Source: a virus. From it: 64,000 nt of DNA. Of the stretch, positions 1 through 64,000 are shown one piece after another. Location: positions 1 through 64,000 of the IMG/VR virus record IMGVR_UViG_3300032896_000001, one strand, 5' to 3'. The translations under genes and the position numbers were made by a program. Position 1 is the first letter of the stretch. Every line of letters starts with the position of its first letter. The notes below the pieces were generated by a model that had not been told where the DNA came from, ran no database searches, and saw nothing but the letters and a program-made list of their open reading frames with translations.

Positions 1-489
1 CCTCCCCTGCAAGGAAGGCAGCAGCACTCGGGAAGCCATCTGCAACAGGCCCGCACTCAGACACGCACCGCCCGACCAGCACCAGCCCGAAGATGATCTC
101 CGCCACCTACAAAATTGACGCACACCCCCCTCGGCCGCCCCCGCGAGCCATGCCCGCGCCTCGTCGCACGCGCCGCCCGTCATGGCGTGATGGTGCGCCT
201 CCTGCCGGATCCGGCCGCCGTGCAGGTACCCGCAGGGCGCGTAGTCGGCTCGCTCGTCCTCGTCCATCCCCGCCCACTCGGCAGGGCAGGGCATCGTCCG
301 CAGCGGCCCCGGCCGCCAGAACACGACAAGCGCGCCGAAAGGAGGCAGGACGAGGGCGGCCGACTCGTCGCACCACTCGTTGGAGCCCCTGAAGGCGCAC
401 GGCTTCCACCAGTCGGTGACCGACCAAGGGAACCACCACTGCCAGCGGCGGCGGTAGACGCCGCCCTTGCGGAACGTGCCGTCACTCAG
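1..489 (-). CDS. Hypothetical protein, runs off the left edge
   Basis: An open frame with no stop continues to base 1, so the C-terminus is missing. Residues near the start are rich in Trp and Arg, then come Cys and His pairs that could bind metal; no family recognised. The frame has no ATG or GTG near the end of the preceding gene. The first plausible codon is a CTG whose TG is shared with that gene's TGA stop, and the same CTG context occurs after the duplicated copy near 32,920. Start at that CTG is an inference; an internal ATG is possible. It is the last visible gene of the left minus-strand cluster. Confidence 0.45.
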   Translation of the reverse strand, partial: MSDGTFRKGGVYRRRWQWWFPWSVTDWWKPCAFRGSNEWCDESAALVLPPFGALVVFWRPGPLRTMPCPAEWAGMDEDERADYAPCGYLHGGRIRQEAHHHAMTGGACDEARAWLAGAAEGGVRQFCRWRRSSSGWCWSGGACLSAGLLQMASRVLLPSLQGR

Positions 490-677
490 AAGATCACCTG
501 ATGCTCGTACAGCCCGGTTCCGCCGCAAGCGGGGTCCGGGTGCATCTCGCCGTCGCAGCCGGGTGTGCAGCATTGGATGGGGTCATCGCACTCGACCCAG
601 ATCTCACCTTCGCAGTGCGTGCAGCGCGGGTCGTCATCGTCGCCGTCATACGGGTCGTTGTCGATGTCCGTCGTCAT
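486..677 (-). CDS. Small acidic Cys-rich protein, copy 1 of duplicated trio
   Basis: The 63-residue product has an acidic N-terminus (about residues 4-16) followed by CTHC, a CC pair and further Cys residues, consistent with one or two small zinc-binding knuckles. It starts with ATG in an ATGA overlap with the gene before it. A second copy at 32918-33109 differs at 5 of 63 residues and keeps every Cys. Function unknown; short zinc-ribbon proteins of this kind are common early genes in actinophages. Confidence 0.75.
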   Translation of the reverse strand: MTTDIDNDPYDGDDDDPRCTHCEGEIWVECDDPIQCCTPGCDGEMHPDPACGGTGLYEHQVIF

Positions 678-847
678 TCGGTACCCCACTCGTACCACCA
701 GGCTTCGGCGCAGTAATCGTGGCAGAACATGCGCCCGTCGTAGCTGACCTCCGGGTTAATGCTCCCGCACCAGGCGCAGGTTTCGTCGTGGTCGTCGTCC
801 AGGGCATCGTCTGCACCAAGGTAGTTTCCCCGGCTGCTCACGCTCAC
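674..847 (-). CDS. Small Cys/Trp-rich protein, copy 1
   Basis: A 57-residue protein with an acidic stretch, a CAWC pair at about 24-27 and an FCHDYC motif at about 41-46, which together resemble a treble-clef or zinc-ribbon site. The GTG start lies in a GTGA overlap with the upstream gene; an upstream ATG in the same frame would overlap far more and is not conserved as coding. The second copy (33106-33279) differs at 6 residues. Function not recognised. Confidence 0.72.
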   Translation of the reverse strand: MSVSSRGNYLGADDALDDDHDETCAWCGSINPEVSYDGRMFCHDYCAEAWWYEWGTE

Positions 848-1014
848 GAGGCAGCCAGCTCGTCCGGGCAGTCCGCGCACGGCTCGCTGCCGAGGATAAG
901 CGGCTCGAAGTGGCACTTCTCGGCGCGGGACTCCCAGAACCAGCATGTTTCCCGGCTGTCGGGCGCCGGCTCGTCGTCCACCTCGTCGTCAAGGGTGCTA
1001 CGGCTGTCGGTCAT
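844..1014 (-). CDS. Small Cys-rich protein, copy 1
   Basis: The 56-residue product has an acidic N-terminal third, then four Cys at about 24, 34, 46 and 49. The spacing suggests one metal site. The ATG start gives a 4-base overlap with the helix-turn-helix gene upstream. The copy at 33276-33446 differs at 5 residues apart from its GTG start. First gene of the duplicated three-gene block; no known function. Confidence 0.75.
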   Translation of the reverse strand: MTDSRSTLDDEVDDEPAPDSRETCWFWESRAEKCHFEPLILGSEPCADCPDELAAS

Positions 1015-1211
1015 GCCGGCATTCTCCCTGTTTCCCGCGCCCACGGCGCGATGTCCTCGTTCCAGTCCCATGCGTCCTGCCCGCTGACCGTCCACCGGGC
1101 GGCCGGCAGGAGGCCGCGCTGCTTCCACATCGCCACCGTCTCGCGGCGCACGCCGAGCCGGCCGGCCACCTCAAGGGCGCCGACCGGCTCGCAGGGGCGG
1201 GGCTGCGTCAC
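1011..1211 (-). CDS. Excisionase/MerR-like helix-turn-helix protein
   Basis: A 66-residue protein with the pattern of a MerR/excisionase-type winged HTH: EVAGRLGVRRETVAMWKQRG at about 14-33, followed by a hydrophobic wing. Such proteins bind short DNA repeats as recombination directionality factors or small regulators. The GTG start is in a GTGA overlap with the upstream gene. Family known; target unknown. It is one of several similar HTH genes in the window (5053, 8790, 20065, 27824, 33655). Confidence 0.7.
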   Translation of the reverse strand: MTQPRPCEPVGALEVAGRLGVRRETVAMWKQRGLLPAARWTVSGQDAWDWNEDIAPWARETGRMPA

Positions 1212-1357
1212 AGTTCGCCGCGCTTTACGAGCTCGCACTGAGCCGCGAACCCGGCCGCCATGTGCGCCAGCTCGGCGCTCTCGGCGAGGGCGCGGAGCTG
1301 GGGGACGGTCAGGGTGGCCATGTACTCGGGGCTGTTGACGTCCATCGTGCGGGCCAT
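1208..1357 (-). CDS. Small hypothetical protein, first gene of a transcription unit
   Basis: A 49-residue, mostly helical protein with no recognised domain. An AGGAGGAG ribosome site sits 6-7 bases before the ATG, the best in this cluster. It follows the strong promoter at 1396-1437, so it is probably the first gene of the leftward unit that runs through 486. Confidence 0.65.
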   Translation of the reverse strand: MARTMDVNSPEYMATLTVPQLRALAESAELAHMAAGFAAQCELVKRGEL

Positions 1358-1395
1358 TGCGGGCTCCTCCTGTAGTTCCTGCTGACAAGAACAAC

Positions 1396-1437
1396 TGTAT
1401 ACCCCGAATCTACAGCTTGTCAACCTCGGATCTACAG
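1396..1437 (-). promoter_or_regulatory. Sigma70-type promoter with two direct-repeat operator sites
   Basis: On the minus strand TTGACA (1423-1418) is followed after 16 bases by TATACA (1401-1396). Two 14-base direct repeats of the form CTGTAGATYCGRGG lie at 1437-1424 and 1415-1402, 22 bases apart, bracketing the -35 element. About two helical turns of spacing on one face suggests a repressor or activator bound as a pair of dimers. Seen directly; the regulator is unknown. Confidence 0.75.
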
Positions 1438-1449
1438 TTCAGGACGCGC

Positions 1450-1875
1450 TCACGGGTTGGCCCGCTTCCACTCGCACCTGCGCATGGTGTGCCTACGGCC
1501 GAGCTCAGGCTCCCAGATCCCCGGCTTCCACGGGCCGGACGGCGTGTCCGACTCCGGAGTCATGGCGACGAGCGTGCCGCAGCACTCGCACCGGATCGGC
1601 TCGCCCCGGTCGCTCACTAGGACGAGGTACGGATACGACTCGTGCAGCGAGCGGAGGTCCTCGGCTACGTCCTCGTCGTTCTGCCCGGCCGGCGGCGGAT
1701 CCTGACGGCTGACCGTTCGAGCGATCTTCATGGTGCCTGACTCGAGCATGACGACGCCGGGCGGGATCTCGGGATCGACGCGGATGCCGTCGCGCAGCTG
1801 GCGCAGCCAGTCATAACGGGATACCCAGTTGCTCACGGCCGCCACTTTGCTCGCGGAGGGTGTCCGGTCAGTCAC
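1450..1875 (-). CDS. Hypothetical protein with a CxCC motif
   Basis: A 141-residue protein with a hydrophilic N-terminus, a central strand-like stretch (YPYLVLVSDRGEPIRC) and a CECC cluster at about 96-99 with another Cys near the end, possibly one zinc site. GTG start overlapping the upstream stop by 8 bases. It ends about 50 bases before the promoter at 1437, so it is in an upstream transcription unit. No family recognised. Confidence 0.62.
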   Translation of the reverse strand: MTDRTPSASKVAAVSNWVSRYDWLRQLRDGIRVDPEIPPGVVMLESGTMKIARTVSRQDPPPAGQNDEDVAEDLRSLHESYPYLVLVSDRGEPIRCECCGTLVAMTPESDTPSGPWKPGIWEPELGRRHTMRRCEWKRANP

Positions 1876-2377
1876 GGGAAGGCTCCGGTTCGATCTCCCA
1901 GCCGGTCAGGAGGTTCACGGCGCGCGTCGGACGGTCCCCGTAGGTGTGAACGTGCGGGTAGCCGAGGTCTTGCCCGCAGTCCTCCCCGTCGCACCACCAG
2001 CGTTCATCGGCGGTGAACTCGGAGACCCGCTTGACCTTGCCGTCCGGGTCCACGGCCATGCGGTCGTCAACGACAGCCGCCGCCGTGTGCTTGATGACTT
2101 CCGGCGGCTCGGGCTCGTCATCGAAGTCGGCCGGCTGCGTCATGCTCGCTGGGCGCAGATCAGTTCCGGGCCAGGCGGCCTCGCCGCGCTTGACGCGCCC
2201 GCCGAGCCGCATCAGGCTGGCGAGAGCCCGGTCGATGGCGCGCCGGTCAACGGCCGGGAGCTCGTGCCGCCATGCGATCTTCGCACTGCCGAGGTGATCG
2301 GCGACCGACCACAGCTGCTCGGCCAGGCGGTCGCGCTGCTGCTGCTCAGTCTCGGCCGAAGCCGCCGGCGACGTCAC
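1868..2377 (-). CDS. Hypothetical protein with Cys pair
   Basis: A 169-residue protein. A helical, charged N-terminal half (about 8-75) is followed by an acidic linker and a compact C-terminal part containing WWCDGEDCGQ and His residues, perhaps a metal site. The GTG start was chosen because it gives a GTGA overlap with the stop of the upstream gene; the open frame extends further upstream only as antisense-like Arg-rich sequence. Function unknown. Confidence 0.62.
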   Translation of the reverse strand: MTSPAASAETEQQQRDRLAEQLWSVADHLGSAKIAWRHELPAVDRRAIDRALASLMRLGGRVKRGEAAWPGTDLRPASMTQPADFDDEPEPPEVIKHTAAAVVDDRMAVDPDGKVKRVSEFTADERWWCDGEDCGQDLGYPHVHTYGDRPTRAVNLLTGWEIEPEPSRD

Positions 2378-2748
2378 CGGCCCCGCCTTCTCCTGGCGAG
2401 GCTTCTCCGCCTGTACTCCAGTCTCATCGCCGAGCCCTCCAGGCGCCTCGCCTCGATCGCGGGCTGCAACGCCGCGGCGAGCCCGCACATCGACTTGCAC
2501 GCCTCAACCAGGATCGGCCGCATCGCCTCCGCAAGCCCCCGCATCGAAGCCATGTACGCCTCGGCGGCCCCGATCGCCCACGCCAGGGTCCGCGCCTCGA
2601 TGTCGGTCACGGCGTCCATCTCGAGGGACCCCTCCGCCGTCGCGGCCCGGTTCTCCGGCGGCGCCCACCGCATCGCGTCGTTGCTGGTCTCGTAGTCCCG
2701 GAGCGCGCCGTCGATCGAGTCGAGGACGCCGGAGGTGCTGTCGGTCAT
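2374..2748 (-). CDS. Hypothetical helical protein
   Basis: A 124-residue, Ala-rich protein predicted to be mainly helical, ending in a very basic tail. Of two in-frame ATGs (2757 and 2748) the second is favoured because an AGGAG lies about 10 bases before it, while the first is almost on top of the SD. No known domain. Confidence 0.6.
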   Translation of the reverse strand: MTDSTSGVLDSIDGALRDYETSNDAMRWAPPENRAATAEGSLEMDAVTDIEARTLAWAIGAAEAYMASMRGLAEAMRPILVEACKSMCGLAAALQPAIEARRLEGSAMRLEYRRRSLARRRRGR

Positions 2749-2761
2749 GCAGGTCATTCTC

Positions 2762-3265
2762 CTAGATCGCCGACGCGCGCTCGCGCCTCAGCTGCGCGAT
2801 CTCGGCCCGCAGCCTCTCGGCTTCGGCGCGCAGCTCGTCCCGCTCGGCCTCGGCTTTCCGCCGCGCCTCGTGCGGGGTGAGCTTCCCGACCTTCTGCACG
2901 ACGAACGAGTACCGCTGCGCGTCCTCGGGGATCTTGAAGTCCCATTCCAGCGTGGTCTCGGAGTAGTTCTCAGCCCCTTCGAGCAGCGCCCGGGCGGCGC
3001 CGACCCAGTAGGCGATCATGTCCCGCGCTGGCTCGATCTCCAGGTGGGCGCCGTTGCGGAAATCCATTGACCGCAAGTTCGTCTTGCTGATGTGGTCGGC
3101 GCACAGAGCGCGGACGCACTCGTCGTCTATCACCGAGAGAACGGCGTCGGTGACCTCTTCCGCCAGGTTCTCGATCTGCTCGGCGTCCTCGAGGACTTCG
3201 GTCACCGCCCGGAGCGCGTCGGAACGGAGCGTTTCCCAGTCTCGCGGTTCGTCGGCCGTGGTCAT
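2762..3265 (-). CDS. Hypothetical protein with C-terminal coiled coil
   Basis: A 167-residue protein with a mixed N-terminal domain and a strong coiled coil from about residue 132 to the end (alternating Glu/Arg/Leu heptads), suggesting oligomerisation. ATG start in an ATGA overlap with the next gene's stop arrangement; a start six codons earlier is possible. Function not recognised. Confidence 0.65.
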   Translation of the reverse strand: MTTADEPRDWETLRSDALRAVTEVLEDAEQIENLAEEVTDAVLSVIDDECVRALCADHISKTNLRSMDFRNGAHLEIEPARDMIAYWVGAARALLEGAENYSETTLEWDFKIPEDAQRYSFVVQKVGKLTPHEARRKAEAERDELRAEAERLRAEIAQLRRERASAI

Positions 3266-3507
3266 CGGGCCATCCTCTCGCACAGCGCCTCATGCCGGCG
3301 GACGGCGCGGCGCTGGACTACCGCGCTCACGACGACCGCCGCGGCGATGAGCGCCGACGGCAGGCCGAGCGCGAGCGGGACGCTGCCGGCCCACGCCCAC
3401 AGCAGCGGAGCGCCCGCCGATGCCAGGACCGACACGGCCCCGACGCCGATCAGGGTCCAGTTGCAGACACGGCCGACGCGGGCGTTGGACCGCAGGATCT
3501 CGTTCAC
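3262..3507 (-). CDS. Small membrane protein
   Basis: An 81-residue protein with two hydrophobic segments (about 17-34 and 38-60), a basic loop after them and a charged C-terminus. GTG start four bases after the upstream stop with a GGGATGAG ribosome site. It is likely an inner-membrane protein; role unknown. Confidence 0.58.
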   Translation of the reverse strand: MNEILRSNARVGRVCNWTLIGVGAVSVLASAGAPLLWAWAGSVPLALGLPSALIAAAVVVSAVVQRRAVRRHEALCERMAR

Positions 3508-3511
3508 GCGC

Positions 3512-3718
3512 TCATCCCGGCCAAACAAGGCGCGGCCTGGCCATGCGCGAGCGCATCGCCGCATCCGCCAGCACCCTGACGGCAACCGGCGGCGGGCACG
3601 CCCGGATCGCCTTCATCGCCTCGATGACCTGATGGCGGGTCTCGGGGTCCATCTTGAGCAGGGTGTCGCGGATGAGCTCGAAATCGCCCTGCCGGTCTTC
3701 GGTAGCCATGGGCCCCAT
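3512..3718 (-). CDS. Small hypothetical protein
   Basis: A 68-residue helical protein (motif LIRDTLLKMDPETRHQVIEA) with a basic C-terminus. Two ATGs three codons apart are possible starts; the first lies directly after the upstream stop. No domain recognised. Part of the overlapped minus-strand operon. Confidence 0.5.
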   Translation of the reverse strand: MGPMATEDRQGDFELIRDTLLKMDPETRHQVIEAMKAIRACPPPVAVRVLADAAMRSRMARPRLVWPG

Positions 3719-3722
3719 CTTC

Positions 3723-4004
3723 TCAGCCGAGCAGGTGCGCGGGCGGAAGCTCGCCGAGCGGCACGACGACGGGCTCTGGTTCGAGGGCGCGCGGGCCGCC
3801 GGGGTAGACGGGATGGCGGGCGTAGTAGCGGACGAGGGCGACAGGACCGTCCGGCGTCTGGTAGAACTCGGCGCGCAGGGCCTCATTGGCGCGGTCGATG
3901 TGCGCCTTGGCCCACTCGATCTTCTCGTAGACGTTGCGGTCCACCCAGCCGGGAGTGTGCGGCCCCCATGCGGCGAGCGGCTCCAGGCCCTCCGGGATGG
4001 TCAC
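3723..4004 (-). CDS. Hypothetical protein
   Basis: A 93-residue protein: an aromatic-rich first third (WGPHTPGWVDRNVYEKIEWA), a helical middle and a Pro-rich end. GTG start in a GTGA overlap with the upstream gene. Not recognised. Confidence 0.58.
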   Translation of the reverse strand: MTIPEGLEPLAAWGPHTPGWVDRNVYEKIEWAKAHIDRANEALRAEFYQTPDGPVALVRYYARHPVYPGGPRALEPEPVVVPLGELPPAHLLG

Positions 4005-4180
4005 GACTTGCCCTCCCCCAGGATGCGCCGCACCTCGGCGATGGGGATCTTGAACCGGCGGGCGATGAGCATCCGCCAGTTGGTGACTCCCGGAAGGTTG
4101 CCGCCGTACTCGTTCTGCTGACGGTAGAAGCCGTTGCGGGCGCTCCGCTTCATGGCCCGGACGCGCTGCTCGACGCTCAC
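4001..4180 (-). CDS. Small basic hypothetical protein
   Basis: A 59-residue basic protein with an HTH-like C-terminal half (MLIARRFKIPIAEVRRIL). It could bind nucleic acid, but the motif is weak. GTG start in a GTGA overlap with the next gene upstream. Confidence 0.52.
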   Translation of the reverse strand: MSVEQRVRAMKRSARNGFYRQQNEYGGNLPGVTNWRMLIARRFKIPIAEVRRILGEGKS

Positions 4181-4362
4181 CGCCGCCCCCGCTTCCTGCC
4201 GCCGAGGGACTCCGACATCCCCAGCCACCCACGGCGGCCGACCCTGACTCCCTCCCATGCCCTCGCCCGGCCCCTGCCGAGAGGGACGCTCGCGCCGACC
4301 CGGAACGGACCGAAGCCGACCGACCCGCCGATGCGGAAGGTCGCGCGCCTGCGTCGCGTCAT
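4177..4362 (-). CDS. Small basic Gly-rich protein
   Basis: A 61-residue, strongly basic protein with alternating Gly/hydrophobic residues (IGGSVGFGPFRVGASVPLG), a pattern seen in small actinophage proteins of unknown role. Start ATG in an ATGA overlap. Coding potential rests on its position between two tightly overlapped genes. Confidence 0.48.
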   Translation of the reverse strand: MTRRRRATFRIGGSVGFGPFRVGASVPLGRGRARAWEGVRVGRRGWLGMSESLGGRKRGRR

Positions 4363-4808
4363 GACTCGCCGCCTTCCCGCAGAATCCGCTCCACGATCGG
4401 GGCTATCTGGCTGACGTAGATCTCGATCACCTTCCCGTCGTCGGCGTCCCAGTCCGAGATCGCGGCAGCCTCGAGCGCCTTCGCGATGGCATGCGCCTGT
4501 CCGGCCGTCTTCTCGGTCACAGGTCGCGCCCAGTCGAGCACCTCCTTCAGAGCCCGCGCTCGGGGGGTCTCCTCGGGTGATTCCACCGGCTCGAATTCCA
4601 TGCACTTGTCGCAGCCGCAGTGAGCCGGGGTCGGCGCGAACGGCGGCACAACCCACGCTTCGACGGCTTGGGCGGCCGCCTCGAAGCCCTCGCGCGCCAG
4701 CGGGTCCATGTCGTCCCACGCGACGCGCTGGCGTCGGTCGTTGAAGCCGTAGATGCCGCCGCCGCCAGCCTCGTAGGCGATCTGGCCCAGTGTCTTTTCC
4801 TCGCTCAC
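4359..4808 (-). CDS. Hypothetical acidic protein with Cys motif
   Basis: A 149-residue acidic protein with CGCDKC at about 64-69, probably a small metal knuckle, followed by a helical C-terminal half. Of two tandem GTG codons the second gives the usual GTGA overlap with the stop of the upstream gene and is preferred. Function unknown. Confidence 0.62.
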   Translation of the reverse strand: MSEEKTLGQIAYEAGGGGIYGFNDRRQRVAWDDMDPLAREGFEAAAQAVEAWVVPPFAPTPAHCGCDKCMEFEPVESPEETPRARALKEVLDWARPVTEKTAGQAHAIAKALEAAAISDWDADDGKVIEIYVSQIAPIVERILREGGES

Positions 4809-5056
4809 CACGCGACCCCTGTCCCGTTGGCGAGCATCGCCTCAAGTGTGTCGTCTGAGGCGTCCTCAATCCCGGCGATCATCCGCTGGCGGAGGTAGCC
4901 AAGAACAAGTGCCCGCATGTCTGCGAACGGGACCTCAAGCTCAAAGCGCCCGTCTTCGAGAACCTCGCCCTTGCGGGCGCGAATCTGGACGGGGCCGCTG
5001 TAGTCGCCGTTGTGGATGAACACCGTCCCGCCGGCAGTCTCGGTCGTGTGGCTCAT
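4805..5056 (-). CDS. Hypothetical protein following HTH gene
   Basis: An 83-residue protein with a beta-rich first half (TVFIHNGDYSGPVQIRARKG) and a helical second half. ATG in an ATGA overlap with the upstream HTH gene. The same arrangement, an HTH gene followed by a gene starting Met-Ser-His-Thr, recurs at 33443-33903, although the two second genes share only the N-terminus. Confidence 0.62.
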   Translation of the reverse strand: MSHTTETAGGTVFIHNGDYSGPVQIRARKGEVLEDGRFELEVPFADMRALVLGYLRQRMIAGIEDASDDTLEAMLANGTGVAW

Positions 5057-5298
5057 GGCTTGCCCTCCGTTGTCGTTGCCTGCTGGTTCTTCGGCCTGCG
5101 CCCCGCCTTGCGCGGGGTGGCCAGATACTCAAGAACATCCGCCTCCCGCCAGACCGGCCCCATGGCGAGCCGGGCGACGGGCTCGGGGAAGTCATGGCGC
5201 TTGGACACCTCGCCGGCCCTCGGCCGGGACACGCCCGCGAGGGCGGCTATCTCGGCCACCCCCGCGAGCGGCGGGACGGGCGCCCGCTTGCCCGGCAC
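5053..5298 (-). CDS. Excisionase-like helix-turn-helix protein
   Basis: An 81-residue protein: GVAEIAALAGVSRPRAGEVS at about 13-32 forms the HTH, then GPVWREADVLEYLA is the typical wing of excisionase-type proteins, and the tail is basic. Paralogue at 33655-33903 with the same layout (LAMGPVW.EADV..YLA shared). The family binds short DNA repeats; here regulation of the early operon is as likely as excision. ATG start one base after the upstream stop. Confidence 0.72.
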   Translation of the reverse strand: MPGKRAPVPPLAGVAEIAALAGVSRPRAGEVSKRHDFPEPVARLAMGPVWREADVLEYLATPRKAGRRPKNQQATTTEGKP

Positions 5299-5299
5299 G

Positions 5300-5548
5300 T
5301 CAGGCGACCCACTGGGCGGGGCACATGACCAGCGCGTTCGGGAAGTCCTTGGGACAGTCGTCGAACTTGTGGCGGAGCCACGGCTTGCCGGCGAACGTGA
5401 GGTGCTCGACCTTGGCGGCGGGCAGGGTCACGTGGACCCTCCCACTGTCGTCGGCGCGCCCGTTGTGGCGCTTGATCCACGCGGCGTCCTTGGTGCGGAG
5501 GGCGAACCCGGTGGTGTCCGCGGGTGCCGCGGTCTGCGTCGTCGTCAT
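5300..5548 (-). CDS. Small hypothetical protein, probably from a leaderless mRNA
   Basis: An 82-residue protein beginning Met-Thr-Thr-Thr-Gln-Thr, an N-terminus shared with the gene at 34228-34653. The rest is beta-rich, with PWLRHKFDDCPKDFP. No ribosome site precedes the ATG; instead a promoter sits so close that the transcript should begin at or next to the ATG. Heads a transcription unit with the HTH gene. Confidence 0.62.
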   Translation of the reverse strand: MTTTQTAAPADTTGFALRTKDAAWIKRHNGRADDSGRVHVTLPAAKVEHLTFAGKPWLRHKFDDCPKDFPNALVMCPAQWVA

Positions 5549-5554
5549 GTCTTC

Positions 5555-5583
5555 AAAGCACATCATCAGGGGGATAACGTCAA
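5555..5583 (-). promoter_or_regulatory. Promoter for a leaderless transcript
   Basis: On the minus strand TTGACG (5583-5578), a 17-base spacer and a weak -10, TGCTTT (5560-5555), then exactly 6 bases to the ATG at 5548. The geometry is identical to the promoters at 34182-34210 and 34660-34688. The -10 match is poor, so this is the least secure of the three. Confidence 0.5.
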
Positions 5584-5589
5584 GGTATT

Positions 5590-6129
5590 TCACGACGCCT
5601 CCAGATCGAACAGCGTCGGCTGCCACCCGGGGACCGGGACCGCCTCGGGCATCCGCTCCGACCGCCGGCCGACCCGTCGGCCGGGCAGCTGCTGGAACGC
5701 CCAGAGCCCGTCCTCCTGCGTGAACCCGACATGCGACCACCCGGCCCGCCGGTAGCACCAGCCGGGAACGTCCTTCGGCTCCGTCTTCGACGCGTCGACG
5801 AACGAGACGATCCCGAGGTCCGGCACCTGCGGCCACTTCGCCCGGGTGTGAGCGACCGCCCAGCGGATCAGGTCCGACGACCGCATGCCACCCTCGTTGC
5901 GGAACAGCGAGTTGACGAACGCGCCCGCCCACGCATGCCGGGCGTACTCCGCGAACGGCCACGACGTGATCCACGCCGCCGACCCGTCGAACGTCTTCAG
6001 CACCAGGCACCGCCCCGGCGGGACGAACTGCGCCGCCCCCGGCTTCTGCCGGTTGTAATGCCGGTCCGCGATCGCCCGCGTAACCGGGTCGGCCCGCCAC
6101 GACAGCCGCCACGGGGACTCGCCAGTCAT
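5590..6129 (-). CDS. Mom-like GNAT-fold acyltransferase candidate
   Basis: A 179-residue protein. The N-terminal part has a RHYNR element; the core reads NSLFRNEGGMRSSDLIRWAV, then GIVSFVDAS, then GWCYRRAGWSHVG. The order Asn/Arg-Asn-Glu, Ser-phe-Val-Asp and aromatic-rich Gly motif is that of GNAT-fold proteins related to phage Mu Mom, which modifies adenine in phage DNA to evade restriction. That assignment is by motif shape only. The start has a GAAAGGA site. It lies in the early cluster next to the replication-type gene, a plausible place for a DNA-modification enzyme. A generic acetyltransferase is the alternative. Confidence 0.5.
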   Translation of the reverse strand: MTGESPWRLSWRADPVTRAIADRHYNRQKPGAAQFVPPGRCLVLKTFDGSAAWITSWPFAEYARHAWAGAFVNSLFRNEGGMRSSDLIRWAVAHTRAKWPQVPDLGIVSFVDASKTEPKDVPGWCYRRAGWSHVGFTQEDGLWAFQQLPGRRVGRRSERMPEAVPVPGWQPTLFDLEAS

Positions 6130-6147
6130 ACGCCCATCCTTTCCCGA

Positions 6148-6798
6148 TCATGCTGCCGAACTGTCCGGACGCCTCGCGCGCCCGCGCGTACTACCCGCAG
6201 TGGTGCTCTCTGCGTCGTTGGTGGGGAAGTGGGGAGCGTCGTCAGCCACTCCCCCCGGTCCATCGGGAAATCGCCGGTCTTGCGATTTTGCGATGGGTTG
6301 CCCTTGATCTTGGGGTTGATCTTGTTCTTTAGGGTCGGGAGGGCGATAGCCCGACCCGTCCCGTCCCGGGTAATGTGTTTCGTTGCGCATGTCGTCGCGC
6401 GTCTCGTAATGCATTACATCGCGCGTTACGGCCAGGCAGTTCCCGGCGATGCAGATCGAGTGATCCCCTGCCTTGTGCAGCCGGGAGCGCCGCACCCGAA
6501 GCGCGTTCGCCTCTTTCCGCTGGACGACGACGACGCGCTCCAGCTGCCACTCCGCGAAGCGCAGGCCGACGTTCCAGCGGTCACCCTCGTCGGCCCACCA
6601 GTCCTTCGCGACCAGGCCCTCGACCGCGGCCTCCACATCCGGCGACTCGGCGAACTTCCGCAGGTCGCGCTTGGGGATCAGCAGGTCAAGGCCGCGCCGG
6701 TTCGACCAGATGAGGGCATCAGTGTGGGTGCGGTACTCGGCGTCGGTCAGGTCCCGCGCCTCGTCGCTGTACTCGTCGCCGAGTTTCGTCCACGTCAC
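6148..6798 (-). CDS. Replication-type phage protein
   Basis: A 216-residue protein. The first 115 residues follow a pattern frequent in actinophages and actinomycete prophages: W.KLGDEY.DEARDL.DAEY, then TDALIWSNRR...LIPKRDLRKF, interpreted as a winged-helix DNA-binding domain like those of replication initiators. The C-terminal part is low-complexity and hydrophilic, with PQDQGQ-type repeats. GTG start selected where the conserved pattern begins; an ATG 60 bases earlier is possible. Cis-acting origins often lie in such linkers, but I see no iterons. Confidence 0.55.
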   Translation of the reverse strand: MTWTKLGDEYSDEARDLTDAEYRTHTDALIWSNRRGLDLLIPKRDLRKFAESPDVEAAVEGLVAKDWWADEGDRWNVGLRFAEWQLERVVVVQRKEANALRVRRSRLHKAGDHSICIAGNCLAVTRDVMHYETRDDMRNETHYPGRDGSGYRPPDPKEQDQPQDQGQPIAKSQDRRFPDGPGGVADDAPHFPTNDAESTTAGSTRGRARRPDSSAA

Positions 6799-6930
6799 GG
6801 CATCACCCGGCCGCCCGCAGGCGCCGGGCGCTGGCCCCAAAAGATCCACGCCGGGCATGACCGCGCCGCGTGCGGGCACATAGAATGAGAAATCATGGGT
6901 CCGGCCTCTCTGGAAGGTTCGGATTTCATA

Positions 6931-6967
6931 GAAGCCGCCGCGGCGTCGCAAGCGCCGCGGCGGCTTC
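6931..6967. terminator. Strong hairpin terminator
   Basis: A perfect 15-base inverted repeat (6931-6945 with 6953-6967) around a 7-base loop, immediately downstream of the XRE regulator stop. No long T-run follows on either strand, as is usual in actinobacteria. It separates the regulator pair from the replication-type gene. Confidence 0.8.
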
Positions 6968-6974
6968 GTTCTCG

Positions 6975-7844
6975 TTAGGGGTTGCGCAGGTCGCCTAGCG
7001 CCCGCCGGATGATCGCCTCAGCCTCGTCCCCGGTGCTGGCCGCCTGGCGCAGCTCGTTGAACGCCTCGAGGAACGCCGCCACCTCGTCGCTGTCGCCGTC
7101 GGCGGTGTAGTTCTGCTCGGCGACGATCGACTCCGTGACCGCCAGCTCGTTGTCGTAGACGCGGAAGCCGAGCGGGTAGACGGGCATCTTCCGCCCGAAC
7201 TCGATGACGCCGAGCTCGAGCGACGGCAGCCGCAGCACCGACAGCAGCTTCCCGAGCTGCCCGGCGAGGATCTCCGGCGGCACGACGCGGGTCCGGAGGG
7301 CGCCCTCGCCGAGGATGATCTGAACGCGCTTCCCCGGGTCGTGGAGGATTTCCTGGCGTCGCAGCCGCGCGTTCACCGCGGCGTCGAGCGCGCCCTCATC
7401 GTCATCCCAGGTGCGCACCCCGGAGGGGAGGCTCATGAGCTCGCGGGCGTACTCCGCGGTCTGGAGAAGGCCGGGGATGAGCGCCACCTGGAACTCGCCG
7501 ATCCTCGTCGCCTGCTCTTCGACGCGCCGCACCTGGTCCTGGTACGCGGCCGCGCCGCTTCTGCGGAGCACGGCGCTGAACGCCTGCTCGCCTCGCGCCT
7601 CGGCTAGTGCTTCCATCAGCCTCTCGGCCTCCTGTTCGTTTCCGGTCTCCCGGGCCCACGCCCGGATGTCTTGTTCGGTGGGCAGCAGGACCCGGTTCTC
7701 GATCTTCCAGACGCGCGACTGGACGACTCCCATCTGCTTCGCCAGCGCGTTGCCTGACAATCCCGCCGCCGCGCGCATCTCGGTGAGACGCGCGGCGAGG
7801 GCGGCCCGGGCCGTGTTGCCGGGCTTAGACGGCGGGATTGTCAA
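6975..7844 (-). CDS. XRE-family regulator with DUF5753 domain
   Basis: A 289-residue protein. The HTH spans about 13-65 (LTEMRAAAGLSGNALAKQMG then QSRVWKIENR), and the remainder (about 100-275) is a DUF5753-type domain marked by EFQVALIPGLLQTAEYARE. Such proteins are abundant in Streptomyces and relatives, usually beside a small acidic or DUF6879 gene. The likely start is TTG, preceded by AGGGAA. Next to a divergent excisionase-like gene it could act as an immunity repressor; that is inference, since in hosts these regulators serve development and morphology. Confidence 0.85.
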   Translation of the reverse strand: MTIPPSKPGNTARAALAARLTEMRAAAGLSGNALAKQMGVVQSRVWKIENRVLLPTEQDIRAWARETGNEQEAERLMEALAEARGEQAFSAVLRRSGAAAYQDQVRRVEEQATRIGEFQVALIPGLLQTAEYARELMSLPSGVRTWDDDEGALDAAVNARLRRQEILHDPGKRVQIILGEGALRTRVVPPEILAGQLGKLLSVLRLPSLELGVIEFGRKMPVYPLGFRVYDNELAVTESIVAEQNYTADGDSDEVAAFLEAFNELRQAASTGDEAEAIIRRALGDLRNP

Positions 7845-7854
7845 GGCGTGTTCC

Positions 7855-8559
7855 CTACTGCGCCAGACGGCACTGGAGATCCGGGCGGGACGTGATGTAA
7901 GCACGCCAAGGAATAGCACCCTGGAGGGCCGCGTCGCGCGCACGGCACGCTTCCACGATCCGCTGCGGGTCGCTGACCCGGGTCGCGCCGGCCCATGAGC
8001 CGTCCGTGTTGTACCGCATGAGGTAAAGCCTGCTGGAGTCGAACAGCCAGAAGTCGGCGTGGGGCACGCCGGCCGGCCACTCGTCCGTGACGGGGATGAT
8101 GCCGATCTCCTCGCCGGCCGCCGCGTTTCCCGGGTACCCCTCGGTGAGCTCTTCCCGCATGGAGGAGGTGAGGGGCTCGGTGACGACGTGGACGCGCTGG
8201 TGGGTCTTGCCCCACCGGCGGTTCGCCTTGACGAGCGCCGCCCATTCGGGGGCCGGGCCGGTCCCCTCGTAGTGCTGGAGCTGCTCGAGGCGGAACGCCG
8301 ACCAGGAGAACGTCTCGAACTGCGCGCCGAACTCGGCCGCGTCCACGTCCTCGTCGCGAGGCTGTAGAGCCTCGCTGACGGTCGCGCGCTTGATGATGAC
8401 GGCGTTCTCGTCGCCGGCGACCCCGGTGAGCCGCCCGAGCAGGTCAGGGCCTGCCTGCTTGCCCTGGACCACCAGGTCTCCGGGCAGTTCGTCCAGGTCG
8501 TAGACGGCGGGGCAGGAGCCCCCGGTGCAGCCGTCCCGGGCGAGCATTCGAGGATGCAT
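7855..8559 (-). CDS. DUF6879-family protein with extra N-terminal domain
   Basis: A 234-residue protein. From about residue 85 it matches the DUF6879 pattern: FETFSWSAFRLEQLQHYE, then VHVVTEPLT and PHADFWLFDSSRLYLMRY. Residues 1-75 look like a separate small domain (CTGGSCPAVYDLDELPGDLV) that elsewhere exists as an independent gene, so this may be a fusion. An AGGAAGGA site is 7 bases before the chosen ATG; another ATG lies 7 codons upstream. Co-transcribed with the DUF5753 regulator. Biochemical role unknown. Confidence 0.75.
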   Translation of the reverse strand: MHPRMLARDGCTGGSCPAVYDLDELPGDLVVQGKQAGPDLLGRLTGVAGDENAVIIKRATVSEALQPRDEDVDAAEFGAQFETFSWSAFRLEQLQHYEGTGPAPEWAALVKANRRWGKTHQRVHVVTEPLTSSMREELTEGYPGNAAAGEEIGIIPVTDEWPAGVPHADFWLFDSSRLYLMRYNTDGSWAGATRVSDPQRIVEACRARDAALQGAIPWRAYITSRPDLQCRLAQ

Positions 8560-8670
8560 GGCGCGATCCTTCCTATCCATGGATTATCCACACCAGCATC
8601 GTGCCGCCGGCCCCAGAGGGTCAAGCCGTCTCGTGCGATCGGACCGCGCCATGCCCCTGACCTGTCCCTT

Positions 8671-8730
8671 CCGTTAATCCCAAAGTAAACCATGAGAGCG
8701 CTTGACGCTAGGTTAACGGTTTGGTTCACT
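8671..8730. promoter_or_regulatory. Divergent promoter/operator region
   Basis: On the plus strand TTGACG (8702-8707), 17 bases and TTCACT (8725-8730) form a promoter for the gene at 8790. Inverted sites CCGTTAA (8671-8677) and TTAACGG (8713-8719) flank the region, and a motif of the form TGGTTYACT followed by GGGA is present once on each strand. This inverted symmetry between the regulator pair and the excisionase-like gene is what a lysogeny-type operator would show. Confidence 0.6.
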
Positions 8731-8789
8731 GGGAGGTGTCAGGCGGTTGCAGCGCCTGACGCGCCAGCCGAGCGAGAGGAGCCAGCCGG

Positions 8790-9065
8790 ATGCCGGACGA
8801 CGTGACCGCCGTCGCTGATGAGTGGATCGAGGTCGGCGACGCCGCCACCATGCTCGGGTTCGACGCCGAGACCATCCACCGTCTCGTCCGCGACAAGTCA
8901 TGGCCGTCGATCGGCATCGCCGGCAACGGGCGCACCGCCCGCCGCATCCCCCGCGCCCTCGTCATCGAGGCCCGCCGCGCCGTGTTCTCCGGTGAGACGG
9001 TGGAACTCCGCGACTTCGCCCGCACATGGTCGGCTCGCAACGCCTCACCCGAGGCGGTGGCGTAG
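8790..9065 (+). CDS. Excisionase-like helix-turn-helix protein
   Basis: A 91-residue protein: EVGDAATMLGFDAETIHRLV at about 14-33 is the HTH, followed by a basic wing (ARRIPRALVIEARRAV). AGAGGAG lies 10 bases before the ATG. It is divergent from the XRE/DUF6879 pair and heads the rightward run of small genes. It could be a Cro- or Xis-type protein; the family does not tell which. Confidence 0.7.
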   Translation: MPDDVTAVADEWIEVGDAATMLGFDAETIHRLVRDKSWPSIGIAGNGRTARRIPRALVIEARRAVFSGETVELRDFARTWSARNASPEAVA

Positions 9066-9506
9066 ATGGGCCGCCTTGAGCTGACCGACGTCTGCGCGGG
9101 CTGCGGGGCCGTGCTCTGGATCGGGCAGGCGCATTCCTGCCCGCGCCGTGCACTGGCCCCCGAAACGCAACGGCCCGCCTCGGCGATCTCAGCGCCGGGC
9201 GGGCCATGGACATCCCAATCGCCTCCCGATCGGACATCCGACATGAATCTAACCGCTGAAGCCCCCGCCCGCACCCAGGACGCCGACGACACGCCCGCGC
9301 TTGACGCGGGCCGCACCAGCCGCATGGCGGCGACCCTCCTCCGGAGGGGCTGCTCCCCGGAGAGCGTCCGCGAGTACGCGGCATCCCGCCCCCGGTTCGC
9401 TTACATGTGGGACGCGATCGCGGGCGCGATGACCGCGCTCGCCGACGACGCGCCTGCGGTGCCCGCCCAGCGGACCGCCCCCGCACCCGAGACGGCCCCG
9501 TCATGA
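9066..9506 (+). CDS. Hypothetical protein with N-terminal Cys knuckle
   Basis: A 146-residue frame that starts directly after the previous stop. Residues 8-27 (CAGCG...HSCPRR) look like a zinc knuckle; residues 60-146 form a helical domain (RMAATLLRRGCSPESVREYA). Between them, low-complexity sequence covers a GC-rich hairpin (9172-9205). It may really be two genes, the second starting at the ATG at 9243, but no stop separates them. Confidence 0.5.
   Translation: MGRLELTDVCAGCGAVLWIGQAHSCPRRALAPETQRPASAISAPGGPWTSQSPPDRTSDMNLTAEAPARTQDADDTPALDAGRTSRMAATLLRRGCSPESVREYAASRPRFAYMWDAIAGAMTALADDAPAVPAQRTAPAPETAPS
9172..9205. other. GC-rich hairpin inside a coding frame
   Basis: GGCCCGCC at 9172-9179 pairs perfectly with GGCGGGCC at 9198-9205 across 18 bases. 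Its position in the linker between two apparent domains fits a former intergenic terminator or attenuator, but there is no T-run. Confidence 0.5.
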
Positions 9507-9730
9507 GCGCCGTGACGATCGCCTACGCGCGCACCGCGACGGAGGGCGGCCGGGTCGTCGCCCGGGAGGAGCGCGTCACCGCGCTGCCCGGCCGCGTCTG
9601 CATCCGGAAGTTCCGCGACGGCCGCTCCCGGCCCGGCCACGGCCTGGAGATCCGGACCCGCTTCCCGGCTTTCACGGCCTGGCGGGTCGGCCGGGCGCTG
9701 AGGCGAGACGGGTACGTGCGCCGTGGCTAG
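9503..9730 (+). CDS. Small hypothetical protein
   Basis: A 75-residue basic protein with a beta-rich first half (TIAYARTATEGGRVVAREER) and a helical end. ATGA overlap with the previous gene. Not recognised. Confidence 0.58.
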   Translation: MSAVTIAYARTATEGGRVVAREERVTALPGRVCIRKFRDGRSRPGHGLEIRTRFPAFTAWRVGRALRRDGYVRRG

Positions 9731-9899
9731 CGTCCTGCGCTCGTCCGCGACCACCGCCGCCGAGCTCAACCAGTGGTTCGCCGGCATCGACGCCATGCGC
9801 GAGTCCGACAACCCCGGCGGGGAGCACGCCGGCGAGGCGACCCTGGAAGCCGGGCAGGCCGCGGTCGACGCCCTCAACGCGAGCAGGGGGAAGCGGTGA
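9723..9899 (+). CDS. Small hypothetical protein
   Basis: A 58-residue acidic, helical protein (ELNQWFAGIDAMRESDNPGG) starting at a GTG that overlaps the previous gene by 8 bases and ending in a GTGA overlap with the next. It is supported by its tight place in the operon and reasonable amino-acid composition. Confidence 0.5.
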   Translation: MASVLRSSATTAAELNQWFAGIDAMRESDNPGGEHAGEATLEAGQAAVDALNASRGKR

Positions 9900-10102
9900 A
9901 CGCCGAGGCCCTGTACGACGCTCTCATGTGCGCGGCCGAGGCCGTCATCGCGGGAGAGGTCGGCGAGACCGGCAGGCAGGAAGCCGCGCTGATGGAGGCG
10001 TCCATCGCATCCGTCGGCGCTTTCCCCGCCGGGAGCCGCGAGGCCGACGCGCTCGGGATCATCCTCGAGGCCGCAGGCCGGATACGCGAGGCGACGCCGT
10101 GA
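9896..10102 (+). CDS. Small helical hypothetical protein
   Basis: A 68-residue Ala-rich helical protein (LYDALMCAAEAVIAGEVGET). GTG start in a GTGA overlap at each end. No domain recognised. Confidence 0.55.
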   Translation: MNAEALYDALMCAAEAVIAGEVGETGRQEAALMEASIASVGAFPAGSREADALGIILEAAGRIREATP

Positions 10103-10200
10103 ACCGCAACAGCCAGACGCCCCCGGATCCGCGTGACTGCATCCTTTGCGCGAGCCTAACCGGCCCCGGCTGCCCTCACCACCCGAGGAGTTCGTCATGA
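10099..10200 (+). CDS. 33-residue Cys/His mini-protein
   Basis: CILCASLTGPGCPHH at about 14-28 has the spacing of a CxxC...CxHH zinc knuckle. It starts with GTG in a GTGA overlap and ends in an ATGA overlap with the next gene. Short, but the metal-type motif and both overlaps support translation. Confidence 0.5.
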   Translation: MNRNSQTPPDPRDCILCASLTGPGCPHHPRSSS

Positions 10201-10544
10201 CCGACATCATCGACACGTCCGACTTCAAGGCGCTGCGCAGCCTCGCCGCCCGGTGGCGCGGAGGCATGCTGTCCGCCCGGTTCGCGAAGGAGCTCGACTG
10301 CGTCCTGGACGTGATCGCGGCCCGGCGCGAGGTGGGCGGCGACGTCTTCTACACCGGCACCCACGGCGACAGCATCACCGAGCTCCGCGAGGACGCTCTG
10401 TCCCAGGCGATGGCCCTGTGGGGCGAGAAGGCGCGCTGCGAAGTCGAGAGCGTCGGCAGCGTCCAAGGCTTGCGCCACAGCGCGTTCCGCTTCGGGGCCA
10501 CGGTCTGGGTGCGGTGCCTCAACTACGAGGAGGTCCGCAAGTGA
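10197..10544 (+). CDS. Hypothetical protein
   Basis: A 115-residue protein with a helical N-terminal half and a C-terminal beta stretch (GATVWVRCLNYEEV). ATG in an ATGA overlap. Not assigned to a family. Confidence 0.6.
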   Translation: MTDIIDTSDFKALRSLAARWRGGMLSARFAKELDCVLDVIAARREVGGDVFYTGTHGDSITELREDALSQAMALWGEKARCEVESVGSVQGLRHSAFRFGATVWVRCLNYEEVRK

Positions 10545-10753
10545 CCGCCTCCGACTTCATCCGCTCGGTCCTCGCCGGGCTCGCGATCTCGGCGATGTTC
10601 GCCGCGGTCTTCTTCGCGGTCAGGCCCGCGCCGCCGGCCCCGGTCTGGGTCTTCGTGCCGTCGGCCTTCAGCCCCGCCGCCGTCCCCTCGGCGTCGCCGA
10701 CGTGCCCTGCCGCGATACCCGGCCTGACCGAATGCGGGAGGACTGCGCGATGA
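10541..10753 (+). CDS. Small single-pass membrane or exported protein
   Basis: A 70-residue protein: residues 5-28 form one hydrophobic segment (IRSVLAGLAISAMFAAVFFA), followed by a Pro/Ser-rich extracellular-type region with two Cys. GTGA overlap with its neighbour. It could be a signal-anchored protein; role unknown. Confidence 0.55.
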   Translation: MTASDFIRSVLAGLAISAMFAAVFFAVRPAPPAPVWVFVPSAFSPAAVPSASPTCPAAIPGLTECGRTAR

Positions 10754-11058
10754 CCGCCCCGGCCCTGATCTTCCGCCCCGGCTCCGCTGACCCCTGGTCG
10801 CGCCGGGAGACCCCGCTGGACTGGCAGGCCCACGCGGCGTGCCTGAACACGGGTCCGGACCTGATGTTTCCCGAAAAGGGCGACAGGAGCCCGGCCCCCA
10901 AGCGGATCTGCGGCTACTGCCCCGCCCGCCGCGAGTGCCTTGAGTACGCGCTCGAGAACGACGAACGGCACGGAATCTGGGGCGGACTGACGCTGCGCGA
11001 GCGCCGTCGGCTGCCCCGCCCCGCCGCCCCGCAGATCGCCAGGAGGCTAGCAGCATGA
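10750..11058 (+). CDS. whiB: WhiB-family iron-sulfur transcription regulator
   Basis: A 102-residue protein with the four WhiB cysteines: one in WQAHAACLNTGPDLMFPEKG (about 25-44), then ICGYCPARRECLEYALEN, followed by ERHGIWGGLTLRERRRL, the G-W/I-W-G-G turn and basic C-terminus that contacts DNA and sigma factor. WhiB proteins are restricted to actinobacteria and their phages and bind a 4Fe-4S cluster. In phages they can repress host whiB2 or alter superinfection; here it may switch host or phage transcription. Starts with ATG in an ATGA overlap. Confidence 0.95.
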   Translation: MTAPALIFRPGSADPWSRRETPLDWQAHAACLNTGPDLMFPEKGDRSPAPKRICGYCPARRECLEYALENDERHGIWGGLTLRERRRLPRPAAPQIARRLAA

Positions 11059-11273
11059 CCGCACGCGCCCTCGACCTCGAGGTGCTCCGCAACGGCAGGC
11101 CGCAGGACACGTTCCAGGCGAACGGCGACCCTGAGGATCTCGCGTGGCTTCAGAAGCGGCTGCAGGGCTGGCTCGAGGCGAAAAAGTGGGACCGGCCGCT
11201 GTGGGGCGCGTTCGAGATCGTGGCGCGCGAGGCCGGGAAGTCCCGCCAGCTCGCGAAGGCGAGGGCCGTGTGA
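11055..11273 (+). CDS. Small hypothetical protein after WhiB
   Basis: A 72-residue protein with a beta first half (LDLEVLRNGRPQDTFQANGD) and an amphipathic helix with conserved-looking Trp residues. ATGA overlap with whiB. Function unknown. Confidence 0.58.
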   Translation: MTARALDLEVLRNGRPQDTFQANGDPEDLAWLQKRLQGWLEAKKWDRPLWGAFEIVAREAGKSRQLAKARAV

Positions 11274-11818
11274 TGCCGTACGCCCGCGACCGGATCGCGC
11301 CGGCGAGCAGCGAAAGCGCCCGCCGCCGCCGGGACATGTTCGGGTATCTTCACGCACCCGGCAACCCCGGCGACTGGGAAGATCGTTTCCACTCCGCCAT
11401 CGCCTGGCTCGGCTCGGCGCTCGTGTACTCGCGGCGCCGCAGCTACCCGTCCGCCGCCCGCCGGGAATGGGCGCACGCCCGGCGGCTGCAGATCATCGCC
11501 GACGCGGCCGCCGCCGTTCAGGAAGCCGGGAACGCGGTGGACGCCGCCTTCCCGGAGCACCGCTCGTCATGGGATCGCCGTCAGGCGCTCCGGGGCGCCT
11601 ACCACCGGGCGCGCGAGACGCGCTCCGTCGACGAGCGGCCGTGGCGGCTGGACGCGTCTCGCGCCTGGCTGATGACCGGGATGCGCCAGGCCGAGCGGTA
11701 CGCCGCCCGCCGCGGCGCCCCCGAGGCGCTGGCGGAGGTTGCGCGGATCGTGAACGAGGTCGCCGGCAGGCTCGCCGCATGGGCCGAGGAGATGGACTCT
11801 GATGACTACGGCCAGTGA
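11273..11818 (+). CDS. Hypothetical helical protein
   Basis: A 181-residue Arg/Ala-rich helical protein with many Trp residues. TGATG overlap with the preceding gene. The composition resembles regulatory or accessory proteins next to Streptomyces transfer genes, but no family was recognised. Confidence 0.6.
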   Translation: MPYARDRIAPASSESARRRRDMFGYLHAPGNPGDWEDRFHSAIAWLGSALVYSRRRSYPSAARREWAHARRLQIIADAAAAVQEAGNAVDAAFPEHRSSWDRRQALRGAYHRARETRSVDERPWRLDASRAWLMTGMRQAERYAARRGAPEALAEVARIVNEVAGRLAAWAEEMDSDDYGQ

Positions 11819-12251
11819 CGAGCTGGGGCTGAGGGAAGCAGGGAAGGCAGTCGAGCGGGATTCCCTGCCGGAGTCTCTACGCGGGCAGGTGCGGACGTGC
11901 GCGAGCAGTCTACCACTTCCCTCCGCGACCGCCCTCCCTCCCGTCACGGAACGTGCCCGCGCTGCGGCTGCCATGGCGGTCCGCGCAGGCGCGAAGGCGG
12001 CCGAGCTCGCCGACCGCCCGGGCTCGCTGGTCCACGCCCAGCCGCCGACTTTCGCCCAGGCGCTGGCACGCCACCATGAGCGCGCGGCGGCGCACCAGGC
12101 ACCGCTCCTCCGGGGCCTTCGCCTCGTCTGGGGATACGCCCACGTGCTGCTCGTCAAGCCGCCGCTGAACCTGCTCGAGTGGGTCACCGAGACGCCGCTG
12201 CGCGCCCTCGGGGCCGTGGCCCTCGTCCTGATCGTCTACTTCTTCCGCTAG
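11802..12251 (+). CDS. Hypothetical protein with C-terminal membrane anchor
   Basis: A 149-residue protein with a hydrophilic helical region and a hydrophobic C-terminal segment (LRALGAVALVLIVYFF) ending in Arg, a tail-anchor layout. Overlaps the previous gene by 17 bases. Its place before the TraB-like gene and next to another membrane protein suggests a part of the transfer module. Confidence 0.58.
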   Translation: MTTASDELGLREAGKAVERDSLPESLRGQVRTCASSLPLPSATALPPVTERARAAAAMAVRAGAKAAELADRPGSLVHAQPPTFAQALARHHERAAAHQAPLLRGLRLVWGYAHVLLVKPPLNLLEWVTETPLRALGAVALVLIVYFFR

Positions 12252-12260
12252 GAGCCACCC

Positions 12261-12686
12261 GTGAACCTGACCGTCGCCGAGCTGGGAGTGCTGCTGCTCC
12301 TGCTGTTCGGCCTGTTCCACTACCTGCGGATACTCGCCAAGACAAGATCCGTGCTCGCGTTCCTCGGCGCGGTCGCCGTCGGGCTGACCGGGACTGTCGG
12401 GCGCATCGCGGCGGGCGTCGCGGACTGGGCGCAGCACGCGGTCGGGTCGGTCACGGCGTGGGCGTTCGGCTCCGCGGTGTCCGCCGCGCTGTTCATCGCC
12501 CTGGTCATCCTGCTCGCCCATGACCTGCACCCGAGGAAGTCGGCCAGCGCCCGCACCGGCTACCTGGCGCTCGCGGCCGGGGTGCTCCTCGTCGCGGGCG
12601 TCTCGCAGATCCCCGCGCTCGCCCCCGCGGCCGGCGCCATCCGCTCGCTCCTGGCGCAACTCGCCCAGTTCGTGAACACCCTGTGA
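12261..12686 (+). CDS. Multi-pass membrane protein, Spd-like
   Basis: A 141-residue protein with about four hydrophobic segments (5-23, 31-46, 67-90, 103-120). GTG start. Small polytopic membrane proteins next to traB in Streptomyces plasmids and integrative elements are spread proteins (SpdA/SpdB type) that help plasmid movement between hyphal compartments. That role is inferred from context only. Confidence 0.55.
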   Translation: MNLTVAELGVLLLLLFGLFHYLRILAKTRSVLAFLGAVAVGLTGTVGRIAAGVADWAQHAVGSVTAWAFGSAVSAALFIALVILLAHDLHPRKSASARTGYLALAAGVLLVAGVSQIPALAPAAGAIRSLLAQLAQFVNTL

Positions 12687-12693
12687 GGCCGCC

Positions 12694-14088
12694 GTGCAGC
12701 TCATCGTCCTGATCATCTTCATCTACGCCGCGAAGTCCGCGTGGGAAGACGCGCGCAAGGCGTGGCGCACGTCGAAGACCGCCTACATGAAAAGCGCCGA
12801 CGCCCGGTTCCCCGGAGCCCCGAAGTCCCGCCGGGCGGCGTGGGCGATCCGGCATGACGCCGGGTACTGGGCGTCGCAGCTGGCGAACGGCCTCCCGTCG
12901 GCCCGGCACGGGTTCGCCGCCGGATGGCACCAGGGCCGCGACGCGCAGACCGCCGCGCGGACAGCGCGGGAGGAAGCCCGCACGCGGCGCCTGGAGAACC
13001 AGGCTGACCACGCCGAGCGCCTGTCGGGGTTCCGCGAGCGGCAGCAGGACGCGCTCCGGCGCTGGCGGGAGGCGATGAACGCCGACCGGGAGCGGGAAAC
13101 CGAGGGCGCCGTCACGGGGGAAGGCAGCGCAGGAAGCGGGGAAGGCAGTCCCGATTTCCCTCGCCTCATGCACGTCAGGAGCAGGAGCGGCCAGCCGCTC
13201 AACATGTTCACAGGCGACCCCTTCGACACCATCACCGTCTACGACGCCGACGACCTGCGCCGCCGGCAGGAAGCCGCCGCCGGGAACCCGGACATCGAGA
13301 TCACGACGGAGCCGCTGCCCGAGCCCGAAGACGGCGCGGTGAGCCGGACCGACTGCTGCCTGTGCGGCCTCCCCCTCGCGGCGGGCGACGGCAACGACGG
13401 CTACACCCACGCCCGTTGCGACGACGTGCACGAGCGGGACAACGCCGCGCACAACATCGGCGACAACCGCGACCTTGACGAGGTCGAGGCCGACATGCGG
13501 GAGCAGGGCATGTGCCCGTGGCAGATCCGGGCGCCCGGGTGGGACGGCTGCGGCCTCTACTGCGGCCGGCCGATCACCGGCACGGGCGGCGACCGGCCGG
13601 ACGAGTACTGCCTCCTGCACCAGGCGCAGGCGGACGGCGACGACGAAGGGGCCGCGCAGGAGCTGAACGAGCACGTTCAGGGGCTTCTTCGGAAGGCGGA
13701 CCGGCAGGAAAGCCCTGCATCCGCGCAGGCAGCACCATCAACCCAGGGAGAACAGCACATGGCATCCGACGTCACCTACGACAGCGTGATCACGAGCATG
13801 GCGGCCGAGCAGGCAAGCGCCGAGCAGCGCGCGGCCGAGCAGCAGCAGGCCGTCGCCCGCGCGAGCGCGATGGCCGACCAGATGCAGGGCCTCGAGGTCG
13901 ACTCCGCGACGCTGAGCGCGATGTACGACCACCTCGAAGCGCAGGACGCCGCCAGCAAGGCGCAGGCGCGCGTGCTGGAGACCGCCGCGGCGGTCGGCGC
14001 GACCCTGAGGCGCGGCCACGCCGGCCTCGCGGAAGCTCACCAAAGCGCCCCGGTTCAGGCCGCGACTCGCGACTTCTATCAGGGTTGA
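12694..14088 (+). CDS. Large membrane-anchored, zinc-knuckle protein of the transfer module
   Basis: A 464-residue protein. Residues 1-14 form a hydrophobic anchor; about 25-135 is a basic helical region; 200-310 holds Cys pairs (CCLCG...CDD; CPWQ...CGLYCGRP...CLLH) that suggest zinc binding; 345-464 is a helical Gln/Ala-rich domain. A second in-frame ATG at 13759 (residue 356) has a GGGAGA site and may give an independent 109-residue product from the C-terminal domain. No family name assigned; location fits a transfer accessory protein. Confidence 0.6.
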   Translation: MQLIVLIIFIYAAKSAWEDARKAWRTSKTAYMKSADARFPGAPKSRRAAWAIRHDAGYWASQLANGLPSARHGFAAGWHQGRDAQTAARTAREEARTRRLENQADHAERLSGFRERQQDALRRWREAMNADRERETEGAVTGEGSAGSGEGSPDFPRLMHVRSRSGQPLNMFTGDPFDTITVYDADDLRRRQEAAAGNPDIEITTEPLPEPEDGAVSRTDCCLCGLPLAAGDGNDGYTHARCDDVHERDNAAHNIGDNRDLDEVEADMREQGMCPWQIRAPGWDGCGLYCGRPITGTGGDRPDEYCLLHQAQADGDDEGAAQELNEHVQGLLRKADRQESPASAQAAPSTQGEQHMASDVTYDSVITSMAAEQASAEQRAAEQQQAVARASAMADQMQGLEVDSATLSAMYDHLEAQDAASKAQARVLETAAAVGATLRRGHAGLAEAHQSAPVQAATRDFYQG

Positions 14089-14103
14089 GAGAAGCCAGCG
14101 GTC

Positions 14104-14457
14104 ATGCCCCGGAGCACCAGGAAGCCGGATGTTCCGGGGCTGGCCGTCCGGCGTCACTACTGCGGGCAAGGCTGGGAGATCATCCACGAGCCGTCAGGAG
14201 CGACACTCGGCCTCTGGCTGAGGCTTCGCCGTCAAGCCGAAGCGGCCATGTCTGACTTCGGCGGTACCGGCGAAGACTTCACCCTCACCCGCGATGAACT
14301 GCAGAAAAGCCAGAAATTCCGAGAGATCGGGACAGTACTCAAGGATTGGCGCGACCGGCAACGGCACTGCTGCCGGGATGGCGAGCACTACTCAGTCCAC
14401 TCGTACGCGATGGAAGGCCGCTGCACCGGAGACAACGGGGCCCCTCGCCGTTCGTGA
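14104..14457 (+). CDS. Hypothetical protein
   Basis: A 117-residue protein. The first part (AVRRHYCGQGWEIIHEPSGA) is beta-rich; the later part is charged and helical. It starts 15 bases after the previous stop without overlap and ends before a ribosome site for the translocase gene. Not recognised. Confidence 0.58.
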   Translation: MPRSTRKPDVPGLAVRRHYCGQGWEIIHEPSGATLGLWLRLRRQAEAAMSDFGGTGEDFTLTRDELQKSQKFREIGTVLKDWRDRQRHCCRDGEHYSVHSYAMEGRCTGDNGAPRRS

Positions 14458-14500
14458 CCGACGACCCGCAATCAGCTTTATTCGAGAAAGGAACACGACG

Positions 14501-16513
14501 ATGCCGCGACGGCGAACGCGGGAAGTGCCGCGCTGGAAGCGCGGCAAGACCACGCAGCATCCCGCGCAGGTCATCCAGCTGCGCGGCCGCGACGCCCGCT
14601 CCCTCGTCCGGGAGCTCGCAGTCCGCGACGCAGGGCAGGCAGGGAAGGCAGGCAGCGGGGCTGCGCCCGTCAACGACGCCCTCGCCCGCACCGGGGCGTG
14701 GCGGCGCCGGCGGTCGCTCCCCCCGCTCGCCTGGGGCGCTGGCATCGCGGTGCTGGGCGCGGCGATGCGCGCCACCCCGAACCCGGTCCTGTTCGGCATC
14801 CTCGGCGGCATCGCGGCGTCCGCCCTCGAGGTGCTGCTCACCCGCCACCTGTCGGCGTTCGCCCGGCACTGGCACAACGCCGGCGCGTTCCTCGCCCTCG
14901 CCTGGGTGCCGACGCTCGCCGCCTTCGGGTTCGGCGCGCCCGCCCCCGCCGCGCTCGCCCTCACGTGGCTCGTGCCGTCCGCCTTCTGGTGGCGGCACTA
15001 CCGCATCAGGCAGGAAGGCAGCGCAGAGCAGGCAGTGCAGCCGGGCGATTCGCCTGACCAGGTCATATGGGAGCGGCTCGCCGCGAAACGCCGCTGGGCC
15101 GGCCGCCTGCAGAACCCCGAGGGCATCCCCGACGGGCGGAAGTGGGAGATCGTCCTTGACGGCTCGGAAACCAACATCGGCGAGGTGCTCTCGCAGCCGC
15201 GCGCCCTCGCCGCCGCCTACGACAAGGCCATGACCGAGGCGTACGCCGAACCGCACCCGACCGGGGTCGAGTCGCGCGGCGTGCTGACTCTCCTGAAGGC
15301 CGGGACGCTGCAGGCCGGCCATGACTGGGACGGCAGGGGATTCAACGAGCAGGGAATCGCCCGCGTCGGGCGGTTCGCCGACAGTCAGCCGGTCCGCATC
15401 CGGGTTTTCGTGCCCCGCGACGGCACCAGGCACAGCCTGATCGCCGGAACCACAAGGGCGGGCAAGTCAGAGCTGCTGAATCTGATTCTGTGGCTTGCGG
15501 TCCGGTCCGAGGTCCCGATCGTGCCCGTGATCCTGGACCCGCAGAACGGCCAGTCGCTCCCCCAGTGGGCCGGCAAGGTCATCTACGCCGCCGGCGCGGA
15601 GGAGTGCGCCCGCCTGCGGCGAGGGCTGAACGCCGGCATGATGGACCGCTCGCGCCGCCTCGCGTCGATGAGGTGGGATGACGACGGGCACACGGCTAAG
15701 GGCTTCAACTTCTTCGACGCCCGCCTGTCCGGCCTGCCGATCGTCATGGTCATCACAGACGAGGCGCCCGTGCTGCTGTCCGGCGGCGGCAACGCGACCC
15801 TCGCCGCCGAGATGATCCGCCTCACGGCCGAGAGCGGCAAACTCGGGGGCAAGGTCGGCGACAGCGAGATCGTCGTCGCCCAGGTGCCTTCCCTCGGCGA
15901 GCTCGGCGACCAGGCGCTCCGGTCGATGCTCGTCGGCGGCAACGTCATCGGCCTCCGGACGGGCGACAAGGTGTCCGGAGGCATGGCCGGCCTCGAAGCC
16001 GACCCGCACGCCCTGCCGAAGTACTTCCCGAACGGGGAGCCGACCTACGGGCTCGGCTACGCGGTCACGATGGACAACCGGCAGGCCCCGATGCGGACCG
16101 ACATCGTGCCGTCACGCATGCGGCACCAGCCCGTCACCGTTCCCTCGCTGGAAGACGAGTTCCTCGAGGCGATGGACCGGGCGATGGGCGCTCAGGGCGT
16201 CCTACTGCCTTCCCTGCCTGCGCTGCCTTCCCTCCCCCCGCCGGCGGACACGGACGTGGACGGCCCGGAGGGGCGCCGCTGCACCGACGCCGTCCTCCAG
16301 GTCCTCGCGGACAGGGGGAAGGAGATGGAGCGCGGCGAGATCATCAAGTGGGTCGGGAAGCTCGCCGTGACCGGCTGGGGCCGCGCGAAGCCGTTCAGCA
16401 TCAAGTCCGTCGGCGACGCCCTCAGGAAACTCACCGAGGCCGGGACGATAACCAGGGTCCGGGGCGGCGTGTACCAGGCGGCTAGCACGCAGGAGGCCAG
16501 GCCTTCCCGGTAA
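14501..16513 (+). CDS. TraB/FtsK-type DNA translocase
   Basis: A 670-residue protein. A basic N-terminus is followed by three or four membrane segments (about 72-165), a linker, and a RecA-like motor with Walker A IAGTTRAGKSELL near 313-325 and Walker B IVMVITDEAPVL near 414-425. A winged-helix DNA-recognition domain closes the protein (about 600-660, IKWVGKLAVTGWG). This is the layout of Streptomyces TraB/TraSA, which moves double-stranded DNA between cells as a hexamer, and of FtsK. An AAAGGAA site precedes the ATG. Neighbours (membrane proteins, mIHF, DUF2637) support transfer or chromosome-handling; a phage-adapted FtsK is the alternative. Confidence 0.88.
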   Translation: MPRRRTREVPRWKRGKTTQHPAQVIQLRGRDARSLVRELAVRDAGQAGKAGSGAAPVNDALARTGAWRRRRSLPPLAWGAGIAVLGAAMRATPNPVLFGILGGIAASALEVLLTRHLSAFARHWHNAGAFLALAWVPTLAAFGFGAPAPAALALTWLVPSAFWWRHYRIRQEGSAEQAVQPGDSPDQVIWERLAAKRRWAGRLQNPEGIPDGRKWEIVLDGSETNIGEVLSQPRALAAAYDKAMTEAYAEPHPTGVESRGVLTLLKAGTLQAGHDWDGRGFNEQGIARVGRFADSQPVRIRVFVPRDGTRHSLIAGTTRAGKSELLNLILWLAVRSEVPIVPVILDPQNGQSLPQWAGKVIYAAGAEECARLRRGLNAGMMDRSRRLASMRWDDDGHTAKGFNFFDARLSGLPIVMVITDEAPVLLSGGGNATLAAEMIRLTAESGKLGGKVGDSEIVVAQVPSLGELGDQALRSMLVGGNVIGLRTGDKVSGGMAGLEADPHALPKYFPNGEPTYGLGYAVTMDNRQAPMRTDIVPSRMRHQPVTVPSLEDEFLEAMDRAMGAQGVLLPSLPALPSLPPPADTDVDGPEGRRCTDAVLQVLADRGKEMERGEIIKWVGKLAVTGWGRAKPFSIKSVGDALRKLTEAGTITRVRGGVYQAASTQEARPSR

Positions 16514-16567
16514 GCACCATCGGCGAGCCCAACCGGGGCCCGCCGAAAAACCAAGAGGAGAGAACGA

Positions 16568-16879
16568 ATGTCACTACCCAACCTGACCCCCGACCAGCGT
16601 GCGCAGGCACTCCGGAAGGCCGCGGTCGTCCGCAAGGAGCGCTCCGAGGTGAAGAACCGCATCAGGCGCGGGACCCTGACGCTCGCCGAGGTCATCGGCG
16701 CCGAGGGCGACGTGGTCGGGAAGATGAAGATCTCCGCCCTGCTGACCGCTGTTCCCGGGGTGGGGAAGGTGAAGGCCGCGCAGATCATGGAGTCGGCGGG
16801 GATCGCCCCGAACCGCACTGTGCGGGGTCTCGGCCGGAACCAGCGGGCGGCCCTCGAGCAGGAGTTCAGCGCCGCCTGA
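16568..16879 (+). CDS. Integration host factor, actinobacterial mIHF/sIHF type
   Basis: A 103-residue protein matching mIHF along its length: N-terminal LTPDQRAQALRKAAVVRKER, then GKMKISALLTAVPGVGKVKA and RGLGRNQRAALE, the helix-two-turn-helix core. mIHF is a nucleoid protein that bends DNA and was found as the host factor for mycobacteriophage L5 integration. Host genomes carry it beside gmk, so a copy inside a mobile element is unusual and could serve site-specific recombination or packaging. An AAGAGGAG site precedes the ATG. Confidence 0.93.
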   Translation: MSLPNLTPDQRAQALRKAAVVRKERSEVKNRIRRGTLTLAEVIGAEGDVVGKMKISALLTAVPGVGKVKAAQIMESAGIAPNRTVRGLGRNQRAALEQEFSAA

Positions 16880-16895
16880 CGCCCCGCAGTCGTGG

Positions 16896-16930
16896 CCGGC
16901 CCGGACGGAAGCGGCCCCCGGACGGGCCGG
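16896..16930. terminator. Hairpin after the mIHF gene
   Basis: CCGGCCCG (16896-16903) pairs perfectly with CGGGCCGG (16923-16930) across 19 bases, 17 bases downstream of the mIHF stop. No T-run. Probably a terminator or RNA-processing structure. Confidence 0.5.
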
Positions 16931-16980
16931 TCACCCGAAACACCGAAATCGACGGACATGATCATTAAGGACGGGAGAGC

Positions 16981-18066
16981 ATGGACGACATGAGCCCTGC
17001 GAAGCACGCCGCGAGGAACTGGCACGGGACCGCGCTGGCGGCCCTCATCGCCCTGATCGCGCTCGGCCTGGCCGCGTACGCCGCCGCCGCGTCCTACGAC
17101 ACCGTGTCCGCGCAGGCCGTCATCCACGGGGTGTCGCTGCCGCGCCTGAACCCGATCGGGATAGACGGCGGCCTGTTCGGCATCATCATCTTCGACATCG
17201 CCCTCACCTGGCAGGGCCGGGCGATCTGGTGGCTGCGCCTGGCCGCCCGCGTGTTCGCGCTCGGCACGGTCGCCGCGAACGCCGCCGCCGGGTGGCCCAG
17301 CGCCTACGGCGTCGGGCTCCGCATCGCGGCCCCGGCGCTGTTCGTCCTCATCGTGGAGGGCGGGCGCAGGGTCCTGCTCCACGCCCGGCACGCGGACGAG
17401 CGGGAAAGGCGGGAGGCGCGCAGGGCGGAGCGCCGCGCAGAGCGGGAGCGCCGCCGCGGCGACCGCATCCCGGCGATGCGATGGCTGCTCGACTTCCGCG
17501 GCACCCTCGCCATCTGGAAGCGCATGCAGCTGTGGCGGGAGCCCTCCTACGCGAAGGCGGTCGGCATGGAGCTGGAGCGGCTCGCCGCGATCGAGAAGCT
17601 CGCCGCCCGGTACCGCCCGGGCGCGTGGCAGGACAAGGCCCCCGCCGACCTGGTGTGGATGCTGACCGCCGGCGTGCGGATGGCCGAGGCGCTCGAGCGG
17701 GTGGCGGAACTGACCCGGGCCGAGCCCGCGGTAACGCCGGTCCTCGCCGTGGTGTCCGCCCGGAAGGCCGCCGGTTCCGCGCGGCGGACCGGTACCGGCC
17801 CCGCCCGGTCCGGTTCCGCCCCCCGGCCCGATACTCGTACCGCGCCCGAGGACGACCTCGAGCTTGAGGCGCGAGCATTGAAACTGCTGGCCACGAACCT
17901 GAACATGACCGGCGGGGAACTCGGGCGGAGGCTGGGCGTCAGCGAGGGCTACGGCCGCAAGCTGCGCCGTCGCCTGACCGATACCGGTCCTCTTGAAGCG
18001 GCACCGGACCGCTCCGATGACCGGACTGGTTCCGCTGCGGCGGACCGCAGCGAGGGCCGGGCATGA
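16981..18066 (+). CDS. DUF2637 membrane protein with C-terminal HTH
   Basis: A 361-residue protein. Four hydrophobic segments (about 18-38, 58-77, 83-103, 112-126) carry the DUF2637 pattern: ASYDTV, then GIDGGLFGIIIFDIALTWQG, then FNAAAGWP-like VAANAAAGWPSAYGVG. A long charged helix (130-165) and a basic linker lead to a C-terminal HTH (LNMTGGELGRRLGVSEGYGR). DUF2637 proteins are typical of Streptomyces integrative elements and are often called spread or transfer proteins. Overlaps the next gene by ATGA. Confidence 0.82.
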   Translation: MDDMSPAKHAARNWHGTALAALIALIALGLAAYAAAASYDTVSAQAVIHGVSLPRLNPIGIDGGLFGIIIFDIALTWQGRAIWWLRLAARVFALGTVAANAAAGWPSAYGVGLRIAAPALFVLIVEGGRRVLLHARHADERERREARRAERRAERERRRGDRIPAMRWLLDFRGTLAIWKRMQLWREPSYAKAVGMELERLAAIEKLAARYRPGAWQDKAPADLVWMLTAGVRMAEALERVAELTRAEPAVTPVLAVVSARKAAGSARRTGTGPARSGSAPRPDTRTAPEDDLELEARALKLLATNLNMTGGELGRRLGVSEGYGRKLRRRLTDTGPLEAAPDRSDDRTGSAAADRSEGRA

Positions 18067-18614
18067 GCGGTCCGGGCGACGGCGAGTTGGAACTTCCGCC
18101 CGAGCTCTTGGGCGGCACGGAGAGGTACGCGGTCTATCACTGCTACAGCGACTCGGGGGAGTTGCTCTACATCGGCGAGTCGGGTGAGCTCGGCAAGCGG
18201 ATCGCCAGTCATGCGCAGAAGCTGTGGTTCACGCAGGTGCGCGGCATCACCCTTGACTGGTACGCCGACGAGCTCGACGCCCTCAACGCCGAGCGACGGG
18301 CGATCCACGTTGAGCACCCGAAGTACAACAAGCAGCACCGCCGCAAGACGAGCGCCCAGATCGCCAAGCCCAGGAGCGGCGCCCGCAGAAAGCCCGCTCC
18401 GCGCCGGCCTGCGCCAGTTGACGGAGAGGCGACCATGCGGCGCGCTCTGGCGATTCTCGCCGCCGAGCCGGCAATCAGCGCCTCGGAGCTTGGCCGCAGG
18501 CTAGGCCTGTCCGACAGCCGGGGGCGGCAGATCGTCCGGGAATTGTCGAAGACGGCACCCCGGGGGATGGACCTTAGCGGGGCTGAAGCCGAGCCGGAGG
18601 CATCGCGCGAGTAG
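18063..18614 (+). CDS. GIY-YIG nuclease-domain protein with C-terminal HTH
   Basis: A 183-residue protein. Residues 22-90 have the GIY-YIG layout seen in actinobacterial elements: YAVYHCYSDSGELLYIGES, Arg46, His50, and Glu77 in the AERRAI motif, ending PKYN. The canonical GIY is VYHCY-like, as in other members of this branch. Residues 128-172 form an HTH (ISASELGRRLGLSDSRGRQI), which resembles the C-terminal HTH of the preceding DUF2637 protein. The nuclease could cut at or near the site bound by the HTH, for transfer or homing; substrate unknown. Confidence 0.82.
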   Translation: MSGPGDGELELPPELLGGTERYAVYHCYSDSGELLYIGESGELGKRIASHAQKLWFTQVRGITLDWYADELDALNAERRAIHVEHPKYNKQHRRKTSAQIAKPRSGARRKPAPRRPAPVDGEATMRRALAILAAEPAISASELGRRLGLSDSRGRQIVRELSKTAPRGMDLSGAEAEPEASRE

Positions 18615-18677
18615 CCCGCCACCGAGACTTTTTACACGTCCTGAACTGAAGCCTCGCCCGTCAGGGGCCGGGCGACG

Positions 18678-18716
18678 AAGAGCCCCCCTCGCCATCATCG
18701 GGCGACGGGGGCTCTT
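18678..18716. terminator. Bidirectional terminator
   Basis: AAGAGCCCCC (18678-18687) pairs with GGGGGCTCTT (18707-18716), with further near-pairing inside. It lies between convergent genes ending at 18614 and 18732 and closes the transfer module. Confidence 0.8.
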
Positions 18717-18731
18717 GGCTTTCCCGGACGC

Positions 18732-19004
18732 TCAGCCCTCCCAGGAGACGAGGTGCTTGCTCTCGCCGCCGCACCGCACCGCCGCCGCCCGGTCCGCCTC
18801 GGTGAGGAACGTCTGCGCGCTCTGCGGGATGAGGTTCAGGTCCCCGGCGCAGTAGAGGCGGATCATCTCCGCGTCGAAGCCGTCCGGGTTCCCGAGCGCC
18901 TCCCGCACGACCCGGACGGAGACGAACCGGCCGTCGCCCTCGGCAAGGAACCCGATGATGGCGCGGATCCGGTCCTCGGTGGTCCTGGTGGCCGTGGCGC
19001 TCAT
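18732..19004 (-). CDS. Small HTH-like protein behind a strong regulated promoter
   Basis: A 90-residue protein whose first half (TTEDRIRAIIGFLAEGDGRF then VRVVREALGN) resembles a winged helix. AAGGAGCGGG lies before the ATG. It has its own promoter with repeated sites and stands alone between the transfer and packaging modules, as an autoregulated repressor would; this is inference. Confidence 0.62.
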   Translation of the reverse strand: MSATATRTTEDRIRAIIGFLAEGDGRFVSVRVVREALGNPDGFDAEMIRLYCAGDLNLIPQSAQTFLTEADRAAAVRCGGESKHLVSWEG

Positions 19005-19026
19005 ATCCCGCTCCTTATGTCCGTTC

Positions 19027-19079
19027 TGCCTGACATGCCTGACATGCCTGACAGTACCCCCGTGGGGTATACGTGTCAA
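19027..19079 (-). promoter_or_regulatory. Promoter with three tandem 9-bp repeats and a palindromic spacer
   Basis: On the minus strand TTGACA (19079-19074), 17 bases, TACTGT (19056-19051). Three perfect head-to-tail copies of TGTCAGGCA occupy 19053-19027, running from the -10 into the leader. The spacer contains the inverted repeat TACCCC-ACG-GGGGTA. Tandem sites over the start point fit autorepression. Short direct repeats near a traB gene can also be clt-type translocase recognition sites. Confidence 0.75.
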
Positions 19080-19201
19080 GCCTGAACGTGAATAGTCGGG
19101 CGTGGTCGGGCGATCGTCATGGACGGACGCGAATCACCGCAGAACAGACGCCCCGCGAGCCGCGTTGTCACCACTGCTCGCCGTGGGTGATCATTGGGCG
19201 C

Positions 19202-19921
19202 ATGAGCGAGCACGCCTGCCCCGGAACCTGCAACGCCCGCTACCGCGACGCCCTCGAGGAGTACGCCGCCGCCCTGCAGGACTACGACCCGCTCGACTCC
19301 GCCACCTCGCGCCCCGAGCCCCCCTCCATACAGCCCTGGCCCGGGGAGCCCGTCTGGTGCTCCAACTGCTCCCCGAAGATCACCGTGAAGCTCGCCGAGC
19401 TCGACGACCTCGCCGCCCTCCTCGCGGCCACCGCCGACGGGCACCGGCACGCCGACGCAGCCGAGCGCGTCTCCGGCTCCCCCGAGCCCCCCTCCGCCTC
19501 CCCCGAGCACGACGACCTCGACGACCTCTCCACGATGCTCGGCGGCTGGGAATCCGCCTACCGCGACCTCAGGGGCTGGCCGTCACCGCCCCGCCGCGGA
19601 GACCTCGCCAGCACCATGACGACCTGCATCGCCTGGCTCGGCTCCCACCTCCGCGGCATCCTCGCCTCCGACATCGGCGCCGACTTCGGCCGGGAAGTCC
19701 TCCAGTGGCACCGGGAGACCGCCGCCCGCGCCAAAGCCGGGGTGCGGACCCTCCGCAAGCCGCTCCGCTGCCCCACGTGCGGGATGCTGACCCTGTTCTG
19801 GACCGAGGGCGAGACGAACGTCTACTGCGCCGACCCGAACTGCGCCCGCGTCCTGTCCCTCCCGGACTACGAGAACGAAGTCGAGCGGATCACAGCCGAC
19901 GCCACCCGCCGCGCCGCGTGA
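19202..19921 (+). CDS. Hypothetical protein with C-terminal zinc ribbon
   Basis: A 239-residue protein. CPGTC near the N-terminus and CSNC at about 58 form one potential metal site; a helical middle leads to a clear zinc ribbon at the C-terminus (CPTCGMLTLFW...VYCADPNCARVL). Proteins of this layout are common just before the terminase genes of actinophages. ATG chosen because upstream sequence in the frame is non-coding. Confidence 0.7.
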   Translation: MSEHACPGTCNARYRDALEEYAAALQDYDPLDSATSRPEPPSIQPWPGEPVWCSNCSPKITVKLAELDDLAALLAATADGHRHADAAERVSGSPEPPSASPEHDDLDDLSTMLGGWESAYRDLRGWPSPPRRGDLASTMTTCIAWLGSHLRGILASDIGADFGREVLQWHRETAARAKAGVRTLRKPLRCPTCGMLTLFWTEGETNVYCADPNCARVLSLPDYENEVERITADATRRAA

Positions 19922-20010
19922 GCCGGGACGCCGCCAAACTCGCCCGCGCGCCGACTACCGGAGAACCTGTTACACGGGTTAAGCTCTTTTCCGGATCTTC
20001 ATGTCCTTCG

Positions 20011-20040
20011 AAGCCCCCTGGCCAGCGCGCCGGGGGGCTT
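20011..20040 (+). terminator. Hairpin terminator
   Basis: AAGCCCCC (20011-20018) pairs with GGGGGCTT (20033-20040), followed by TCG. It separates the 19202 gene from the packaging operon. Confidence 0.7.
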
Positions 20041-20064
20041 TCGTCGCGTTTGCGAGGTGATCCC

Positions 20065-20337
20065 TTGACCGGCCCGGCGCTCGACATGAACGCCCTCCTG
20101 ACGGCCACCGAGGCGGCCGCCTACGCGGGCGTCACCGTCGCCGCGATCTGCAACTGGCGCAAGCGCGGCTACCTCCCCGTCGCGGTCAACGACAACGGCC
20201 GGGAGATCACCGACGCCCGGGGCCGCCCCCGCTACCGGCTCATCGACGTCGCCAAGGCGGAGTACGCCACCAAGCGGCGCGGCGACCAGATGGCCCGCAC
20301 CGCCGGGCAGCGCAACCTGTCCGCCATCGCCGCGTGA
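20065..20337 (+). CDS. MerR/excisionase-like HTH protein upstream of terminase
   Basis: A 90-residue protein: ATEAAAYAGVTVAAICNWRK at about 12-31 is the HTH, followed by a wing (GRPRYRLIDVAKAEYA). AGGTGA precedes a TTG start; an in-frame ATG lies 21 bases later. A DNA-binding protein in this position may recognise the packaging site or regulate the late operon. Confidence 0.68.
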   Translation: MTGPALDMNALLTATEAAAYAGVTVAAICNWRKRGYLPVAVNDNGREITDARGRPRYRLIDVAKAEYATKRRGDQMARTAGQRNLSAIAA

Positions 20338-20504
20338 CCGTCGAAGTCGCCGAGACGGACGGCAGGCACCGCGCTATCGTCCCCGCCGACGGAGGCGAGT
20401 CGTTCCCCTGCTGCGAACCCGGCCACCCGGATCCGGGGTCGGCGGCGCTCCACGCATGGACGCTGACGAGAGCGATAGCCCGGCTCGAGGCGAAGGCGGG
20501 CTGA
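20334..20504 (+). CDS. Small hypothetical protein
   Basis: A 56-residue protein with a CC pair and a His (SFPCCEPGHPDPGS), ending in an amphipathic helix. GTG start in a GTGA overlap with the HTH gene. Similar mini-proteins sit at this place in other actinophages; role unknown. Confidence 0.55.
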   Translation: MTVEVAETDGRHRAIVPADGGESFPCCEPGHPDPGSAALHAWTLTRAIARLEAKAG

Positions 20505-20538
20505 CGGGCAGCGCGGGCGGAGGGACCATACGAACACC

Positions 20539-21141
20539 ATGGCCATACGAACGCGGGACGGGAACGGCCGCTACATCCGCACCATCAAGACGACGAAGCG
20601 CGACTTCGACGCGGCCGAGCTCCGGGCGCGCGGCTGGAGGCTCGAGCGGATCGCCGCGGAGCTCGGCTTCGCGTCCCGGGGTCACGTCCACGACGCGGTC
20701 AGCCGCGCGCTCCGCGAAACCCCCTACGACGGCGCCGAGGACGACAAGCTCCTCGACCTGATGCGCATCGACCGGCTCATCGAGCAGGCGTGGGACGTCA
20801 TGCACCGCAAGCACGTGACCGTCTCCCACGGGAAGATCATCACCCGCCAGGTCGGCGTCGAGTGCGATGAGGACGGCATTGAGCGCCTTGACCTCGACGG
20901 CAAGACGATCCCCGTCTACGAGGACGTCCTGGACGACGCGCCGGTCCTCGCCGCAATCCGGGAGATCCGGTCCCTGGTCAAGCGCCGCGCGGAGATCATC
21001 GGCTACGACGCCCCCCTGAAGACGCGCATCGAGGTCATCACCGAGGACGCGGTCGACGCGGAGTGCGAAAGGCTGCTCGCCGAGATCGCGGAGCGGGAGA
21101 AGCGTGAAGCCGCCGCCGCTGATACTGGCGCCGCCGGGTAA
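20539..21141 (+). CDS. Putative terminase small subunit
   Basis: A 200-residue protein. The N-terminal HTH (DAAELRARGWRLERIAAELG then HVHDAVSRAL) would bind the packaging site; the helical C-terminal part (about 65-190) would oligomerise. It is directly before TerL and overlaps it by 38 bases. The identification is by position and domain order; sequence families of small terminases diverge widely. Confidence 0.7.
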   Translation: MAIRTRDGNGRYIRTIKTTKRDFDAAELRARGWRLERIAAELGFASRGHVHDAVSRALRETPYDGAEDDKLLDLMRIDRLIEQAWDVMHRKHVTVSHGKIITRQVGVECDEDGIERLDLDGKTIPVYEDVLDDAPVLAAIREIRSLVKRRAEIIGYDAPLKTRIEVITEDAVDAECERLLAEIAEREKREAAAADTGAAG

Positions 21142-22792
21142 AGTCCGCAGGCTCGCCGAGCTCCGCGCCCGCAGGCGCCAGCTGGCCGAGCGGTCCCGCC
21201 GCTCCTGGGCCACGCCGGGGGAGCTCCAGAAGGCGATCGACCCGTCGACAGTCCAGACCCCCGCGCTGGACCTGATCGACGAGGCGATCGTCTGGGCGTA
21301 CAGGACGCCCGGGGCGCGCCTCGCCGTGTCCATCGGGCCGCAGGAGGGCAAGAGCACCCGCGTGACCCGCGGGGGGTCGCTGTGGAAGCTGACCGACGAC
21401 CCGGAGACCCGGATCGGGATCGTCTCCTACGCGCAGGCGCTCGCCGACGGGTTCAGCCGCGACATCCGGAACGCGATCGCCTCCAACAACGGCGACGACG
21501 GGACCCTTGACCTCGGCCTCCGGATCGCCTCCGACTACGGGTCGGCGCGACGCTGGCAGCTCGACGGCCACCGCGGCGGCGTCGTGGCCGCCGGCGTCGG
21601 CTCGGGCCTGAACGGCCGGCCGCTCGACTGCATGGTGGTGGACGACCCGTTCGCCGACGCGGTCCAGGCCGGGTCGGCCTACTACCGCGACCGGGTGTGG
21701 GACTGGTGGCAGACGGTCGGGTCGACGCGACTCGCGCCGGACGGGCCGGTCCTGGTCATCTGCACGAGATGGCACGAGGACGACTTCGTCGGACGGCTCG
21801 TCAAGGCCGAGGACGGCCACCGCTGGCGGGTCGTCAACATCCCGGCCATCGCCGACCACGACCCGGCTCAGGGGCAGTCCGACCCGCTCGGCCGGGAGCC
21901 CGGCGAGTGGCTGACGTCCGCCCGGGGCCGCACGCCGGCCCAGTGGGAGCAGATCCGCATCCAGGCCGGGTCCCGCGCTTTCGCCGCCCTGTACCAGGGC
22001 AGGCCCTCGCCCGACCAGGGCAACGTCTGGCAGCGCCAGTGGTGGCGCTACTACCCGTCGCCCCTGTGGTCCCAGCATCCGGAAGCGCCCGGCGCATGGC
22101 TGGTCGACGCCGACGAGGTACTGATCTCAGTCGACGCCGCTTTCAAGGACACGAAGTCGAGTGACTTCGTGGTCATGCAGGTTTGGGCGCGGCGCGGCGC
22201 GACCGCGTACCTGCTCGACCAGGTCCGCAAGCGGCTGACGTTCACCGAGACCCTGACCGCGTTCACCGCCTTGTGCGCGAAGTGGCCGCAGGCGACCCGG
22301 AAGCTGGTGGAGGACAAGGCCAACGGCACGGCGATCATCGACTCGCTGAAGTCGAAGATCCCCGGCCTGAAGCCTGTGAACCCGACCGACTCCAAGTACG
22401 GGCGGGCGGCGGCGGTCGCCCCGGTGATCGAGTCCGGGAACGTGCTGCTGCCCGATCCGCTGATCGCGCTGTTCGACACGGGGGAACTGGTCACGGAAGC
22501 GGCCCAGTTCCCGAACGGCGCGAACGATGACATGGTCGACGCGACCTCCCAGGCTCTCGCGGAGATGTTCTTGGACGGGACCGGCGGGGCGGCGTGGATT
22601 GCCTGGATCAAGCGCAAGGTCGAGGCCCAGGCTGCAGCGGAGCACGGTGATCGGCCTGGCCCGGAACCGCAATCGGAAGGCGCGAAGACGCCCGATCCTG
22701 AACCGGAAATCCCGGCCGCCCCCCTCAGTGACGCGGAACGCAGGCGGCAGGCCCGCAATGAGATGTACCGCCAGCAGCAGGAGCGCCAATGA
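21104..22792 (+). CDS. terL: Terminase large subunit
   Basis: A 562-residue packaging ATPase-nuclease. Walker A GPQEGKST is near 77-84, Walker B CMVVDDPF near 175-182, and TRWHEDD the coupling motif. The RNase-H-like nuclease has acidic residues in ISVDAAFKD (about 341-349), VEDKANG and GANDDMVDA. It cuts and pumps phage DNA through the portal. GTG start inside the end of the previous gene. The C-terminal 60 residues are hydrophilic and extend beyond the usual length. Confidence 0.96.
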   Translation: MKPPPLILAPPGKVRRLAELRARRRQLAERSRRSWATPGELQKAIDPSTVQTPALDLIDEAIVWAYRTPGARLAVSIGPQEGKSTRVTRGGSLWKLTDDPETRIGIVSYAQALADGFSRDIRNAIASNNGDDGTLDLGLRIASDYGSARRWQLDGHRGGVVAAGVGSGLNGRPLDCMVVDDPFADAVQAGSAYYRDRVWDWWQTVGSTRLAPDGPVLVICTRWHEDDFVGRLVKAEDGHRWRVVNIPAIADHDPAQGQSDPLGREPGEWLTSARGRTPAQWEQIRIQAGSRAFAALYQGRPSPDQGNVWQRQWWRYYPSPLWSQHPEAPGAWLVDADEVLISVDAAFKDTKSSDFVVMQVWARRGATAYLLDQVRKRLTFTETLTAFTALCAKWPQATRKLVEDKANGTAIIDSLKSKIPGLKPVNPTDSKYGRAAAVAPVIESGNVLLPDPLIALFDTGELVTEAAQFPNGANDDMVDATSQALAEMFLDGTGGAAWIAWIKRKVEAQAAAEHGDRPGPEPQSEGAKTPDPEPEIPAAPLSDAERRRQARNEMYRQQQERQ

Positions 22793-22864
22793 GTTCCTGC
22801 GGCGCGAGGACGTTCCGCGGGCGCGTGGCGGCAACACGGAAGCGTCCGGGTTTAGGCTTACCGG

Positions 22865-23080
22865 GTGAGGAAGTCGAACGGGCCTTACAGGGCGCGGCAC
22901 GGGTCGATGATGAACATGCAGCGTCATCGCGAGGCGGTAGAGGTCACCTGTCCCGAGGGGCACTCATTCCACGTCCAAGCGCGAAACGGCGCGCTCGTAA
23001 AGTGCGCGGTCTGCCTTAACGATGACGGCATCGTCCGGTGGCTGACCGTCCGCCGAGGACGTTCCGAGGGAGCGTCGTGA
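22865..23080 (+). CDS. Small zinc-ribbon protein
   Basis: A 71-residue protein; VTCPEGHSFHVQARNGALVK followed by CAVC gives the CxxGH...CxxC pattern of a zinc ribbon. GTG start; ATGs 14-15 codons later are alternatives. It lies between terL and the frameshifted HTH gene. Confidence 0.6.
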   Translation: MRKSNGPYRARHGSMMNMQRHREAVEVTCPEGHSFHVQARNGALVKCAVCLNDDGIVRWLTVRRGRSEGAS

Positions 23081-23803
23081 CAGAAGATCTTCTGACCAGG
23101 CGCGAGGCGGCGGTACGGCTCGGCGTCTCGGTTGAGGACCGTGATCCGCTACGAGGATCTCGGGCTGCTTGACGCCCGCCGCGTCGGCCCGAAGTTGATC
23201 CGCGTCACCGCCGACTCGGTTGACGCCCTCGCCGGGCAGCAGCAGCAGGCGCCCGAAGAAGCGCCGCAATCTGCGCCGCACCCCGCAGGGCAACTCGTAG
23301 CCGCTTTCGCAGAGCAGTCTTATGAGTGGGCTCTCGGCTGGGCCGCGAGCCGATACTCGCGCAGCCCTTTCCCGGAGACTCCCGAGGAAGTCGCGGCGGA
23401 TTTCGCGCCGGCATTTCTCGGCGCGGTGACGGCTGGCCTGTTCGAGTGGAACCGCCGGGTGGGCTGGCGTGACGACGATCCGCGCTGGAATGATCCCGCA
23501 GCGGTGCTGGCCGGGCAGGCTACCGTCGCACGGCCCGGCGATCGTCATCGACGTCCACGACAGCACGGTGATGACCGACGAGGACGTCGACAAGCTGGTG
23601 TCGAAGCTCGGCCCCGCCGTGACGAAGGCACTCAGGCAGGCAGGCGTGAGGACGAGGATGCCCGACACGCCGCCCCCGCCATCGGAGCCGCCGGAGCCGT
23701 CACCCCCGCCGCCGTCGTCCTCGCCGCAAGAGCCCGGCCGGTCAATCGCCAGGATGCTGGCCGAAGGGCTGGCCAAGGGACTGCCCCGACCCGGCGACGA
23801 TGA
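23077..23803 (+). pseudogene. MerR-like HTH gene interrupted by a frameshift
   Basis: The GTG at 23077 opens a frame reading LLTRREAAVRLGVSVEDRD and stopping at 23174. A frame shifted by +1 from about 23131 continues the same HTH: TVIRYEDLGLLDARRVGPKL, as expected for a MerR/excisionase domain, then a helical domain to about 23520. Removing one T from the GGTTGAGG at 23128-23135 restores a single HTH. Beyond 23520 the frame turns Arg-rich and antisense-like. This is either a real mutation or a sequencing indel. Confidence 0.65.
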
Positions 23804-23873
23804 CGGCACCGCATCGTGCCCTGCCGTGCCGCCCCGGCCGCCTAAGCCGCTCACGCCGCGGGTGATCCTGTAA
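23469..23873 (+). CDS. Protein with tape-measure-like C-terminal motif
   Basis: A frame of up to 134 residues. The core (about 27-65: VIDVHDSTVMTDEDVDKLVS then KLGPAVTKALRQAG) closely matches the last 40 residues of the tape measure protein in this window (IDLRGASIMSDSDVNNLVRK then LGPAVVKALNQAG). The tail is Pro-rich. The start is unclear: a GTG at 23469 or an internal ATG. It may be the end of the frameshifted HTH gene or a separate small gene. Confidence 0.5.
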   Translation: MTTIRAGMIPQRCWPGRLPSHGPAIVIDVHDSTVMTDEDVDKLVSKLGPAVTKALRQAGVRTRMPDTPPPPSEPPEPSPPPPSSSPQEPGRSIARMLAEGLAKGLPRPGDDDGTASCPAVPPRPPKPLTPRVIL

Positions 23874-24231
23874 CGAACGGCGAGTCCCCGGCCCACTTGA
23901 CCGCTCCGTTGTTGACGCCTCTCCCGACCATCTCGCTTACCGACGTGGCCCCGATGAGCGCCCCTGAGGGCAGCGTTACGGCCAGGTCTTCGCCAGCGGG
24001 CCGCATGAGCGAGCCGATCGACGTCTCGAGCGCCCAGGCGAGTCCGAAGACCTCCTCGACAGTTATCCGCCGGCGCCGCCTCTCCGTATCGCTGACCGTC
24101 TGGCGCAGCCATGCCGAGTAGCCGAGGGCGCGCATGCGGGCTGCCAGGCTCTCCTGGTTGATGTCTAGACGGCTGCGCGCCGCGCGGATGTTCCTCGCGA
24201 GCACGGCACCGTAAGTCGGCGTGAAGTCCAT
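23851..24231 (-). CDS. XRE-type HTH regulator in reverse orientation
   Basis: A 126-residue protein. An XRE HTH covers about 10-72 (LARNIRAARSRLDINQESLA, then WLRQTVSDTERRRRRITVEE), followed by a short beta-rich C-terminal domain. It faces against the packaging and head genes and overlaps the preceding plus-strand frame by 23 bases. An independent regulator in the late operon suggests an accessory gene expressed in lysogeny. Confidence 0.75.
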   Translation of the reverse strand: MDFTPTYGAVLARNIRAARSRLDINQESLAARMRALGYSAWLRQTVSDTERRRRRITVEEVFGLAWALETSIGSLMRPAGEDLAVTLPSGALIGATSVSEMVGRGVNNGAVKWAGDSPFVTGSPAA

Positions 24232-24264
24232 CCGCTCATCATCCCGCAACCCGAGAGGGGTGCC

Positions 24265-24531
24265 GTGGCTGACGCCGAGGCCCCGCCCGTTTTCGAGACG
24301 GATGGCCAGTGGCCGTTTTCCGGGACCGTGAAGGTCAACGGGCATCCGCTCGCGTCCGTCTCTTCCTGGTCCGTCACAGCCGCCATCGACGGCGTCCCGA
24401 TTGTCACGCTCGGCCTCGTCGACCAGGGGGCGCTCCGCCTCCTGCTGTCCCCGGGGGCGGCGTCGGTCCGGGTGACCGACGCGACCCGGGATGCGCTTAT
24501 CTCCCTCGGCTGGACTCCTCCGGCGGGCTGA
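24265..24531 (+). CDS. Small hypothetical protein before portal
   Basis: An 88-residue beta-rich protein (SSWSVTAAIDGVPIVTLGLV). GTG start 33 bases after the divergent XRE start. Not recognised; possibly a minor head or accessory protein. Confidence 0.55.
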   Translation: MADAEAPPVFETDGQWPFSGTVKVNGHPLASVSSWSVTAAIDGVPIVTLGLVDQGALRLLLSPGAASVRVTDATRDALISLGWTPPAG

Positions 24532-24586
24532 CGGCCGCGAACGGCACTGATAACGGCCGCCAGGCGGCGCGCGGGGAGGGCACCGC

Positions 24587-27500
24587 ATGAGCGTCCGATC
24601 CCGCGCCGCCTTCGCCACGGCCCCGACCGTCGAGGTCGCCAAGGTCTTCGGCCCGGGGGTTCCGCCGGCGATCCAGGCGGCTGAGGCCGAGGCGCAGATG
24701 ACGCCGACGAGCCCGTTCGGCCCCGGCACCCCGATCGGCCCGTACGACGGGTTCTCGCGGCAGCCGCGCAGCCAGAATTTCGTCACCGGGGTCAACATCG
24801 CGACCCGGCCGCGGACGCATGAGCGGGTCAGCTTCGAGACGCTCAAGGGCCTCATCGACGCTTATGACATTGCATCTATTGCGATCTGGCATCGTATTGA
24901 CTCGATCCGCAGCCTGGATTGGCAGCTCATCGCGGCGCCGCATTTCCAGGGCAATGTGACCGACATTATCCCGCTCGGGGTCAAGGCGCTCAAGAAGCCG
25001 GACCGGATCAACTCGTTCAGCTCATGGCTGGCGAAGTGGCTTTTCGATGTTCTCGCCTATGACGCGGGGGCGCTTTACAGGCTCCGCAACCGGGCGGGCC
25101 GGTGCATCGGCCTCCTGCCGATTGACGGGACCTCGGTGGCACCGCTGCTCGATTACTGGGGCAACCCGCCGGGTGCCTTGAGCGCCCCGGGCGAGGTGCT
25201 TCCCGAGGCGTACGTCCAGTATGTCAACGGGCTGCCGTGGAACTGGCTGACGCGCGATGACCTGATCTACCAGCCGTTCCGGCCGCGCACCAACTCGCCG
25301 TACGGGCACGCGCCGCTCGAGTCGATAATTCTGAATGCAAACACCGATATTCGCTTTCAGCTTTTTTTCCTTCAAAGATTCACCGAGGGGAATATCCCGG
25401 AGGCGTTCGCGGCCGCCCCCGAGACGTGGTCGCCGGATCAGATAGAGCAATTCCAGGAATACTGGGATGGCTTTATGTACGGCGATCAGTCGCGGAAGCA
25501 CCAGATTCGGTGGATGCCGGGCGGGTCGAAATTCGCGTGGTCCAATGAGAAGGACTTCAGCGACACGTTCTCGCTGTTCCTGATGCGGAAGACTCTCGCC
25601 GCGTATCACACGGTCCCGGCCGACATCGGATTCACGGAAAATGTAAACAAATCGTCCGGGGAATCGCAGGCGGACGTTCAGCACCGCGTCGGCGAACTGC
25701 CCCTCGACGCCTACGTCGAGGCCGTCCTGACGGACTTCCTGCAAGACGACCTCGGCCTGCCGCTCCAGTTCGAGTTCGACAAGGGCGAAGAACAGGACGA
25801 CCGGCTCGCGGTCGCGCAGGCCGACGAGATCTACATGCGCAACGCCGTCATCGGCTCCAGCGAGATCCGGGAGATGCGGTTCGGCCTCCCCGAGCCCGAC
25901 GGGCAGGTCGTCCCCCGCGGGTTCTTCACCGAGCGGTCCGGGCTCATCCCGATCAACTCGGTGCTCGCCGTGGCAGGGCCGATCGACCCCGCGACCGCCG
26001 CGCCCGAGCCGGGCGCCCCGCTGCCCCACACCGTGTTCGGGGGCGTCGAGGGCGTCCTGCCGAACCCGCCGATCAAGGTCCCGAGCCTCGCCGAGCAGGA
26101 GTACGGCCCGGCGGCGATGCCCCCTGCGCCGCCCCCTCAGCCGAAGATGACCGCCGCCGACGCCACGCCCGAGCTGGCCACCGGGGCGGTCTCCAAGGAA
26201 GGCGAGGGAGCGGGAGGGAACGTCACCGGGGGCATCACGACGGCGACGGGCCTGTACTCCTACGACCTCCAGGGCCAGGACGACGAGGACGGCCCGGTTG
26301 ATCAGGCGGCGGTCGCGAAGGAGATGCAGGCGTTCCGGCGGTTCGCGAAGGCGCGCCGCAGGGACGGGGAATGGCGGGACTTCGAGTTCCGGGCGGTCCC
26401 CGCAGGCAGGGCGCGGCAGCTGAACGCCGAGGGCTTCACCGCCGCCCGCAAGGCGGCCGTGCCCGGTCTCACGTCCCGCTCCGGCATGATCTCCCTCGAC
26501 CTGCCGCCGGGAACGCTCAGCCCGGTACCGGGCGGCGTGGACGACTTCCACGTGACCGTCGTGTACCTCGGCAAGGACGTGGACGACGACGCGTTCGCCG
26601 CAGTCTGCGAGCGGGCGCGCCAGGCCGCCGCCCTGGTGCCCGGCCCGCTTCAGGGCACGGTCTCCGGCGTGGGCGCGTTCCCTCCGTCGGACTCGAGCGA
26701 CGGCAAGGTGCCCGCGTGGGCCGCCGTCGGCATCCCCGGCGCGGAAGCCCTGCGGAACGCGCTCGCCGACCTGTCTGCGAGCGAGCACAAGGACTGGACG
26801 CCGCACGTCACCCTCGCCTACCTCGACCCGGGCGACCCGCTGCCGGCCCCGCTGGAGCCGGTGCCGGTGACGTTCGCGTGCCTGTCGGTGCACCGCGGCG
26901 ACCAGGTGGAGCTGTTCCCGTTCGGCGGCGATGACGTGGCCAAGGCGGCGAGCACGATCCCAAAAGCGCCGACGGGGACCGGTGACGCCGCCCCCGCCTG
27001 GCACGGTTGGACTCTCGACGGGAAGACCGCCGCGCACTGGGCCCCGAAGGTCCGCGACTCGGTTAAGGCGGCGGTCCCGAGGGCGAAGGCCCGGGACATG
27101 GGCCGCGACTATCTCGCCGACCACCCGGATCAGGACGGCGGGGCGCCGGACAAGCGGGACCGGAACAAGGGTGCCGCGGCGTGGGTGGCCGCGTGGCTCG
27201 CACGGCACGGGATCACTCTCGTCCCGTCGGCGGTGGCCGAGGCGATCGCCGTGGACGGCTACGCGATCGGCGCCGTCTCCGCTCAGCATCAGGTCACCGG
27301 GGAGCGCCCGGCGGCGCAGAAGCCGGGCGACACCGACCGGGCGCTCGAGGCGGTCGGCGCGGCCGGGCTCCTCGCCGCCCTCGCCGCGGCGATGCGCGGG
27401 GAGAACGGCGCCCCGGCGGCCGAGGCGGTCGCCGACGGGATTGCCCGCGGGTACGGGAACGCCCTCGCGATCATCCTCGCAGGGACCGACGCCGACTGGG

Positions 27501-27829
27501 CGGACAGCCAGGACACGCTCGACGAGCTCGGGGACATGCTCTCCGAAGCGCTCTACGACGAGGACACCGCCGTCACGCTCGTCGGGACGCAGATCAACAT
27601 CTGGACCGGCTTGTCCGCGCACGAGTACTACATGGCGAACAGCGTGGCGTGGATTAGATGGCAAACGGAAGAGGACGGGCGCGTCTGCCCGCGCTGCGGC
27701 GAGAACGAGGACGCAGGCCCGGTGCTGACGGGCCAGCCGTTTCCTGATGGCCACACCTCGACACCGGGCCACGACCGGTGTCGCTGTGCGATCCTGCCGG
27801 CTTCCCCGCCGGGCGTGGCGCTGTCATGA
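24587..27829 (+). CDS. Portal protein fused to 2H phosphoesterase and MuF-like domains
   Basis: At 1,080 residues this is about twice a normal portal. Residues 60-480 are the portal (GRCIGLLPIDGTSVAPLLDY, VQYVNGLPWNWLTRDDLIY, DIGFTENVNKSSGESQADVQ). After a Pro-rich linker (500-560), residues 600-790 carry two HxT motifs, DDFHVTVVYLG at His655 and PHVTLAYL at His740, the signature of 2H phosphoesterases (LigT, 2-5A and anti-CBASS Acb1 relatives). Residues 985-1080 resemble the Mu gpF C-terminus: WIRWQTEEDGRVCPRCGENE then HDRCRCAILP. A GGGGAGGG site precedes the ATG. The fusion places an enzyme in each portal subunit. A local AT-rich patch lies at 25318-25385. Confidence 0.88.
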   Translation: MSVRSRAAFATAPTVEVAKVFGPGVPPAIQAAEAEAQMTPTSPFGPGTPIGPYDGFSRQPRSQNFVTGVNIATRPRTHERVSFETLKGLIDAYDIASIAIWHRIDSIRSLDWQLIAAPHFQGNVTDIIPLGVKALKKPDRINSFSSWLAKWLFDVLAYDAGALYRLRNRAGRCIGLLPIDGTSVAPLLDYWGNPPGALSAPGEVLPEAYVQYVNGLPWNWLTRDDLIYQPFRPRTNSPYGHAPLESIILNANTDIRFQLFFLQRFTEGNIPEAFAAAPETWSPDQIEQFQEYWDGFMYGDQSRKHQIRWMPGGSKFAWSNEKDFSDTFSLFLMRKTLAAYHTVPADIGFTENVNKSSGESQADVQHRVGELPLDAYVEAVLTDFLQDDLGLPLQFEFDKGEEQDDRLAVAQADEIYMRNAVIGSSEIREMRFGLPEPDGQVVPRGFFTERSGLIPINSVLAVAGPIDPATAAPEPGAPLPHTVFGGVEGVLPNPPIKVPSLAEQEYGPAAMPPAPPPQPKMTAADATPELATGAVSKEGEGAGGNVTGGITTATGLYSYDLQGQDDEDGPVDQAAVAKEMQAFRRFAKARRRDGEWRDFEFRAVPAGRARQLNAEGFTAARKAAVPGLTSRSGMISLDLPPGTLSPVPGGVDDFHVTVVYLGKDVDDDAFAAVCERARQAAALVPGPLQGTVSGVGAFPPSDSSDGKVPAWAAVGIPGAEALRNALADLSASEHKDWTPHVTLAYLDPGDPLPAPLEPVPVTFACLSVHRGDQVELFPFGGDDVAKAASTIPKAPTGTGDAAPAWHGWTLDGKTAAHWAPKVRDSVKAAVPRAKARDMGRDYLADHPDQDGGAPDKRDRNKGAAAWVAAWLARHGITLVPSAVAEAIAVDGYAIGAVSAQHQVTGERPAAQKPGDTDRALEAVGAAGLLAALAAAMRGENGAPAAEAVADGIARGYGNALAIILAGTDADWADSQDTLDELGDMLSEALYDEDTAVTLVGTQINIWTGLSAHEYYMANSVAWIRWQTEEDGRVCPRCGENEDAGPVLTGQPFPDGHTSTPGHDRCRCAILPASPPGVALS

Positions 27830-28084
27830 GGCGGGCTTGCGCGGCCTGCCGCCGCCGGCTCCCTGCCCGGGGAGCGAGTCCTTCCACCGCCTGATCTCGT
27901 CCATGCGGCCGGGGAGCCAGCCGGGGACGGCGCGATCGTCGCCCTCGTCGTCGCCGATCCAGACGTCCGGCTCGGGGAACGGCGTGGGCGTGTCCTTCCA
28001 GCGGTTGCGCAGGGTGCCGACGAGGTGGCGGGAGCCGCCGAGTTGGCGGCTGATCGCGGCCTGGCTGAGGTAGCGGGTTGCCAT
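27824..28084 (-). CDS. HTH-like accessory protein, reverse strand
   Basis: An 86-residue protein; residues 3-30 (RYLSQAAISRQLGGSRHLVG) look like an HTH and the rest is acidic then basic. Five bases separate it from the upstream minus-strand gene, so the two form an operon with the promoter at 28375-28403. Confidence 0.6.
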   Translation of the reverse strand: MATRYLSQAAISRQLGGSRHLVGTLRNRWKDTPTPFPEPDVWIGDDEGDDRAVPGWLPGRMDEIRRWKDSLPGQGAGGGRPRKPAS

Positions 28085-28089
28085 CGCGG

Positions 28090-28341
28090 TTACCGGGGGG
28101 CGATGACGCCGGGGATGCCAGGGCCGGCCAGGAGGGTGAACTGGGCGAGGCCGTCGCTGCGGTCGCTCACGGCCCAGGTGTTCGGGCCGGTGCTTGCGAC
28201 GGCGGCGGGGCGCGTGGTCACGGGCCGCAGGGCGGCGGGCTTCGCGGTCTGCATGGCGCGGAACTTCGCGCGGGCGGCCTGCTCGGCGTCGCTCTGGCGG
28301 CCGTTCATCAGGTTCGCGATCCAGGTCTCGTAGCTCTCCAC
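28090..28341 (-). CDS. Small hypothetical protein, first gene of reverse cassette
   Basis: An 83-residue protein with a helical N-terminus (ESYETWIANLMNGRQSDAEQ) and an Ala/Pro-rich end. GTG start with an upstream AAGGGG site. No family recognised. Confidence 0.58.
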   Translation of the reverse strand: MESYETWIANLMNGRQSDAEQAARAKFRAMQTAKPAALRPVTTRPAAVASTGPNTWAVSDRSDGLAQFTLLAGPGIPGVIAPR

Positions 28342-28374
28342 CGGTTTCCCCTTACCTCGTTTGCTTATGTCTCA

Positions 28375-28403
28375 AGGTTATCGCGGGGAACATCGCCTGT
28401 CAA
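28375..28403 (-). promoter_or_regulatory. Near-consensus promoter of the reverse cassette
   Basis: On the minus strand TTGACA (28403-28398), 17 bases, TAACCT (28380-28375); the expected start point is about 27 bases before the GTG at 28341. A second TGACA lies just upstream (GTGACAAGTGTTGACA), a possible operator. Confidence 0.75.
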
Positions 28404-28467
28404 CACTTGTCACGAAGTTTATTTCCCACCACCGCCACCGCCACCAACCACCACCAGGAGTTCCGCC

Positions 28468-28770
28468 ATGCCCGACAACCCGCCGCCCGTCTACAAGTGG
28501 GCCGTGACGCTCGCCAACGCCACGCTCGGCGGGTCGGCCTTCGAGATCGAGGCCGCCTACCCCGTCATCGAGGACACCGGGCACATGGTCCTCAAGGACG
28601 CCGGCCACAAGCCCGTGTTCTCAGCCGAGCCGGGGCTCGGGTGCACCTTCGAACGGCGGGCGCGGGTCACCGACCCCGCAGCCGACAACCCGCCGCCCGG
28701 CACCGGCTACTGGCCGTGCGGGTGCCCGGTCGAGTCCCTCGAGGCGAAGCGCGACGGGACGCGGCTCTAG
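28468..28770 (+). CDS. Hypothetical protein with Cys-rich end
   Basis: A 100-residue beta-rich protein (YKWAVTLANATLGGSAFEIE) with CGCP near the C-terminus. An AGGAG site lies 8 bases before the ATG. Preceded by a run of CCACC repeats (28427-28456). Function unknown. Confidence 0.6.
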   Translation: MPDNPPPVYKWAVTLANATLGGSAFEIEAAYPVIEDTGHMVLKDAGHKPVFSAEPGLGCTFERRARVTDPAADNPPPGTGYWPCGCPVESLEAKRDGTRL

Positions 28771-28774
28771 CCGT

Positions 28775-29413
28775 TCACGGCTCGCGAGGCGCGGGGAACT
28801 GCGTGTCGCACGTCAGGCACAGCTGGGCGACTACCTCGCCCGCAAGCGACTGCACCGGCTCTACCTCAAGGTGCCTGCACCGGGCCTTGACCCACCGGTC
28901 GGGAACGCCGATGCCGCGGACGACCTTCCATTCCCAGCGCGGGTCAAGCTCGACCGCGCCTGAGTCGGGGCGCGTGACGGCGGGCTTCGCCGCGACCGTC
29001 TTGGGCGGCGTCACCGCGACAGCGCGCGCTTCCGTCCTGCCCGGCCGTTCCGCCGTCCCTCCGGCCGCGAGGTACGCCCGGTTCGCGATCGCGTCCCACT
29101 GCCGCTGACGAAGCGCCTCGACCGCCTCCGCGAGCTCCTCGGCGCGCGTCTTCGGTGGCCCGGCGTCGCCCTCCGCCAGCATCGCCTCAGCCCGCAGGCG
29201 GCCGAGCTTCCGCCGCTCCCAGACGGCCAGCGCGGCCATGAGCGCGAGCAGGATGCCCGGCTTCCAGGAGGCGCCGGGCGCGGCCGCCAGGACGAGGCAG
29301 AAGGCGAAGGCCCCGCCGACCACGCCGCCCGTCGCGAACATCCGCAGCGCCCGGTGGCGCGCGATGCCCCGCCGCAGATCAACCTCTGCCTGCTCCTGCT
29401 CTTTGACGGCCAC
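28775..29413 (-). CDS. Membrane protein with Cys-containing C-terminus
   Basis: A 212-residue protein. Two hydrophobic segments (about 24-45 and 50-65) are followed by a charged coiled region (90-120) and a C-terminal domain ending CRHLEVEPVQSLAGEVVAQL then CLTC, a possible metal site. GTG start. Single-gene reverse cassette between plus-strand genes; role unknown. Confidence 0.6.
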   Translation of the reverse strand: MAVKEQEQAEVDLRRGIARHRALRMFATGGVVGGAFAFCLVLAAAPGASWKPGILLALMAALAVWERRKLGRLRAEAMLAEGDAGPPKTRAEELAEAVEALRQRQWDAIANRAYLAAGGTAERPGRTEARAVAVTPPKTVAAKPAVTRPDSGAVELDPRWEWKVVRGIGVPDRWVKARCRHLEVEPVQSLAGEVVAQLCLTCDTQFPAPREP

Positions 29414-29453
29414 GTCCCCGATTGTCCCCGACGAAACCCGCGACAGGAGCGAA

Positions 29454-29735
29454 GTGGCCCTGACGAGGGTTTGCATTTTCTGCCTTGAGCCGCAGGCGGC
29501 ATGCGTGTGCCCTGACACCGAGGCGCTCGCCGTCGTCCCGTCCTGCTGCGACCTCCACGGGCGCAACTGCGAGCCTCCCGGCGACCTCTGCTGCGACGAG
29601 TGCACCGAGGAGCATCACGGGGCTTGGGTCGACGGCCGCCAGGTCCGCCGGTTCGGTCACCCGCCCGGGGAGACATGCTCGGCACCGGACGCGCCGCCGC
29701 CGCCCGGGATCAAGCCCGACTGGAGACAAGCGTGA
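29454..29735 (+). CDS. Cys-rich small protein
   Basis: A 93-residue protein with nine or more Cys (CIFCLEPQAACVC; CCDLHGRNC; CCDEC) and several His, implying two or three zinc sites. An ACAGGAG site precedes the GTG. It ends in a GTGA overlap with the next gene. Function unknown. Confidence 0.62.
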   Translation: MALTRVCIFCLEPQAACVCPDTEALAVVPSCCDLHGRNCEPPGDLCCDECTEEHHGAWVDGRQVRRFGHPPGETCSAPDAPPPPGIKPDWRQA

Positions 29736-30151
29736 CCGCCGACGGCGACAGCCTCTACATGATCGACGACTGCGAGACGCCGCGCGCGGCCGCCGGACTC
29801 GAGGCGCTCCGCGCGCCGGCCGAGGGCGCGCAGTACCGGGGCGCGATCGTCATCGAGTGGCCGAGGGCCGCCCCGCACGGGGTCGGCGCGATCATCGGGC
29901 GCATGGTCTCGGTCTACGACGCGTTCACCGGCAGCGAGCCCGGGCCGAAGCCGATCTCGACGGTCTCGGAGATCGCCCTCCGCGTGTCGGTGGACGAGAT
30001 CGTGACTGCGGACCTGACCATGTTCGCCGACGAGGCGGGCAACCCGATCCTCGACGGGGAGCCCGTCCCGGACGGCGACGGCTTCCGGACTGGCGTGTTC
30101 CCGTTCCTCGTCAGCGAGATGAGGGTGAGGCACGCCGATGGCGTCCGGTGA
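29732..30151 (+). CDS. Hypothetical beta-rich protein
   Basis: A 139-residue protein with a central strand-rich region (IIGRMVSVYDAFTGSEPGPK, then ISTVSEIALRVSVDEIVTAD). The GTG gives a GTGA overlap with the Cys-rich gene. It overlaps the next gene by 14 bases. Common type among actinophage structural-region accessories, but no name assigned. Confidence 0.62.
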   Translation: MTADGDSLYMIDDCETPRAAAGLEALRAPAEGAQYRGAIVIEWPRAAPHGVGAIIGRMVSVYDAFTGSEPGPKPISTVSEIALRVSVDEIVTADLTMFADEAGNPILDGEPVPDGDGFRTGVFPFLVSEMRVRHADGVR

Positions 30152-30407
30152 GTACCAGCCGGCGGCACCTCTCGGCGACGGCGCGGCCTGCTTCTACCGG
30201 CGCCGGAACCGGGCGGGGGAGTGCGTCGGCCTGACGCCCCTGGACGGCAGGACGATCTTCCCGCTGCGCGACCGCCGGGGCAACGCGCCCGAAGGCGACG
30301 GGCCTGCTTACGTTCAGATGGTCAACGGCCTGCCGTGGAACTGGCTGACCCGCGATGATCTTGTCGTCCGGTACCCGGCCGGGCCGGAATGCGGGACGGT
30401 AGCGTGA
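30138..30407 (+). CDS. Free-standing portal-segment protein
   Basis: An 89-residue protein corresponding to one internal stretch of the portal (about residues 160-240): FYRRRNRAGECVGLTPLDGR aligns with LYRLRNRAGRCIGLLPIDGT, and VQMVNGLPWNWLTRDDLVV with VQYVNGLPWNWLTRDDLIY. The intervening length differs slightly. It has its own ATG and lies in an operon, so it is probably expressed. It could be a relic of a duplicated portal or a protein that mimics a portal surface. Confidence 0.7.
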   Translation: MASGEYQPAAPLGDGAACFYRRRNRAGECVGLTPLDGRTIFPLRDRRGNAPEGDGPAYVQMVNGLPWNWLTRDDLVVRYPAGPECGTVA

Positions 30408-30438
30408 GCGGCATGAGCGAGACGGCGGAAGGCCGCTA

Positions 30439-30759
30439 GTGTCCGTGAGCCTGTGGGATTTCCGCCACTGCGACCAGTGCCGACTCGGAGGATGCATCGT
30501 CATGTCCTGCCCGGGCGGAAACTGCCCTTGCGCCGGGAAGCACCCTGATGCGCACGGCGCCGAGGCCGCGACCCTAGAGCCGTTCCTCGCCTTCACCGAC
30601 GAGCACGGCGAGTTCCTCAGCCGCCTCTTCGGCCCGGCCGCCGATGAGCCCTCATCCGGGCCGCCCTACACCCACGTGCACCGGCTCCCGGAGACCGAGG
30701 AGGAGATGGCGGCCGCGCCGCTGCTTCCCTCGCACACGATCACCAGGGAGAGCGAGTGA
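30439..30759 (+). CDS. Hypothetical protein with N-terminal Cys cluster
   Basis: A 106-residue protein with CDQCRLGGC and CPGGNCPC in the first 32 residues (a possible metal-binding site), then an acidic region. GTG start; ATGA overlap with the next gene. Not recognised. Confidence 0.58.
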   Translation: MSVSLWDFRHCDQCRLGGCIVMSCPGGNCPCAGKHPDAHGAEAATLEPFLAFTDEHGEFLSRLFGPAADEPSSGPPYTHVHRLPETEEEMAAAPLLPSHTITRESE

Positions 30760-31400
30760 CGTCCGGCTGGGCCTGCCCGCAGTGCTCCAACGTGATGGCG
30801 CCGTTCATCGTCTCCTGTCCGTTCTGCACGAAGGCGGCGGGAAGCGCCGTTCCGGGCTTCAGGGCGGGCGACCGGGCATGGCCGAAGGCGGACGGCCCGA
30901 TGGCCCTCCAGCGTGCGCCACAGACCGTCCTGGCGTCCCGCCGCGACCCGGTGTTCGGGGACTGGCTGTGGCTTGACGGCGGCTCCGGCCACTTCGGGTC
31001 ATGGTCGGCCGGGCACTGGACGACGGACGAGCCGGGCGACGCGGAGAAAGCCGAGATCACGGAGCGCGCACGGCGGCGCGCCGAGGAGAACGACCGCATG
31101 ACCCCGAGGCGGTCGCACTCGCTCACGTTCGGCGGCGGCCTCGCGGGCATCAGCGAGCCGGGCGACCGATCCCCTGGCATGCCCCCGCCGGGATACGTCG
31201 GGCTGCCCCTTCCCTCCGCCCTGACGCCCGGAGCCGAGTACCGCCTCATGGTGGGCGGCAACTGGGCCGAGATACTCCCCGACTTGGAGTGCCGCATGGT
31301 CCGCGCCATCTGGGCGTGCGCCCCTGACGGCAAGCCGGTCGGCGTCGACCTTGAGTTCCGCCGCACCCCGCAGGCCGCCGGCGACAGTAAGGGCGATTGA
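30756..31400 (+). CDS. Hypothetical protein with N-terminal zinc ribbon
   Basis: A 214-residue protein. CPQC...CPFC at residues 7-24 forms a zinc ribbon; the remainder is Trp-rich and hydrophilic, including a charged helix (about 90-112). GTGA overlap with the previous gene. No known function. Confidence 0.62.
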   Translation: MTSGWACPQCSNVMAPFIVSCPFCTKAAGSAVPGFRAGDRAWPKADGPMALQRAPQTVLASRRDPVFGDWLWLDGGSGHFGSWSAGHWTTDEPGDAEKAEITERARRRAEENDRMTPRRSHSLTFGGGLAGISEPGDRSPGMPPPGYVGLPLPSALTPGAEYRLMVGGNWAEILPDLECRMVRAIWACAPDGKPVGVDLEFRRTPQAAGDSKGD

Positions 31401-31720
31401 TGGACGAGGCGCCCAGCTTGACCGCCCTCGCGGCCCTTCTCGCCGACATAGCGCCCCAGCCGCGCCGCGAGCTGCTCTGCGGCCCCGGCGTCATCATGTG
31501 GCTGCGGATCCTGACCCCGGAGGACGCCCCGTCGTTCCCGTGGTCGCAGTCGCCTCCCTTCACGGGCATCCCGCTCATCCACTCGCCGGACCTCGGCCGG
31601 GGCGAGTGGGAGCTTCACGAGAACGGCGAGGCCGTGCGCAGCGGCCGGTTCGACCTGCCGGAGCCCCCGGACTTCCGGTCAGCCGCCCCGCCGGTCGCGT
31701 TCACCCCCCGCCTGATCTAG
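31400..31720 (+). CDS. Hypothetical protein
   Basis: A 106-residue protein with a helical start (LTALAALLADIAPQPRRELL) and a Pro/Trp-rich remainder. It begins with an ATG in a TGATG overlap with the previous stop. Not recognised. Confidence 0.58.
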   Translation: MDEAPSLTALAALLADIAPQPRRELLCGPGVIMWLRILTPEDAPSFPWSQSPPFTGIPLIHSPDLGRGEWELHENGEAVRSGRFDLPEPPDFRSAAPPVAFTPRLI

Positions 31721-32478
31721 AGACAGGGACGGCGGCTCGAATGCCACCTGACAACGAGCACCCCGACGACCCGATGACGGCCCTCGCCGAGGGCGCCGCG
31801 CAGATGCACGAGCTGTTCACCGCCTACGTGGACGCCGGGTTCGCACGCGCCGAGGCGCTCCAGATCCTGATCGCGGTCGTCACCGCGAGCATCCGGCCGC
31901 CGCAGTAGCGCCGGCCTCACGGGAGGACGCCCATGACCACGCCGCCTCCGCGTCCCCCTGTCGCATGGCCCGCCTCCTACTGGCCTCTCCGCCGTGTCCT
32001 GCTCGTGATCTCCGCCGCCCTGTTCGTGCTCGGCTCCCTCACGTTCGCGGGCGATCCCCTCGAGGCGATCCCGGCGTGGACGTGGATGAGCGGGGCGTTC
32101 GCCGCCTGGGTCCTGTCCGGGGCAGCACCGTAACGCTCCCGCCGGAGCGGCCCTCGTCTCCCAGTGCCCGGCCCTCGCAGGCGAGAACGCGAACGTCGGC
32201 CCCGCTTCGCCGTCAACGTAGACGACGACGCACCCCGGCAGCCGCCACGGCGCGGCCCTGACCGCTTCCTCAAAGCCGCCGAAGTCGAGGTAGTTGAAGC
32301 AGGCCGCGTAGACGACGATGCTCGTCACCTTCCGGCCGCCCGCGCCCGCGTGCTCGAGGTCGGTCTTGCCGAGCTGCTGGGGACGCGGGTCGTTCTCCGC
32401 CAGCCGGGCGTTGACGAACGCGACGGCCTCGTCCTCGCCGCCGATCGTCACGACCGCGACATCGGTAAGGAAGCTCAC
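31717..32478 (-). CDS. Hypothetical protein with no stop before running into convergent genes
   Basis: The GTG at 32478 overlaps the upstream stop (GTGA). The first 115 residues or so look coding (VAVVTIGGEDEAVAFVNARL, then TSIVVYAACFNYLDFGGFEE), but no stop occurs until 31717, so 140 more codons are antisense to two good plus-strand genes. The likely explanation is that the 3' end was lost at a recombination junction near 32,140. The true C-terminus is uncertain. Confidence 0.4.
   Translation of the reverse strand: MSFLTDVAVVTIGGEDEAVAFVNARLAENDPRPQQLGKTDLEHAGAGGRKVTSIVVYAACFNYLDFGGFEEAVRAAPWRLPGCVVVYVDGEAGPTFAFSPARAGHWETRAAPAGALRCCPGQDPGGERPAHPRPRRDRLEGIAREREGAEHEQGGGDHEQDTAERPVGGGPCDRGTRRRRGHGRPPVRPALLRRPDARGDDRDQDLERLGACEPGVHVGGEQLVHLRGALGEGRHRVVGVLVVRWHSSRRPCL
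31741..31908 (+). CDS. Small acidic helical protein
   Basis: A 55-residue protein with an amphipathic helix (AQMHELFTAYVDAGFARAEA). ATG after an AGGGACGG stretch. This type of mini-protein is frequent in Streptomyces and actinophage genomes; function unknown. On the opposite strand a reverse-cassette gene has no stop until 31717. Confidence 0.6.
   Translation: MPPDNEHPDDPMTALAEGAAQMHELFTAYVDAGFARAEALQILIAVVTASIRPPQ
31933..32133 (+). CDS. Small membrane protein
   Basis: A 66-residue protein with two hydrophobic segments (about 22-40 and 49-63). GGGAGGACGCCC lies before the ATG. Last plus-strand gene before the 5-kb reverse block; role unknown. Confidence 0.55.
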   Translation: MTTPPPRPPVAWPASYWPLRRVLLVISAALFVLGSLTFAGDPLEAIPAWTWMSGAFAAWVLSGAAP

Positions 32479-32831
32479 GGCGCGGCCCACACTCCGGTCT
32501 TGTAGTCGTAGGCCGGCTTGTCCGGGTGCCCGGCCCAGATGTCGGCCATGGTCTCGATCGCGACCGCAAGCGCGTGAATGTACCCGGCCTGCCTCGCTGT
32601 TGTCTCCGGCGTCATCTCGGCGGCCCTGTAAGGCGCGTCGGCGTAGCTCACGATGGCCCGGTACCGGTCGACGAGCGACATCATCCACGTGACGTCGGGG
32701 GCCGCCGCCGCGAGCTCGCCCGCCGTCGGGCTGCCGGGGACGGCCGCGTACCGCTCGTGCAGGCGGGCGCTGACGAACTCGATCACTGGCGTGATGTCGT
32801 CGCGGATGACAGGCGCGGTCTCTTCGATCAT
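32475..32831 (-). CDS. DUF6221-like hypothetical protein
   Basis: A 118-residue protein: an acidic helical N-terminus (ITPVIEFVSARLHERYAAVP), a helix with DRYRAIV, and a C-terminal HALAVAIETMADIWAGHPDK motif, resembling the domain order of DUF6221 proteins, of which clearer members are at 34702 and 49522. GGAGGAG lies 4 bases before the ATG. Function unknown. Confidence 0.55.
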   Translation of the reverse strand: MIEETAPVIRDDITPVIEFVSARLHERYAAVPGSPTAGELAAAAPDVTWMMSLVDRYRAIVSYADAPYRAAEMTPETTARQAGYIHALAVAIETMADIWAGHPDKPAYDYKTGVWAAP

Positions 32832-32917
32832 GGCTCCTCCAGGTGGCGGCCAGGCGGCGGGCATGTGCACGAGCAGGTAATCACGCCAGGCGGCGTAGGC
32901 GAAGACGTCGTGCCCAC

Positions 32918-33109
32918 TCAGAAGATCACCTGGTGCTCGTACAGCCCGGTCCCGCCGCACGCCGGGTCGGGGTGCAACTCGCCGTCGCAGCGCGGGTCGC
33001 AGCACTGGATAGGGTCGTCGCACTCAACCCAGATCTCGCCTTCGCAGTGCGTGCAGCGCGGGTCGCTGTCGTCGCCGTCATACGGGTCGTTGTCGATGTC
33101 CTGCGTCAT
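32918..33109 (-). CDS. Small acidic Cys-rich protein, copy 2
   Basis: 63 residues; 58 are identical to the protein at 486-677 and all Cys are kept. ATGA overlap with the upstream gene. The changes are substitutions only, which suggests that both copies remain under selection. Confidence 0.75.
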   Translation of the reverse strand: MTQDIDNDPYDGDDSDPRCTHCEGEIWVECDDPIQCCDPRCDGELHPDPACGGTGLYEHQVIF

Positions 33110-33279
33110 TCGGTGCCCCACTCGTACCACCAGGCTTCGGCGCAGTCATCGTGGCAGAACATGCGCCCGTCGTAGCCGACCTCCGGGTTAATGCTCCCGC
33201 ACCAGGCGCAGGTTTCGTCGTGGTCGTCGTCCAGGGTGTCGTCTGCGCCGAGGTAGTTCCCCCGGCCGGCCGCGCTCAC
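33106..33279 (-). CDS. Small Cys/Trp-rich protein, copy 2
   Basis: 57 residues, 51 identical to the protein at 674-847, with both Cys motifs kept. GTG start in a GTGA overlap. Differences cluster at the N-terminus. Confidence 0.72.
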   Translation of the reverse strand: MSAAGRGNYLGADDTLDDDHDETCAWCGSINPEVGYDGRMFCHDDCAEAWWYEWGTE

Positions 33280-33446
33280 GTTGCCGCCAGATCGTCCGGG
33301 CAGTCCGCGCACGGCTCGCTGCCGAGGATAAGCGGCTCGAAGTGGCACTTCCCGGCGCGGGACTCCCAGAACCAGCATGTTTCCCGGCTGTCGGGTACCG
33401 GCTCGTCGTCTACCTCGTCGTCAAGGGTGCTGTTGCTGTCGGTCAC
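33276..33446 (-). CDS. Small Cys-rich protein, copy 2
   Basis: 56 residues, with 5 differences from the protein at 844-1014 in addition to a GTG rather than ATG start. Here it follows directly after the gene at 33443, whereas in the left arm about 3.8 kb of other genes separate the equivalent pair. Confidence 0.74.
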   Translation of the reverse strand: MTDSNSTLDDEVDDEPVPDSRETCWFWESRAGKCHFEPLILGSEPCADCPDDLAAT

Positions 33447-33658
33447 TTCGCACCCGCCGGGCACCACATCGAGCCGGTGTAGACGCTGCGCCACTCGCCG
33501 CGCTGGACCCAGATCGGCACCTCGCAGCCGCCGCACTGGTGGCGAGAGGGACCGCCGTGGCCTCCGGTGACGTCCGTGTAATGGCCGCTGGGGAAGTGCC
33601 TGCCGTCGCCGGCCGGCTGAGGGAATGTCGTTGCGAGCTCGCCGCCAGTGTGGCTCAT
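33443..33658 (-). CDS. Small Cys-containing protein
   Basis: A 71-residue protein with HQCGGC and further Cys/Trp (SMWCPAG), a likely zinc knuckle. ATGA overlap with the HTH gene upstream and GTGA overlap with the duplicated trio downstream. N-terminal Met-Ser-His-Thr as in the 4805 gene. Confidence 0.62.
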   Translation of the reverse strand: MSHTGGELATTFPQPAGDGRHFPSGHYTDVTGGHGGPSRHQCGGCEVPIWVQRGEWRSVYTGSMWCPAGAK

Positions 33659-33903
33659 GGCTGGTCCTCCGTTGTCGCCGTCTTCGCTTTCCGCCCCGGC
33701 CTGCGCGGGGCGGCTAGGTACTTGATCACGTCAGCCTCAACCCAGACCGGGCCCATCGCCAGCACCTGAACGGGCGCGGGGAAGTCCGGACGGTTGGCCA
33801 CCTGCCCGGCGTAGGAGCGGGAGACCTTCGCCTTGCCTGACCGCTCAGCCAGCAGGGCCGCCACCTCGGCGAGCCCTGCCAGCTTCGGGACGGTTCGCTT
33901 CAC
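33655..33903 (-). CDS. Excisionase-like HTH protein, paralogue of 5053 gene
   Basis: An 82-residue protein: LAEVAALLAERSGKAKVSRS (about 11-30) is the HTH and VLAMGPVWVEADVIKYLAAP the wing. It shares length, layout and the basic tail with 5053-5298. ATG in an ATGA overlap with the gene upstream. Confidence 0.72.
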   Translation of the reverse strand: MKRTVPKLAGLAEVAALLAERSGKAKVSRSYAGQVANRPDFPAPVQVLAMGPVWVEADVIKYLAAPRRPGRKAKTATTEDQP

Positions 33904-34175
33904 GCTGCCGCCAGTACCGCGGCGACGATCACGTCAACCTCGTCAAGGTCGTCGTCGCTGTACGCCCACGCCTCGAACGCGGCGTCGGCGGCCGGGCACC
34001 GGCTGGTGATGCTGTCGATGATGACGGCGCGGGTGAGCCGCTCGGCCTCGTCGCGGTTCGGCTTGGCCTCGAGGATCAGGAGCGCCTGGGCGAGGGTCCG
34101 TAGCGGCGTCGCGTTCGTGCGGGCGATCAGCTTCTCGCGGGGCGTCTGGGCTGCGGTGTTCGCGGTCGTTGTCAT
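33900..34175 (-). CDS. Small hypothetical protein from a probable leaderless mRNA
   Basis: A 91-residue, acidic, helical protein starting Met-Thr-Thr-Thr. No ribosome site before the ATG, and the -10 element ends 6 bases before it. It heads the transcription unit that includes the HTH gene and the duplicated trio. Confidence 0.65.
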   Translation of the reverse strand: MTTTANTAAQTPREKLIARTNATPLRTLAQALLILEAKPNRDEAERLTRAVIIDSITSRCPAADAAFEAWAYSDDDLDEVDVIVAAVLAAA

Positions 34176-34181
34176 AGCTCT

Positions 34182-34210
34182 ACAGTATGTCATTAACCTA
34201 ATTTCGTCAA
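34182..34210 (-). promoter_or_regulatory. Promoter for a leaderless transcript
   Basis: On the minus strand TTGACG (34210-34205), 17 bases, TACTGT (34187-34182), then 6 bases to the ATG at 34175. The spacer shares ATTA..TTxATGxCA with the next promoter, an indication of a common regulator. Confidence 0.72.
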
Positions 34211-34227
34211 GTAGTTTCCGTGCGCTT

Positions 34228-34653
34228 TCACGCGATGCCGCCGGCCGCGATGACCTCACGGGCCTCGCGGAGGATCTCGGCGACCCGCTCCGGGGCGTTG
34301 ACGTGGCCCCGGGCCGCCGGGTTGCTGCTGAAGTACAGTTCCCGGATCGCCTTGCGGTCGCCCTCGATCGGCTCCCACCAGGAGAGTTGCTGGCGAGCGT
34401 GCTCAAGCGACTGCTGGCGGCGGTAGTCAGCGGCGGCGGCGGCGTTCCTGATGGCGGTCGCCTTCGCGCCGGTGATCTTCGCGGCGCAGGTGGTGCCCGC
34501 GTAGGTGATCTCTTCGGTGTTGCCGTCCTCGTCGAGGATGTCGAGGATCACGGTGCCCTTGAGCTCGGGCTTCCCGCAGATCTGGCAGGTGGTCACGTCG
34601 TCGGTGGTGCCGCGGACCCGGAAGGCGGCGGGTCCGGTCTGTGTCGTCGTCAT
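34228..34653 (-). CDS. Zinc-ribbon protein from a probable leaderless mRNA
   Basis: A 141-residue protein. TTCQICGKPELKGTVILDIL (about 21-40) plus GTTCAAK (about 53-59) make a CxxC...C type metal site in a beta domain; the rest is helical (RRQQSLEHARQQLSWWEPIE). N-terminus Met-Thr-Thr-Thr-Gln-Thr as in the 5300 gene. Transcription should start at or beside the ATG. Confidence 0.68.
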   Translation of the reverse strand: MTTTQTGPAAFRVRGTTDDVTTCQICGKPELKGTVILDILDEDGNTEEITYAGTTCAAKITGAKATAIRNAAAAADYRRQQSLEHARQQLSWWEPIEGDRKAIRELYFSSNPAARGHVNAPERVAEILREAREVIAAGGIA

Positions 34654-34659
34654 GTCTAG

Positions 34660-34688
34660 ACTTTATGACATCAAGTTAATGATGTCAA
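34660..34688 (-). promoter_or_regulatory. Promoter with perfect palindrome, leaderless
   Basis: On the minus strand TTGACA (34688-34683), 17 bases, TAAAGT (34665-34660), then 6 bases to the ATG at 34653. A perfect inverted repeat, TGACATCA and TGATGTCA with 6 bases between (34666-34687), fills the spacer, so a dimeric repressor bound there would block polymerase. Confidence 0.8.
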
Positions 34689-34701
34689 GTAAATTGGCGT
34701 C

Positions 34702-35106
34702 TCACGGCTTCCATTCCTCCCGGTACCCGTCACGGTGACGGTAGCCGTCCGCAAGCAGACGGACAGCATGGTCCAGCGCCCGCAGGGCGCCGAAAACGCC
34801 TCCGCCGTCCGGGCCGCGCGCACCGCCGAACATGTCCGCCGCCGCGTCGCGCTCCCGGAGGATGGCAAGCTCCGCATCACAGCGGGCGATGGTGCTGAGC
34901 GGCTGCTGGCGCAGGATGTGCCGGGCCGCGTAGTCGCCTATTACAGCCGCGACCGGGCCGCCCTGCTCGTCCACGATGCCGGTCGCGGCCGCCTCCCACG
35001 GCTCCGGGTCGGCTGTCCACCGCAGGCGGATGACCTTGACGCTCGCGGCCCGCTTGTCCGCCTCGATCTCGGCGCGCAGCCAGGCCGCCAGGTCGTCACT
35101 CGCCAT
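34702..35106 (-). CDS. DUF6221-family protein
   Basis: A 134-residue protein. The pattern DDLAAWLRAEIEADKRAA at the N-terminus, IARCDAELAIL in the middle and VRLLADGYRHRDGYREEWKP at the end is that of DUF6221, a small actinobacterial and actinophage family of unknown function. Overlaps the upstream gene by 11 bases. Confidence 0.75.
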   Translation of the reverse strand: MASDDLAAWLRAEIEADKRAASVKVIRLRWTADPEPWEAAATGIVDEQGGPVAAVIGDYAARHILRQQPLSTIARCDAELAILRERDAAADMFGGARGPDGGGVFGALRALDHAVRLLADGYRHRDGYREEWKP

Positions 35107-35629
35107 CGGCCACCCACTCGAACCTCATGCCGTAGAGCAGTTCCCCTGCGAACCGCTCGTTGATCAGTTCCGTGACGTCCGCGATCCGGTCGGGGAGCCG
35201 GGCGGCGAACGCATCCTGCTCTGCGCGCATCCTCGCCCATGCGGCCTCGAAGGCGAGCGCGTCCAGTTCGGTGACCGGCGCTTCCTCTGGCGGCAGTGGC
35301 AGGAAGGCGCCAGCGTGGGCCAGCGCGTCCCCGAGCGCATACTGCTGCGACGGCGCCCACCCGACCCCGGATCCTGCCGGGCAGCCCGGCCGCAGGCACC
35401 TGGCCGCCCAGTCCCCCTCGCCGCGCTTCCATACCCGGCACCGGTGAACTTCGACCACCAGGCCGAGCCGCCGCCTGACTTCCTCGATCCACTCGCGCCG
35501 GGCGAGCCTCTCCAGTTCCCGGCGGTTCGCGGTGAACTGCCGTGCCCACGCCTTGGTCTCGGCCCACTCCTGATTCGAGGGGATGCGCGAGAACGGCGCG
35601 GACGCGGACGGCGGCCATTCATCGCTCAC
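35096..35629 (-). CDS. Hypothetical protein
   Basis: A 177-residue protein with a helical first part (ETKAWARQFTANRRELERLA), a Cys-containing centre (RCLRPGCPAG) and a helical end. GTG start in a GTGA overlap with the gene upstream. Not recognised. Confidence 0.6.
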   Translation of the reverse strand: MSDEWPPSASAPFSRIPSNQEWAETKAWARQFTANRRELERLARREWIEEVRRRLGLVVEVHRCRVWKRGEGDWAARCLRPGCPAGSGVGWAPSQQYALGDALAHAGAFLPLPPEEAPVTELDALAFEAAWARMRAEQDAFAARLPDRIADVTELINERFAGELLYGMRFEWVADGE

Positions 35630-35910
35630 GGCCGCATCATCCTTATCGTCCCCTCGGGGACGCCCGCCGCCCGCAGGCTCTCTTCGCGCCCGGCGAGCGC
35701 ATCGGCCCCGTGATGCTTGGCGAGCAGGTCGGCGTGACGCGGGCAGACGCCCACGCGGACCGCCCCGCCGTGCACGGGGACGAAGAAGTACAGCGGCCCG
35801 GGGCCCTGCTCGGCCTCACACCCGATGACCCCGTCATCGGAGAGCCACGGGTGGGCTTCACGCCACGCCTTGGTCGGCGTCGCGTAGAACTGGCACGTAG
35901 GCATTCTCAT
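35626..35910 (-). CDS. Small hypothetical protein beside tRNA-like gene
   Basis: A 94-residue protein with Cys/His residues (VCPRHADLLAKHHGADALAG) and a central strand (LYFFVPVHGGAVRVGV). ATG at 35910, 33 bases after the tRNA-like gene. An alternative start two codons later exists. Function unknown. Confidence 0.6.
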   Translation of the reverse strand: MRMPTCQFYATPTKAWREAHPWLSDDGVIGCEAEQGPGPLYFFVPVHGGAVRVGVCPRHADLLAKHHGADALAGREESLRAAGVPEGTIRMMRP

Positions 35911-35942
35911 GGGCCCGATTCTGCCAGCAGGAAGCGGAAGCG

Positions 35943-36088
35943 GCGGCCGACGGGATTCGAACCCGCGAAGGCTTCCGCGCTGCGCTGGCGCGTCTTTGTC
36001 CCGGGTCACCGGGAGCGCCTCGCCCGGCTCACTTTGCCGTGACCGGCGTTTCCTGCCGGGCCGCGTTAGGCCGCTCTGCCACAGCCGC
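35943..36088 (-). tRNA. Atypical, oversized tRNA-like gene
   Basis: The ends are typical: a 7-base-pair acceptor stem (GCGGCTG with CGGCCGC) and a T arm GCGGG-TTCGAAT-CCCGT. The D region (GCAGAGCGGCCTAACGC) resembles class II Ser/Leu tRNAs of actinobacteria, with one stem mismatch. But the gene is 146 bases, about 60 more than a class II tRNA. A 5-bp hairpin CCGGC-AGGAAAC-GCCGG could be the anticodon arm (Ser GGA or Phe GAA by position, lacking T33); another pairing, GCCCGGC with GCCGGGC, makes a 26-base loop. No CCA is encoded. It may carry an insertion or be degenerate. Confidence 0.5.
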
Positions 36089-36113
36089 CGCTTCCGCCGT
36101 GAAGCGTACCGCC

Positions 36114-37361
36114 TCAGGACCACAGCGGCATCTGCCCCCTCGTCGGCCGCCTCGCCGCACGCCCGAACTGCTTGAACTTCGGCCGCCCCTCCCTGGTGCC
36201 CCTCTGGGCCGGGCCGAGCAGATCGGCGAGCTCAAGCCCTGACGCCTCGCGCACGCGGGCGAGGATGAGCTGCCCGACGTTCCGCGCGGCCTTCACATCG
36301 CACTCGGCAAGCCGCACGATCGTCCATCCCTCGGCGCGCATGCGGGCGTCCCGCTTCGCGTCCTTGACAGCGCGGACCTTGTGCCAGAAGTCGCCGTCCG
36401 CCTCGATGGCTAGCTTGTGCTTCGGCACAGCGAAGTCGATCGACCAGCGGAGGAACGGGTACTCCTGCGCGAAGCCGACGCCCAGCAATTCGAGCGCAAC
36501 CCGGACGCTCGCCTCCAGCTGCGTCTCGCCCATGAACTGGCGAACGCAGGAGACCGAGCAGAACCGCCTCTTCACGTCACTCGCATGCGTCCGGAATTCC
36601 TTACCGCAGTTGTGGCACGCCATCATGAGCGGCGGCCGGCGGCACTCCTCGGAGCAGAAGCGCCTGTGCCAGCCCTCGCGGGTGTAGTCGGGTAGCCGCT
36701 TGCCGCAACGCTCGCAATCGACGTACACAGTATTCACGTTCTGACAGGCCCACCCGCATGTCTGGTAGCGGTCCTCGTTCGACCGCGCGATTGTGAAGTC
36801 CCTGCCGCACACAGGGCACGTCTTGGTGATCGTCCGGCCCCCGCTGCGGCACCTCATGGAGCAGAAGGGCCAGCCGCTCGTTATCACGTAGTCCCTGGTG
36901 AAGGACTTGCCACATCTCGCGCAGTCGTAGGCGTAGACCACGGGCTCCGGGTTAAGCCGAAGGTGCCGGGGATTCACGCACCTGTTGTGCGGGTCGCTGC
37001 CGCCGGAAGTCGGACAGTCCTTTGGACAGCACGTGTGGCCGACCTCCCGCCCCTCGGGGATGGGTCCGATGAAGAACTCATACGCCCATCGGTGCGCCTT
37101 GCGCTGAGGCGGCTTGCCGTCCTTGACGTAGATGTTCGCGTGACCGCTTTTCGGGTGAATCGAGTTCGTGTACAGCCAGCAGGCGTTCGGCCCGCCGGAT
37201 CTGTCGGAGTAGCCGAGGAACCTGACGATCACGGGCACATAGGTGTGCGGCCTGAAGGCCGCAACCTGCGGCAGCAACGGCTCGATGTAGTGCTCCAGGC
37301 ACAGGCCGTCGATTATCGGCCCGTCGATGCAACCAGCACCCGGGCATGTAGATTCGAGCAC
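36114..37361 (-). CDS. HNH - zinc finger array - Vsr-like endonuclease fusion
   Basis: A 415-residue protein. Residues 6-25 hold a Cys knuckle; 60-135 an HNH domain (CWLYTN, HRWAYEFFIGPIPEGREVGH, RCVNPRHL) in which the usual Asp before the first catalytic His is Gly; 145-275 four tandem CxxCG...C...C zinc fingers; 282-372 a Vsr/DUF559-like PD-(D/E)XK domain with WSIDFAVPKHKLAIEADGDF-WH and GWTIVRL. The last part matches the EDxHD homing-nuclease relatives of Vsr. GGAAGGAG precedes the GTG. Likely a homing endonuclease; the zinc fingers would set target choice. It borders the abnormal tRNA-like gene. Confidence 0.82.
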   Translation of the reverse strand: MLESTCPGAGCIDGPIIDGLCLEHYIEPLLPQVAAFRPHTYVPVIVRFLGYSDRSGGPNACWLYTNSIHPKSGHANIYVKDGKPPQRKAHRWAYEFFIGPIPEGREVGHTCCPKDCPTSGGSDPHNRCVNPRHLRLNPEPVVYAYDCARCGKSFTRDYVITSGWPFCSMRCRSGGRTITKTCPVCGRDFTIARSNEDRYQTCGWACQNVNTVYVDCERCGKRLPDYTREGWHRRFCSEECRRPPLMMACHNCGKEFRTHASDVKRRFCSVSCVRQFMGETQLEASVRVALELLGVGFAQEYPFLRWSIDFAVPKHKLAIEADGDFWHKVRAVKDAKRDARMRAEGWTIVRLAECDVKAARNVGQLILARVREASGLELADLLGPAQRGTREGRPKFKQFGRAARRPTRGQMPLWS

Positions 37362-37448
37362 GGCGACTCCTTCCAGTCGTCCAAGCCCCGGGCCGGGACA
37401 ACGAATGCGCCACATTCGCCGGTCGTGGGGGTTTCGCGTGCTAATTCG

Positions 37449-37454
37449 ATTATA
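37449..37454 (-). promoter_or_regulatory. Consensus -10 element in a palindrome
   Basis: TATAAT on the minus strand lies inside AATTCG-7-CGAATT (37443-37461), about 90 bases before the GTG of the fusion nuclease. The -35 region is weak, so an activator or extended recognition may be needed. Local AT content is far above the surroundings. Confidence 0.5.
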
Positions 37455-37518
37455 CCGAATTGAACTGGCCTATAAAGCCCGATCAGCGCTTTCGCCGCCG
37501 AATTGCGGGAGGTGCCGA

Positions 37519-38175
37519 ATGGGCGATGCGAGCCTGCTTGGCCCCTTCGGCGAGACCGACTGCCGGCAGCCGCACATGTACGCCCGGGACATCCGCTCGG
37601 CCGCGGGGAACTGCGTGTGCAAGGCGGCACCCTGGGATGCCCGGCATGAGGCGATCGCCCCGGGCCTGGGTGCCTCTGAGCTCCGCGCGGCGATCCGGAA
37701 GTGCATCGGCGGGGAGCCCGTCCGGGAGTTCTCCGAGGAGATCCAGCGCGGCGTGGTCCGGCAGCTGATCCCGGTCGCCAAGAGCGCCGAGAAGCAATTT
37801 CTGCTCGGCCTGGCCTATGTCGCCGGCCGTGATCCGCGTATCCGCAAGGGCATGGACGGCGGCCGTGATTTTCTCGACCCCGAAGACCTCGAGCGCGCCT
37901 GCTGGTCCTTCCTCCCGGGTGGCGGCCAGGTCGGCATCGGGCACATCGACGGCACTCTCGGGCACCTGACCGTGACCGAGAACTACATCTACCGCGGCCC
38001 GGACTGGGAGCAGCCGTCCGGCTTGGTCCTGAAGTCCGGCATGGCGTGGCTTATCGGGGGCCTGTGTGATGACCATGCCTGGCGGATGGCCAAGGCCGGG
38101 CATGTGAACGGGTTCTCCCCCCAAGGCGGGGGACGGCGGCTCAAGGTTCCGGCCATGGCGGGAGGTCTGTCGTGA
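37519..38175 (+). CDS. XkdF-like capsid maturation protease
   Basis: A 218-residue protein. From about residue 85 it follows the phage XkdF pattern: RGVVRQLIPVAKSAEKQFLL, then FLDPEDLERACWSFL, QVGIGHIDGTLGHLTVTENY and AGHVNGFSPQGGG, with the His of GIGHID as a possible catalytic residue. XkdF-type proteins are putative serine proteases that process the head. AGGTG lies before the ATG. First gene of the head operon after the reverse block; GTGA overlap with the scaffold-like gene. Confidence 0.72.
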   Translation: MGDASLLGPFGETDCRQPHMYARDIRSAAGNCVCKAAPWDARHEAIAPGLGASELRAAIRKCIGGEPVREFSEEIQRGVVRQLIPVAKSAEKQFLLGLAYVAGRDPRIRKGMDGGRDFLDPEDLERACWSFLPGGGQVGIGHIDGTLGHLTVTENYIYRGPDWEQPSGLVLKSGMAWLIGGLCDDHAWRMAKAGHVNGFSPQGGGRRLKVPAMAGGLS

Positions 38176-40445
38176 CAATGCTCCCCGACATCGACGACGA
38201 CGAGTTCACCCAGCTCACCGACGTGAACACCCCCAGGGCGGACATGGTCGGCCAGCCTGCCCACGGGTGGCCCGGCTGGCTGGTGATGAAACAGGACGCA
38301 GAGGGCGCGCTGCTCGACCCCGAGTTCGTCCGGGACCTGCTGTCAAAGAACACCGAACAGGAGGCCCCCGTGCCCCAAGCGACCGACGCGGGAGAGACGA
38401 CCCTCCCTAACGGCATCACCCTCAAGGGCTCCCCGGCTGCCATGGCCGCGTTCATCCACGCCTCGTCGGTCCGCAAGCAGGAGCAGCGGGCCGAGGACGA
38501 GCCGGGAGACGGCGACGTCGCCAAGGCCGACATGAGCGCGAAGAGCATCAACGACCTCGACGACTCCGACTTCGCGTACATCGAGCCGGGCGGCAAGAAG
38601 GACGACGAGGGCAAGACGACGCCCCGGTCGCTGCGGCACTTCCCGGTCAACGACGCCGCGCACGTCCGCAACGCCCTGTCCCGCGCCCCGCAGTCCCCGT
38701 TCGGCGAGAAGGCCATGCCCAAGATCAAGGCCCGCGCGAAGGCGCTCGGCATCGACGTAGCCAAGGAGGCCGGCGTGGCCGAGCCAGTGACCAAGGACAT
38801 GATGGACGCCGCCGGGGACGCGATGCCCCTCGATGACGGCGAGGACGGCCTCGACCCGACGGTCCCCCTCGCGATGCCGGAGGAGATGGCCCCGGGCGAC
38901 CCGACCGACCCCGGGTCCCCCGCGTGGGAGTCGGTCGACGCGGCGACGGCGATGAAGTGGACGACGATCCTCGCCCGCGCCGGCGCCGCGATCTCGATGA
39001 TGGCGGACCGGGAGATGCTCGAGGCCGCCAGCGCCGACCCGTCCGACGCGGAGAACGCGATGGACCTGCAGGACGTGCGCTGCGCGATCGACTACGCGAT
39101 CAGCGTCCTGGCCCCGTTCGCCGTGTCCGAGCAGTCCGAGGCTGACTGCGGGGCGATGGAGATGGAGGCGATCGGGAAGGCCGCCGCCGCCCTCGAGGCG
39201 TCCCCGCTGGCCGAGATCGAGGGCCTGGCCGCGATCCGGAAGGCGGGCCGGGTCCTGTCGTCCGCGAACGAGGCGAAGATCCGGGACGCCGCGAAGGCGC
39301 TCGGCGACGTCCTCGCGTCGCTCCCGTCCGCACCCGCGGCCGACACGGTCGCCAAGGAGAAGGAGGCCGTCATGGCCAGCCACACCATCGACGTGCGCGG
39401 CCGGGAGATGGCGCAGGGAGCCTCCGCGGCGACTCTCGCCAAGCCCGGCCCCGTCGTCAAGACCGCCATGCCCCCCGAGGACCAGGCCCGGAACACGGGC
39501 CCTGTGAACGCGGGCGGCACGACCGGCATGGGCCAGCCCCGCACGACCGGCCCCGACTCGGCGCTGCCCGGCGACGGCCCGCAGGAGGCCCGCCCCGGCG
39601 ACGCCCCCGGCCGCGCCGTCGTCAAGGGCGCCCTCCGGGTCGCCGTGTACGACCAGGGCGGCTCCCTCGCCGGGATCGTCGACCCCGGCCGTATCGTCGA
39701 GAAGGTCGCCAAGGCCGACTCCGACGCCCCCCCGAAGACCGCGATGCAGGCGGTCTTCGACGAGGACGGCAACCTCGTCGGCATCGTCGACCCCGCCGAC
39801 ATCACCCCGGTAGCCGGGGCGGGCGGCGGGTCGTCCGACAGCGACGGCGACGGGGACGGCATGCAGGCCGGCCCCGCCGCCGCAGCGGCCCCCGCGGACG
39901 GCGACATGACCCCGCAGCCCCCCGCCGACGCCGGCACCCCCGCCGACGCCGTGGGCAAGGCCGCGGACGAAAACGTGGACAGCCCTGGCACCGAAGCGCT
40001 CGACAGCATCATCGCGAAGGCAGTGGCAGCGGCAGCCGGCACGTTCGCCCCGGCACAGGAGGTCGTCGCCAGGCAGGCGGCCGACCTCGCCAGGGCGCTC
40101 GAAGAGGTCGAGCTGCTCAAGGCCCGCGTCGAGGTGGTGGAGGAGCACCCGGCCGCGCCGGGCGTGTTCACCAACGGGGCGCAGCCGCCCACGACAGCCG
40201 ACGGGCGCCCGCTCCCGCCGCCCGGCCAGCTCCGCGGGCAGGACCAGGGCCGCAGCGCGCCCGGGCAGATCAACATCGCCAAGGCGATGGAGCGCCGCAA
40301 GGAGCTCTACACGGCCCCCGACGCGGCGACCCAGAACACGATCGCCAAGGAGATGCAGGGCGACGCCATCGGCGCCCTGCAGGCCATTCACGCGGCCGGG
40401 CCGTCCCCGGTCCGGCTGGCCCCGGCGGAACTCGCCGCCCAGTAG
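38172..40445 (+). CDS. Scaffold-like head protein with DUF6582-type segment
   Basis: A 757-residue acidic, Ala/Asp/Pro-rich protein. Residues 130-195 (DFAYIEPGGKKDDEGKTTPR, then SLRHFPVNDAAHVRNALSRA) match a DUF6582-like unit often attached to prohead proteases or scaffolds. Two similar short units, VAVYDQGGSLAGIVDPGRIV and QAVFDEDGNLVGIVDPADIT, sit near 490-540. A coiled coil (about 630-655) and a basic end follow. Order between protease and capsid implies a scaffold; the length is unusual. Confidence 0.62.
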   Translation: MTMLPDIDDDEFTQLTDVNTPRADMVGQPAHGWPGWLVMKQDAEGALLDPEFVRDLLSKNTEQEAPVPQATDAGETTLPNGITLKGSPAAMAAFIHASSVRKQEQRAEDEPGDGDVAKADMSAKSINDLDDSDFAYIEPGGKKDDEGKTTPRSLRHFPVNDAAHVRNALSRAPQSPFGEKAMPKIKARAKALGIDVAKEAGVAEPVTKDMMDAAGDAMPLDDGEDGLDPTVPLAMPEEMAPGDPTDPGSPAWESVDAATAMKWTTILARAGAAISMMADREMLEAASADPSDAENAMDLQDVRCAIDYAISVLAPFAVSEQSEADCGAMEMEAIGKAAAALEASPLAEIEGLAAIRKAGRVLSSANEAKIRDAAKALGDVLASLPSAPAADTVAKEKEAVMASHTIDVRGREMAQGASAATLAKPGPVVKTAMPPEDQARNTGPVNAGGTTGMGQPRTTGPDSALPGDGPQEARPGDAPGRAVVKGALRVAVYDQGGSLAGIVDPGRIVEKVAKADSDAPPKTAMQAVFDEDGNLVGIVDPADITPVAGAGGGSSDSDGDGDGMQAGPAAAAAPADGDMTPQPPADAGTPADAVGKAADENVDSPGTEALDSIIAKAVAAAAGTFAPAQEVVARQAADLARALEEVELLKARVEVVEEHPAAPGVFTNGAQPPTTADGRPLPPPGQLRGQDQGRSAPGQINIAKAMERRKELYTAPDAATQNTIAKEMQGDAIGALQAIHAAGPSPVRLAPAELAAQ

Positions 40446-40470
40446 CGGCGCCCCTTCAGCAGCACCACCC

Positions 40471-40504
40471 GAAGCCCTCGCAGGCAAAGCGCCGCGGGGG
40501 CTTC
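40471..40504 (+). terminator. Hairpin between scaffold and capsid genes
   Basis: GAAGCCCTCGC (40471-40481) pairs with GCGGGGGCTTC (40494-40504), 11 pairs with one G-T, followed by TTG. A partial terminator or RNA-processing site here would let the capsid gene be expressed at a different level. Confidence 0.65.
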
Positions 40505-40532
40505 TTGCATGCCCCCCGAAAGGAGGCAAGCG

Positions 40533-42026
40533 ATGACCGCACCAGCGCAGAACATCAGCGAGGAGACCCTCGCGGAGATCCAGAAGGCCCAGACGCCGGG
40601 CATCTACGAGTCGACCGGGATCTGGTCGTACGACCTGTCCGGCCTCGTGTCCCTCGTCCCGGTCGTGACCCCGTTCCGGGATCTCGTCGCACGCGAGAAG
40701 GTTACTGACGGTAACCCATTTGCCGTGTGGCGCGCATTGATGAACGTCAATAGCTCCCAGCTAGACCCGGCAATGGGCATCGACTACGCCGCGAACGAAG
40801 CCACGTTCAGTGAGCAGGACTTCCAGGCGAAGTACGCCCCAACCGGCTACGCCGGCCTCGTCACCCAGGACGCGTTCGACTTCGCGACCGGCTACGCGGA
40901 CCCCTACGCCGTCGCGACCTTCCAGACCCTCAACCAGGTGCTGATCGGCGACGACCGCAAGCAACTCGGCGCGCAGTCCTTCGCCCTCGCCGCCGCCGCC
41001 GCCCCGTCGATGACCACCGCCACCACCGGCGGCACCATCGCCCTCAACACCACCGTCTACATCGGCGTCGCGGCCCGCACCGGCTCCGGCTTCTACTACG
41101 GCTCCGGCAACAGCCAGGGCAACAGCAACAGCGTCGAGACCGGCGGCAGCACCTCCACCAACACCGTCACCGGCACCGTCACCGCCATCCGCGGCGCCGT
41201 CTGCTACGACTGGTTCCAGAGCAGCAACGGCACCGTCTGGTACTACTACACGACGACCACCGTCAACTCGGTCACGATGACCAAGGTCATCACCACCAAC
41301 CAGGCGCTCCCCACCACCATCCCCGACCTGTCCGCCAACTGGAACGGCGTCGCCGGCGTCCCCACCTACAACGCGGCGGCTGACAACGGCTCCGCGAACG
41401 CCGACGACTACGACGGGTTCCTCGCCAGCCTCTCCGGCGACTACTCCTCCACCGGCCAGTGGGTCAAGCCCGGCACCGGCACCGCCAACCCGTCCCAGTG
41501 GACCTCCCTCAACGGCGCCGCCCTCACCCTCGGCGGCGGCACCGTCAACGAGATCGAGGAATACCTCTTCCTCACCCTCTGGAACGCCGTCAAGTGCTCG
41601 CCCACCGCGATCATGATGAACGCAGCCCAGGCGCAGGAAGTCGCCAACCTCATCCTCGCCAGCGGCAGCGCGACCACCTTCCTCAACACCGACGCCTCGG
41701 GCCGCATCAGCGTCACCGCCGGCGGCCGCGTCGGGGAGATCGTCAACGCCCCCGCCGGCGGCGCCACCGTCCCCATCGAGGTCCACGTCTCGCTGCCCCC
41801 GGGCACCATCATCGCGAGGACCGACCGGGTGCCCTTCCCGCAGGCCAACATCAGCAACGTCCTCGCGATGCGCTGCCTCCGCGACACCGCCCAGTTCGAC
41901 TACGGCATCGCGCGAGTCGCCGGGACCAAGGGCGGGGGGCCCCGCAAAGAGTTCGAGATAAGGTCAGTCAGTGCCCTGGCGAACCGCGCGCCGGTAGCCA
42001 TGGCTGTGCTGTCAAACGTCTCCTAG
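40533..42026 (+). CDS. Major capsid protein
   Basis: A 494-residue protein in the capsid position with a GAAAGGAGG site, the strongest in the region. N-terminal helix, a conserved-looking P-loop region (TPFRDLVAREKVTDGNPFAV) and C-terminal beta-rich A-domain (VHVSLPPGTIIARTDRVPFP, DTAQFDYGIARV) fit an HK97 fold. Residues about 145-300 are a Gly/Ser/Thr/Tyr-rich insertion, likely a surface domain. An AT-rich codon patch occurs at 40697-40790. Processing by the upstream protease is probable. Confidence 0.85.
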   Translation: MTAPAQNISEETLAEIQKAQTPGIYESTGIWSYDLSGLVSLVPVVTPFRDLVAREKVTDGNPFAVWRALMNVNSSQLDPAMGIDYAANEATFSEQDFQAKYAPTGYAGLVTQDAFDFATGYADPYAVATFQTLNQVLIGDDRKQLGAQSFALAAAAAPSMTTATTGGTIALNTTVYIGVAARTGSGFYYGSGNSQGNSNSVETGGSTSTNTVTGTVTAIRGAVCYDWFQSSNGTVWYYYTTTTVNSVTMTKVITTNQALPTTIPDLSANWNGVAGVPTYNAAADNGSANADDYDGFLASLSGDYSSTGQWVKPGTGTANPSQWTSLNGAALTLGGGTVNEIEEYLFLTLWNAVKCSPTAIMMNAAQAQEVANLILASGSATTFLNTDASGRISVTAGGRVGEIVNAPAGGATVPIEVHVSLPPGTIIARTDRVPFPQANISNVLAMRCLRDTAQFDYGIARVAGTKGGGPRKEFEIRSVSALANRAPVAMAVLSNVS

Positions 42027-42112
42027 CTGGGGCGACAAGACAATTCAAGGGTTTTCATCGCACCGTACACGTGTTCTACCTCGGCATGATAGGCTCTTGG
42101 TAGTAATCAGGC

Positions 42113-42144
42113 GGCCCGGTCGGTGAGTCACCACCGGCCGGGCC
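42113..42144. other. Hairpin between capsid and HNH gene
   Basis: GGCCCGG (42113-42119) pairs with CCGGGCC (42138-42144) and an inner GGTGA/TCACC is also present. Lies in the 153-base gap after the capsid gene; probably a terminator or part of the HNH insertion. Confidence 0.45.
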
Positions 42145-42179
42145 AAGCCTGCCAACCCGCCATCACCGGGAGACAGACC

Positions 42180-43250
42180 GTGATCAACCCTACGGAAGAA
42201 AACCCTGCTCGCAAGGGCGAGCCGTGCCCTCTCGTGGAGAACGGCAAGATCTGCGGGGAGCCCGTGTTCGCGCGCGGGTGGTGCTCGAAGCACTACACGA
42301 CCGCGAGGCGCTTCGGCGACCCGCTGTTCCCTGTGAAGCGCCGCGGCAAGCAGGGCGGCAAGTGTCTCGCGCCCGAGGGGTGCGACAAGCCGGCCAAGGC
42401 GCACAATCTCTGCGAGAACCACCGCAGGCTGATGGCCAAGTACGGCGAGACGACACCCTCGCGCGAGCGGCGTTTCTGGGCGAAGGTCGACAAGAGCGGC
42501 GGCCCCGACGCCTGCTGGCCTTGGACCGGCTGGTGTCAGAAGAACGGCTACGGCCAGTACGGCTCCACTCGCAACGGCTCGAACCTGGTCCACCGCATCG
42601 CCTACGAGTACCTAGTCGACCCCATCCCGGACGGCCTCGTACTCGACCACCTGTGCCACACGGCCGACCCGCAGTGCGCAGACAACGACGCCTGCCCGCA
42701 CCGCAAATGCTGCAACCCGAAACACGGGGAGCCCGTCACCAGGCGCGAGAACATCGCCCGAGGTCGAGGCGGCGACTCGTGGGGCTACGTGCCCGATCCC
42801 ATCCCGGCCCCGGCCGAGAAGCCGATCAACTGCGTCAAGTGCGGCCGCACGGACAAGCCCGTCTACAAGAGCGGCATGTGCCGCCTCTGCTACCGCAAGC
42901 GTCACGAAGACCCCGCTTTCATGCCCCGGGCGGAGCGAACGCTCGAGGTCCGCTTCTGGTCCAAGGTCGACAAGGACGGCCCGCTCCCTTATGAGCGGCT
43001 TGACCTGGGGCCGTGCTGGATCTGGACCGCCGGCATCAATAAGACGACCGGCTATGCCCGATTCGCCGTCAAGCATGGCGAGATGATGGACGGCCACCGC
43101 CTCTCGTACCTAATGGCCCACGGCTCGATCCCCGAGAAGCACGACGTGCATCACGTGTGCCTCCGGCGGGCCTGCGTTAACCCGGCCCACCTCGAGGCCG
43201 TGACTCGATCTGTCAACCTCGCCGAGCGGAAGAACCGCCGGAGCAGGTAG
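42180..43250 (+). CDS. Tandem-HNH endonuclease with zinc knuckles
   Basis: A 356-residue protein. Zinc knuckles at about 15-40 and 58-85 precede HNH-1 (CWPWTG, HRIAYEYLVDPIPDGLVLDH, KCCNPKH). A third knuckle (CVKCGRTDKPVYKSGMCRLC) separates it from HNH-2 (CWIWTA, HRLSYLMAHGSIPEKHDVHH, RACVNPAHL). Both domains keep the DH or HH catalytic pair. GGGAGA precedes the GTG. Two nuclease domains in one chain could nick both strands. It sits alone between the capsid gene and a strong terminator, as a mobile intergenic homing gene would. Confidence 0.85.
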   Translation: MINPTEENPARKGEPCPLVENGKICGEPVFARGWCSKHYTTARRFGDPLFPVKRRGKQGGKCLAPEGCDKPAKAHNLCENHRRLMAKYGETTPSRERRFWAKVDKSGGPDACWPWTGWCQKNGYGQYGSTRNGSNLVHRIAYEYLVDPIPDGLVLDHLCHTADPQCADNDACPHRKCCNPKHGEPVTRRENIARGRGGDSWGYVPDPIPAPAEKPINCVKCGRTDKPVYKSGMCRLCYRKRHEDPAFMPRAERTLEVRFWSKVDKDGPLPYERLDLGPCWIWTAGINKTTGYARFAVKHGEMMDGHRLSYLMAHGSIPEKHDVHHVCLRRACVNPAHLEAVTRSVNLAERKNRRSR

Positions 43251-43259
43251 GCGCAGCGG

Positions 43260-43296
43260 AACGGCCCCGGCGGGACTGCTCCGCGCCGGGGCCGTT
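43260..43296. terminator. Bidirectional strong terminator
   Basis: A perfect 13-base stem (43260-43272 with 43284-43296) lies between the plus-strand HNH gene and the convergent minus-strand gene ending at 43308. Confidence 0.85.
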
Positions 43297-43307
43297 CGCT
43301 GTCGGGG

Positions 43308-44201
43308 CTAGGGCAGGTCGGGCTCCTGGCTGTCGTCCCACGGGCCGAATTCCTCCGGCGGGAACATGATCTCCGCGACGTCGGCCGGGGTCATCCCGAG
43401 GTCGCGGGCGACCTTCTTGACGGGCGACGGGTGACCTTCGGGGACCTCGTTCCAGGCGTCCCAGACGTCCTTGAACATCTGCTTCGTGCGAATGAAGGCG
43501 GCCTCTTCCGCGTCCTCGGCCGTTGTGGCGTCGTCGGGGACCGCGAACCGGGCGGCCTCGCGCTCCACGTCCGGGACGTCCTCGGCGGACTCGAGGACGA
43601 GCTCGGCGGCGCGCGTGAGCCGGTTGGCGATCAGGAGCGCCTCCTCGGGCGACAGCATCGCGTACGCCTGCTGGCGGTCGTCCCCGTCGATTCCAAGCCC
43701 GACCATGCCGGGGGTCATCCCGAGGTCGCGGGCGACCTTCTTGACGGGCGACGGGTGACCTTCGGGGACCTCGTTCCAGGCGTCCCAGACGTCCTTGAAC
43801 ATCTGCTTCGTGCGAATGAAGGCGGCCTCTTCCGCGTCCTCGGCCGTTGTGGCGTCGTCGGGGACCGCGAACCGGGCGGCCTCGCGCTCCACGTCCGGGA
43901 CGTCCTCGGCGGACTCGAGGACGAGCTCGGCGGCGCGCGTGAGCCGGTTGGCGATCAGGAGCGCCTCCTCGGGCGACAGCATCGCGTACGCCTGCTGGCG
44001 GTCGTCCCCGTCGATTCCAAGCCCGACCATGCCGGGGTCGTGGCCGGGCGCGCCGCAGTCGTCGCATTCGAAGGCGCCCTCGGGGGCGAAGACGTGCTCG
44101 ACGGCGATGCGGTCTCCGCCGCAGTCCCCGAAGACGACTCCGATCGTGCGGGTGCGCATCGGGATGCCCTTGCTGGCGGCTTCGGGTTCGCTCTCGCTCA
44201 C
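43308..44201 (-). CDS. Protein with perfect internal 108-residue duplication
   Basis: A 297-residue acidic protein. After a Cys-containing N-terminus (CGGD...CDDC) two identical 108-residue units follow in tandem (about 56-163 and 164-271), each with YAMLSPEEALLIANRLTRAA and FIRTKQMFKDVWDAWNEVPE. The single-unit form would be about 189 residues. GTG start in a GTGA overlap with the RHH-HNH gene. The perfect DNA repeat points to a very recent event or an assembly artefact. Function unknown. Confidence 0.72.
   Translation of the reverse strand: MSESEPEAASKGIPMRTRTIGVVFGDCGGDRIAVEHVFAPEGAFECDDCGAPGHDPGMVGLGIDGDDRQQAYAMLSPEEALLIANRLTRAAELVLESAEDVPDVEREAARFAVPDDATTAEDAEEAAFIRTKQMFKDVWDAWNEVPEGHPSPVKKVARDLGMTPGMVGLGIDGDDRQQAYAMLSPEEALLIANRLTRAAELVLESAEDVPDVEREAARFAVPDDATTAEDAEEAAFIRTKQMFKDVWDAWNEVPEGHPSPVKKVARDLGMTPADVAEIMFPPEEFGPWDDSQEPDLP
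43387..44038. repeat. Perfect 324-bp tandem duplication
   Basis: The second unit begins 324 bases (108 codons) after the first and no mismatch is visible across the two copies; the shared edge is the short GCCGGGG-type sequence at each unit boundary. The reading frame is preserved. Confidence 0.9.
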
Positions 44202-44572
44202 GGGTTCTCCTTGGGGTCGATGATTCGAAGGTTGGACAGGTCGTTGTTGCGCGGGTCGCCGTCTATGTGGTGGACGACGCGCCCGTCTTGCGGAGTGATG
44301 CCTGCGCGGCGGCGTCCGGCCCGGAGCGCGGCGGCCTTGTCGCGGTACTCTTCCGCCGCCTCCACGTCGGCCAGGAGGGCGTCAAGGCCGGCGAGCCAGT
44401 CGGCGCTGACGAGGACGGCCGTCCCGTCGAGTCGCAGGCGGGCGCTGTCGAGCGCGGCCACGAGGACGTCGTTCATGCCCGCTCCGCGCTGCGCCGCCGA
44501 GACCTTGAGCCAGCGGTGGAGCTCTGGCGGCAGTTTCGCGAGGAACCTAACCCGCTTATCTTCATTACTCAT
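44198..44572 (-). CDS. Ribbon-helix-helix protein with HNH core motif
   Basis: A 124-residue protein. Residues 5-50 resemble an Arc/HicB-type ribbon-helix-helix (RVRFLAKLPPELHRWLKVSA, then MNDVLVAALDSAR). A coiled segment (60-90) leads to a minimal HNH core at the end (GRVVHHIDGDPRNNDLSNLR), containing the HH and N residues but few flanking elements. It could be a site-specific nickase or a DNA-binding protein with a degenerate HNH. It diverges from the 44602 gene with a 30-base AT-rich gap. Confidence 0.7.
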   Translation of the reverse strand: MSNEDKRVRFLAKLPPELHRWLKVSAAQRGAGMNDVLVAALDSARLRLDGTAVLVSADWLAGLDALLADVEAAEEYRDKAAALRAGRRRAGITPQDGRVVHHIDGDPRNNDLSNLRIIDPKENP

Positions 44573-44601
44573 GTAATCAAGCTTATCAGATAAGGAGCGC
44601 C

Positions 44602-45069
44602 ATGGACCTCTACTCGAAGGTCGGCGCCGACTCTCACGTCGACCCCGTGCACGGCCGGTTCACCCCAGACGAGGAGACCGGCGCGTTCCACTTCCCCGAC
44701 GAGGTGTCGGACGCGATCGGCGGGTTCGCCGTCAAAGGGAAGAAGTTGTGGGAGAACGAGACGGAGCGGGCCGACCGGATGCACGGCCTGGACCTCGCCC
44801 GCCGGCGCGATCCCGCGACGATGCTGACGATGCAGGAGGAGAACGTCGCGCTGATGCGGCAGCTGACGCAGCTGACCGCGCAGCTCGCCGCAGTCCAGAT
44901 CGGCCAGGCCGCGCCCGCGGCCCCGTCCGAGCCCGCCGTCGCCGCCGAGGCGACCGTCGAGCCCGTGGCCGAGCCTGGGGTCGAATCCGCCCCCGAGCCG
45001 TCGCCTGAGCCGCGCGCAGCCGCCGTGAAGGCCTCCCGCACGCCGAAGGTCGCGGCGAAGCCCGCATAA
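44602..45069 (+). CDS. Head-region hypothetical protein
   Basis: A 155-residue protein. The first half (HVDPVHGRFTPDEETGAFHF, PDEV) is compact, then a coiled coil (about 70-95) and an Ala/Pro/Glu-rich tail. AAGGAG precedes the ATG. Position after the capsid gene suggests a head or connector accessory; related sequences occur at this place in actinophages, but I assign no name. Confidence 0.62.
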   Translation: MDLYSKVGADSHVDPVHGRFTPDEETGAFHFPDEVSDAIGGFAVKGKKLWENETERADRMHGLDLARRRDPATMLTMQEENVALMRQLTQLTAQLAAVQIGQAAPAAPSEPAVAAEATVEPVAEPGVESAPEPSPEPRAAAVKASRTPKVAAKPA

Positions 45070-45122
45070 CCCCGCAGCACCCCGTTTCCGCCCCCGCGAG
45101 CGCCCGCTCCGGAGGTTTCGTC

Positions 45123-45224
45123 ATGCCCCGCCTCCGCGGCCGGGCAGCCGCCCCAGCCCGACCCGCGCGGCATTCCCCGCGCCAGCCCACCGGAGGTAAA
45201 CCATGCCGAACTCAGTGCTCGTGA
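45123..45224 (+). CDS. Possible Arg/Pro-rich leader peptide
   Basis: A 33-codon frame with a strong GGAGG site and ATG, ending at 45224 and overlapping the start of the 45203 gene, which has its own GGAGG inside this frame. The arrangement fits translational coupling. The composition (Arg, Pro, Ala) gives no function, so this is tentative. Confidence 0.35.
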   Translation: MPRLRGRAAAPARPARHSPRQPTGGKPCRTQCS

Positions 45225-45862
45225 CCGGCGGCAACAACGGCCCCCTCGCGACGGAGAACATCAGCACCCCGGCGACGTTCAACGCCGAGATCACCGCCCT
45301 CGGCGGCATCAACACGCAGCAGCTCCCCGCCGGGTACCTCGGCCAGTCGATCAGCTCCGACGTCCTGTCCGCCACGGCGGTGGTCCTGACGACCGCCTAC
45401 GGGTACCTCACCCGGGTCGTCGTCCCCGTCGCGGGCGTCACCTCCTACCTGGACGTGATCCTCACCGCGTACGGTTCGCCGACCGGGGCGATCTGGGGGC
45501 TCTACACCGGCTCCGGCGTCAACCCGGTCGCCTGGACGGCGGAGTCCCACGCGAGCATCACCGGCAACGGGCTCACGTCCGTCCCCTGGGTGACGCCGGC
45601 GAGCATCGCGGCGGGGACGTACTACGTGTACCAGTGCTACACGGCCACCACCCCGTCGATGCCGGGCGTCACCGCGACGTCCACCGGGTCCGCCGGGGCG
45701 GCGATCATGAACCCGAACTGCTCGCTGTCCGCCACGGTTCCCACCCTGAACTCGGCCGTCCTGACATCGGGCGCCCCGACGACGATCGGCTCGACGACCC
45801 AGCTCACCTGGGGCACCTCGTGGGCGTTCGCGGCGACCAAGCTGTGGTACGGGATCCGGTAA
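45203..45862 (+). CDS. Putative virion decoration protein
   Basis: A 219-residue, Ser/Thr/Gly/Ala-rich, beta-type protein (VVLTTAYGYLTRVVVPVAGV, YYVYQCYTATTPSMPGVTAT) with no charged helices. The sequence style matches the minor tail proteins downstream (57295, 58018). In the head region it could decorate the capsid. GGAGG before the ATG. Confidence 0.6.
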   Translation: MPNSVLVTGGNNGPLATENISTPATFNAEITALGGINTQQLPAGYLGQSISSDVLSATAVVLTTAYGYLTRVVVPVAGVTSYLDVILTAYGSPTGAIWGLYTGSGVNPVAWTAESHASITGNGLTSVPWVTPASIAAGTYYVYQCYTATTPSMPGVTATSTGSAGAAIMNPNCSLSATVPTLNSAVLTSGAPTTIGSTTQLTWGTSWAFAATKLWYGIR

Positions 45863-46300
45863 CCGCCTGCACCGGCAGTCCGGCTTGACGTGCACCATGA
45901 TCCCGCCCGGGGTCCGGTGGCAAGGGCCTGCGGGCTGCGGGATGACGTTGCGGAACGGCGTGAAGACGACCGGCTTGTACCGGGGCGCCTCGCCGACCCG
46001 CGCGCCCGCAGCGTAGGCCCAGGTCTTCTCCAGACCCGCGCGCCCGCAGTGACCGCAGGTGTCCTCTTCCTCGGTCACCGTCCAGACGGACCAGCATTCC
46101 CGGCACCGCCACGACTCGCCGACGGCCAGCGTCTCGAGGCGGGGCCGGGATAGGCAGCGGTGGCGGGTGACGGCCTCGTCGCACGTCTTGCACCCGCTGT
46201 CGCCCGTCATCAGCCACCGGTTGCCGAGAGGCGTCCCGCACTCCGGGCAGCACGCCGGGGCCAAGTCGTAGGCGAAGATCCCCGTCTCGTTCTCGCTCAC
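45212..46300 (-). CDS. Zinc-ribbon protein with missing stop codon
   Basis: The GTG at 46300 overlaps the upstream stop. Residues 1-146 look coding, with three Cys pairs (CCPEC, CKTC, CRECW...CGHC) that form zinc ribbons, ending VHVKPDCRCR. At the convergent plus-strand stop (45862) the frame does not close and stays open to 45212 as antisense of the decoration gene. As at 32478, loss of the original 3' end is likely. Confidence 0.45.
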   Translation of the reverse strand: MSENETGIFAYDLAPACCPECGTPLGNRWLMTGDSGCKTCDEAVTRHRCLSRPRLETLAVGESWRCRECWSVWTVTEEEDTCGHCGRAGLEKTWAYAAGARVGEAPRYKPVVFTPFRNVIPQPAGPCHRTPGGIMVHVKPDCRCRRLPDPVPQLGRRERPRGAPGELGRRADRRRGARCQDGRVQGGNRGGQRAVRVHDRRPGGPGGRRGDARHRRGGGRVALVHVVRPRRDARRRHPGDGREPVAGDARVGLRRPGDRVDAGAGVEPPDRPGRRTVRGEDHVQVGGDARDGDDDPGEVPVGGRQDHRRGGQDVGADRLAEVPGGELLRVDAAEGGDLGVERRRGADVLRREGAVVAAGHEH

Positions 46301-46746
46301 GGGTGCAACTCCAGCGTGAAGCCGTGTGCCCGGGGCTCTCGCACGAGCATCCCCTGCCCTCCGGTCATGTCCGCGTCGTCGATGTCCGCGCTTCCGCCCA
46401 GCTTCCGGACCAGCGCGGCGACGATGTACGACGAGTCGACGGCCTCGCGCCGCATCTTCCGGTCTGCGCAGTCAAGGCTCTCCAGCGTCGCAGTCAACTC
46501 CTCGCGCAGCCGCATGACCTCCTGCGCCCATTCCAGCAGCGTGTGGGTTTCCAGGTGCGCCCTGACGACCTCTTCGGCCGCCATGGCGCGGTCGCGGAGG
46601 AACCGCCAGATGTCCGCATCCGAGGTGATCGCCTCGCCTGGTGGCGGCGGCGGGCCGGTCCCCTTCCAGGGGCATGCGGCCAGCGGGCACTCGTAGATCG
46701 TCACCGGCATCGTGACCTCAGCCCGCGGCGGCGTGCTCTCGCTCAT
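46297..46746 (-). CDS. C2H2-like zinc-finger protein
   Basis: A 149-residue protein. ECPLAACPW (about 19-27) and HLETH (about 64-68) give a C-x4-C...H-x3-H finger; then a charged coiled region and an Asp-rich part. The start has no clear ribosome site. It is the first gene of a two-gene reverse cassette. Function unknown. Confidence 0.62.
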   Translation of the reverse strand: MSESTPPRAEVTMPVTIYECPLAACPWKGTGPPPPPGEAITSDADIWRFLRDRAMAAEEVVRAHLETHTLLEWAQEVMRLREELTATLESLDCADRKMRREAVDSSYIVAALVRKLGGSADIDDADMTGGQGMLVREPRAHGFTLELHP

Positions 46747-46786
46747 GCCGTCAATGATGGCGCAAGCCGGGAGGTGGCCTCCTCCC

Positions 46787-47770
46787 GTGCCCTTGACTAC
46801 GCCCTACGTTTCCGTCCAGATGCTGGTTGACGCGCCTACCGGTGTGAGCTGGTCGCTCCTCCCGAAGCCGAAGGCGACTACGGCCCAGAATTACGCCGAG
46901 CTCAATAACTGCCTGTGGCGCGCGACGAGCATGGTGGATACCTACTGCCGGCAGGCGCTCCGCTCCACCCTCGCCGTCGAGTACCTCAACGGCCCCGGCG
47001 TCCCGCGGTGCAACGTCGACCCGAACACCGGCAACGGGGTGCTGCAGACCCGATGGTGGCCGGTCACGGAGATCCTCGCGATCCAGGTTTCCTCCAGCCG
47101 GAACTTCGACAACAACTACACGCCGGTCACCGCAGGGCAGTGGCGCATCCGCCACCCGCTCATCTCGATCGGCGACTCGGCCAGCGCGACGGCCCCCGAC
47201 GGCGGCTGGACGATCGACGTCGCCCCCGGGTGGATCACCTGGTCCGCGTGCGGGCGCGGGCCCGTCCCGGGGTCGTGGTCGGGCGGCGGCGGACGGGGCG
47301 GCACGCTGGTGCAGCTCGCCTACTTCAACGGCTGGCCGCACACCTCGCTCACCGGGGACGCCGAGGCGGGCGATACCGAGATCAACGTCGACGACGTGAC
47401 CGGCTGGACGAACGCGTCCGGGTTCGTGTACGACGGCTCCGCGACCGAGGCCATGTCGGGCGCGTCCGTCGCCGCGACGACCCCGGTCACGCTGCCGTAC
47501 GACGCCGGCACCGCGCAGGCCGGGCCGGGGACGATCACCCTGTCCTCGCCGCTGAACTTCGGCCACCAGGCGGGGACGGTCGTCTCCGCACTGCCGGCCG
47601 ATGTCATCTACGCGACGATCCTCGCCGCGGCGGTGCAGGCGCTCACGGGCGGGACGGACGCGATCACGATCCAGTCGATCGGCGGCGAGCACTCCTCGCC
47701 GCAGCCGACGGCCGACGGGATGACGAAGCAGTACCAGGCGCTCCTGAACGAGTACCGCCGGGTGATGTGA
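46787..47770 (+). CDS. Head-tail connector (adaptor) protein
   Basis: A 327-residue protein at the adaptor position. The helical first part (ATTAQNYAELNNCLWRATSM, then DTYCRQALRSTLAVEYLNGP) resembles gp6-type adaptors; the rest is beta-rich (AGDTEINVDDVTGWTNASGF). The start is uncertain: GTG at 46787 after GGGAGG, a TTG two codons later, or an upstream ATG inside the reverse cassette. Confidence 0.68.
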   Translation: MPLTTPYVSVQMLVDAPTGVSWSLLPKPKATTAQNYAELNNCLWRATSMVDTYCRQALRSTLAVEYLNGPGVPRCNVDPNTGNGVLQTRWWPVTEILAIQVSSSRNFDNNYTPVTAGQWRIRHPLISIGDSASATAPDGGWTIDVAPGWITWSACGRGPVPGSWSGGGGRGGTLVQLAYFNGWPHTSLTGDAEAGDTEINVDDVTGWTNASGFVYDGSATEAMSGASVAATTPVTLPYDAGTAQAGPGTITLSSPLNFGHQAGTVVSALPADVIYATILAAAVQALTGGTDAITIQSIGGEHSSPQPTADGMTKQYQALLNEYRRVM

Positions 47771-47779
47771 GGGGGCCGG

Positions 47780-48283
47780 GTGCTCGACAGCGTCCAGTGT
47801 TACGTCCGCGGCATTCTCGACAACCTGCCGATCCCGGTCGCGGGCATCCCGCCTCTGACCGCATGGGTCACGCCCCCGGCGCTCGAGCAGGCGGACGGCC
47901 CGAGGGCTCACGTGTGGGGCGGCACCGTCCCTGTGAGCAGGCAGACGGCGCCGCGCGGCCAGGGTTTCAAGAAGTTCCCGTGGACGATCGACGTCTACCT
48001 TGTGTACCTCACGACCCCGGACGACGGGCTCGCGTCGGAGCCGTTCCCGAAGATCATCGACGCGGTGATGTGGGCGTTCTTCACGACGACGATGCCGTTG
48101 TTCATCAGCGCCGAGGGCGTCCCGATGGGGCCCAATGCGGTGAACGAGACCGACACGCAGATCCAGAAGATAGGCGAGTCGCCGCGCCTGCAGTACCCGC
48201 CGGAGAAGATGGTCGGCCCGATGCAGATGCTCTGGTACACCGCGTTGCTGCAGGTCGACGTCGAGGAGGTCGTCCAAGCGTGA
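47780..48283 (+). CDS. Head-tail connector/tail completion protein
   Basis: A 167-residue protein with strands (FPWTIDVYLVYLTTP) and a C-terminal strand (LLQVDVEEVVQA), fitting a stopper or completion protein by position between adaptor and gp10-like gene. GTG start. GTGA overlap with the next gene. Confidence 0.6.
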   Translation: MLDSVQCYVRGILDNLPIPVAGIPPLTAWVTPPALEQADGPRAHVWGGTVPVSRQTAPRGQGFKKFPWTIDVYLVYLTTPDDGLASEPFPKIIDAVMWAFFTTTMPLFISAEGVPMGPNAVNETDTQIQKIGESPRLQYPPEKMVGPMQMLWYTALLQVDVEEVVQA

Positions 48284-48738
48284 GCATGACCATGACGGTC
48301 TCCGGCGCGGACCGGTCGCTGAAGTTCGACTGGCAGGCCGCGAGCCGGGCGTGGGCGGCGGACGTCGAGCCGCTCGCGTCGAGGGCGGTGAAGATGGCGT
48401 CCCCGGTCGGGGCCGGGCCGACCGCGGGGAAGCTGCGGCAGTCGATCGGCTCCCGCCTCGAGCCCTCTCCGTCGCAGATGTGGGTGGTCCTGTTCGGCAC
48501 CGTCCCGTACCTGCCGTACGTCATCGGGGGCACGAGGGCTCACCCGATCGCCGCGAGGAACGCGAAGGCGCTGCGCTGGCTCGAGAACCGGGGGCACGGG
48601 CCGATCGCGTACGCGAAGAGCGTCCAGCACCCCGGGACCAAGGCCAACGACTTCCCCGAGCGGGCCATCTCGCCGCTGACGAGCCTGATCCTGCAGAGCT
48701 TCGCCGACGCCGCGAGGGAGGCCGTCATTGTCGAGTAA
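48280..48738 (+). CDS. HK97 gp10-like tail completion protein
   Basis: A 152-residue basic protein: ASPVGAGPTAGKLRQSIGSR and NDFPERAISPLTSLILQSFA give the helix-strand pattern of HK97 gp10-type neck proteins. GTG start in a GTGA overlap. Connects head completion to tail tube. Confidence 0.68.
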   Translation: MSMTMTVSGADRSLKFDWQAASRAWAADVEPLASRAVKMASPVGAGPTAGKLRQSIGSRLEPSPSQMWVVLFGTVPYLPYVIGGTRAHPIAARNAKALRWLENRGHGPIAYAKSVQHPGTKANDFPERAISPLTSLILQSFADAAREAVIVE

Positions 48739-48970
48739 CGAACGGGTGCGGCTCCGGTACACCGGAGGCCACCCGACCACGTTCACCCACCACGGCATCG
48801 GCGAGGTAGAACCCGGGGCGGAGTTCGAGGTCCCGGCGGCCGACGCCGGCCGGTACACCCGCAGGGCGGACGTCGAGCCCGTGACGGCCAGCGGCAAGCG
48901 GAAGCCCAAGGGCGCCGCCGCGCAGGCCGACGGCGGCGCGGACGGCGCCGAAGGCGCCGAAGGCGAGTAG
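48728..48970 (+). CDS. Small neck-region protein
   Basis: An 80-residue protein, beta-rich first half (RVRLRYTGGHPTTFTHHGIG) and a low-complexity Ala/Gly/Glu tail. TTG start overlapping the previous gene by 11 bases. Similar short proteins lie between gp10-like and major tail genes; role unknown. Confidence 0.6.
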   Translation: MSSNERVRLRYTGGHPTTFTHHGIGEVEPGAEFEVPAADAGRYTRRADVEPVTASGKRKPKGAAAQADGGADGAEGAEGE

Positions 48971-48977
48971 CGAGGCG

Positions 48978-49148
48978 CTAGCCGAGGTGCGCGGCGGACC
49001 AGAACGCCATCGGGACGGCCGCCGCCTCCCCGATGAGCAACCCGGTCACGGCGACTGAGATCGACGCCCGCAGCAGCCCCCGCGCGAACAGCGCGCAGCC
49101 GCCGGGGAACAGGACGGCGGCGAGCGCGAGCTCCCACCATCCGCTCAC
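48978..49148 (-). CDS. Small membrane protein, reverse cassette
   Basis: A 56-residue protein with two hydrophobic segments (about 4-22 and 30-50). GTG in a GTGA overlap with the upstream gene. Last gene of a three-gene reverse cassette. Confidence 0.58.
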   Translation of the reverse strand: MSGWWELALAAVLFPGGCALFARGLLRASISVAVTGLLIGEAAAVPMAFWSAAHLG

Positions 49149-49525
49149 AGCCGTATCACCGCGAAGTCCACCCGCAGGCTGATCGCGCGCTGGACCGCAG
49201 GCTTCACCAACTCCCCGGCGAGCGTGCGGACCAGCGGCGTGAGGCTGCCGTCGAACCGCATCCGCGGGCACTCCGACAGATGCCACCCGGCAGGCTCGAG
49301 CGCCGCCAGGGCGTCCTCCGCCCTCGCCAGCAGCGCCGCCCGGACCCCCCTAGCGGTGGCCGGCATCTCGTCTGCGGCGATGACGACCGACTCGAACTCG
49401 TACGGGCCGAACGGCAGATCGATTCGCAGCGCCGGGCGCCTGATGTCCTCGACGTGCAGCCATGGCCTGACCAGCTCGGCAATCGCCGTGATCTCGCTTG
49501 CTCCCGTGATCTCAGGCCAGCTCAC
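49145..49525 (-). CDS. Hypothetical protein, reverse cassette
   Basis: A 126-residue protein with strands (ALRIDLPFGPYEFESVVIAA) and helices (VRAALLARAEDALAAL). GTG in a GTGA overlap with the DUF6221 gene. Not recognised. Confidence 0.6.
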   Translation of the reverse strand: MSWPEITGASEITAIAELVRPWLHVEDIRRPALRIDLPFGPYEFESVVIAADEMPATARGVRAALLARAEDALAALEPAGWHLSECPRMRFDGSLTPLVRTLAGELVKPAVQRAISLRVDFAVIRL

Positions 49526-49896
49526 GGCTTCCACCCCGGCTTGTACTCCGGGTGCTTGTCGTAGGCGGACACGAGCGACATGAGCGTCCGGAACGCCAGG
49601 TTGGCGTGTGGCGCCGGGAACGGCGACCCGTACCGGGCATGGCCGGCGTTGAACCCCGGCTGCCTGCTCATGGCCCGCTCGCAGTCGGCGACGATGCGCC
49701 GCTTGGCCGCGATCTCGCGCAGCGTGCGGGCAGGGCGGCCGCAGTTGCAGTCAGGGTCACGGCGAGCCGCGTCCGCCATGTCTTCCGCGTACAAGAGCGC
49801 GTCGCACTGCCCCACGTCGTGGACGGCCCATGCTCGCGCCTCTTCCTCGTCGAGCCTCGCCGCGTAGAACGCCGCGATCTCGCCTGTCTCGTCCAT
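49522..49896 (-). CDS. DUF6221-family protein, reverse cassette
   Basis: A 124-residue protein with the full DUF6221 layout: AAFYAARLDEEEARAWAV, CNCGRPARTLREIAAKRRIV, then FRTLMSLVSAYDKHPEYKPG. Clearest member in the window; others at 34702 and probably 32475. Family function unknown. First gene of its cassette. Confidence 0.82.
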   Translation of the reverse strand: MDETGEIAAFYAARLDEEEARAWAVHDVGQCDALLYAEDMADAARRDPDCNCGRPARTLREIAAKRRIVADCERAMSRQPGFNAGHARYGSPFPAPHANLAFRTLMSLVSAYDKHPEYKPGWKP

Positions 49897-49962
49897 GCCG
49901 CCAGCATGCCATTCCCGGCACGCGCCCCGCCCACGCACGCACCAGAGCAAAGGAGGAGCGCC

Positions 49963-50946
49963 GTGGCTTACCCAGCCCTAACAGAGCGCCCAGGATCGCT
50001 GTCCGCCACCGGCTTCGCGGTGGAGACCGACTTCGGGGAAGCGGTCAGCGCGACCACATTTCTCCCCATGACCAGCAACGGGATGGAGTACGACCCGGGC
50101 TGGTTCTCCCCGACGCTGATGATGGGCGACCGGGACAAGCAGGTTTTCAACCTCGAGGGCGAGGCGAAGAACGTCGGGACGATCGAGGGGCCGCTGTTCC
50201 CCTCGAACGCGATCCCGCTGCTGGTCGCGGCGATCGGCACGGACGCGGTGACGGGCTCGTCGCCGTCGTACACGCACACTTTGAGCCAGGCGAACACGCT
50301 CGCGTCGCTGACGGTCGAGAAGAACCTCGGCAACTACCAGAGCCTGCAATTCGCCGGGTGCAGGGTCGGGAAGTTCTCGGTCAAGGCGCCGGTCGGCAAC
50401 GACCCGGTGATGATCAGCGCGGACATGTCCGGGCAGTCGGTGGCGATCCTCACCAGCCCGACCGCGATCAGCGTCACGAACGAGCTGCCGTGGGTGTTCT
50501 CCGAGGCGTCGTTCTCCCTCGGCGGGTCGGCCCGCGCGGACATCACGAACGTGACGCTCGACATCGACAACGGGCTGAAGGAGACCTGGACGTACTCGGG
50601 CGAGCACGGGCCGTCGTTCATCACCCCGGTCAGCCTTCACGTCTCCGGCACCTGCGACGTCGTGTGGACGAGCCTGAACGCGGCGACGTACGGCGACTTC
50701 ACCACGATGCTCGACCAGACCCTCGGGGCGCTGTCGCTCTCGTTCACCCACCCCGGGGGGAGCGGCGCGTCGGTCACGTTCAACTGCCCGCAAGTCGTCC
50801 TGAGCAAGTTTGGGGCAGATCTAAAATTCGACGACGTAATCATGTCGAGCTGGTCCTGGGAGGCGAGCCGCCCGCTAAGCGGCGGCAGCGAGTACACCAT
50901 CCAGGCGGTCGTGGTGAACTCGGTTTCCACCGCCTACACCGGCTGA
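49963..50946 (+). CDS. Major tail protein
   Basis: A 327-residue beta-rich protein: EGPLFPSNAIPLLVAAIGTD, then VTLDIDNGLKETWTYSGEHG and DDVIMSSWSWEASRPLSGGS fit siphophage tail-tube proteins. AAAGGAGGAG before the GTG is consensus-like, and a terminator follows, both expected for the second most abundant virion protein. A short AT-rich patch lies at 50795-50840. Confidence 0.85.
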   Translation: MAYPALTERPGSLSATGFAVETDFGEAVSATTFLPMTSNGMEYDPGWFSPTLMMGDRDKQVFNLEGEAKNVGTIEGPLFPSNAIPLLVAAIGTDAVTGSSPSYTHTLSQANTLASLTVEKNLGNYQSLQFAGCRVGKFSVKAPVGNDPVMISADMSGQSVAILTSPTAISVTNELPWVFSEASFSLGGSARADITNVTLDIDNGLKETWTYSGEHGPSFITPVSLHVSGTCDVVWTSLNAATYGDFTTMLDQTLGALSLSFTHPGGSGASVTFNCPQVVLSKFGADLKFDDVIMSSWSWEASRPLSGGSEYTIQAVVVNSVSTAYTG

Positions 50947-50969
50947 CCTGCGTCTTCCTAGCCATTCTC

Positions 50970-51000
50970 AGCCCCTCGGATAACCGTCCGAGGGCTTTTT
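50970..51000 (+). terminator. Rho-independent terminator after major tail gene
   Basis: AGCCCCTCGGA pairs with TCCGAGGGCT (one bulge) and is followed by TTTTT, the only classical T-tract terminator I see. Partial read-through would lower expression of the tail chaperone and tape measure genes. Confidence 0.85.
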
Positions 51001-51028
51001 CATTCCCGCACAAGAAAGGCTTTCCCGC

Positions 51029-51529
51029 GTGGGCTTTCTCGCCGCATCCGGTTACGAGGGCACCGAGGAGATAGACCTCGGCAACGGGTACTGGGTGAAA
51101 ATCAAAAAGTGCATCAGCCACGCCGAGTACCAGCGGGTCCAGGACCACCTCGGCGGCGGCAAGATGAGCGTGAACATGGACGGGAACCGGTTCGCGCAGA
51201 TGGACGTGGGCGCCTCCCAGGTGGAGCTCGTCGCCGCCTCCGTCGTCGACTGGAACCTCGACGACGACAACGGGGAGAAGTGGCCGCTGACCCCGCCGGC
51301 CGCCCTGAAGGCGAGCCTCGCCCGCCTGCCGGCCCCCGCGTTCATGAAGGTCTACAAGGCGTGCGACGAGCTGAACGGCCCCCGCAAGGGGACTGATGCC
51401 GTCAACTTTCCTGACGAGCCTGTCGGCGGCGATACGGATGGGGACGGCGGGGCCTCCGATATTCCAGAAGTTCCTGATGGAGCGGGAATGGTGGACGCAG
51501 CTGGGGATGGCGGGCACGCCGCTTTCTGA
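51029..51529 (+). CDS. Tail assembly chaperone, upstream frame (G)
   Basis: A 166-residue protein: EEIDLGNGYWVKIKKCISHA and FAQMDVGASQVELVAASVVD, then helix LPAPAFMKVYKACDELNGPR and an acidic tail. Between major tail protein and tape measure this is the G-type chaperone. A C-run at 51379-51383 near codon 118 is a potential +1 slip site into the next frame. GTG start. Confidence 0.82.
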   Translation: MGFLAASGYEGTEEIDLGNGYWVKIKKCISHAEYQRVQDHLGGGKMSVNMDGNRFAQMDVGASQVELVAASVVDWNLDDDNGEKWPLTPPAALKASLARLPAPAFMKVYKACDELNGPRKGTDAVNFPDEPVGGDTDGDGGASDIPEVPDGAGMVDAAGDGGHAAF

Positions 51530-51626
51530 GCGGCCCCACCGGGAAGTCGCCGACTACGAGCTGATCATCGCGATGCTGCGGCGAGACGAGAACGCCCGCG
51601 CCGCGCAGGCGAACAGGCGCAAGTAA
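51396..51626 (+). CDS. Tail assembly chaperone extension (T), made by frameshift
   Basis: Up to 76 residues: PPIFQKFLMEREWWTQLGMA then REVADYELIIAMLRRDENAR, the usual T-domain pattern. The frame is +1 relative to the G frame and is open from upstream of the C-run, so slippage of tRNA-Pro from CCC 51380-51382 to CCC 51381-51383 would fuse it to the first 118 residues of G. The ATG at 51396 has no ribosome site, which favours frameshift expression. Confidence 0.75.
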   Translation: MPSTFLTSLSAAIRMGTAGPPIFQKFLMEREWWTQLGMAGTPLSERPHREVADYELIIAMLRRDENARAAQANRRK

Positions 51627-51664
51627 GCCGCACCGGCCCCCCTTACCCCGTCTGGCGGTGAGCG

Positions 51665-54600
51665 GTGGCAGGCGCCGAGAGCTTTACCGTGCTTGCGATC
51701 CTCGAGGCCCGTGATGCGGCCAGCGAGATCTTCGCCAAGATCGACGAGTCTCTCGACAAGTTCGGCGAGACCGCGGCGAAGGCGGCGGAGACCGCCAGGG
51801 GCGCGGGCGACAGCATCGACGAGTCGCTGCTCCACACCGCCTCCGGCGCCGACGCCCTGGACCTCGCGACCGCCCGGGTGGTCGCGACCCAGGAGAAGGC
51901 GACGCGGACGGCGGAGGCGCAGGCCGATGCCGAGCGGGCGCTGCTGGAGGCGTACCGGGCCTCGCAAGGGGCGGCGGACGACGATGTCGCCTCGCAGTAC
52001 CGGCTCCTGGAGGCCCAGCAGCTGCTGACCGCCAAGTCGAAGGAGAACGCGGCGGCGCAGAAGGACCTGAGCGCCGCGCAGAAACTCCAGGCCGACACGG
52101 CCGAGGCGGCGGCCGCGAAGAACGACGAGGCGGCCGCCAGCACGACCGCCGTGAAGGACGCCAGCGAGGCCGGCGGGATCAGCCTCGGCACGATGGGGAA
52201 GGTCGCGGGCATCACCGCCCTGGGCCTCGGGGTCGCGGCGGCGGTCATGGTCAAGGCCGCCGGGAACTTCCAGTCCAGCACCACCCACCTGGTCACTGAC
52301 GCGGGCGAGTCCGCGTCGAAGCTCGCCATGGTGCAGGCCGGGATCCTGAACGTGTCGACGGCGACCGGCACCGCGGCCTCCGACGTCACGACCGCGATGT
52401 ACCACATCGAGTCCGGCGGGATGCACGCCCAGGAGGGGCTGAACGTCCTGAAGGTCGCCGCGGAGGGCGCGAAGGTCGGCAACGCGGACCTCGGCACCGT
52501 GTCCCAGACGCTCGTCGGCACCCTGAACGCCTACTACGGCAGCACGATGAACGCGGGCAACGCGACGCAGCGGTCCACGTCGATGATGAACGAGCTCATC
52601 GCGATCGTCGGGTCCGGCGACATGACGATGCAGCAGCTCGCCTCCTCCATCTCCTCTGTCGCGCCGATCGCGTCGAAGGCCGGCATCAGCCTCGCCCAGG
52701 TCGGCGGCGCGATCGCCACGATGACCAGCCAGAACATGTCCGCCAACCAGGCGACGCAGGATCTCGCGCACACCATCAGCGCCCTGCAGAACCCGTCGTC
52801 GATCCAGACGGCGGAGATGGCTCAGCTCGGCCTGAGCTCGACGAAGGTCAGCCAGAACCTCGGCAAGGAAGGGCTCACCGGGACCATCGCCACGCTGACC
52901 GGCGCGATCACATCGCACATGGGACCGGCCGGCACCGTCCTCATGAACGCCTTCAACCAGAGCAAGACCGCCTCGGCGGACGCGAACACGATGCTGTCGA
53001 AGCTGCCCGCCTCGATCCAGTCGGTCGCCAAGGGGTACCTCGACGGGACGGTCAGCTACAACACCTGGTACGCGGCGACGAAGAGCCTGCCGCTGGTGGC
53101 GCGGACGATGGCGGACCAGTTCGCGTCGACCGCCGGGAAGGCCCACGGGTTCAACAGCATCCTGGCCGCCGGGGGCCCCGCGGCGCAGACCTACAGCGCG
53201 GCGCTGTCGAAGATGATGGGCGGCCAGATGGGCCTCAACACGGCCCTGATGCTGTCCGGGAAGAACCAGGGGACTTTCGACAAGAACGCCGCGACCGCCG
53301 CGAGGGCCGCCGCCGCGGGGGGGTCCGCCGTCCAGAACTGGGCGGCGATCCAGGGGACGTTCAACCAGAAGGTCGACGTCGCGAAGACCGGCATCGAGAA
53401 CACCGGCATCGCGATCGGGACCGCCCTGCTGCCCGCCGTGACGTCGGTCCTGTCGGCGATCACCCGGGTCATCATCCCGATCGCGGAGTGGACCGCCAAG
53501 CACCGGACCCTCACCGAGGTCATCTTCGTCTCGGTGACCGCGATCGCCGCCGTGATCGCGGTCATCGCGATAGCGAAGAAGGCGTTCGACGCCGTGTCCG
53601 GCGCGGTGAAGACCGTGCAGGCCACCCTCAAGGCGCTCGGGATCATCTCCAAGGAGACCGCCGACACGCAGGCCGCCTCGGCCGAGTCCGCCGCGGCGGC
53701 GCAGGAGTCGTCGTCGGCGGAGGCCTCGGCGGCGATGACGGCGGACGCCGAGGAGGTCGCGGCCGCCAACGACGAGGCGGCCGCAGAGTCGTCGGCGTCC
53801 TGGCTGACGGCCGCGACCGAGCAGATCGCCACGGCCGCCGGGTGGGTGGCCGAGCAGGCGGTCAAGGTCGCCTCGGTCGTCGCGTCCAACGTGGCGGCCG
53901 CCGCGACGACCGCGGGGGCGTGGGTCGCTGCGGGGGCGCAGCAGGTCGCCGGGGCGGCCGTGTGGGTGGCGCAGACCGTCGCGAAGGTCGCCGTCATCGT
54001 CGCGAGCAACGTGGCCGGGGCGGCCGTCACCCTGGCGGCGTGGGTCGCGGCGAACGCCGCGATGCTGCTGGGGATCGCCCTGATCGTCGCCGCCGTCGTC
54101 GCGGCGGTCCTGTTGATCGTCAAGTACTGGAAGCAGATCTCGGACGCCGCCAAGGAGGCGTTCGATTTCGTGATCCAGATCGCCGAGACCGTATTCGACT
54201 GGGTGAAGGCGCACTGGCCGCTGCTGCTCGCGATCCTGCTCGGGCCGTTCGCCGTCGCGGCGCTGGAGATCGCCGCCCACTACAAGCAGATCCTCAAGGC
54301 CGTGTCCGACGCGATCGACTGGGTGAAGTCCAACTGGCCGCGCCTGCTGGAAATTCTTACCGAGCCGATCGATTCTGCTGTCACGTGGATAGAACAGAGA
54401 TTCGATCAGATACGGTCCGGGGCGGCGTCCCTCGTCGGCGACCTGGTCCATTTCTTCACCACGCTTCCCTCTCGCATCATCGGCGCCCTCGGCAACGTCG
54501 GCTCGATGCTGTTCGGCGCCGGCGAGAAGATCATCCAGGGGCTCATCAACGGCATCGAGAACATGGTCGGCTCGGTGGGGTCCGCGATCGGGTCGATCGC

Positions 54601-54985
54601 CTCGACCATCAAGTCGTTCCTGCCGTTCTCCCCGGCCAAGCGCGGCCCGCTGTCCGGGGCGGGCGACCCGTCGAACTCCGGCAAGTCGATCGCGAAGAAG
54701 CTCGCGCAGGGGATCACCGCCGGGAAGGGCGAGGTCGCCGCGGCCGCGCACGCGCTCGCCGGGTCGGTGACGACCGGGACGTCCGGGGGCATGGGCGGGC
54801 TCGCGCTCAGCGCCGCCGGCGGCGCGGGCGCGGCGGCCGCGGGCGCGGGGGGCGTGAACCTCACCATCGACCTGCGCGGGGCGTCGATCATGAGCGACAG
54901 CGACGTCAACAACCTGGTGCGCAAGCTCGGGCCGGCCGTTGTGAAGGCTCTGAACCAGGCCGGGATCAAGGTGAGGATGCCTTGA
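51665..54985 (+). CDS. Tape measure protein
   Basis: A 1,106-residue protein. Coiled-coil N-terminus (1-180), then the classical tape-measure core (GKVAGITALGLGVAAAVMVK; NVSTATGTAASDVTTAMYHI; AKVGNADLGTVSQTLVGTLN), several hydrophobic segments (about 615-640 and 800-820), and a C-terminal PGM-type end (FLPFSPAKRGPLSGAGDPSN). The last 40 residues form a small domain also found in the 23469 frame. Sets tail length and likely forms the DNA channel. GTG start. Confidence 0.93.
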   Translation: MAGAESFTVLAILEARDAASEIFAKIDESLDKFGETAAKAAETARGAGDSIDESLLHTASGADALDLATARVVATQEKATRTAEAQADAERALLEAYRASQGAADDDVASQYRLLEAQQLLTAKSKENAAAQKDLSAAQKLQADTAEAAAAKNDEAAASTTAVKDASEAGGISLGTMGKVAGITALGLGVAAAVMVKAAGNFQSSTTHLVTDAGESASKLAMVQAGILNVSTATGTAASDVTTAMYHIESGGMHAQEGLNVLKVAAEGAKVGNADLGTVSQTLVGTLNAYYGSTMNAGNATQRSTSMMNELIAIVGSGDMTMQQLASSISSVAPIASKAGISLAQVGGAIATMTSQNMSANQATQDLAHTISALQNPSSIQTAEMAQLGLSSTKVSQNLGKEGLTGTIATLTGAITSHMGPAGTVLMNAFNQSKTASADANTMLSKLPASIQSVAKGYLDGTVSYNTWYAATKSLPLVARTMADQFASTAGKAHGFNSILAAGGPAAQTYSAALSKMMGGQMGLNTALMLSGKNQGTFDKNAATAARAAAAGGSAVQNWAAIQGTFNQKVDVAKTGIENTGIAIGTALLPAVTSVLSAITRVIIPIAEWTAKHRTLTEVIFVSVTAIAAVIAVIAIAKKAFDAVSGAVKTVQATLKALGIISKETADTQAASAESAAAAQESSSAEASAAMTADAEEVAAANDEAAAESSASWLTAATEQIATAAGWVAEQAVKVASVVASNVAAAATTAGAWVAAGAQQVAGAAVWVAQTVAKVAVIVASNVAGAAVTLAAWVAANAAMLLGIALIVAAVVAAVLLIVKYWKQISDAAKEAFDFVIQIAETVFDWVKAHWPLLLAILLGPFAVAALEIAAHYKQILKAVSDAIDWVKSNWPRLLEILTEPIDSAVTWIEQRFDQIRSGAASLVGDLVHFFTTLPSRIIGALGNVGSMLFGAGEKIIQGLINGIENMVGSVGSAIGSIASTIKSFLPFSPAKRGPLSGAGDPSNSGKSIAKKLAQGITAGKGEVAAAAHALAGSVTTGTSGGMGGLALSAAGGAGAAAAGAGGVNLTIDLRGASIMSDSDVNNLVRKLGPAVVKALNQAGIKVRMP

Positions 54986-55007
54986 CGCGCAGGGCGGGGG
55001 GGTCTGC

Positions 55008-56390
55008 GTGGTCGCCAGGCCGAACCTGACCCTGACCCTCACCCCTCCGGGCGGCAGCCCGGTCCAGGTTCAGTCGATGCTCGCCTACGAGGGCCACAGC
55101 AACGACTTCACCATCACGCAGAACTTCGGCCGGCAGGGCGACACCGCGTCGTTCCCGCTGGTCGACGAGTACTCGGGGACGCCGAACCTGGCCTATGTCG
55201 AGCCGATGACGCTGGTGTCGCTTTACGACGGGAACTGCTCGCAGACGCTGTTCGCCGGGGTCGTCAGCGACCCGAACCTGTCGCCGACGAGCCCGACCCG
55301 CAACGAGTGGACGCTCAACTGCACCGACTACACCTATTACGCGGACAAAGCGATCGTGCACGGCGTCTACAACGGGCTGACCGCGGACGTGGTGATCGTC
55401 GACCTGGTGGCGCAGGCGAACTGCGGGATCAGCGCCGCGACGGTCGCGGACGGCGGGTTCGTCGCCCCGGGTCCGGTGCTGCCGAACCTGATCCTCAACT
55501 ACGGCAGCCTGAGCGACGCGTGGCGGAAGCTGGCGACCCTCGCCGGGGCGGCGACCCCGTACGGGTGGTACGTCGACCAGAACCGGGCGCTCCACTTCTT
55601 CGACGCGAGCACGGCGATCGACTCCGGGGTGACGGTCACCACGACGCCGACCGTCGGCGGGTCGACGACCCAGTGCCACATGCTGCTCGACAATACGAAC
55701 AATTACGAGTGGGATGGCACATCATTGCACAATAAGGTACTTGTGCAGGGCGCCACCCAGACGATCTCGCAGCCGACGAGCGGGCCCGCCACGGACGTGT
55801 GGCTCGCCGACGGCGCGCAGCAGGCATGGCCGCTCCGCTACACCGTCTCCGGCACCCCGTCGCTGACCGTCGGCGGCGTCAGCCAGACCGTGACGTCGGT
55901 GACGCCCGGGACCGCCTCCCCGTCCGGCTGGTCATGCCAGCAGAACGCGTTCGGCCAGTACTTCCTCTGGTCGTCGACCCCGCCCGGCGCCGGGAACGTC
56001 ATCGAATGCTGGTACTCCTACCAGGTGCCCGTCGTCGCCCAGGCCACCGACTACAGCTCCGTCGCCACCTACAACGGGCCGAACGGCGGGGTCTTCGCCG
56101 AGTTCATCTCCGACACGACCCTCACGACCGCGCCGATGGCATTGGCCCGCGCGCAGCAGGAACGGCAGGAGTACGCGTTCGCCGCCGAGAAGTGCACCTT
56201 CAACACCAGCGAGGACTTCCTCGGCTGGGTGAGGGCCGGCGACACCTTCACCTACGTGAACCAGTTCATCCCCGACTCCGAGCGGTCATGGGCGCTCGGG
56301 GTGAACGACACGTTCATCTGCACCGCGAACACCATCACGTTCGGCACCGGCGGTTATCGCCAAATGCAGCCGACCGGGGTCCGGCTCTGA
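55008..56390 (+). CDS. Tail tip/distal tail hub protein
   Basis: A 460-residue beta-rich protein. N-terminal strands (DFTITQNFGRQGDTASFPLV), a hub-like core (LNCTDYTYYADKAIVHGVYN, TPYGWYVDQNRALHFFDAST) and a C-terminal region (LGWVRAGDTFTYVNQFIPDS) resemble phage tail hub proteins following the tape measure. GTG start. An AT-rich codon patch lies at 55680-55740. Confidence 0.75.
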   Translation: MVARPNLTLTLTPPGGSPVQVQSMLAYEGHSNDFTITQNFGRQGDTASFPLVDEYSGTPNLAYVEPMTLVSLYDGNCSQTLFAGVVSDPNLSPTSPTRNEWTLNCTDYTYYADKAIVHGVYNGLTADVVIVDLVAQANCGISAATVADGGFVAPGPVLPNLILNYGSLSDAWRKLATLAGAATPYGWYVDQNRALHFFDASTAIDSGVTVTTTPTVGGSTTQCHMLLDNTNNYEWDGTSLHNKVLVQGATQTISQPTSGPATDVWLADGAQQAWPLRYTVSGTPSLTVGGVSQTVTSVTPGTASPSGWSCQQNAFGQYFLWSSTPPGAGNVIECWYSYQVPVVAQATDYSSVATYNGPNGGVFAEFISDTTLTTAPMALARAQQERQEYAFAAEKCTFNTSEDFLGWVRAGDTFTYVNQFIPDSERSWALGVNDTFICTANTITFGTGGYRQMQPTGVRL

Positions 56391-56485
56391 CGTGAAGAGC
56401 AAGGGCGGGGCTTAACCGGACGTGACCCGGAGGCGCTCCCGCCGCCCAAGCCACGCCTACATGATAACCGGGGGTGGCCTGACCG

Positions 56486-56695
56486 ATGCCCGGCGTCTTC
56501 CGCCCGTCCACACTCGCGGACGTCCTCAACACGATCCAGCAGCAGGCGATCGGCGACACCGACACCAGCGTCTCCGGGGTCGGCTACATCGCGGAGGCCG
56601 ACGACCAGATGACCGTGGCCGACTCCGCGACCGCGACGGCCGGGACGAACCCGACGTGGGGAAACGGCGAGTGGGGCTCGGTGGCCTGGTCATGA
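56486..56695 (+). CDS. Small tail-region protein
   Basis: A 69-residue protein (TLADVLNTIQQQAIGDTDTS) with a Thr/Gly-rich end. GGTGGCC precedes the ATG at moderate distance; ATGA overlap with the next gene. Probably a minor structural or assembly protein. Confidence 0.58.
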   Translation: MPGVFRPSTLADVLNTIQQQAIGDTDTSVSGVGYIAEADDQMTVADSATATAGTNPTWGNGEWGSVAWS

Positions 56696-57213
56696 TCGCC
56701 GCCGAGGGCATCCCGCTGAACGGCCGGCTGTCGGTCTCCGTCATCCGCCCGGACGGCACGATCCGCGACCGGCGCGAGGGCCGCAACGTCGTCTGCGCCG
56801 CCGGGTACACCGCGCTCGCGGCGGCGCTCGTGTGGTCCGGGATCCAGGACCAGGCGAACAACCTCGGCGTCACCTCCCCGACCTTCCTGACTCCCCTGTA
56901 CGGGGCGGTCGGCAGCGGCTCCGGCACCCCGGCCAACAGCGACACGGCGCTGTTCTCCGAGCTCGGCCGGCAGACGGTCGGGGCGGGGGCGTCGAGCCCG
57001 GCCACGTCGAGCATCCCGGCCGAGGCGACGTTCCTCTTCTACTTCCCGCAGCAGCTCGCGACGTGGACCGTCACCGAGGCGGGGGCGTTCGCCGGGGGAA
57101 CCTCCGCGGCGGGGTCGGGGACGCTGCTCGACCACTGGGCGTTCAGCCCGTCCGTCACCGTGCCCACAACCGACACGCTGCTTTTGCAGATCAGTCTGCT
57201 GCTAGGGCCTTGA
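56692..57213 (+). CDS. Minor tail protein
   Basis: A 173-residue protein starting with strands (LSVSVIRPDGTIRDRREGRN), then AGYTALAAALVWSGIQDQAN, FLYFPQQLATWTVTEAGAF-like strands and a hydrophobic end. This pattern (Asp/Gly strands plus TxTExGxF motif) is widespread in tail-fibre associated proteins. ATG in an ATGA overlap. Confidence 0.68.
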   Translation: MIAAEGIPLNGRLSVSVIRPDGTIRDRREGRNVVCAAGYTALAAALVWSGIQDQANNLGVTSPTFLTPLYGAVGSGSGTPANSDTALFSELGRQTVGAGASSPATSSIPAEATFLFYFPQQLATWTVTEAGAFAGGTSAAGSGTLLDHWAFSPSVTVPTTDTLLLQISLLLGP

Positions 57214-57294
57214 ATTCGAAAACAGCCGCTCGCAGCGCCATCTTACCGGGCCTGCCGCCCCCGCGCTCGTTCTCGCAGTCACCGGGGGTGAGCG

Positions 57295-58017
57295 TTGCCC
57301 ACCCCGGCATGGCTAGGCGCGACCAGCGGATACAACGCGTACGCAGGCCAGATAAACCAATTCTTGGGCGTTCACGCCATTTCGTACATTTATCAGGGCG
57401 TCGAGACCGCCATCGAGCCGACCCTCGGGAGCGGGACCGTGAGCAGCGACGGGCTTTACGTCGCCCAGTCGTTCGCGACCGCCGCGGGCCAGACCGCGAT
57501 CGGGTACGTCACGGCGGAGGTCGGGGTCACGGGGTCGCCGGGGCCGCTGGCGGTCAGTGTCCAGGCGAGCTCCGGCGGGGCGCCGTCGGGGACGGCGCTG
57601 GTGACGACGATGCTCCCGGAGGAGCTCGCGGGGACTCCCGCGTCGGTGATGCTCCCGGTGACCGGGCTCACGGCGGCCACGACGTACTGGATCGTCTTCG
57701 CCGCGGCCGGCGACGCGAGCGACTACTTCACCCTTTACAAGAGCAACCAGACCTCCGGCGTTTCCACCAGCGCGAACGGCACGTCGTGGACCGCGCAGGC
57801 TTACGGGATCGTGTACGCCGTGTACGACCAGTCGCCCGTCGCGCCGCTCGCGGGCACATGGGAGGACTCCGGGGCCCGCTGGACGGCCCTGGCCTACAAC
57901 GGGTCCGGGCAGCTGTCGGGGCTGAAGGAGTTCACGACGGGGCAGTCCGCGGCCGGCTACACGGCGTCGTCCCGGGCGCTGTCGTACTCCGGGACGCTCC
58001 CGGCGGGGGTGGCCTAG
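57295..58017 (+). CDS. Minor tail protein, beta-rich
   Basis: A 240-residue, Thr/Ser/Gly/Ala-rich protein (TGLTAATTYWIVFAAAGDAS). Its end (WEDSGARWTALAYNGSGQLS, then SYSGTLPAG) is repeated with changes at the end of the 58623 protein (WEDSGARITTMVYAGAGGQL), and parts of the first half also correspond, so the two are paralogues. TTG start. Likely a receptor-binding or tail-surface protein. Confidence 0.68.
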   Translation: MPTPAWLGATSGYNAYAGQINQFLGVHAISYIYQGVETAIEPTLGSGTVSSDGLYVAQSFATAAGQTAIGYVTAEVGVTGSPGPLAVSVQASSGGAPSGTALVTTMLPEELAGTPASVMLPVTGLTAATTYWIVFAAAGDASDYFTLYKSNQTSGVSTSANGTSWTAQAYGIVYAVYDQSPVAPLAGTWEDSGARWTALAYNGSGQLSGLKEFTTGQSAAGYTASSRALSYSGTLPAGVA

Positions 58018-58587
58018 ATGGCGAGCACGATCGAGCTGCTGCTGCTCGCCCTGCGGGACTCCCGGCCGCCCGTCGCCTCGTGGACGAGCATCGCGACCCA
58101 CGCCAACGCGAACTCGACGACGCCGCTGCAGCTCACCGACGCGTGGACGATCCCCGCCTACGACGCGCAGCCGGGCACCATCTACGAGGTGGAGTGCCCG
58201 TTCTCCGGGCTGTGGGAGGGCGAGGCGCTCACCTTCGAGATCAGCGTCGACGGGTCGTCCTCGGGGATAGCGGACGTCACGGTCGGCGCCGTGTTCCTCT
58301 CCTCGGCGACCACGTTCGCGGGGACGGTGCGGGCGAAGATCCAGTTCACCGCGACGGGGGCGTCCGGGAACTTCACGGCGTTCATCGACGGGACGATGGG
58401 CGACCTGGCGGCGAACCGGATCTCCGGGTCCAGCGGGAACACGGTGACGCTCAACGGGCAGGGGCTCACGAACGCCCTGAACACCACCACGTCGCACACC
58501 ATCCAGCTCAGCACGGCATGGGGCGCGGCGGCGACGGGGCAGACGGTCACCGGGCAGGGCAGCACGTACACCCGGAAGGGCCCGTGA
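58018..58587 (+). CDS. Minor tail protein
   Basis: A 189-residue beta-rich protein beginning directly after the previous stop. Strands such as GTIYEVECPFSGLWEGEALT and AKIQFTATGASGNFTAFIDG suggest a jelly-roll or carbohydrate-binding fold common in tail proteins; not confirmed. Confidence 0.65.
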   Translation: MASTIELLLLALRDSRPPVASWTSIATHANANSTTPLQLTDAWTIPAYDAQPGTIYEVECPFSGLWEGEALTFEISVDGSSSGIADVTVGAVFLSSATTFAGTVRAKIQFTATGASGNFTAFIDGTMGDLAANRISGSSGNTVTLNGQGLTNALNTTTSHTIQLSTAWGAAATGQTVTGQGSTYTRKGP

Positions 58588-58622
58588 CGGCGCCCCCTGG
58601 CCGGGAACCCTAGGCGGCCCCG

Positions 58623-60506
58623 GTGCCCTTCATCGTCGACGAGGGCGGCTCGGACGCGCTCCTCGCCGAGGACGGGAGCAGCCTCCTCGCCGAGAGCTCC
58701 ACGCCCGGGCCGGGATGGCAGGCGGCCCGCACGGGCCTGCCCGGCGACGCCAGCGCGGTCAACTACCCCGCCCAGGCCGGCCAGTTCCTCATCACCCACG
58801 CGATCGCCCCCGTGTACGCCGGGAACCAGATCGTCGCCTCGACGGGCGCGGCCGACTGGTCCGGCGTCCAGTGGGTGAGCCTCGGGGCCTCCGACGTCGA
58901 CCAGCCGTTCACGATGCCGTCCGGGTCGACCGCGGTCGGCCGGGTGACGCTTCCGCTGTCCCCGGCGGGGAACGGCGCCGACGTCACCGTGTCGCTGTGC
59001 GCGGACTCCGGCGGCGCCCCGGGCTCCGTCATCGTCTCGACCCGGGTCCCGGCGGCGCACCTGGCGCAGCTCGCCGCCCCGTCCGGCCTCGGGTCGGGCG
59101 GGCCGCTCGCGACCGCGCAGAGCAACACGATGATGTTCGGCGCCGGGACGACCGCCGCCTGGGCGCAGCCCGCCGTGTCGCTGAACGGCTCCGGGAACTA
59201 CGCCGCGCCCGTCACCAGCGGGAACTACACCATCCTGCTCGCCGGGTTCGACGCCACGGCGTCCGCCGCCGTGGCGACCGTGGCGACGATCGCCTACCTC
59301 GGCGGCGGCGCGATCTCGGGGCCCGTCCCGCAGCCGTCCGTGCCGCAGGCCGCGTTCCAGGCGATGGCCGCCGCCACCGCGGACACGGTCGTCTTCGCGG
59401 GCGGCACCAGCGGCCCCGGCCACTACTTCGCCAGCGTGTGGACCGCGTCGTGGGACCCGTCGACCGGGACGGTCGGGGCGTGGACCGCGCAGACGTCCCT
59501 CCCGGCGGCGGTCGTCTCGGGCGGCATGGCGGCGTCGGGCAGCACCGTCTACGTCGCCGGCGGGAACACCGCCGACACCGCCGCCACGTCGACCGCCGCG
59601 GTCTGGCAGGCCAGCGCCGTCAACGGGCAGATCCAGTCATGGGCGGCGGGCCCGTCGCTGCCGCAGGCGGTCAGCGGCCCCTACGTCGCGGTCGTGAACG
59701 GGTGGCTGGTCGTCGCCGGCGGCGCGAACGCCTCCGGGACGGCCGTCACGTCCGTGTGGTGCTCCCAGATCCAGGCGGACGGCTCCCTCGGGGGCTGGCA
59801 GCCGGGCCCGTCCCTGCCGGCCCCCGCCTACGCCTACTCGCCCGGCTGGAACCTCGCCGTCGCCGGGGACGCGATGTCCGTCGTCGCCGGCAGCACGACA
59901 GGCGGCGCCACCACCGAAACGCAGACGCTGACCGTGACCGCGGACGGCCCCGCCCCCGCATGGCAGGTCATGCAGGTCTACAACGCAGGCGGCCAGTGGC
60001 AGACCGCGGCCTACCCGGGCGCGGCCGGCGGGTCATGGGAGGTCTTCAACCTCCACCTCGCCACCTACGACACGGTCCCCCTCGTCCCCCTGCCGATGAT
60101 CTCCGTCCCGCTCCCCGCCACCGGCCTCACCTCCGGCGGGACCTACCACATCCTCTGCCACCAGGACGCCGGCGGCGACCTCAACGACTACACGACGCTC
60201 GGCCTCGACCCGTCCGCGCTCCCCGCCCCGGCGCAGACCCGGCCGAACGCCGGCGGGTCGTGGACCGGGCAGCCCGACGGGTACGCGGTCATCGCGTCCG
60301 TGTGGGACCAGACCCCCGGCGGGCGGATCCTCCACACCTGGGAGGATTCAGGCGCGAGGATCACGACCATGGTCTACGCCGGGGCGGGCGGGCAGCTCCT
60401 CGGCCTCTGCGAGGCGACGGAGTTCGAGGACGGGACGATGCTCGCCGCCGTCACCCAGGTCACCTACACCGGCTCGCTCCCGGCCGGGACCGTGCAGCTC
60501 GCGTAG
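58623..60506 (+). CDS. Tail protein with Kelch-like propeller
   Basis: A 627-residue protein. N- and C-terminal parts match the 57295 protein; the middle (about 245-445) inserts five or so repeats of a Kelch-like unit: DTVVFAGGTSGPGHYFASVW, TVYVAGGNTADTAATSTAAV, WLVVAGGANASGTAVTSVW, each followed by W...G(P/T)SLP. Kelch repeats form beta-propellers that bind glycans or proteins, so a host-surface role is plausible. GTG start. Confidence 0.72.
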   Translation: MPFIVDEGGSDALLAEDGSSLLAESSTPGPGWQAARTGLPGDASAVNYPAQAGQFLITHAIAPVYAGNQIVASTGAADWSGVQWVSLGASDVDQPFTMPSGSTAVGRVTLPLSPAGNGADVTVSLCADSGGAPGSVIVSTRVPAAHLAQLAAPSGLGSGGPLATAQSNTMMFGAGTTAAWAQPAVSLNGSGNYAAPVTSGNYTILLAGFDATASAAVATVATIAYLGGGAISGPVPQPSVPQAAFQAMAAATADTVVFAGGTSGPGHYFASVWTASWDPSTGTVGAWTAQTSLPAAVVSGGMAASGSTVYVAGGNTADTAATSTAAVWQASAVNGQIQSWAAGPSLPQAVSGPYVAVVNGWLVVAGGANASGTAVTSVWCSQIQADGSLGGWQPGPSLPAPAYAYSPGWNLAVAGDAMSVVAGSTTGGATTETQTLTVTADGPAPAWQVMQVYNAGGQWQTAAYPGAAGGSWEVFNLHLATYDTVPLVPLPMISVPLPATGLTSGGTYHILCHQDAGGDLNDYTTLGLDPSALPAPAQTRPNAGGSWTGQPDGYAVIASVWDQTPGGRILHTWEDSGARITTMVYAGAGGQLLGLCEATEFEDGTMLAAVTQVTYTGSLPAGTVQLA

Positions 60507-60570
60507 GCATCTGACCGGCAGGCCGGGGAGGGGCGCGCAGCGGCGGTTTCTGCGGCTTCACGCCTCCTCG

Positions 60571-60603
60571 CCGCCGCCGAAGCGGAGCCGCGTCAGGCGG
60601 CGG
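60571..60603. other. Hairpin after tail genes
   Basis: CCGCCGCC (60571-60578) pairs with GGCGGCGG (60596-60603) across 17 bases, in the 176-base gap between tail and lysis-region genes. Possible terminator; no T-run. Confidence 0.45.
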
Positions 60604-60682
60604 GGCGCGCCCCTCTCCATCGCACGACTCGCCCGCAGGGCCCGGATGCGGACCGCCCGGAGCCGCCGCGAGGGAGGCGGCT

Positions 60683-61129
60683 GTGCAGTGGCTCCCCATC
60701 GCCCACGGGCTGGCCGCAGGCGCCGCGATCATCTCCCAGGGACCCGGGGCGTCCCTCACCCCGGCCGACTCCGCGAGCTCCAGCGTCGTCGGGTACGTGC
60801 TGGGTTTCGGTCCGCTGGGGATCGTGGCCCTCGCCATGGCGTGGCTGCTCTACAAGGGCTGGCGGCTGGTCCCGCCCGGATTCGAGTCGTCGGTCCGCGA
60901 CGCCGCCCGCGCCGACGCCCGCGCGGACCTGATCGCGGAGCGGGACCGGATCCTGACGGAGAAGCAGGCCGTCGAGGACCAGCGGGACGACGCCCTCACC
61001 ATCGCCCGCGACCAGATCGCGCCGCTTCTCTCCCAGTTCGTCGGCACGACCTCCGCGCTGGTGCCGCTCCTGCAGGAGATCATCCGCGATTCCCCGGCCC
61101 GGCGCCGCAGAGGAGGCGCCGCCCCGTGA
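60683..61129 (+). CDS. Membrane protein with coiled-coil tail, holin-like
   Basis: A 148-residue protein. One clear hydrophobic segment (about 36-58, VVGYVLGFGPLGIVALAMAW) and perhaps a signal-like one at 3-18, then a charged coiled coil (75-115). Small membrane proteins after tail genes are usually holins or lysis regulators. GTG start; GTGA overlap with the next gene. Confidence 0.58.
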   Translation: MQWLPIAHGLAAGAAIISQGPGASLTPADSASSSVVGYVLGFGPLGIVALAMAWLLYKGWRLVPPGFESSVRDAARADARADLIAERDRILTEKQAVEDQRDDALTIARDQIAPLLSQFVGTTSALVPLLQEIIRDSPARRRRGGAAP

Positions 61130-61377
61130 CCGAACCCGACGTGAGGGCCAGCGCGGAACGGGTCCGGGCCGAGGCCGCCGCGCTCCCGTCCGCGGCGGAC
61201 ATCCGCACCCTCGCTGACCGCGCAGTCGCCCTCGGAGGCACCCCCGATATGAGCCTGGACGAGATCCGGACGCTCGCCGACCAGGCCGTCGCGGGCGCCG
61301 AGCAGGTCACCGTGCTCCTGCGGCGGCTGTCGGACCTCCTCTCCGACGCCGCCCCGCCCGCAGGGGGTGGCCTGTGA
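61126..61377 (+). CDS. Small helical protein
   Basis: An 83-residue protein containing two related units, LPSAADIRTLADRAVALGG and SLDEIRTLADQAVAGAE, i.e. an internal repeat of IRTLADxAVA. GTG start in a GTGA overlap. Function unknown; part of the lysis-region operon. Confidence 0.6.
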   Translation: MTEPDVRASAERVRAEAAALPSAADIRTLADRAVALGGTPDMSLDEIRTLADQAVAGAEQVTVLLRRLSDLLSDAAPPAGGGL

Positions 61378-61511
61378 GCGACACCGAGGTCCGGGCCGTC
61401 ATCGGGGAGCTCGAGCAGCTCATGGAGGCGGTGCGCGGCAACGTCGCCGCCCTCCAGGCCATCCTCACCGACACGCCGGAGGTCACTGGTGACCAGCCCG
61501 CCCCAGCCTGA
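61374..61511 (+). CDS. 45-residue hypothetical protein
   Basis: An acidic helix (EVRAVIGELEQLMEAVRGNV) followed by a Pro-rich end. GTG start in a GTGA overlap; ends inside the next gene. Supported mainly by operon position. Confidence 0.5.
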   Translation: MSDTEVRAVIGELEQLMEAVRGNVAALQAILTDTPEVTGDQPAPA

Positions 61512-62043
61512 CCCGGACAGCGCGATCGGGACCGCGCAGACGCTCGCCGCCGCCCTCGACGGCATGGCGGAACGCCTCGCCGAGGTCAACGCGAGCAGCG
61601 AGACCCGCGACGCGCGCCTGACGAAGTACGGGCGGGCGAACCGGCATCGCATCTGGGTGACGTACGCGCTCCTCGCCGTCGACGTGGCGCTCACGATCAT
61701 CGTCGCGTTCCTCGCCGTGCAGGCCGGGAACGCGTCGAGCCGGGCCGAGTCCGCGACCGCGCGGGCCGCCGCCGCGACCGCGGCCGAGGCCGCCCTCCAC
61801 ACCGCGCAGGTCTCCGGGTGCGTCGCGGGCAACCAGGAGCGGTCCGGGGAGCTGGCCTTGTGGACCTACCTGTTCAAGGCGTCCAAGCCGGCGTCCAAGG
61901 CGCAGGCGCAGGCCATCGCGAAGTTCATGGGCCTCGTCGAGTCGACGTTCGCCCCCCGGGATTGCAGTGCTCTGTACTCGCTGACACCACCTAAGCAGCG
62001 GGGATTACAGTCCGGTCGGCATTCCATGCCTTCCCTATCTTGA
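61489..62043 (+). CDS. Single-pass membrane protein, lysis-region type
   Basis: A 184-residue protein: helical N-terminus, one membrane segment (about 57-78, VTYALLAVDVALTIIVAFLA), Ala-rich coil, then CVAGNQERSGELALWTYLFK and FAPRDC, a pattern common to actinophage membrane proteins near the lysis genes. The last 20 residues overlap the reverse HNH gene and may be an altered C-terminus. GTG start. Confidence 0.68.
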   Translation: MTSPPQPDPDSAIGTAQTLAAALDGMAERLAEVNASSETRDARLTKYGRANRHRIWVTYALLAVDVALTIIVAFLAVQAGNASSRAESATARAAAATAAEAALHTAQVSGCVAGNQERSGELALWTYLFKASKPASKAQAQAIAKFMGLVESTFAPRDCSALYSLTPPKQRGLQSGRHSMPSLS

Positions 62044-62338
62044 TGCGGCTGATCGCGGTCTGGCTAACGCCGTAGCGGGCAGCGATGTCAACCTGCCTCT
62101 CGCCTGCGGCCAGGGCGACGTGGATCTGCGCCACTTCCGCTTCGGTTAGCTTCGCAAAGTGGCACGCGCTCCCCCCGGGCCTCATGGTTACGGCGCGGCC
62201 CTGATGCTCTGACCTCGGCCGGGGAACGAGGTGTCGCGGGTTGCAGCACAAGCGGTGGGCGCACATGCCGGGCTTGCAGTCCCCGTCGCGTACGGCCTGG
62301 TTGTGGCAGTCGTGGTCGACTTCCCACCCGGTACCCAA
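61991..62338 (-). CDS. 5'-truncated HNH endonuclease with HTH
   Basis: A 115-residue frame from a TTG. It starts directly in the second half of an HNH domain (WEVDHDCHN, CAHRLCCNPRHL) and lacks the CW.W...AYE part found in complete members. The C-terminal part (TEAEVAQIHVALAAGERQVD then ARYGVSQTAISRIKIG) is an HTH typical of homing nucleases. Probably a remnant; it separates two plus-strand genes. Confidence 0.62.
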   Translation of the reverse strand: MGTGWEVDHDCHNQAVRDGDCKPGMCAHRLCCNPRHLVPRPRSEHQGRAVTMRPGGSACHFAKLTEAEVAQIHVALAAGERQVDIAARYGVSQTAISRIKIGKAWNADRTVIPAA

Positions 62339-62369
62339 ATTCTATCAGTGGCGAAGGGAGCGCAGGCCG

Positions 62370-62918
62370 ATGGCTCTCGATGACCGCGTGGTGGCCGCGC
62401 ACGAGCAGGCCGGAGCGCACTATGAGCGCCGCACCCTGCGGGAGGTCGTCGCCTACCCGGAGCATGGTCCCCGCGAGTCGGATCCGCATTACAAGATCTT
62501 CAACGCGGCAAAGCACCATCTCGTGCATGTCCTCGGCGTGGGCTGCTGGATAGGCGGCGCGACCCTCGCGCAGGTCAAGGCCGGGCTGCCTGACGGCCAC
62601 CGCTGCGCGGGCGCGACGCAACTCGAGGCGCACCACGCCGTCGCGGAGTTCTCCGGGCTGAACGAGATCGACTGGCAGAAGGTCGCGAAGGACTTCCCGC
62701 AGGCGGAGCTGCACTCGGACGAGGATTTCCTACGCTTTGCGGAGTCAGAGGGCGGGCTGACCATAGTCTGCGACAAGCATCACAGATTCGCAGGTACAGG
62801 AATACATTCCGTCACATATCCCGCGTGGCTGCTAGACCGCTATGCGCGCGACGATTGGGAGTTCCTGGCCCCGGCCGAGGCTAAGAAGCCAGACGCCGCC
62901 AAACGGCCCCGGGTCTAG
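62370..62918 (+). CDS. Phage HNH-type protein
   Basis: A 182-residue protein: GATQLEAHHAVAEFSGLNEI (about 78-97) and LTIVCDKHHRFAGTGIHSVT (about 130-149) carry the HH and HH/H elements of an HNH variant common near lysis genes in actinophages. AAGGGAG precedes the ATG. It could act in packaging or recombination. The last 87 bases overlap the reverse HNH gene at 62832. AT-rich codons at 62745-62825. Confidence 0.65.
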   Translation: MALDDRVVAAHEQAGAHYERRTLREVVAYPEHGPRESDPHYKIFNAAKHHLVHVLGVGCWIGGATLAQVKAGLPDGHRCAGATQLEAHHAVAEFSGLNEIDWQKVAKDFPQAELHSDEDFLRFAESEGGLTIVCDKHHRFAGTGIHSVTYPAWLLDRYARDDWEFLAPAEAKKPDAAKRPRV

Positions 62919-63476
62919 CTCGCGCCCGGCCCGCTTCTCGGCGACGTGAAGCCTGCGATGGGCGCTCAAACTCGGAAGCGCGATGAGGTTGGCCGGGCAG
63001 TTGTCGGCGCGGTCCCTGTTGCGGTGGTGCACCTGCTCCTCGGTCGTCAGCAGTCGCCCTAGGTGCTGCTCGGCGACGAGTCGGTGCTCGTGGACGTAGC
63101 GGCCACCGTGGACAAGCTTTCCCTGGTAATCGTCCGGCGGGAGAACGCGCACGTAGCCGCCGCCGTCGACGAACCTGCCGCCCTTCCACTTGCCGGACTT
63201 CTCGCGGCGGTTCGGGCTGTCCGCCTGCGCCGCCGAGATGCGTTCGCGGTGAGTCTCGCTGCCGAACAGGCTTGCGTCCGGGTAAAGCCGGAGCACCGAA
63301 TAGCAGCTCTTGCAGAGCCCCTTCGAGAACGGCAGGCGCACCTGCCCGCACCGGGCGCAGGCGACCGGCGTTCCGTTCTCGTACCGCCAGCGGACGTAAC
63401 AGGGCGAGCACATCTTGCGCCCGACGAACGTCCGAGTCTTTCCGCAGCGAACGCACTCCCCAACAGTTCTCGGCAT
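62832..63476 (-). CDS. HNH endonuclease with zinc ribbons
   Basis: A 214-residue protein. Two zinc ribbons (CVRCGKTRTFVGRKMCSPC; CARCGQVRLPFSKGLCKSC) precede a strand region (YVRVLPPDDYQGKL) and an HNH domain (YVHEHRLVAEQHLGRLLTTE, EQVHHRNRDRADNCPANLIA). Typical free-standing homing endonuclease. ATG start; TAGAAT lies 7 bases upstream, so its mRNA may be short-leadered. The C-terminus overlaps the 62370 gene. Confidence 0.8.
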   Translation of the reverse strand: MPRTVGECVRCGKTRTFVGRKMCSPCYVRWRYENGTPVACARCGQVRLPFSKGLCKSCYSVLRLYPDASLFGSETHRERISAAQADSPNRREKSGKWKGGRFVDGGGYVRVLPPDDYQGKLVHGGRYVHEHRLVAEQHLGRLLTTEEQVHHRNRDRADNCPANLIALPSLSAHRRLHVAEKRAGRELDPGPFGGVWLLSLGRGQELPIVARIAV

Positions 63477-63538
63477 GAAGTTAATTCTACATGATCAGTT
63501 GGGCGCTGGTATTTCGATGAAGTGATCGGGGTGACTAG

Positions 63539-63947
63539 GTGACCTCCAAGAACCGCGCCTCCCTGCTGACCACGACCGAGCTCTACCACCTCGACCAGGG
63601 CCTGCCAGGTGATCAGCCGGGCGTTCGGCGGCCAGTGCCCGTACCTCGTCGGCACGGCCGGGGTCGGCGGCGCGGAGTCGTACCGGGACGTTGATGTGCG
63701 GCTCATGCTCGACGACGCCGAGTTCGCGACGGCGTGCCCGACCCGTGAGCGGTGGGAACTGCTCTGCCTGTCGGTAAGCGCCTACCTCGCCTCGCGCACC
63801 GGGTTGCCGATCGACTTCCAGATTCAGCGGAAGGCCGAGGCGCTCGAGAAGTTCGGCGACTGCCCGCGCAACCCGGTCGGGCTAGTCAGAGGCGGCCGGG
63901 TCTTCGCCGGGGGCGGCGACGGGACGCCCGACTGGGGGTCCTCATGA
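63539..63947 (+). pseudogene. Nucleotidyltransferase-like gene with frameshift
   Basis: The GTG at 63539 opens SKNRASLLTTTELYHLDQ. After about 63598 the sense continues in another frame: ACQVISRAFGGQCPYLVGTA, YRDVDVRLMLDD, then GLPIDFQIQRKAEALEKFGD, the pattern of an actinobacterial nucleotidyltransferase-like family. Removing one G from GGG at 63598-63600 would restore a continuous gene. As it stands, only a GTG at 63609 could start the main part. Confidence 0.62.
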
Positions 63948-64000
63948 GGGTTCACGTCTCTTCGAAGCCTGGTGCGCCGAGTTTGCGGGAGCTCGGCGCA
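63944..64000 (+). CDS. Start of a gene cut by the right edge
   Basis: The ATG at 63944 overlaps the previous stop (ATGA) and 19 codons are visible (RVHVSSKPGAPSLRELGA). Too short to identify. Confidence 0.45.
   Translation, partial: MRVHVSSKPGAPSLRELGA

What the first reader, a model, noticed from the sequence alone, without database searches (positions are those of the whole stretch)
36114..37361. HNH, four zinc fingers and a Vsr/EDxHD-like nuclease in one protein
Seen: Cys knuckle, HNH-like domain with Gly in place of the usual Asp before the catalytic His, four evenly spaced CxxCG...C...C fingers, and a PD-(D/E)XK domain with the Glu-x-Asp...Trp-His pattern of Vsr-related homing nucleases. 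I know HNH and EDxHD homing enzymes separately; this order with a finger array is unusual. The zinc fingers would give modular DNA recognition, and the Vsr-like domain may have taken over catalysis from a weakened HNH.
Basis: partly seen in the sequence, partly recalled or inferred. Interest (0 to 1): 0.75.

Follow-up and report, generated by a model that had tools for sequence, protein, structure and literature searches.

The report
Two-nuclease zinc-finger homing endonuclease
A phage gene encodes one protein with two different DNA-cutting domains joined by four zinc fingers; it looks like a selfish gene inserted among head genes, and its nearest relatives sit back-to-front inside self-splicing protein inserts (inteins) of phage head genes.

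Summary
The gene is window 36114-37361, minus strand, GTG start, 415 aa: Cys knuckle, HNH domain, four CxxC...CxxxC fingers 33-35 residues apart, and a C-terminal EDxHD (Vsr-like) nuclease closest to I-Bth0305I. It is not an assembly artefact: a full-length 62%-identical homologue (L073) lies antisense at the same portal/protease junction, which is nearly empty (<150 bp) in 38 of 55 related loci. Best explanation: a free-standing homing endonuclease, an HNH domain added to a zinc-finger/EDxHD enzyme. The 'weakened HNH' idea is only partly supported: the catalytic His, Asn and His are kept under purifying selection and 13 of 28 relatives lack the Asp, but 13 of 13 long-loop HNH relatives have it. 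The combination is rare: 2 distinct proteins among 146 Vsr-like and 133 HNH ORFs in the fetched loci, and none in 396 actinobacterial genomes. The most surprising result is outside the window. The closest relatives, which lack the HNH, are encoded antisense inside inteins, all 14 distinct cases at one site of a MuF head gene. The antisense frame stays open even in AT-rich phages (P down to 3e-8). The window protein appears to descend from that group.

The parts
36114..37361 (-). HNH-ZF4-EDxHD endonuclease gene (HZV), 415 aa, GTG start
   Evidence: homologue L073 62% identical
37290..37346 (-). N-terminal Cys knuckle (C6, C11, C21, H24), shared with many of the aligned HNH relatives
36936..37241 (-). 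HNH (His-Me finger) domain, about residues 41-142; long-loop type
   Evidence: PHROG 826 E 2.7e-19; model pLDDT 85; VIA matches to I-PpoI Z 4.3, I-HmuI Z 4.0 and, as high or higher, NFI/Smad MH1
37035..37040 (-). Gly108-His109 of the HNH motif (Gly where 15 of 28 relatives have Asp)
36849..36923 (-). zinc finger 1 (C147, C150, C167, C171)
36744..36818 (-). zinc finger 2 (C182, C185, C202, C206)
36642..36716 (-). zinc finger 3 (C216, C219, C236, C240)
36546..36617 (-). zinc finger 4 (C249, C252, C268, C272)
36216..36536 (-). EDxHD / DUF559 / Vsr-like nuclease domain, about residues 276-382
   Evidence: Pfam DUF559 E 7.5e-10; profile to 3r3p E 4.5e-14; Foldseek 3r3p E 5e-4, TMt 0.79
36381..36404 (-). 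catalytic segment E320-x-D322-G-x-x-W326-H327
   Evidence: invariant positions in 18 relatives
37441..37462 (-). palindrome over a TATAAT-like -10 box upstream of the gene; similar sequence in L073
   Evidence: inspection only
37519..38175 (+). head maturation protease (S78_2) next to the gene; start re-assigned to 37519
24587..27829 (+). portal-MuF gene; empty intein site of the sister elements at 27685/27686 (WQTEEDGRV|CPRCGE)
42123..43250 (+). separate gene with two HNH domains after the capsid gene; patchy in relatives
   Evidence: 21 of 81 loci

Best explanation
It is a free-standing phage homing endonuclease. The finger array and the C-terminal EDxHD nuclease come from a clade of zinc-finger/EDxHD endonucleases whose members mostly live antisense inside inteins of the phage MuF head gene. 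In this lineage the gene left the intein, settled antisense between the portal-MuF gene and the head protease, and gained an N-terminal HNH domain where relatives have one more finger. Inferred mechanism: the fingers bind a long, conserved DNA site in the head-gene region of phages that lack the gene, one or both nuclease domains cut it, and repair from the carrier copies the gene across. Shown: architecture, same-site homologue, empty sites, patchy distribution, selection on the domains, position on the tree. Inferred: zinc binding, cleavage, homing, the target, and whether both domains cut.
For: Full-length homologue L073 (62%) on the antisense strand between portal and protease, its stop codon overlapping the portal stop. 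Of 55 relatives with both genes in view, 38 have a gap under 150 bp and only L073 has the gene. Close relative L034 (portal 87%, protease 89%, capsid 86%) has no match anywhere in its 132-kb record. L103 keeps an 11-bp scrap of the gene's 3' end after the portal stop (longest match in 36 other loci: 7), as expected after loss. dN/dS 0.23-0.32 in each domain. Best structural match is the homing endonuclease I-Bth0305I. Tree: the pair is nested among intein-borne enzymes (96/92). All 14 distinct inteins in that clade sit at one MuF site; that site lies about 120 bp before the portal stop where the L073 gene begins.
Against: Only two examples. In the window the MuF site is 8.3 kb from the gene, so the target may instead be near the protease start. 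Homing or cleavage is not shown. The gene's divergence from L073 (62%) is like that of the flanking genes (portal 59%, protease 50%, capsid 74%), so old vertical inheritance with losses fits as well as recent movement. The exact insertion boundaries in the window could not be fixed, because L034's neighbouring gene is unrelated.
Confidence: 0.7

Rival explanations
1. The HNH domain is no longer a nuclease but a DNA-binding module (as the related Smad MH1 and NFI folds are recalled to be), and only the EDxHD domain cuts.
For: Gly108 replaces the Asp found in all 13 other long-loop HNH relatives. The HNH domain is the fastest changing of the main domains (57% identity, dN/dS 0.32). Its model aligns to NFI (Z 5.0) and Smad MH1 (Z 4.4) slightly better than to I-PpoI (4.3) or I-HmuI (4.0), ties within 1 Z.
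Against: His109, Asn130 and His133 are invariant in 28 sequences, with Cys111 and Cys128; the motif is better conserved than the rest of the domain, p 2e-4; 13 of 28 relatives lack that Asp.
Confidence: 0.35
2. Both domains cut, one strand each, so that a single protein makes a staggered double-strand break across the finger-bound site.
For: Both active-site motifs are complete apart from Gly108 and conserved. I-Bth0305I is reported to dimerise on a target of nearly 60 bp (PMC3943268, passages seen), and some HNH homing enzymes nick (I-PfoP3I, title seen).
Against: No biochemical evidence; sister enzymes without an HNH are apparently mobile.
Confidence: 0.3
3. Anti-phage or restriction-type nuclease rather than a homing enzyme.
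For: DUF559 and HNH domains occur in defence proteins (recalled); the region between portal and protease collects extra genes in some relatives (9 of 55 gaps of 600 bp or more).
Against: PADLOC's only match is weak and is labelled homing endonuclease (E 0.0019); the closest relatives are intein-borne endonucleases.
Confidence: 0.08
4. Assembly or frameshift artefact joining two genes.
For: No isolated phage or plasmid has the full protein (no record covers 80% of it).
Against: Independent contig L073 has the same fusion.
Confidence: 0.01

Closest known systems
I-Bth0305I and EDxHD homing endonucleases
   Same: C-terminal nuclease domain: profile E 4.5e-14 and Foldseek TMt 0.79 to 3r3p; conserved E, D, H, D residues
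   Different: No intron found here; finger array instead of the I-Bth0305I DNA-binding region; extra HNH domain
Zinc-finger/DUF559 proteins of phages and actinobacterial plasmids (Donovan gp58, Streptomyces WUT01669)
   Same: Tandem CxxC...CxxxC fingers followed by the Vsr-like domain
   Different: 3 or 7 fingers, no HNH
MuF-intein ZF5-EDxHD endonucleases (L196, L275, L276 and others, found here)
   Same: Nearest relatives on the tree; L196, L275 and L276 share the PLW-like C-terminal tail; antisense to the head gene
   Different: Inside an intein, usually five fingers, no HNH
HNH_3 / PHROG 826 phage HNH endonucleases
   Same: HNH with H-x-C...C-x-N-P-x-H, often with the Cys knuckle
   Different: They lack the fingers and the EDxHD domain; the long-loop members have Asp before the His
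ShiLan-type hidden HNH endonuclease (PMC11855218; outline, abstract, one section and one passage seen)
   Same: Endonuclease overlapping a host phage gene that stays open in frame
   Different: Abstract: out-of-frame HNH with GTG start and TAA stop in the insertion, no splicing domain; the word antisense does not occur in it. The relatives here are antisense within a recognisable intein

Membership tests
EDxHD (Vsr-like) homing endonuclease | EDxHD catalytic domain related to I-Bth0305I | tested here: met
EDxHD (Vsr-like) homing endonuclease | site-specific DNA cleavage of an allele lacking the element | not testable with these tools
   needs purified protein
EDxHD (Vsr-like) homing endonuclease | patchy presence at a conserved site with empty alleles | tested here: met
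   present in the window and L073; 38 of 55 loci have under 150 bp between portal and protease; L034 record has none
HNH (His-Me finger) endonuclease | general-base His, metal-binding Asn, structural His | tested here: met
   H109, N130, H133 invariant in 28; roles recalled from I-PpoI/I-HmuI
HNH (His-Me finger) endonuclease | Asp before the catalytic His | tested here: not met
   Gly108; not universal: 15 of 28 have Asp
HNH (His-Me finger) endonuclease | His-Me finger fold | tested here: inconclusive
   I-PpoI Z 4.3, I-HmuI Z 4.0, all matches Z 5.0 or less
Vsr mismatch-repair endonuclease | TIGR00632 curated cut-off | tested here: not met
   25.2 bits against 97.85
Intein-encoded endonuclease | gene inside an intein with open host frame | tested here: not met
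   three stops in the codon-aligned antisense frame, expected 1.98; portal without a Hint match
Intron-encoded endonuclease | surrounding group I/II intron | tested here: inconclusive
   no Rfam intron match in 27500-40600 up to E 1; absence of a match is not proof
Zinc-finger DNA-binding array | fingers bind zinc and DNA | not testable with these tools
   all 16 Cys identical in L073 and invariant in 18 relatives

The most novel reading that the evidence does not exclude
The window protein is an escaped, two-nuclease member of an undescribed kind of mobile element: inteins in phage MuF head genes whose homing endonuclease is encoded on the opposite strand, codon against codon, so that the same DNA is read one way as the intein and the other way as the zinc-finger/EDxHD enzyme that spreads it.
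Probability: 0.65. Interest if true: 0.78.

Novelty: new variant of a known kind. Interest (0 to 1): 0.58.

Why it matters
It gives a natural single-chain enzyme with two different nuclease chemistries around a finger array, which would make the question of how homing enzymes change or add cutting domains directly testable. Its relatives suggest how a homing gene can ride inside an intein on the opposite strand and then leave it, an arrangement not found in the searches listed in the report.

Tried and rejected
Rejected: assembly artefact (L073); Vsr repair enzyme; intron (no match); defence system. The A4 alignment was discarded because HNH-only rows were misaligned; two separate alignments (A5, A6) were used for folding. 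In the full-length model the HNH region is poor (pLDDT under 50 over most of 29-138), so the HNH domain was folded alone. The profile search of PDB with the HNH alignment found nothing (best E 0.63). A synonymous-shuffle test of the antisense frame was not informative for the codon-aligned frame, because shuffling keeps codon counts; it was replaced by codon usage of flanking ORFs. The exact insertion point in the window could not be set from L034. Foldseek gave no HNH match at E 0.001 or better.

Selections: the tree used 21 close ZF-EDxHD rows, the two fusion rows without their HNH part, and 12 outgroup rows picked by hand from the 146 Vsr-like ORFs; 17 rows were labelled embedded, of which L203 and L293 have only weak N-block hits and no C-block hit. 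Identical inteins were dropped before the count of 14, and L209, an in-frame intein at another position, was set aside. The 49 HNH motifs are only those a regular expression caught among the HNH ORFs.

Full report
What is there. Window 36114-37361 (minus strand) encodes a 415-aa protein. The ATG form reaches 37415 (433 aa), but its first residues are not conserved (1-20 of the long form: 19 aligned positions, 26% identical, dN 1.11 and dS 0.87) and the GTG at 37361 has a good ribosome site that is also seen in the homologue. The window is the first 64 kb of a 105,095-base virus record. GC is 70%. The capsid protein is about 40% identical to Arthrobacter phages Mufasa8 and Sonali. The gene lies between the portal-MuF gene (24587-27829) with the genes that follow it and the head protease, whose start I place at 37519.

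Domains. HNH: PHROG 826 E 2.7e-19, Pfam HNH_3 E 7.7e-5, just under cut-off. EDxHD/Vsr-like: Pfam DUF559 E 7.5e-10; profile match to I-Bth0305I (3r3p) E 4.5e-14; Foldseek best match 3r3p, E 5e-4, TMt 0.79. Fingers start at 147, 182, 216 and 249; a chain of four did not occur in 20,000 shuffles. The HNH domain folded alone has mean pLDDT 85; its structural neighbours are NFI (Z 5.0), Smad MH1 (4.4), I-PpoI (4.3) and I-HmuI (4.0), all weak and tied. That Smad MH1 is a relative of His-Me finger nucleases is recalled, not tested.

Is the fusion real? Among 80 viral loci with a related capsid gene plus Sonali, one, L073 (111-kb record), has a full-length 62%-identical protein on the minus strand between portal and protease, its stop codon overlapping the portal stop. 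In 55 of these loci both portal end and protease are in view: 38 have a gap under 150 bp (one, L062, has a negative gap of 315, an artefact of the stop search), 8 have 150-600 and 9 have 600 or more; only L073 has the gene. L034, the relative nearest to the window with the region in view, has no match in its whole record. L103, whose portal 3' end is 81% identical to L073's, has an 11-bp match to the gene's 3' end directly after its portal stop; 36 other loci reach at most 7.

How rare is it? In 313 fetched loci, 146 ORFs match a Vsr-like profile built here and 133 an HNH profile built here (overlapping loci counted apart); 4 ORFs match both, and these are two distinct proteins, the window's and L073's. 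Of 396 actinobacterial genomes, 71 have partial matches and none a match spanning both parts (at most four candidates per genome were scored). Of 50,697 phage and 72,556 plasmid records none covers 80% of the protein. The relevant whole-collection scans were pattern based and can miss distant copies.

Is the HNH weakened? Before the catalytic His, 15 of 28 aligned HNH domains have Asp; the others have Gly (the two fusion proteins), Leu, Cys or Arg. All 13 other long-loop members have Asp, so Gly is a change specific to this lineage. His109, Asn130 and His133 are invariant. Between window and L073 the 14 motif residues are all kept against 42 of 85 others (p 2e-4); dN/dS is about 0.32 for HNH, 0.23 for fingers and 0.26 for EDxHD (ratios from dN and dS; dS is 0.8-1.1, so rough). 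Selection still holds the HNH motif; whether as nuclease or binder is open.

Where it came from. The closest ZF-EDxHD relatives lack the HNH and usually have five fingers. On the tree the two fusion proteins (100/100) group with L196, L275, L276 and L283 (96/92). These relatives are encoded antisense within larger ORFs that carry Hint domains: Pfam Hint_2 E 1e-10 to 1e-11 in three ORFs, and Intein_splicing E 2.5e-4 and 6e-5 in two of them (below cut-off). Profiles of the N and C intein blocks, built here from three of these ORFs, hit on both sides of the endonuclease gene in most of this clade. Fourteen distinct inteins all lie at the same place, before the CxxC of a MuF-like CxxC...CRC motif. 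Only the codon-aligned antisense frame is open. It needs the endonuclease gene to avoid TTA, CTA and TCA codons: 17 of 21 genes have none, with expected numbers of 1.5 to 13 from flanking ORFs and P(0) of 3e-8 (L292), 8e-6 (L286) and 9e-6 (L288); for GC-rich L196, L275, L276 and L203 it is only 0.07-0.21. The four others (L197, L201, L282, L294) have 2-10 such codons and no intein found on the opposite strand. The window gene has three (expected 1.98) and L073 four, so neither shows this constraint. Rfam finds no match in five of these loci.

Likely target. The empty MuF site in the window portal is at 27685/27686; in L073 the equivalent site lies about 120 bp before the portal stop where the gene begins. 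This suggests, but does not show, that the fusion enzyme still cuts there. In the window the site is 8.3 kb away, which speaks for the protease side instead or for later insertions.

Literature. Ten searches of the open PMC library listed no paper whose title or abstract start describes an HNH-ZF-EDxHD fusion or an antisense endonuclease within an intein; most subscription papers and bioRxiv preprints are not held. Read: PMC10448857 (abstract and one section: finger repeats and domain shuffling in T5orf172 enzymes), PMC3943268 (passages), PMC11855218 (abstract, one section and one passage), and passages of PMC1508164, PMC1635734 and PMC5050341, none on antisense coding of an endonuclease. Antisense homing genes in group I introns are known (PMC9548176, title and abstract start). 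Recalled and not seen: Dassa et al. 2009 on Vsr-like endonucleases with split inteins in fractured genes; a look-up failed.

Verdict. A real, rare two-nuclease variant of a phage homing endonuclease; ordinary in its parts, unusual in its combination, and interesting mainly for the antisense-intein clade it leads to.

Noticed in passing
L196 2989-4011, L275 2875-3909, L276 2833-3864 (+), also L199, L200, L277-L281, L283-L292: Zinc-finger/EDxHD endonuclease genes encoded antisense inside inteins of a MuF-like head gene, all 14 distinct cases at the same CxxC site, with the antisense frame kept open even in AT-rich phages such as L292. L282 is not among them.
   Followed up: partly
L006-L010, L012-L014, L016-L020: Large phage portal-like proteins (about 745 aa, longer in L009 and L010) with a Vsr/DUF559 domain at the C-terminus; L009 and L010 also have an intein-like insert.
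   Followed up: no
L209 1846-5475 (+): A 1210-aa ORF with an intein carrying an in-frame Vsr-like domain inserted before a CRC motif.
   Followed up: no
L294 2670-3588 (+): Intein N-block followed on the same strand, in another ORF, by a zinc-finger/Vsr ORF: a possible out-of-frame sense arrangement.
   Followed up: no
window 24587-27829 (+): The portal protein carries an internal 2'-5' RNA ligase/LigT-like domain (residues 655-754, PF13563 E 5.6e-8); in L276 it lies after the MuF motif instead.
   Followed up: no
window about 35943-36090 (-): A 148-nt tRNA-like stretch (GGCGGC...GGGTTCGAATCCC...GCCGCC) just downstream of the gene; ARAGORN finds nothing by default and only doubtful tRNAs when relaxed.
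   Followed up: partly
window 42123-43250 (+) and record G000 73539-73754 (+): Further HNH genes in the same virus; the double-HNH gene after the capsid gene has relatives in 21 of 81 related loci.
   Followed up: no
window 27830-37361: The portal-protease junction collects extra, often minus-strand genes in some relatives (9 of 55 loci with 600 bp or more).
   Followed up: partly
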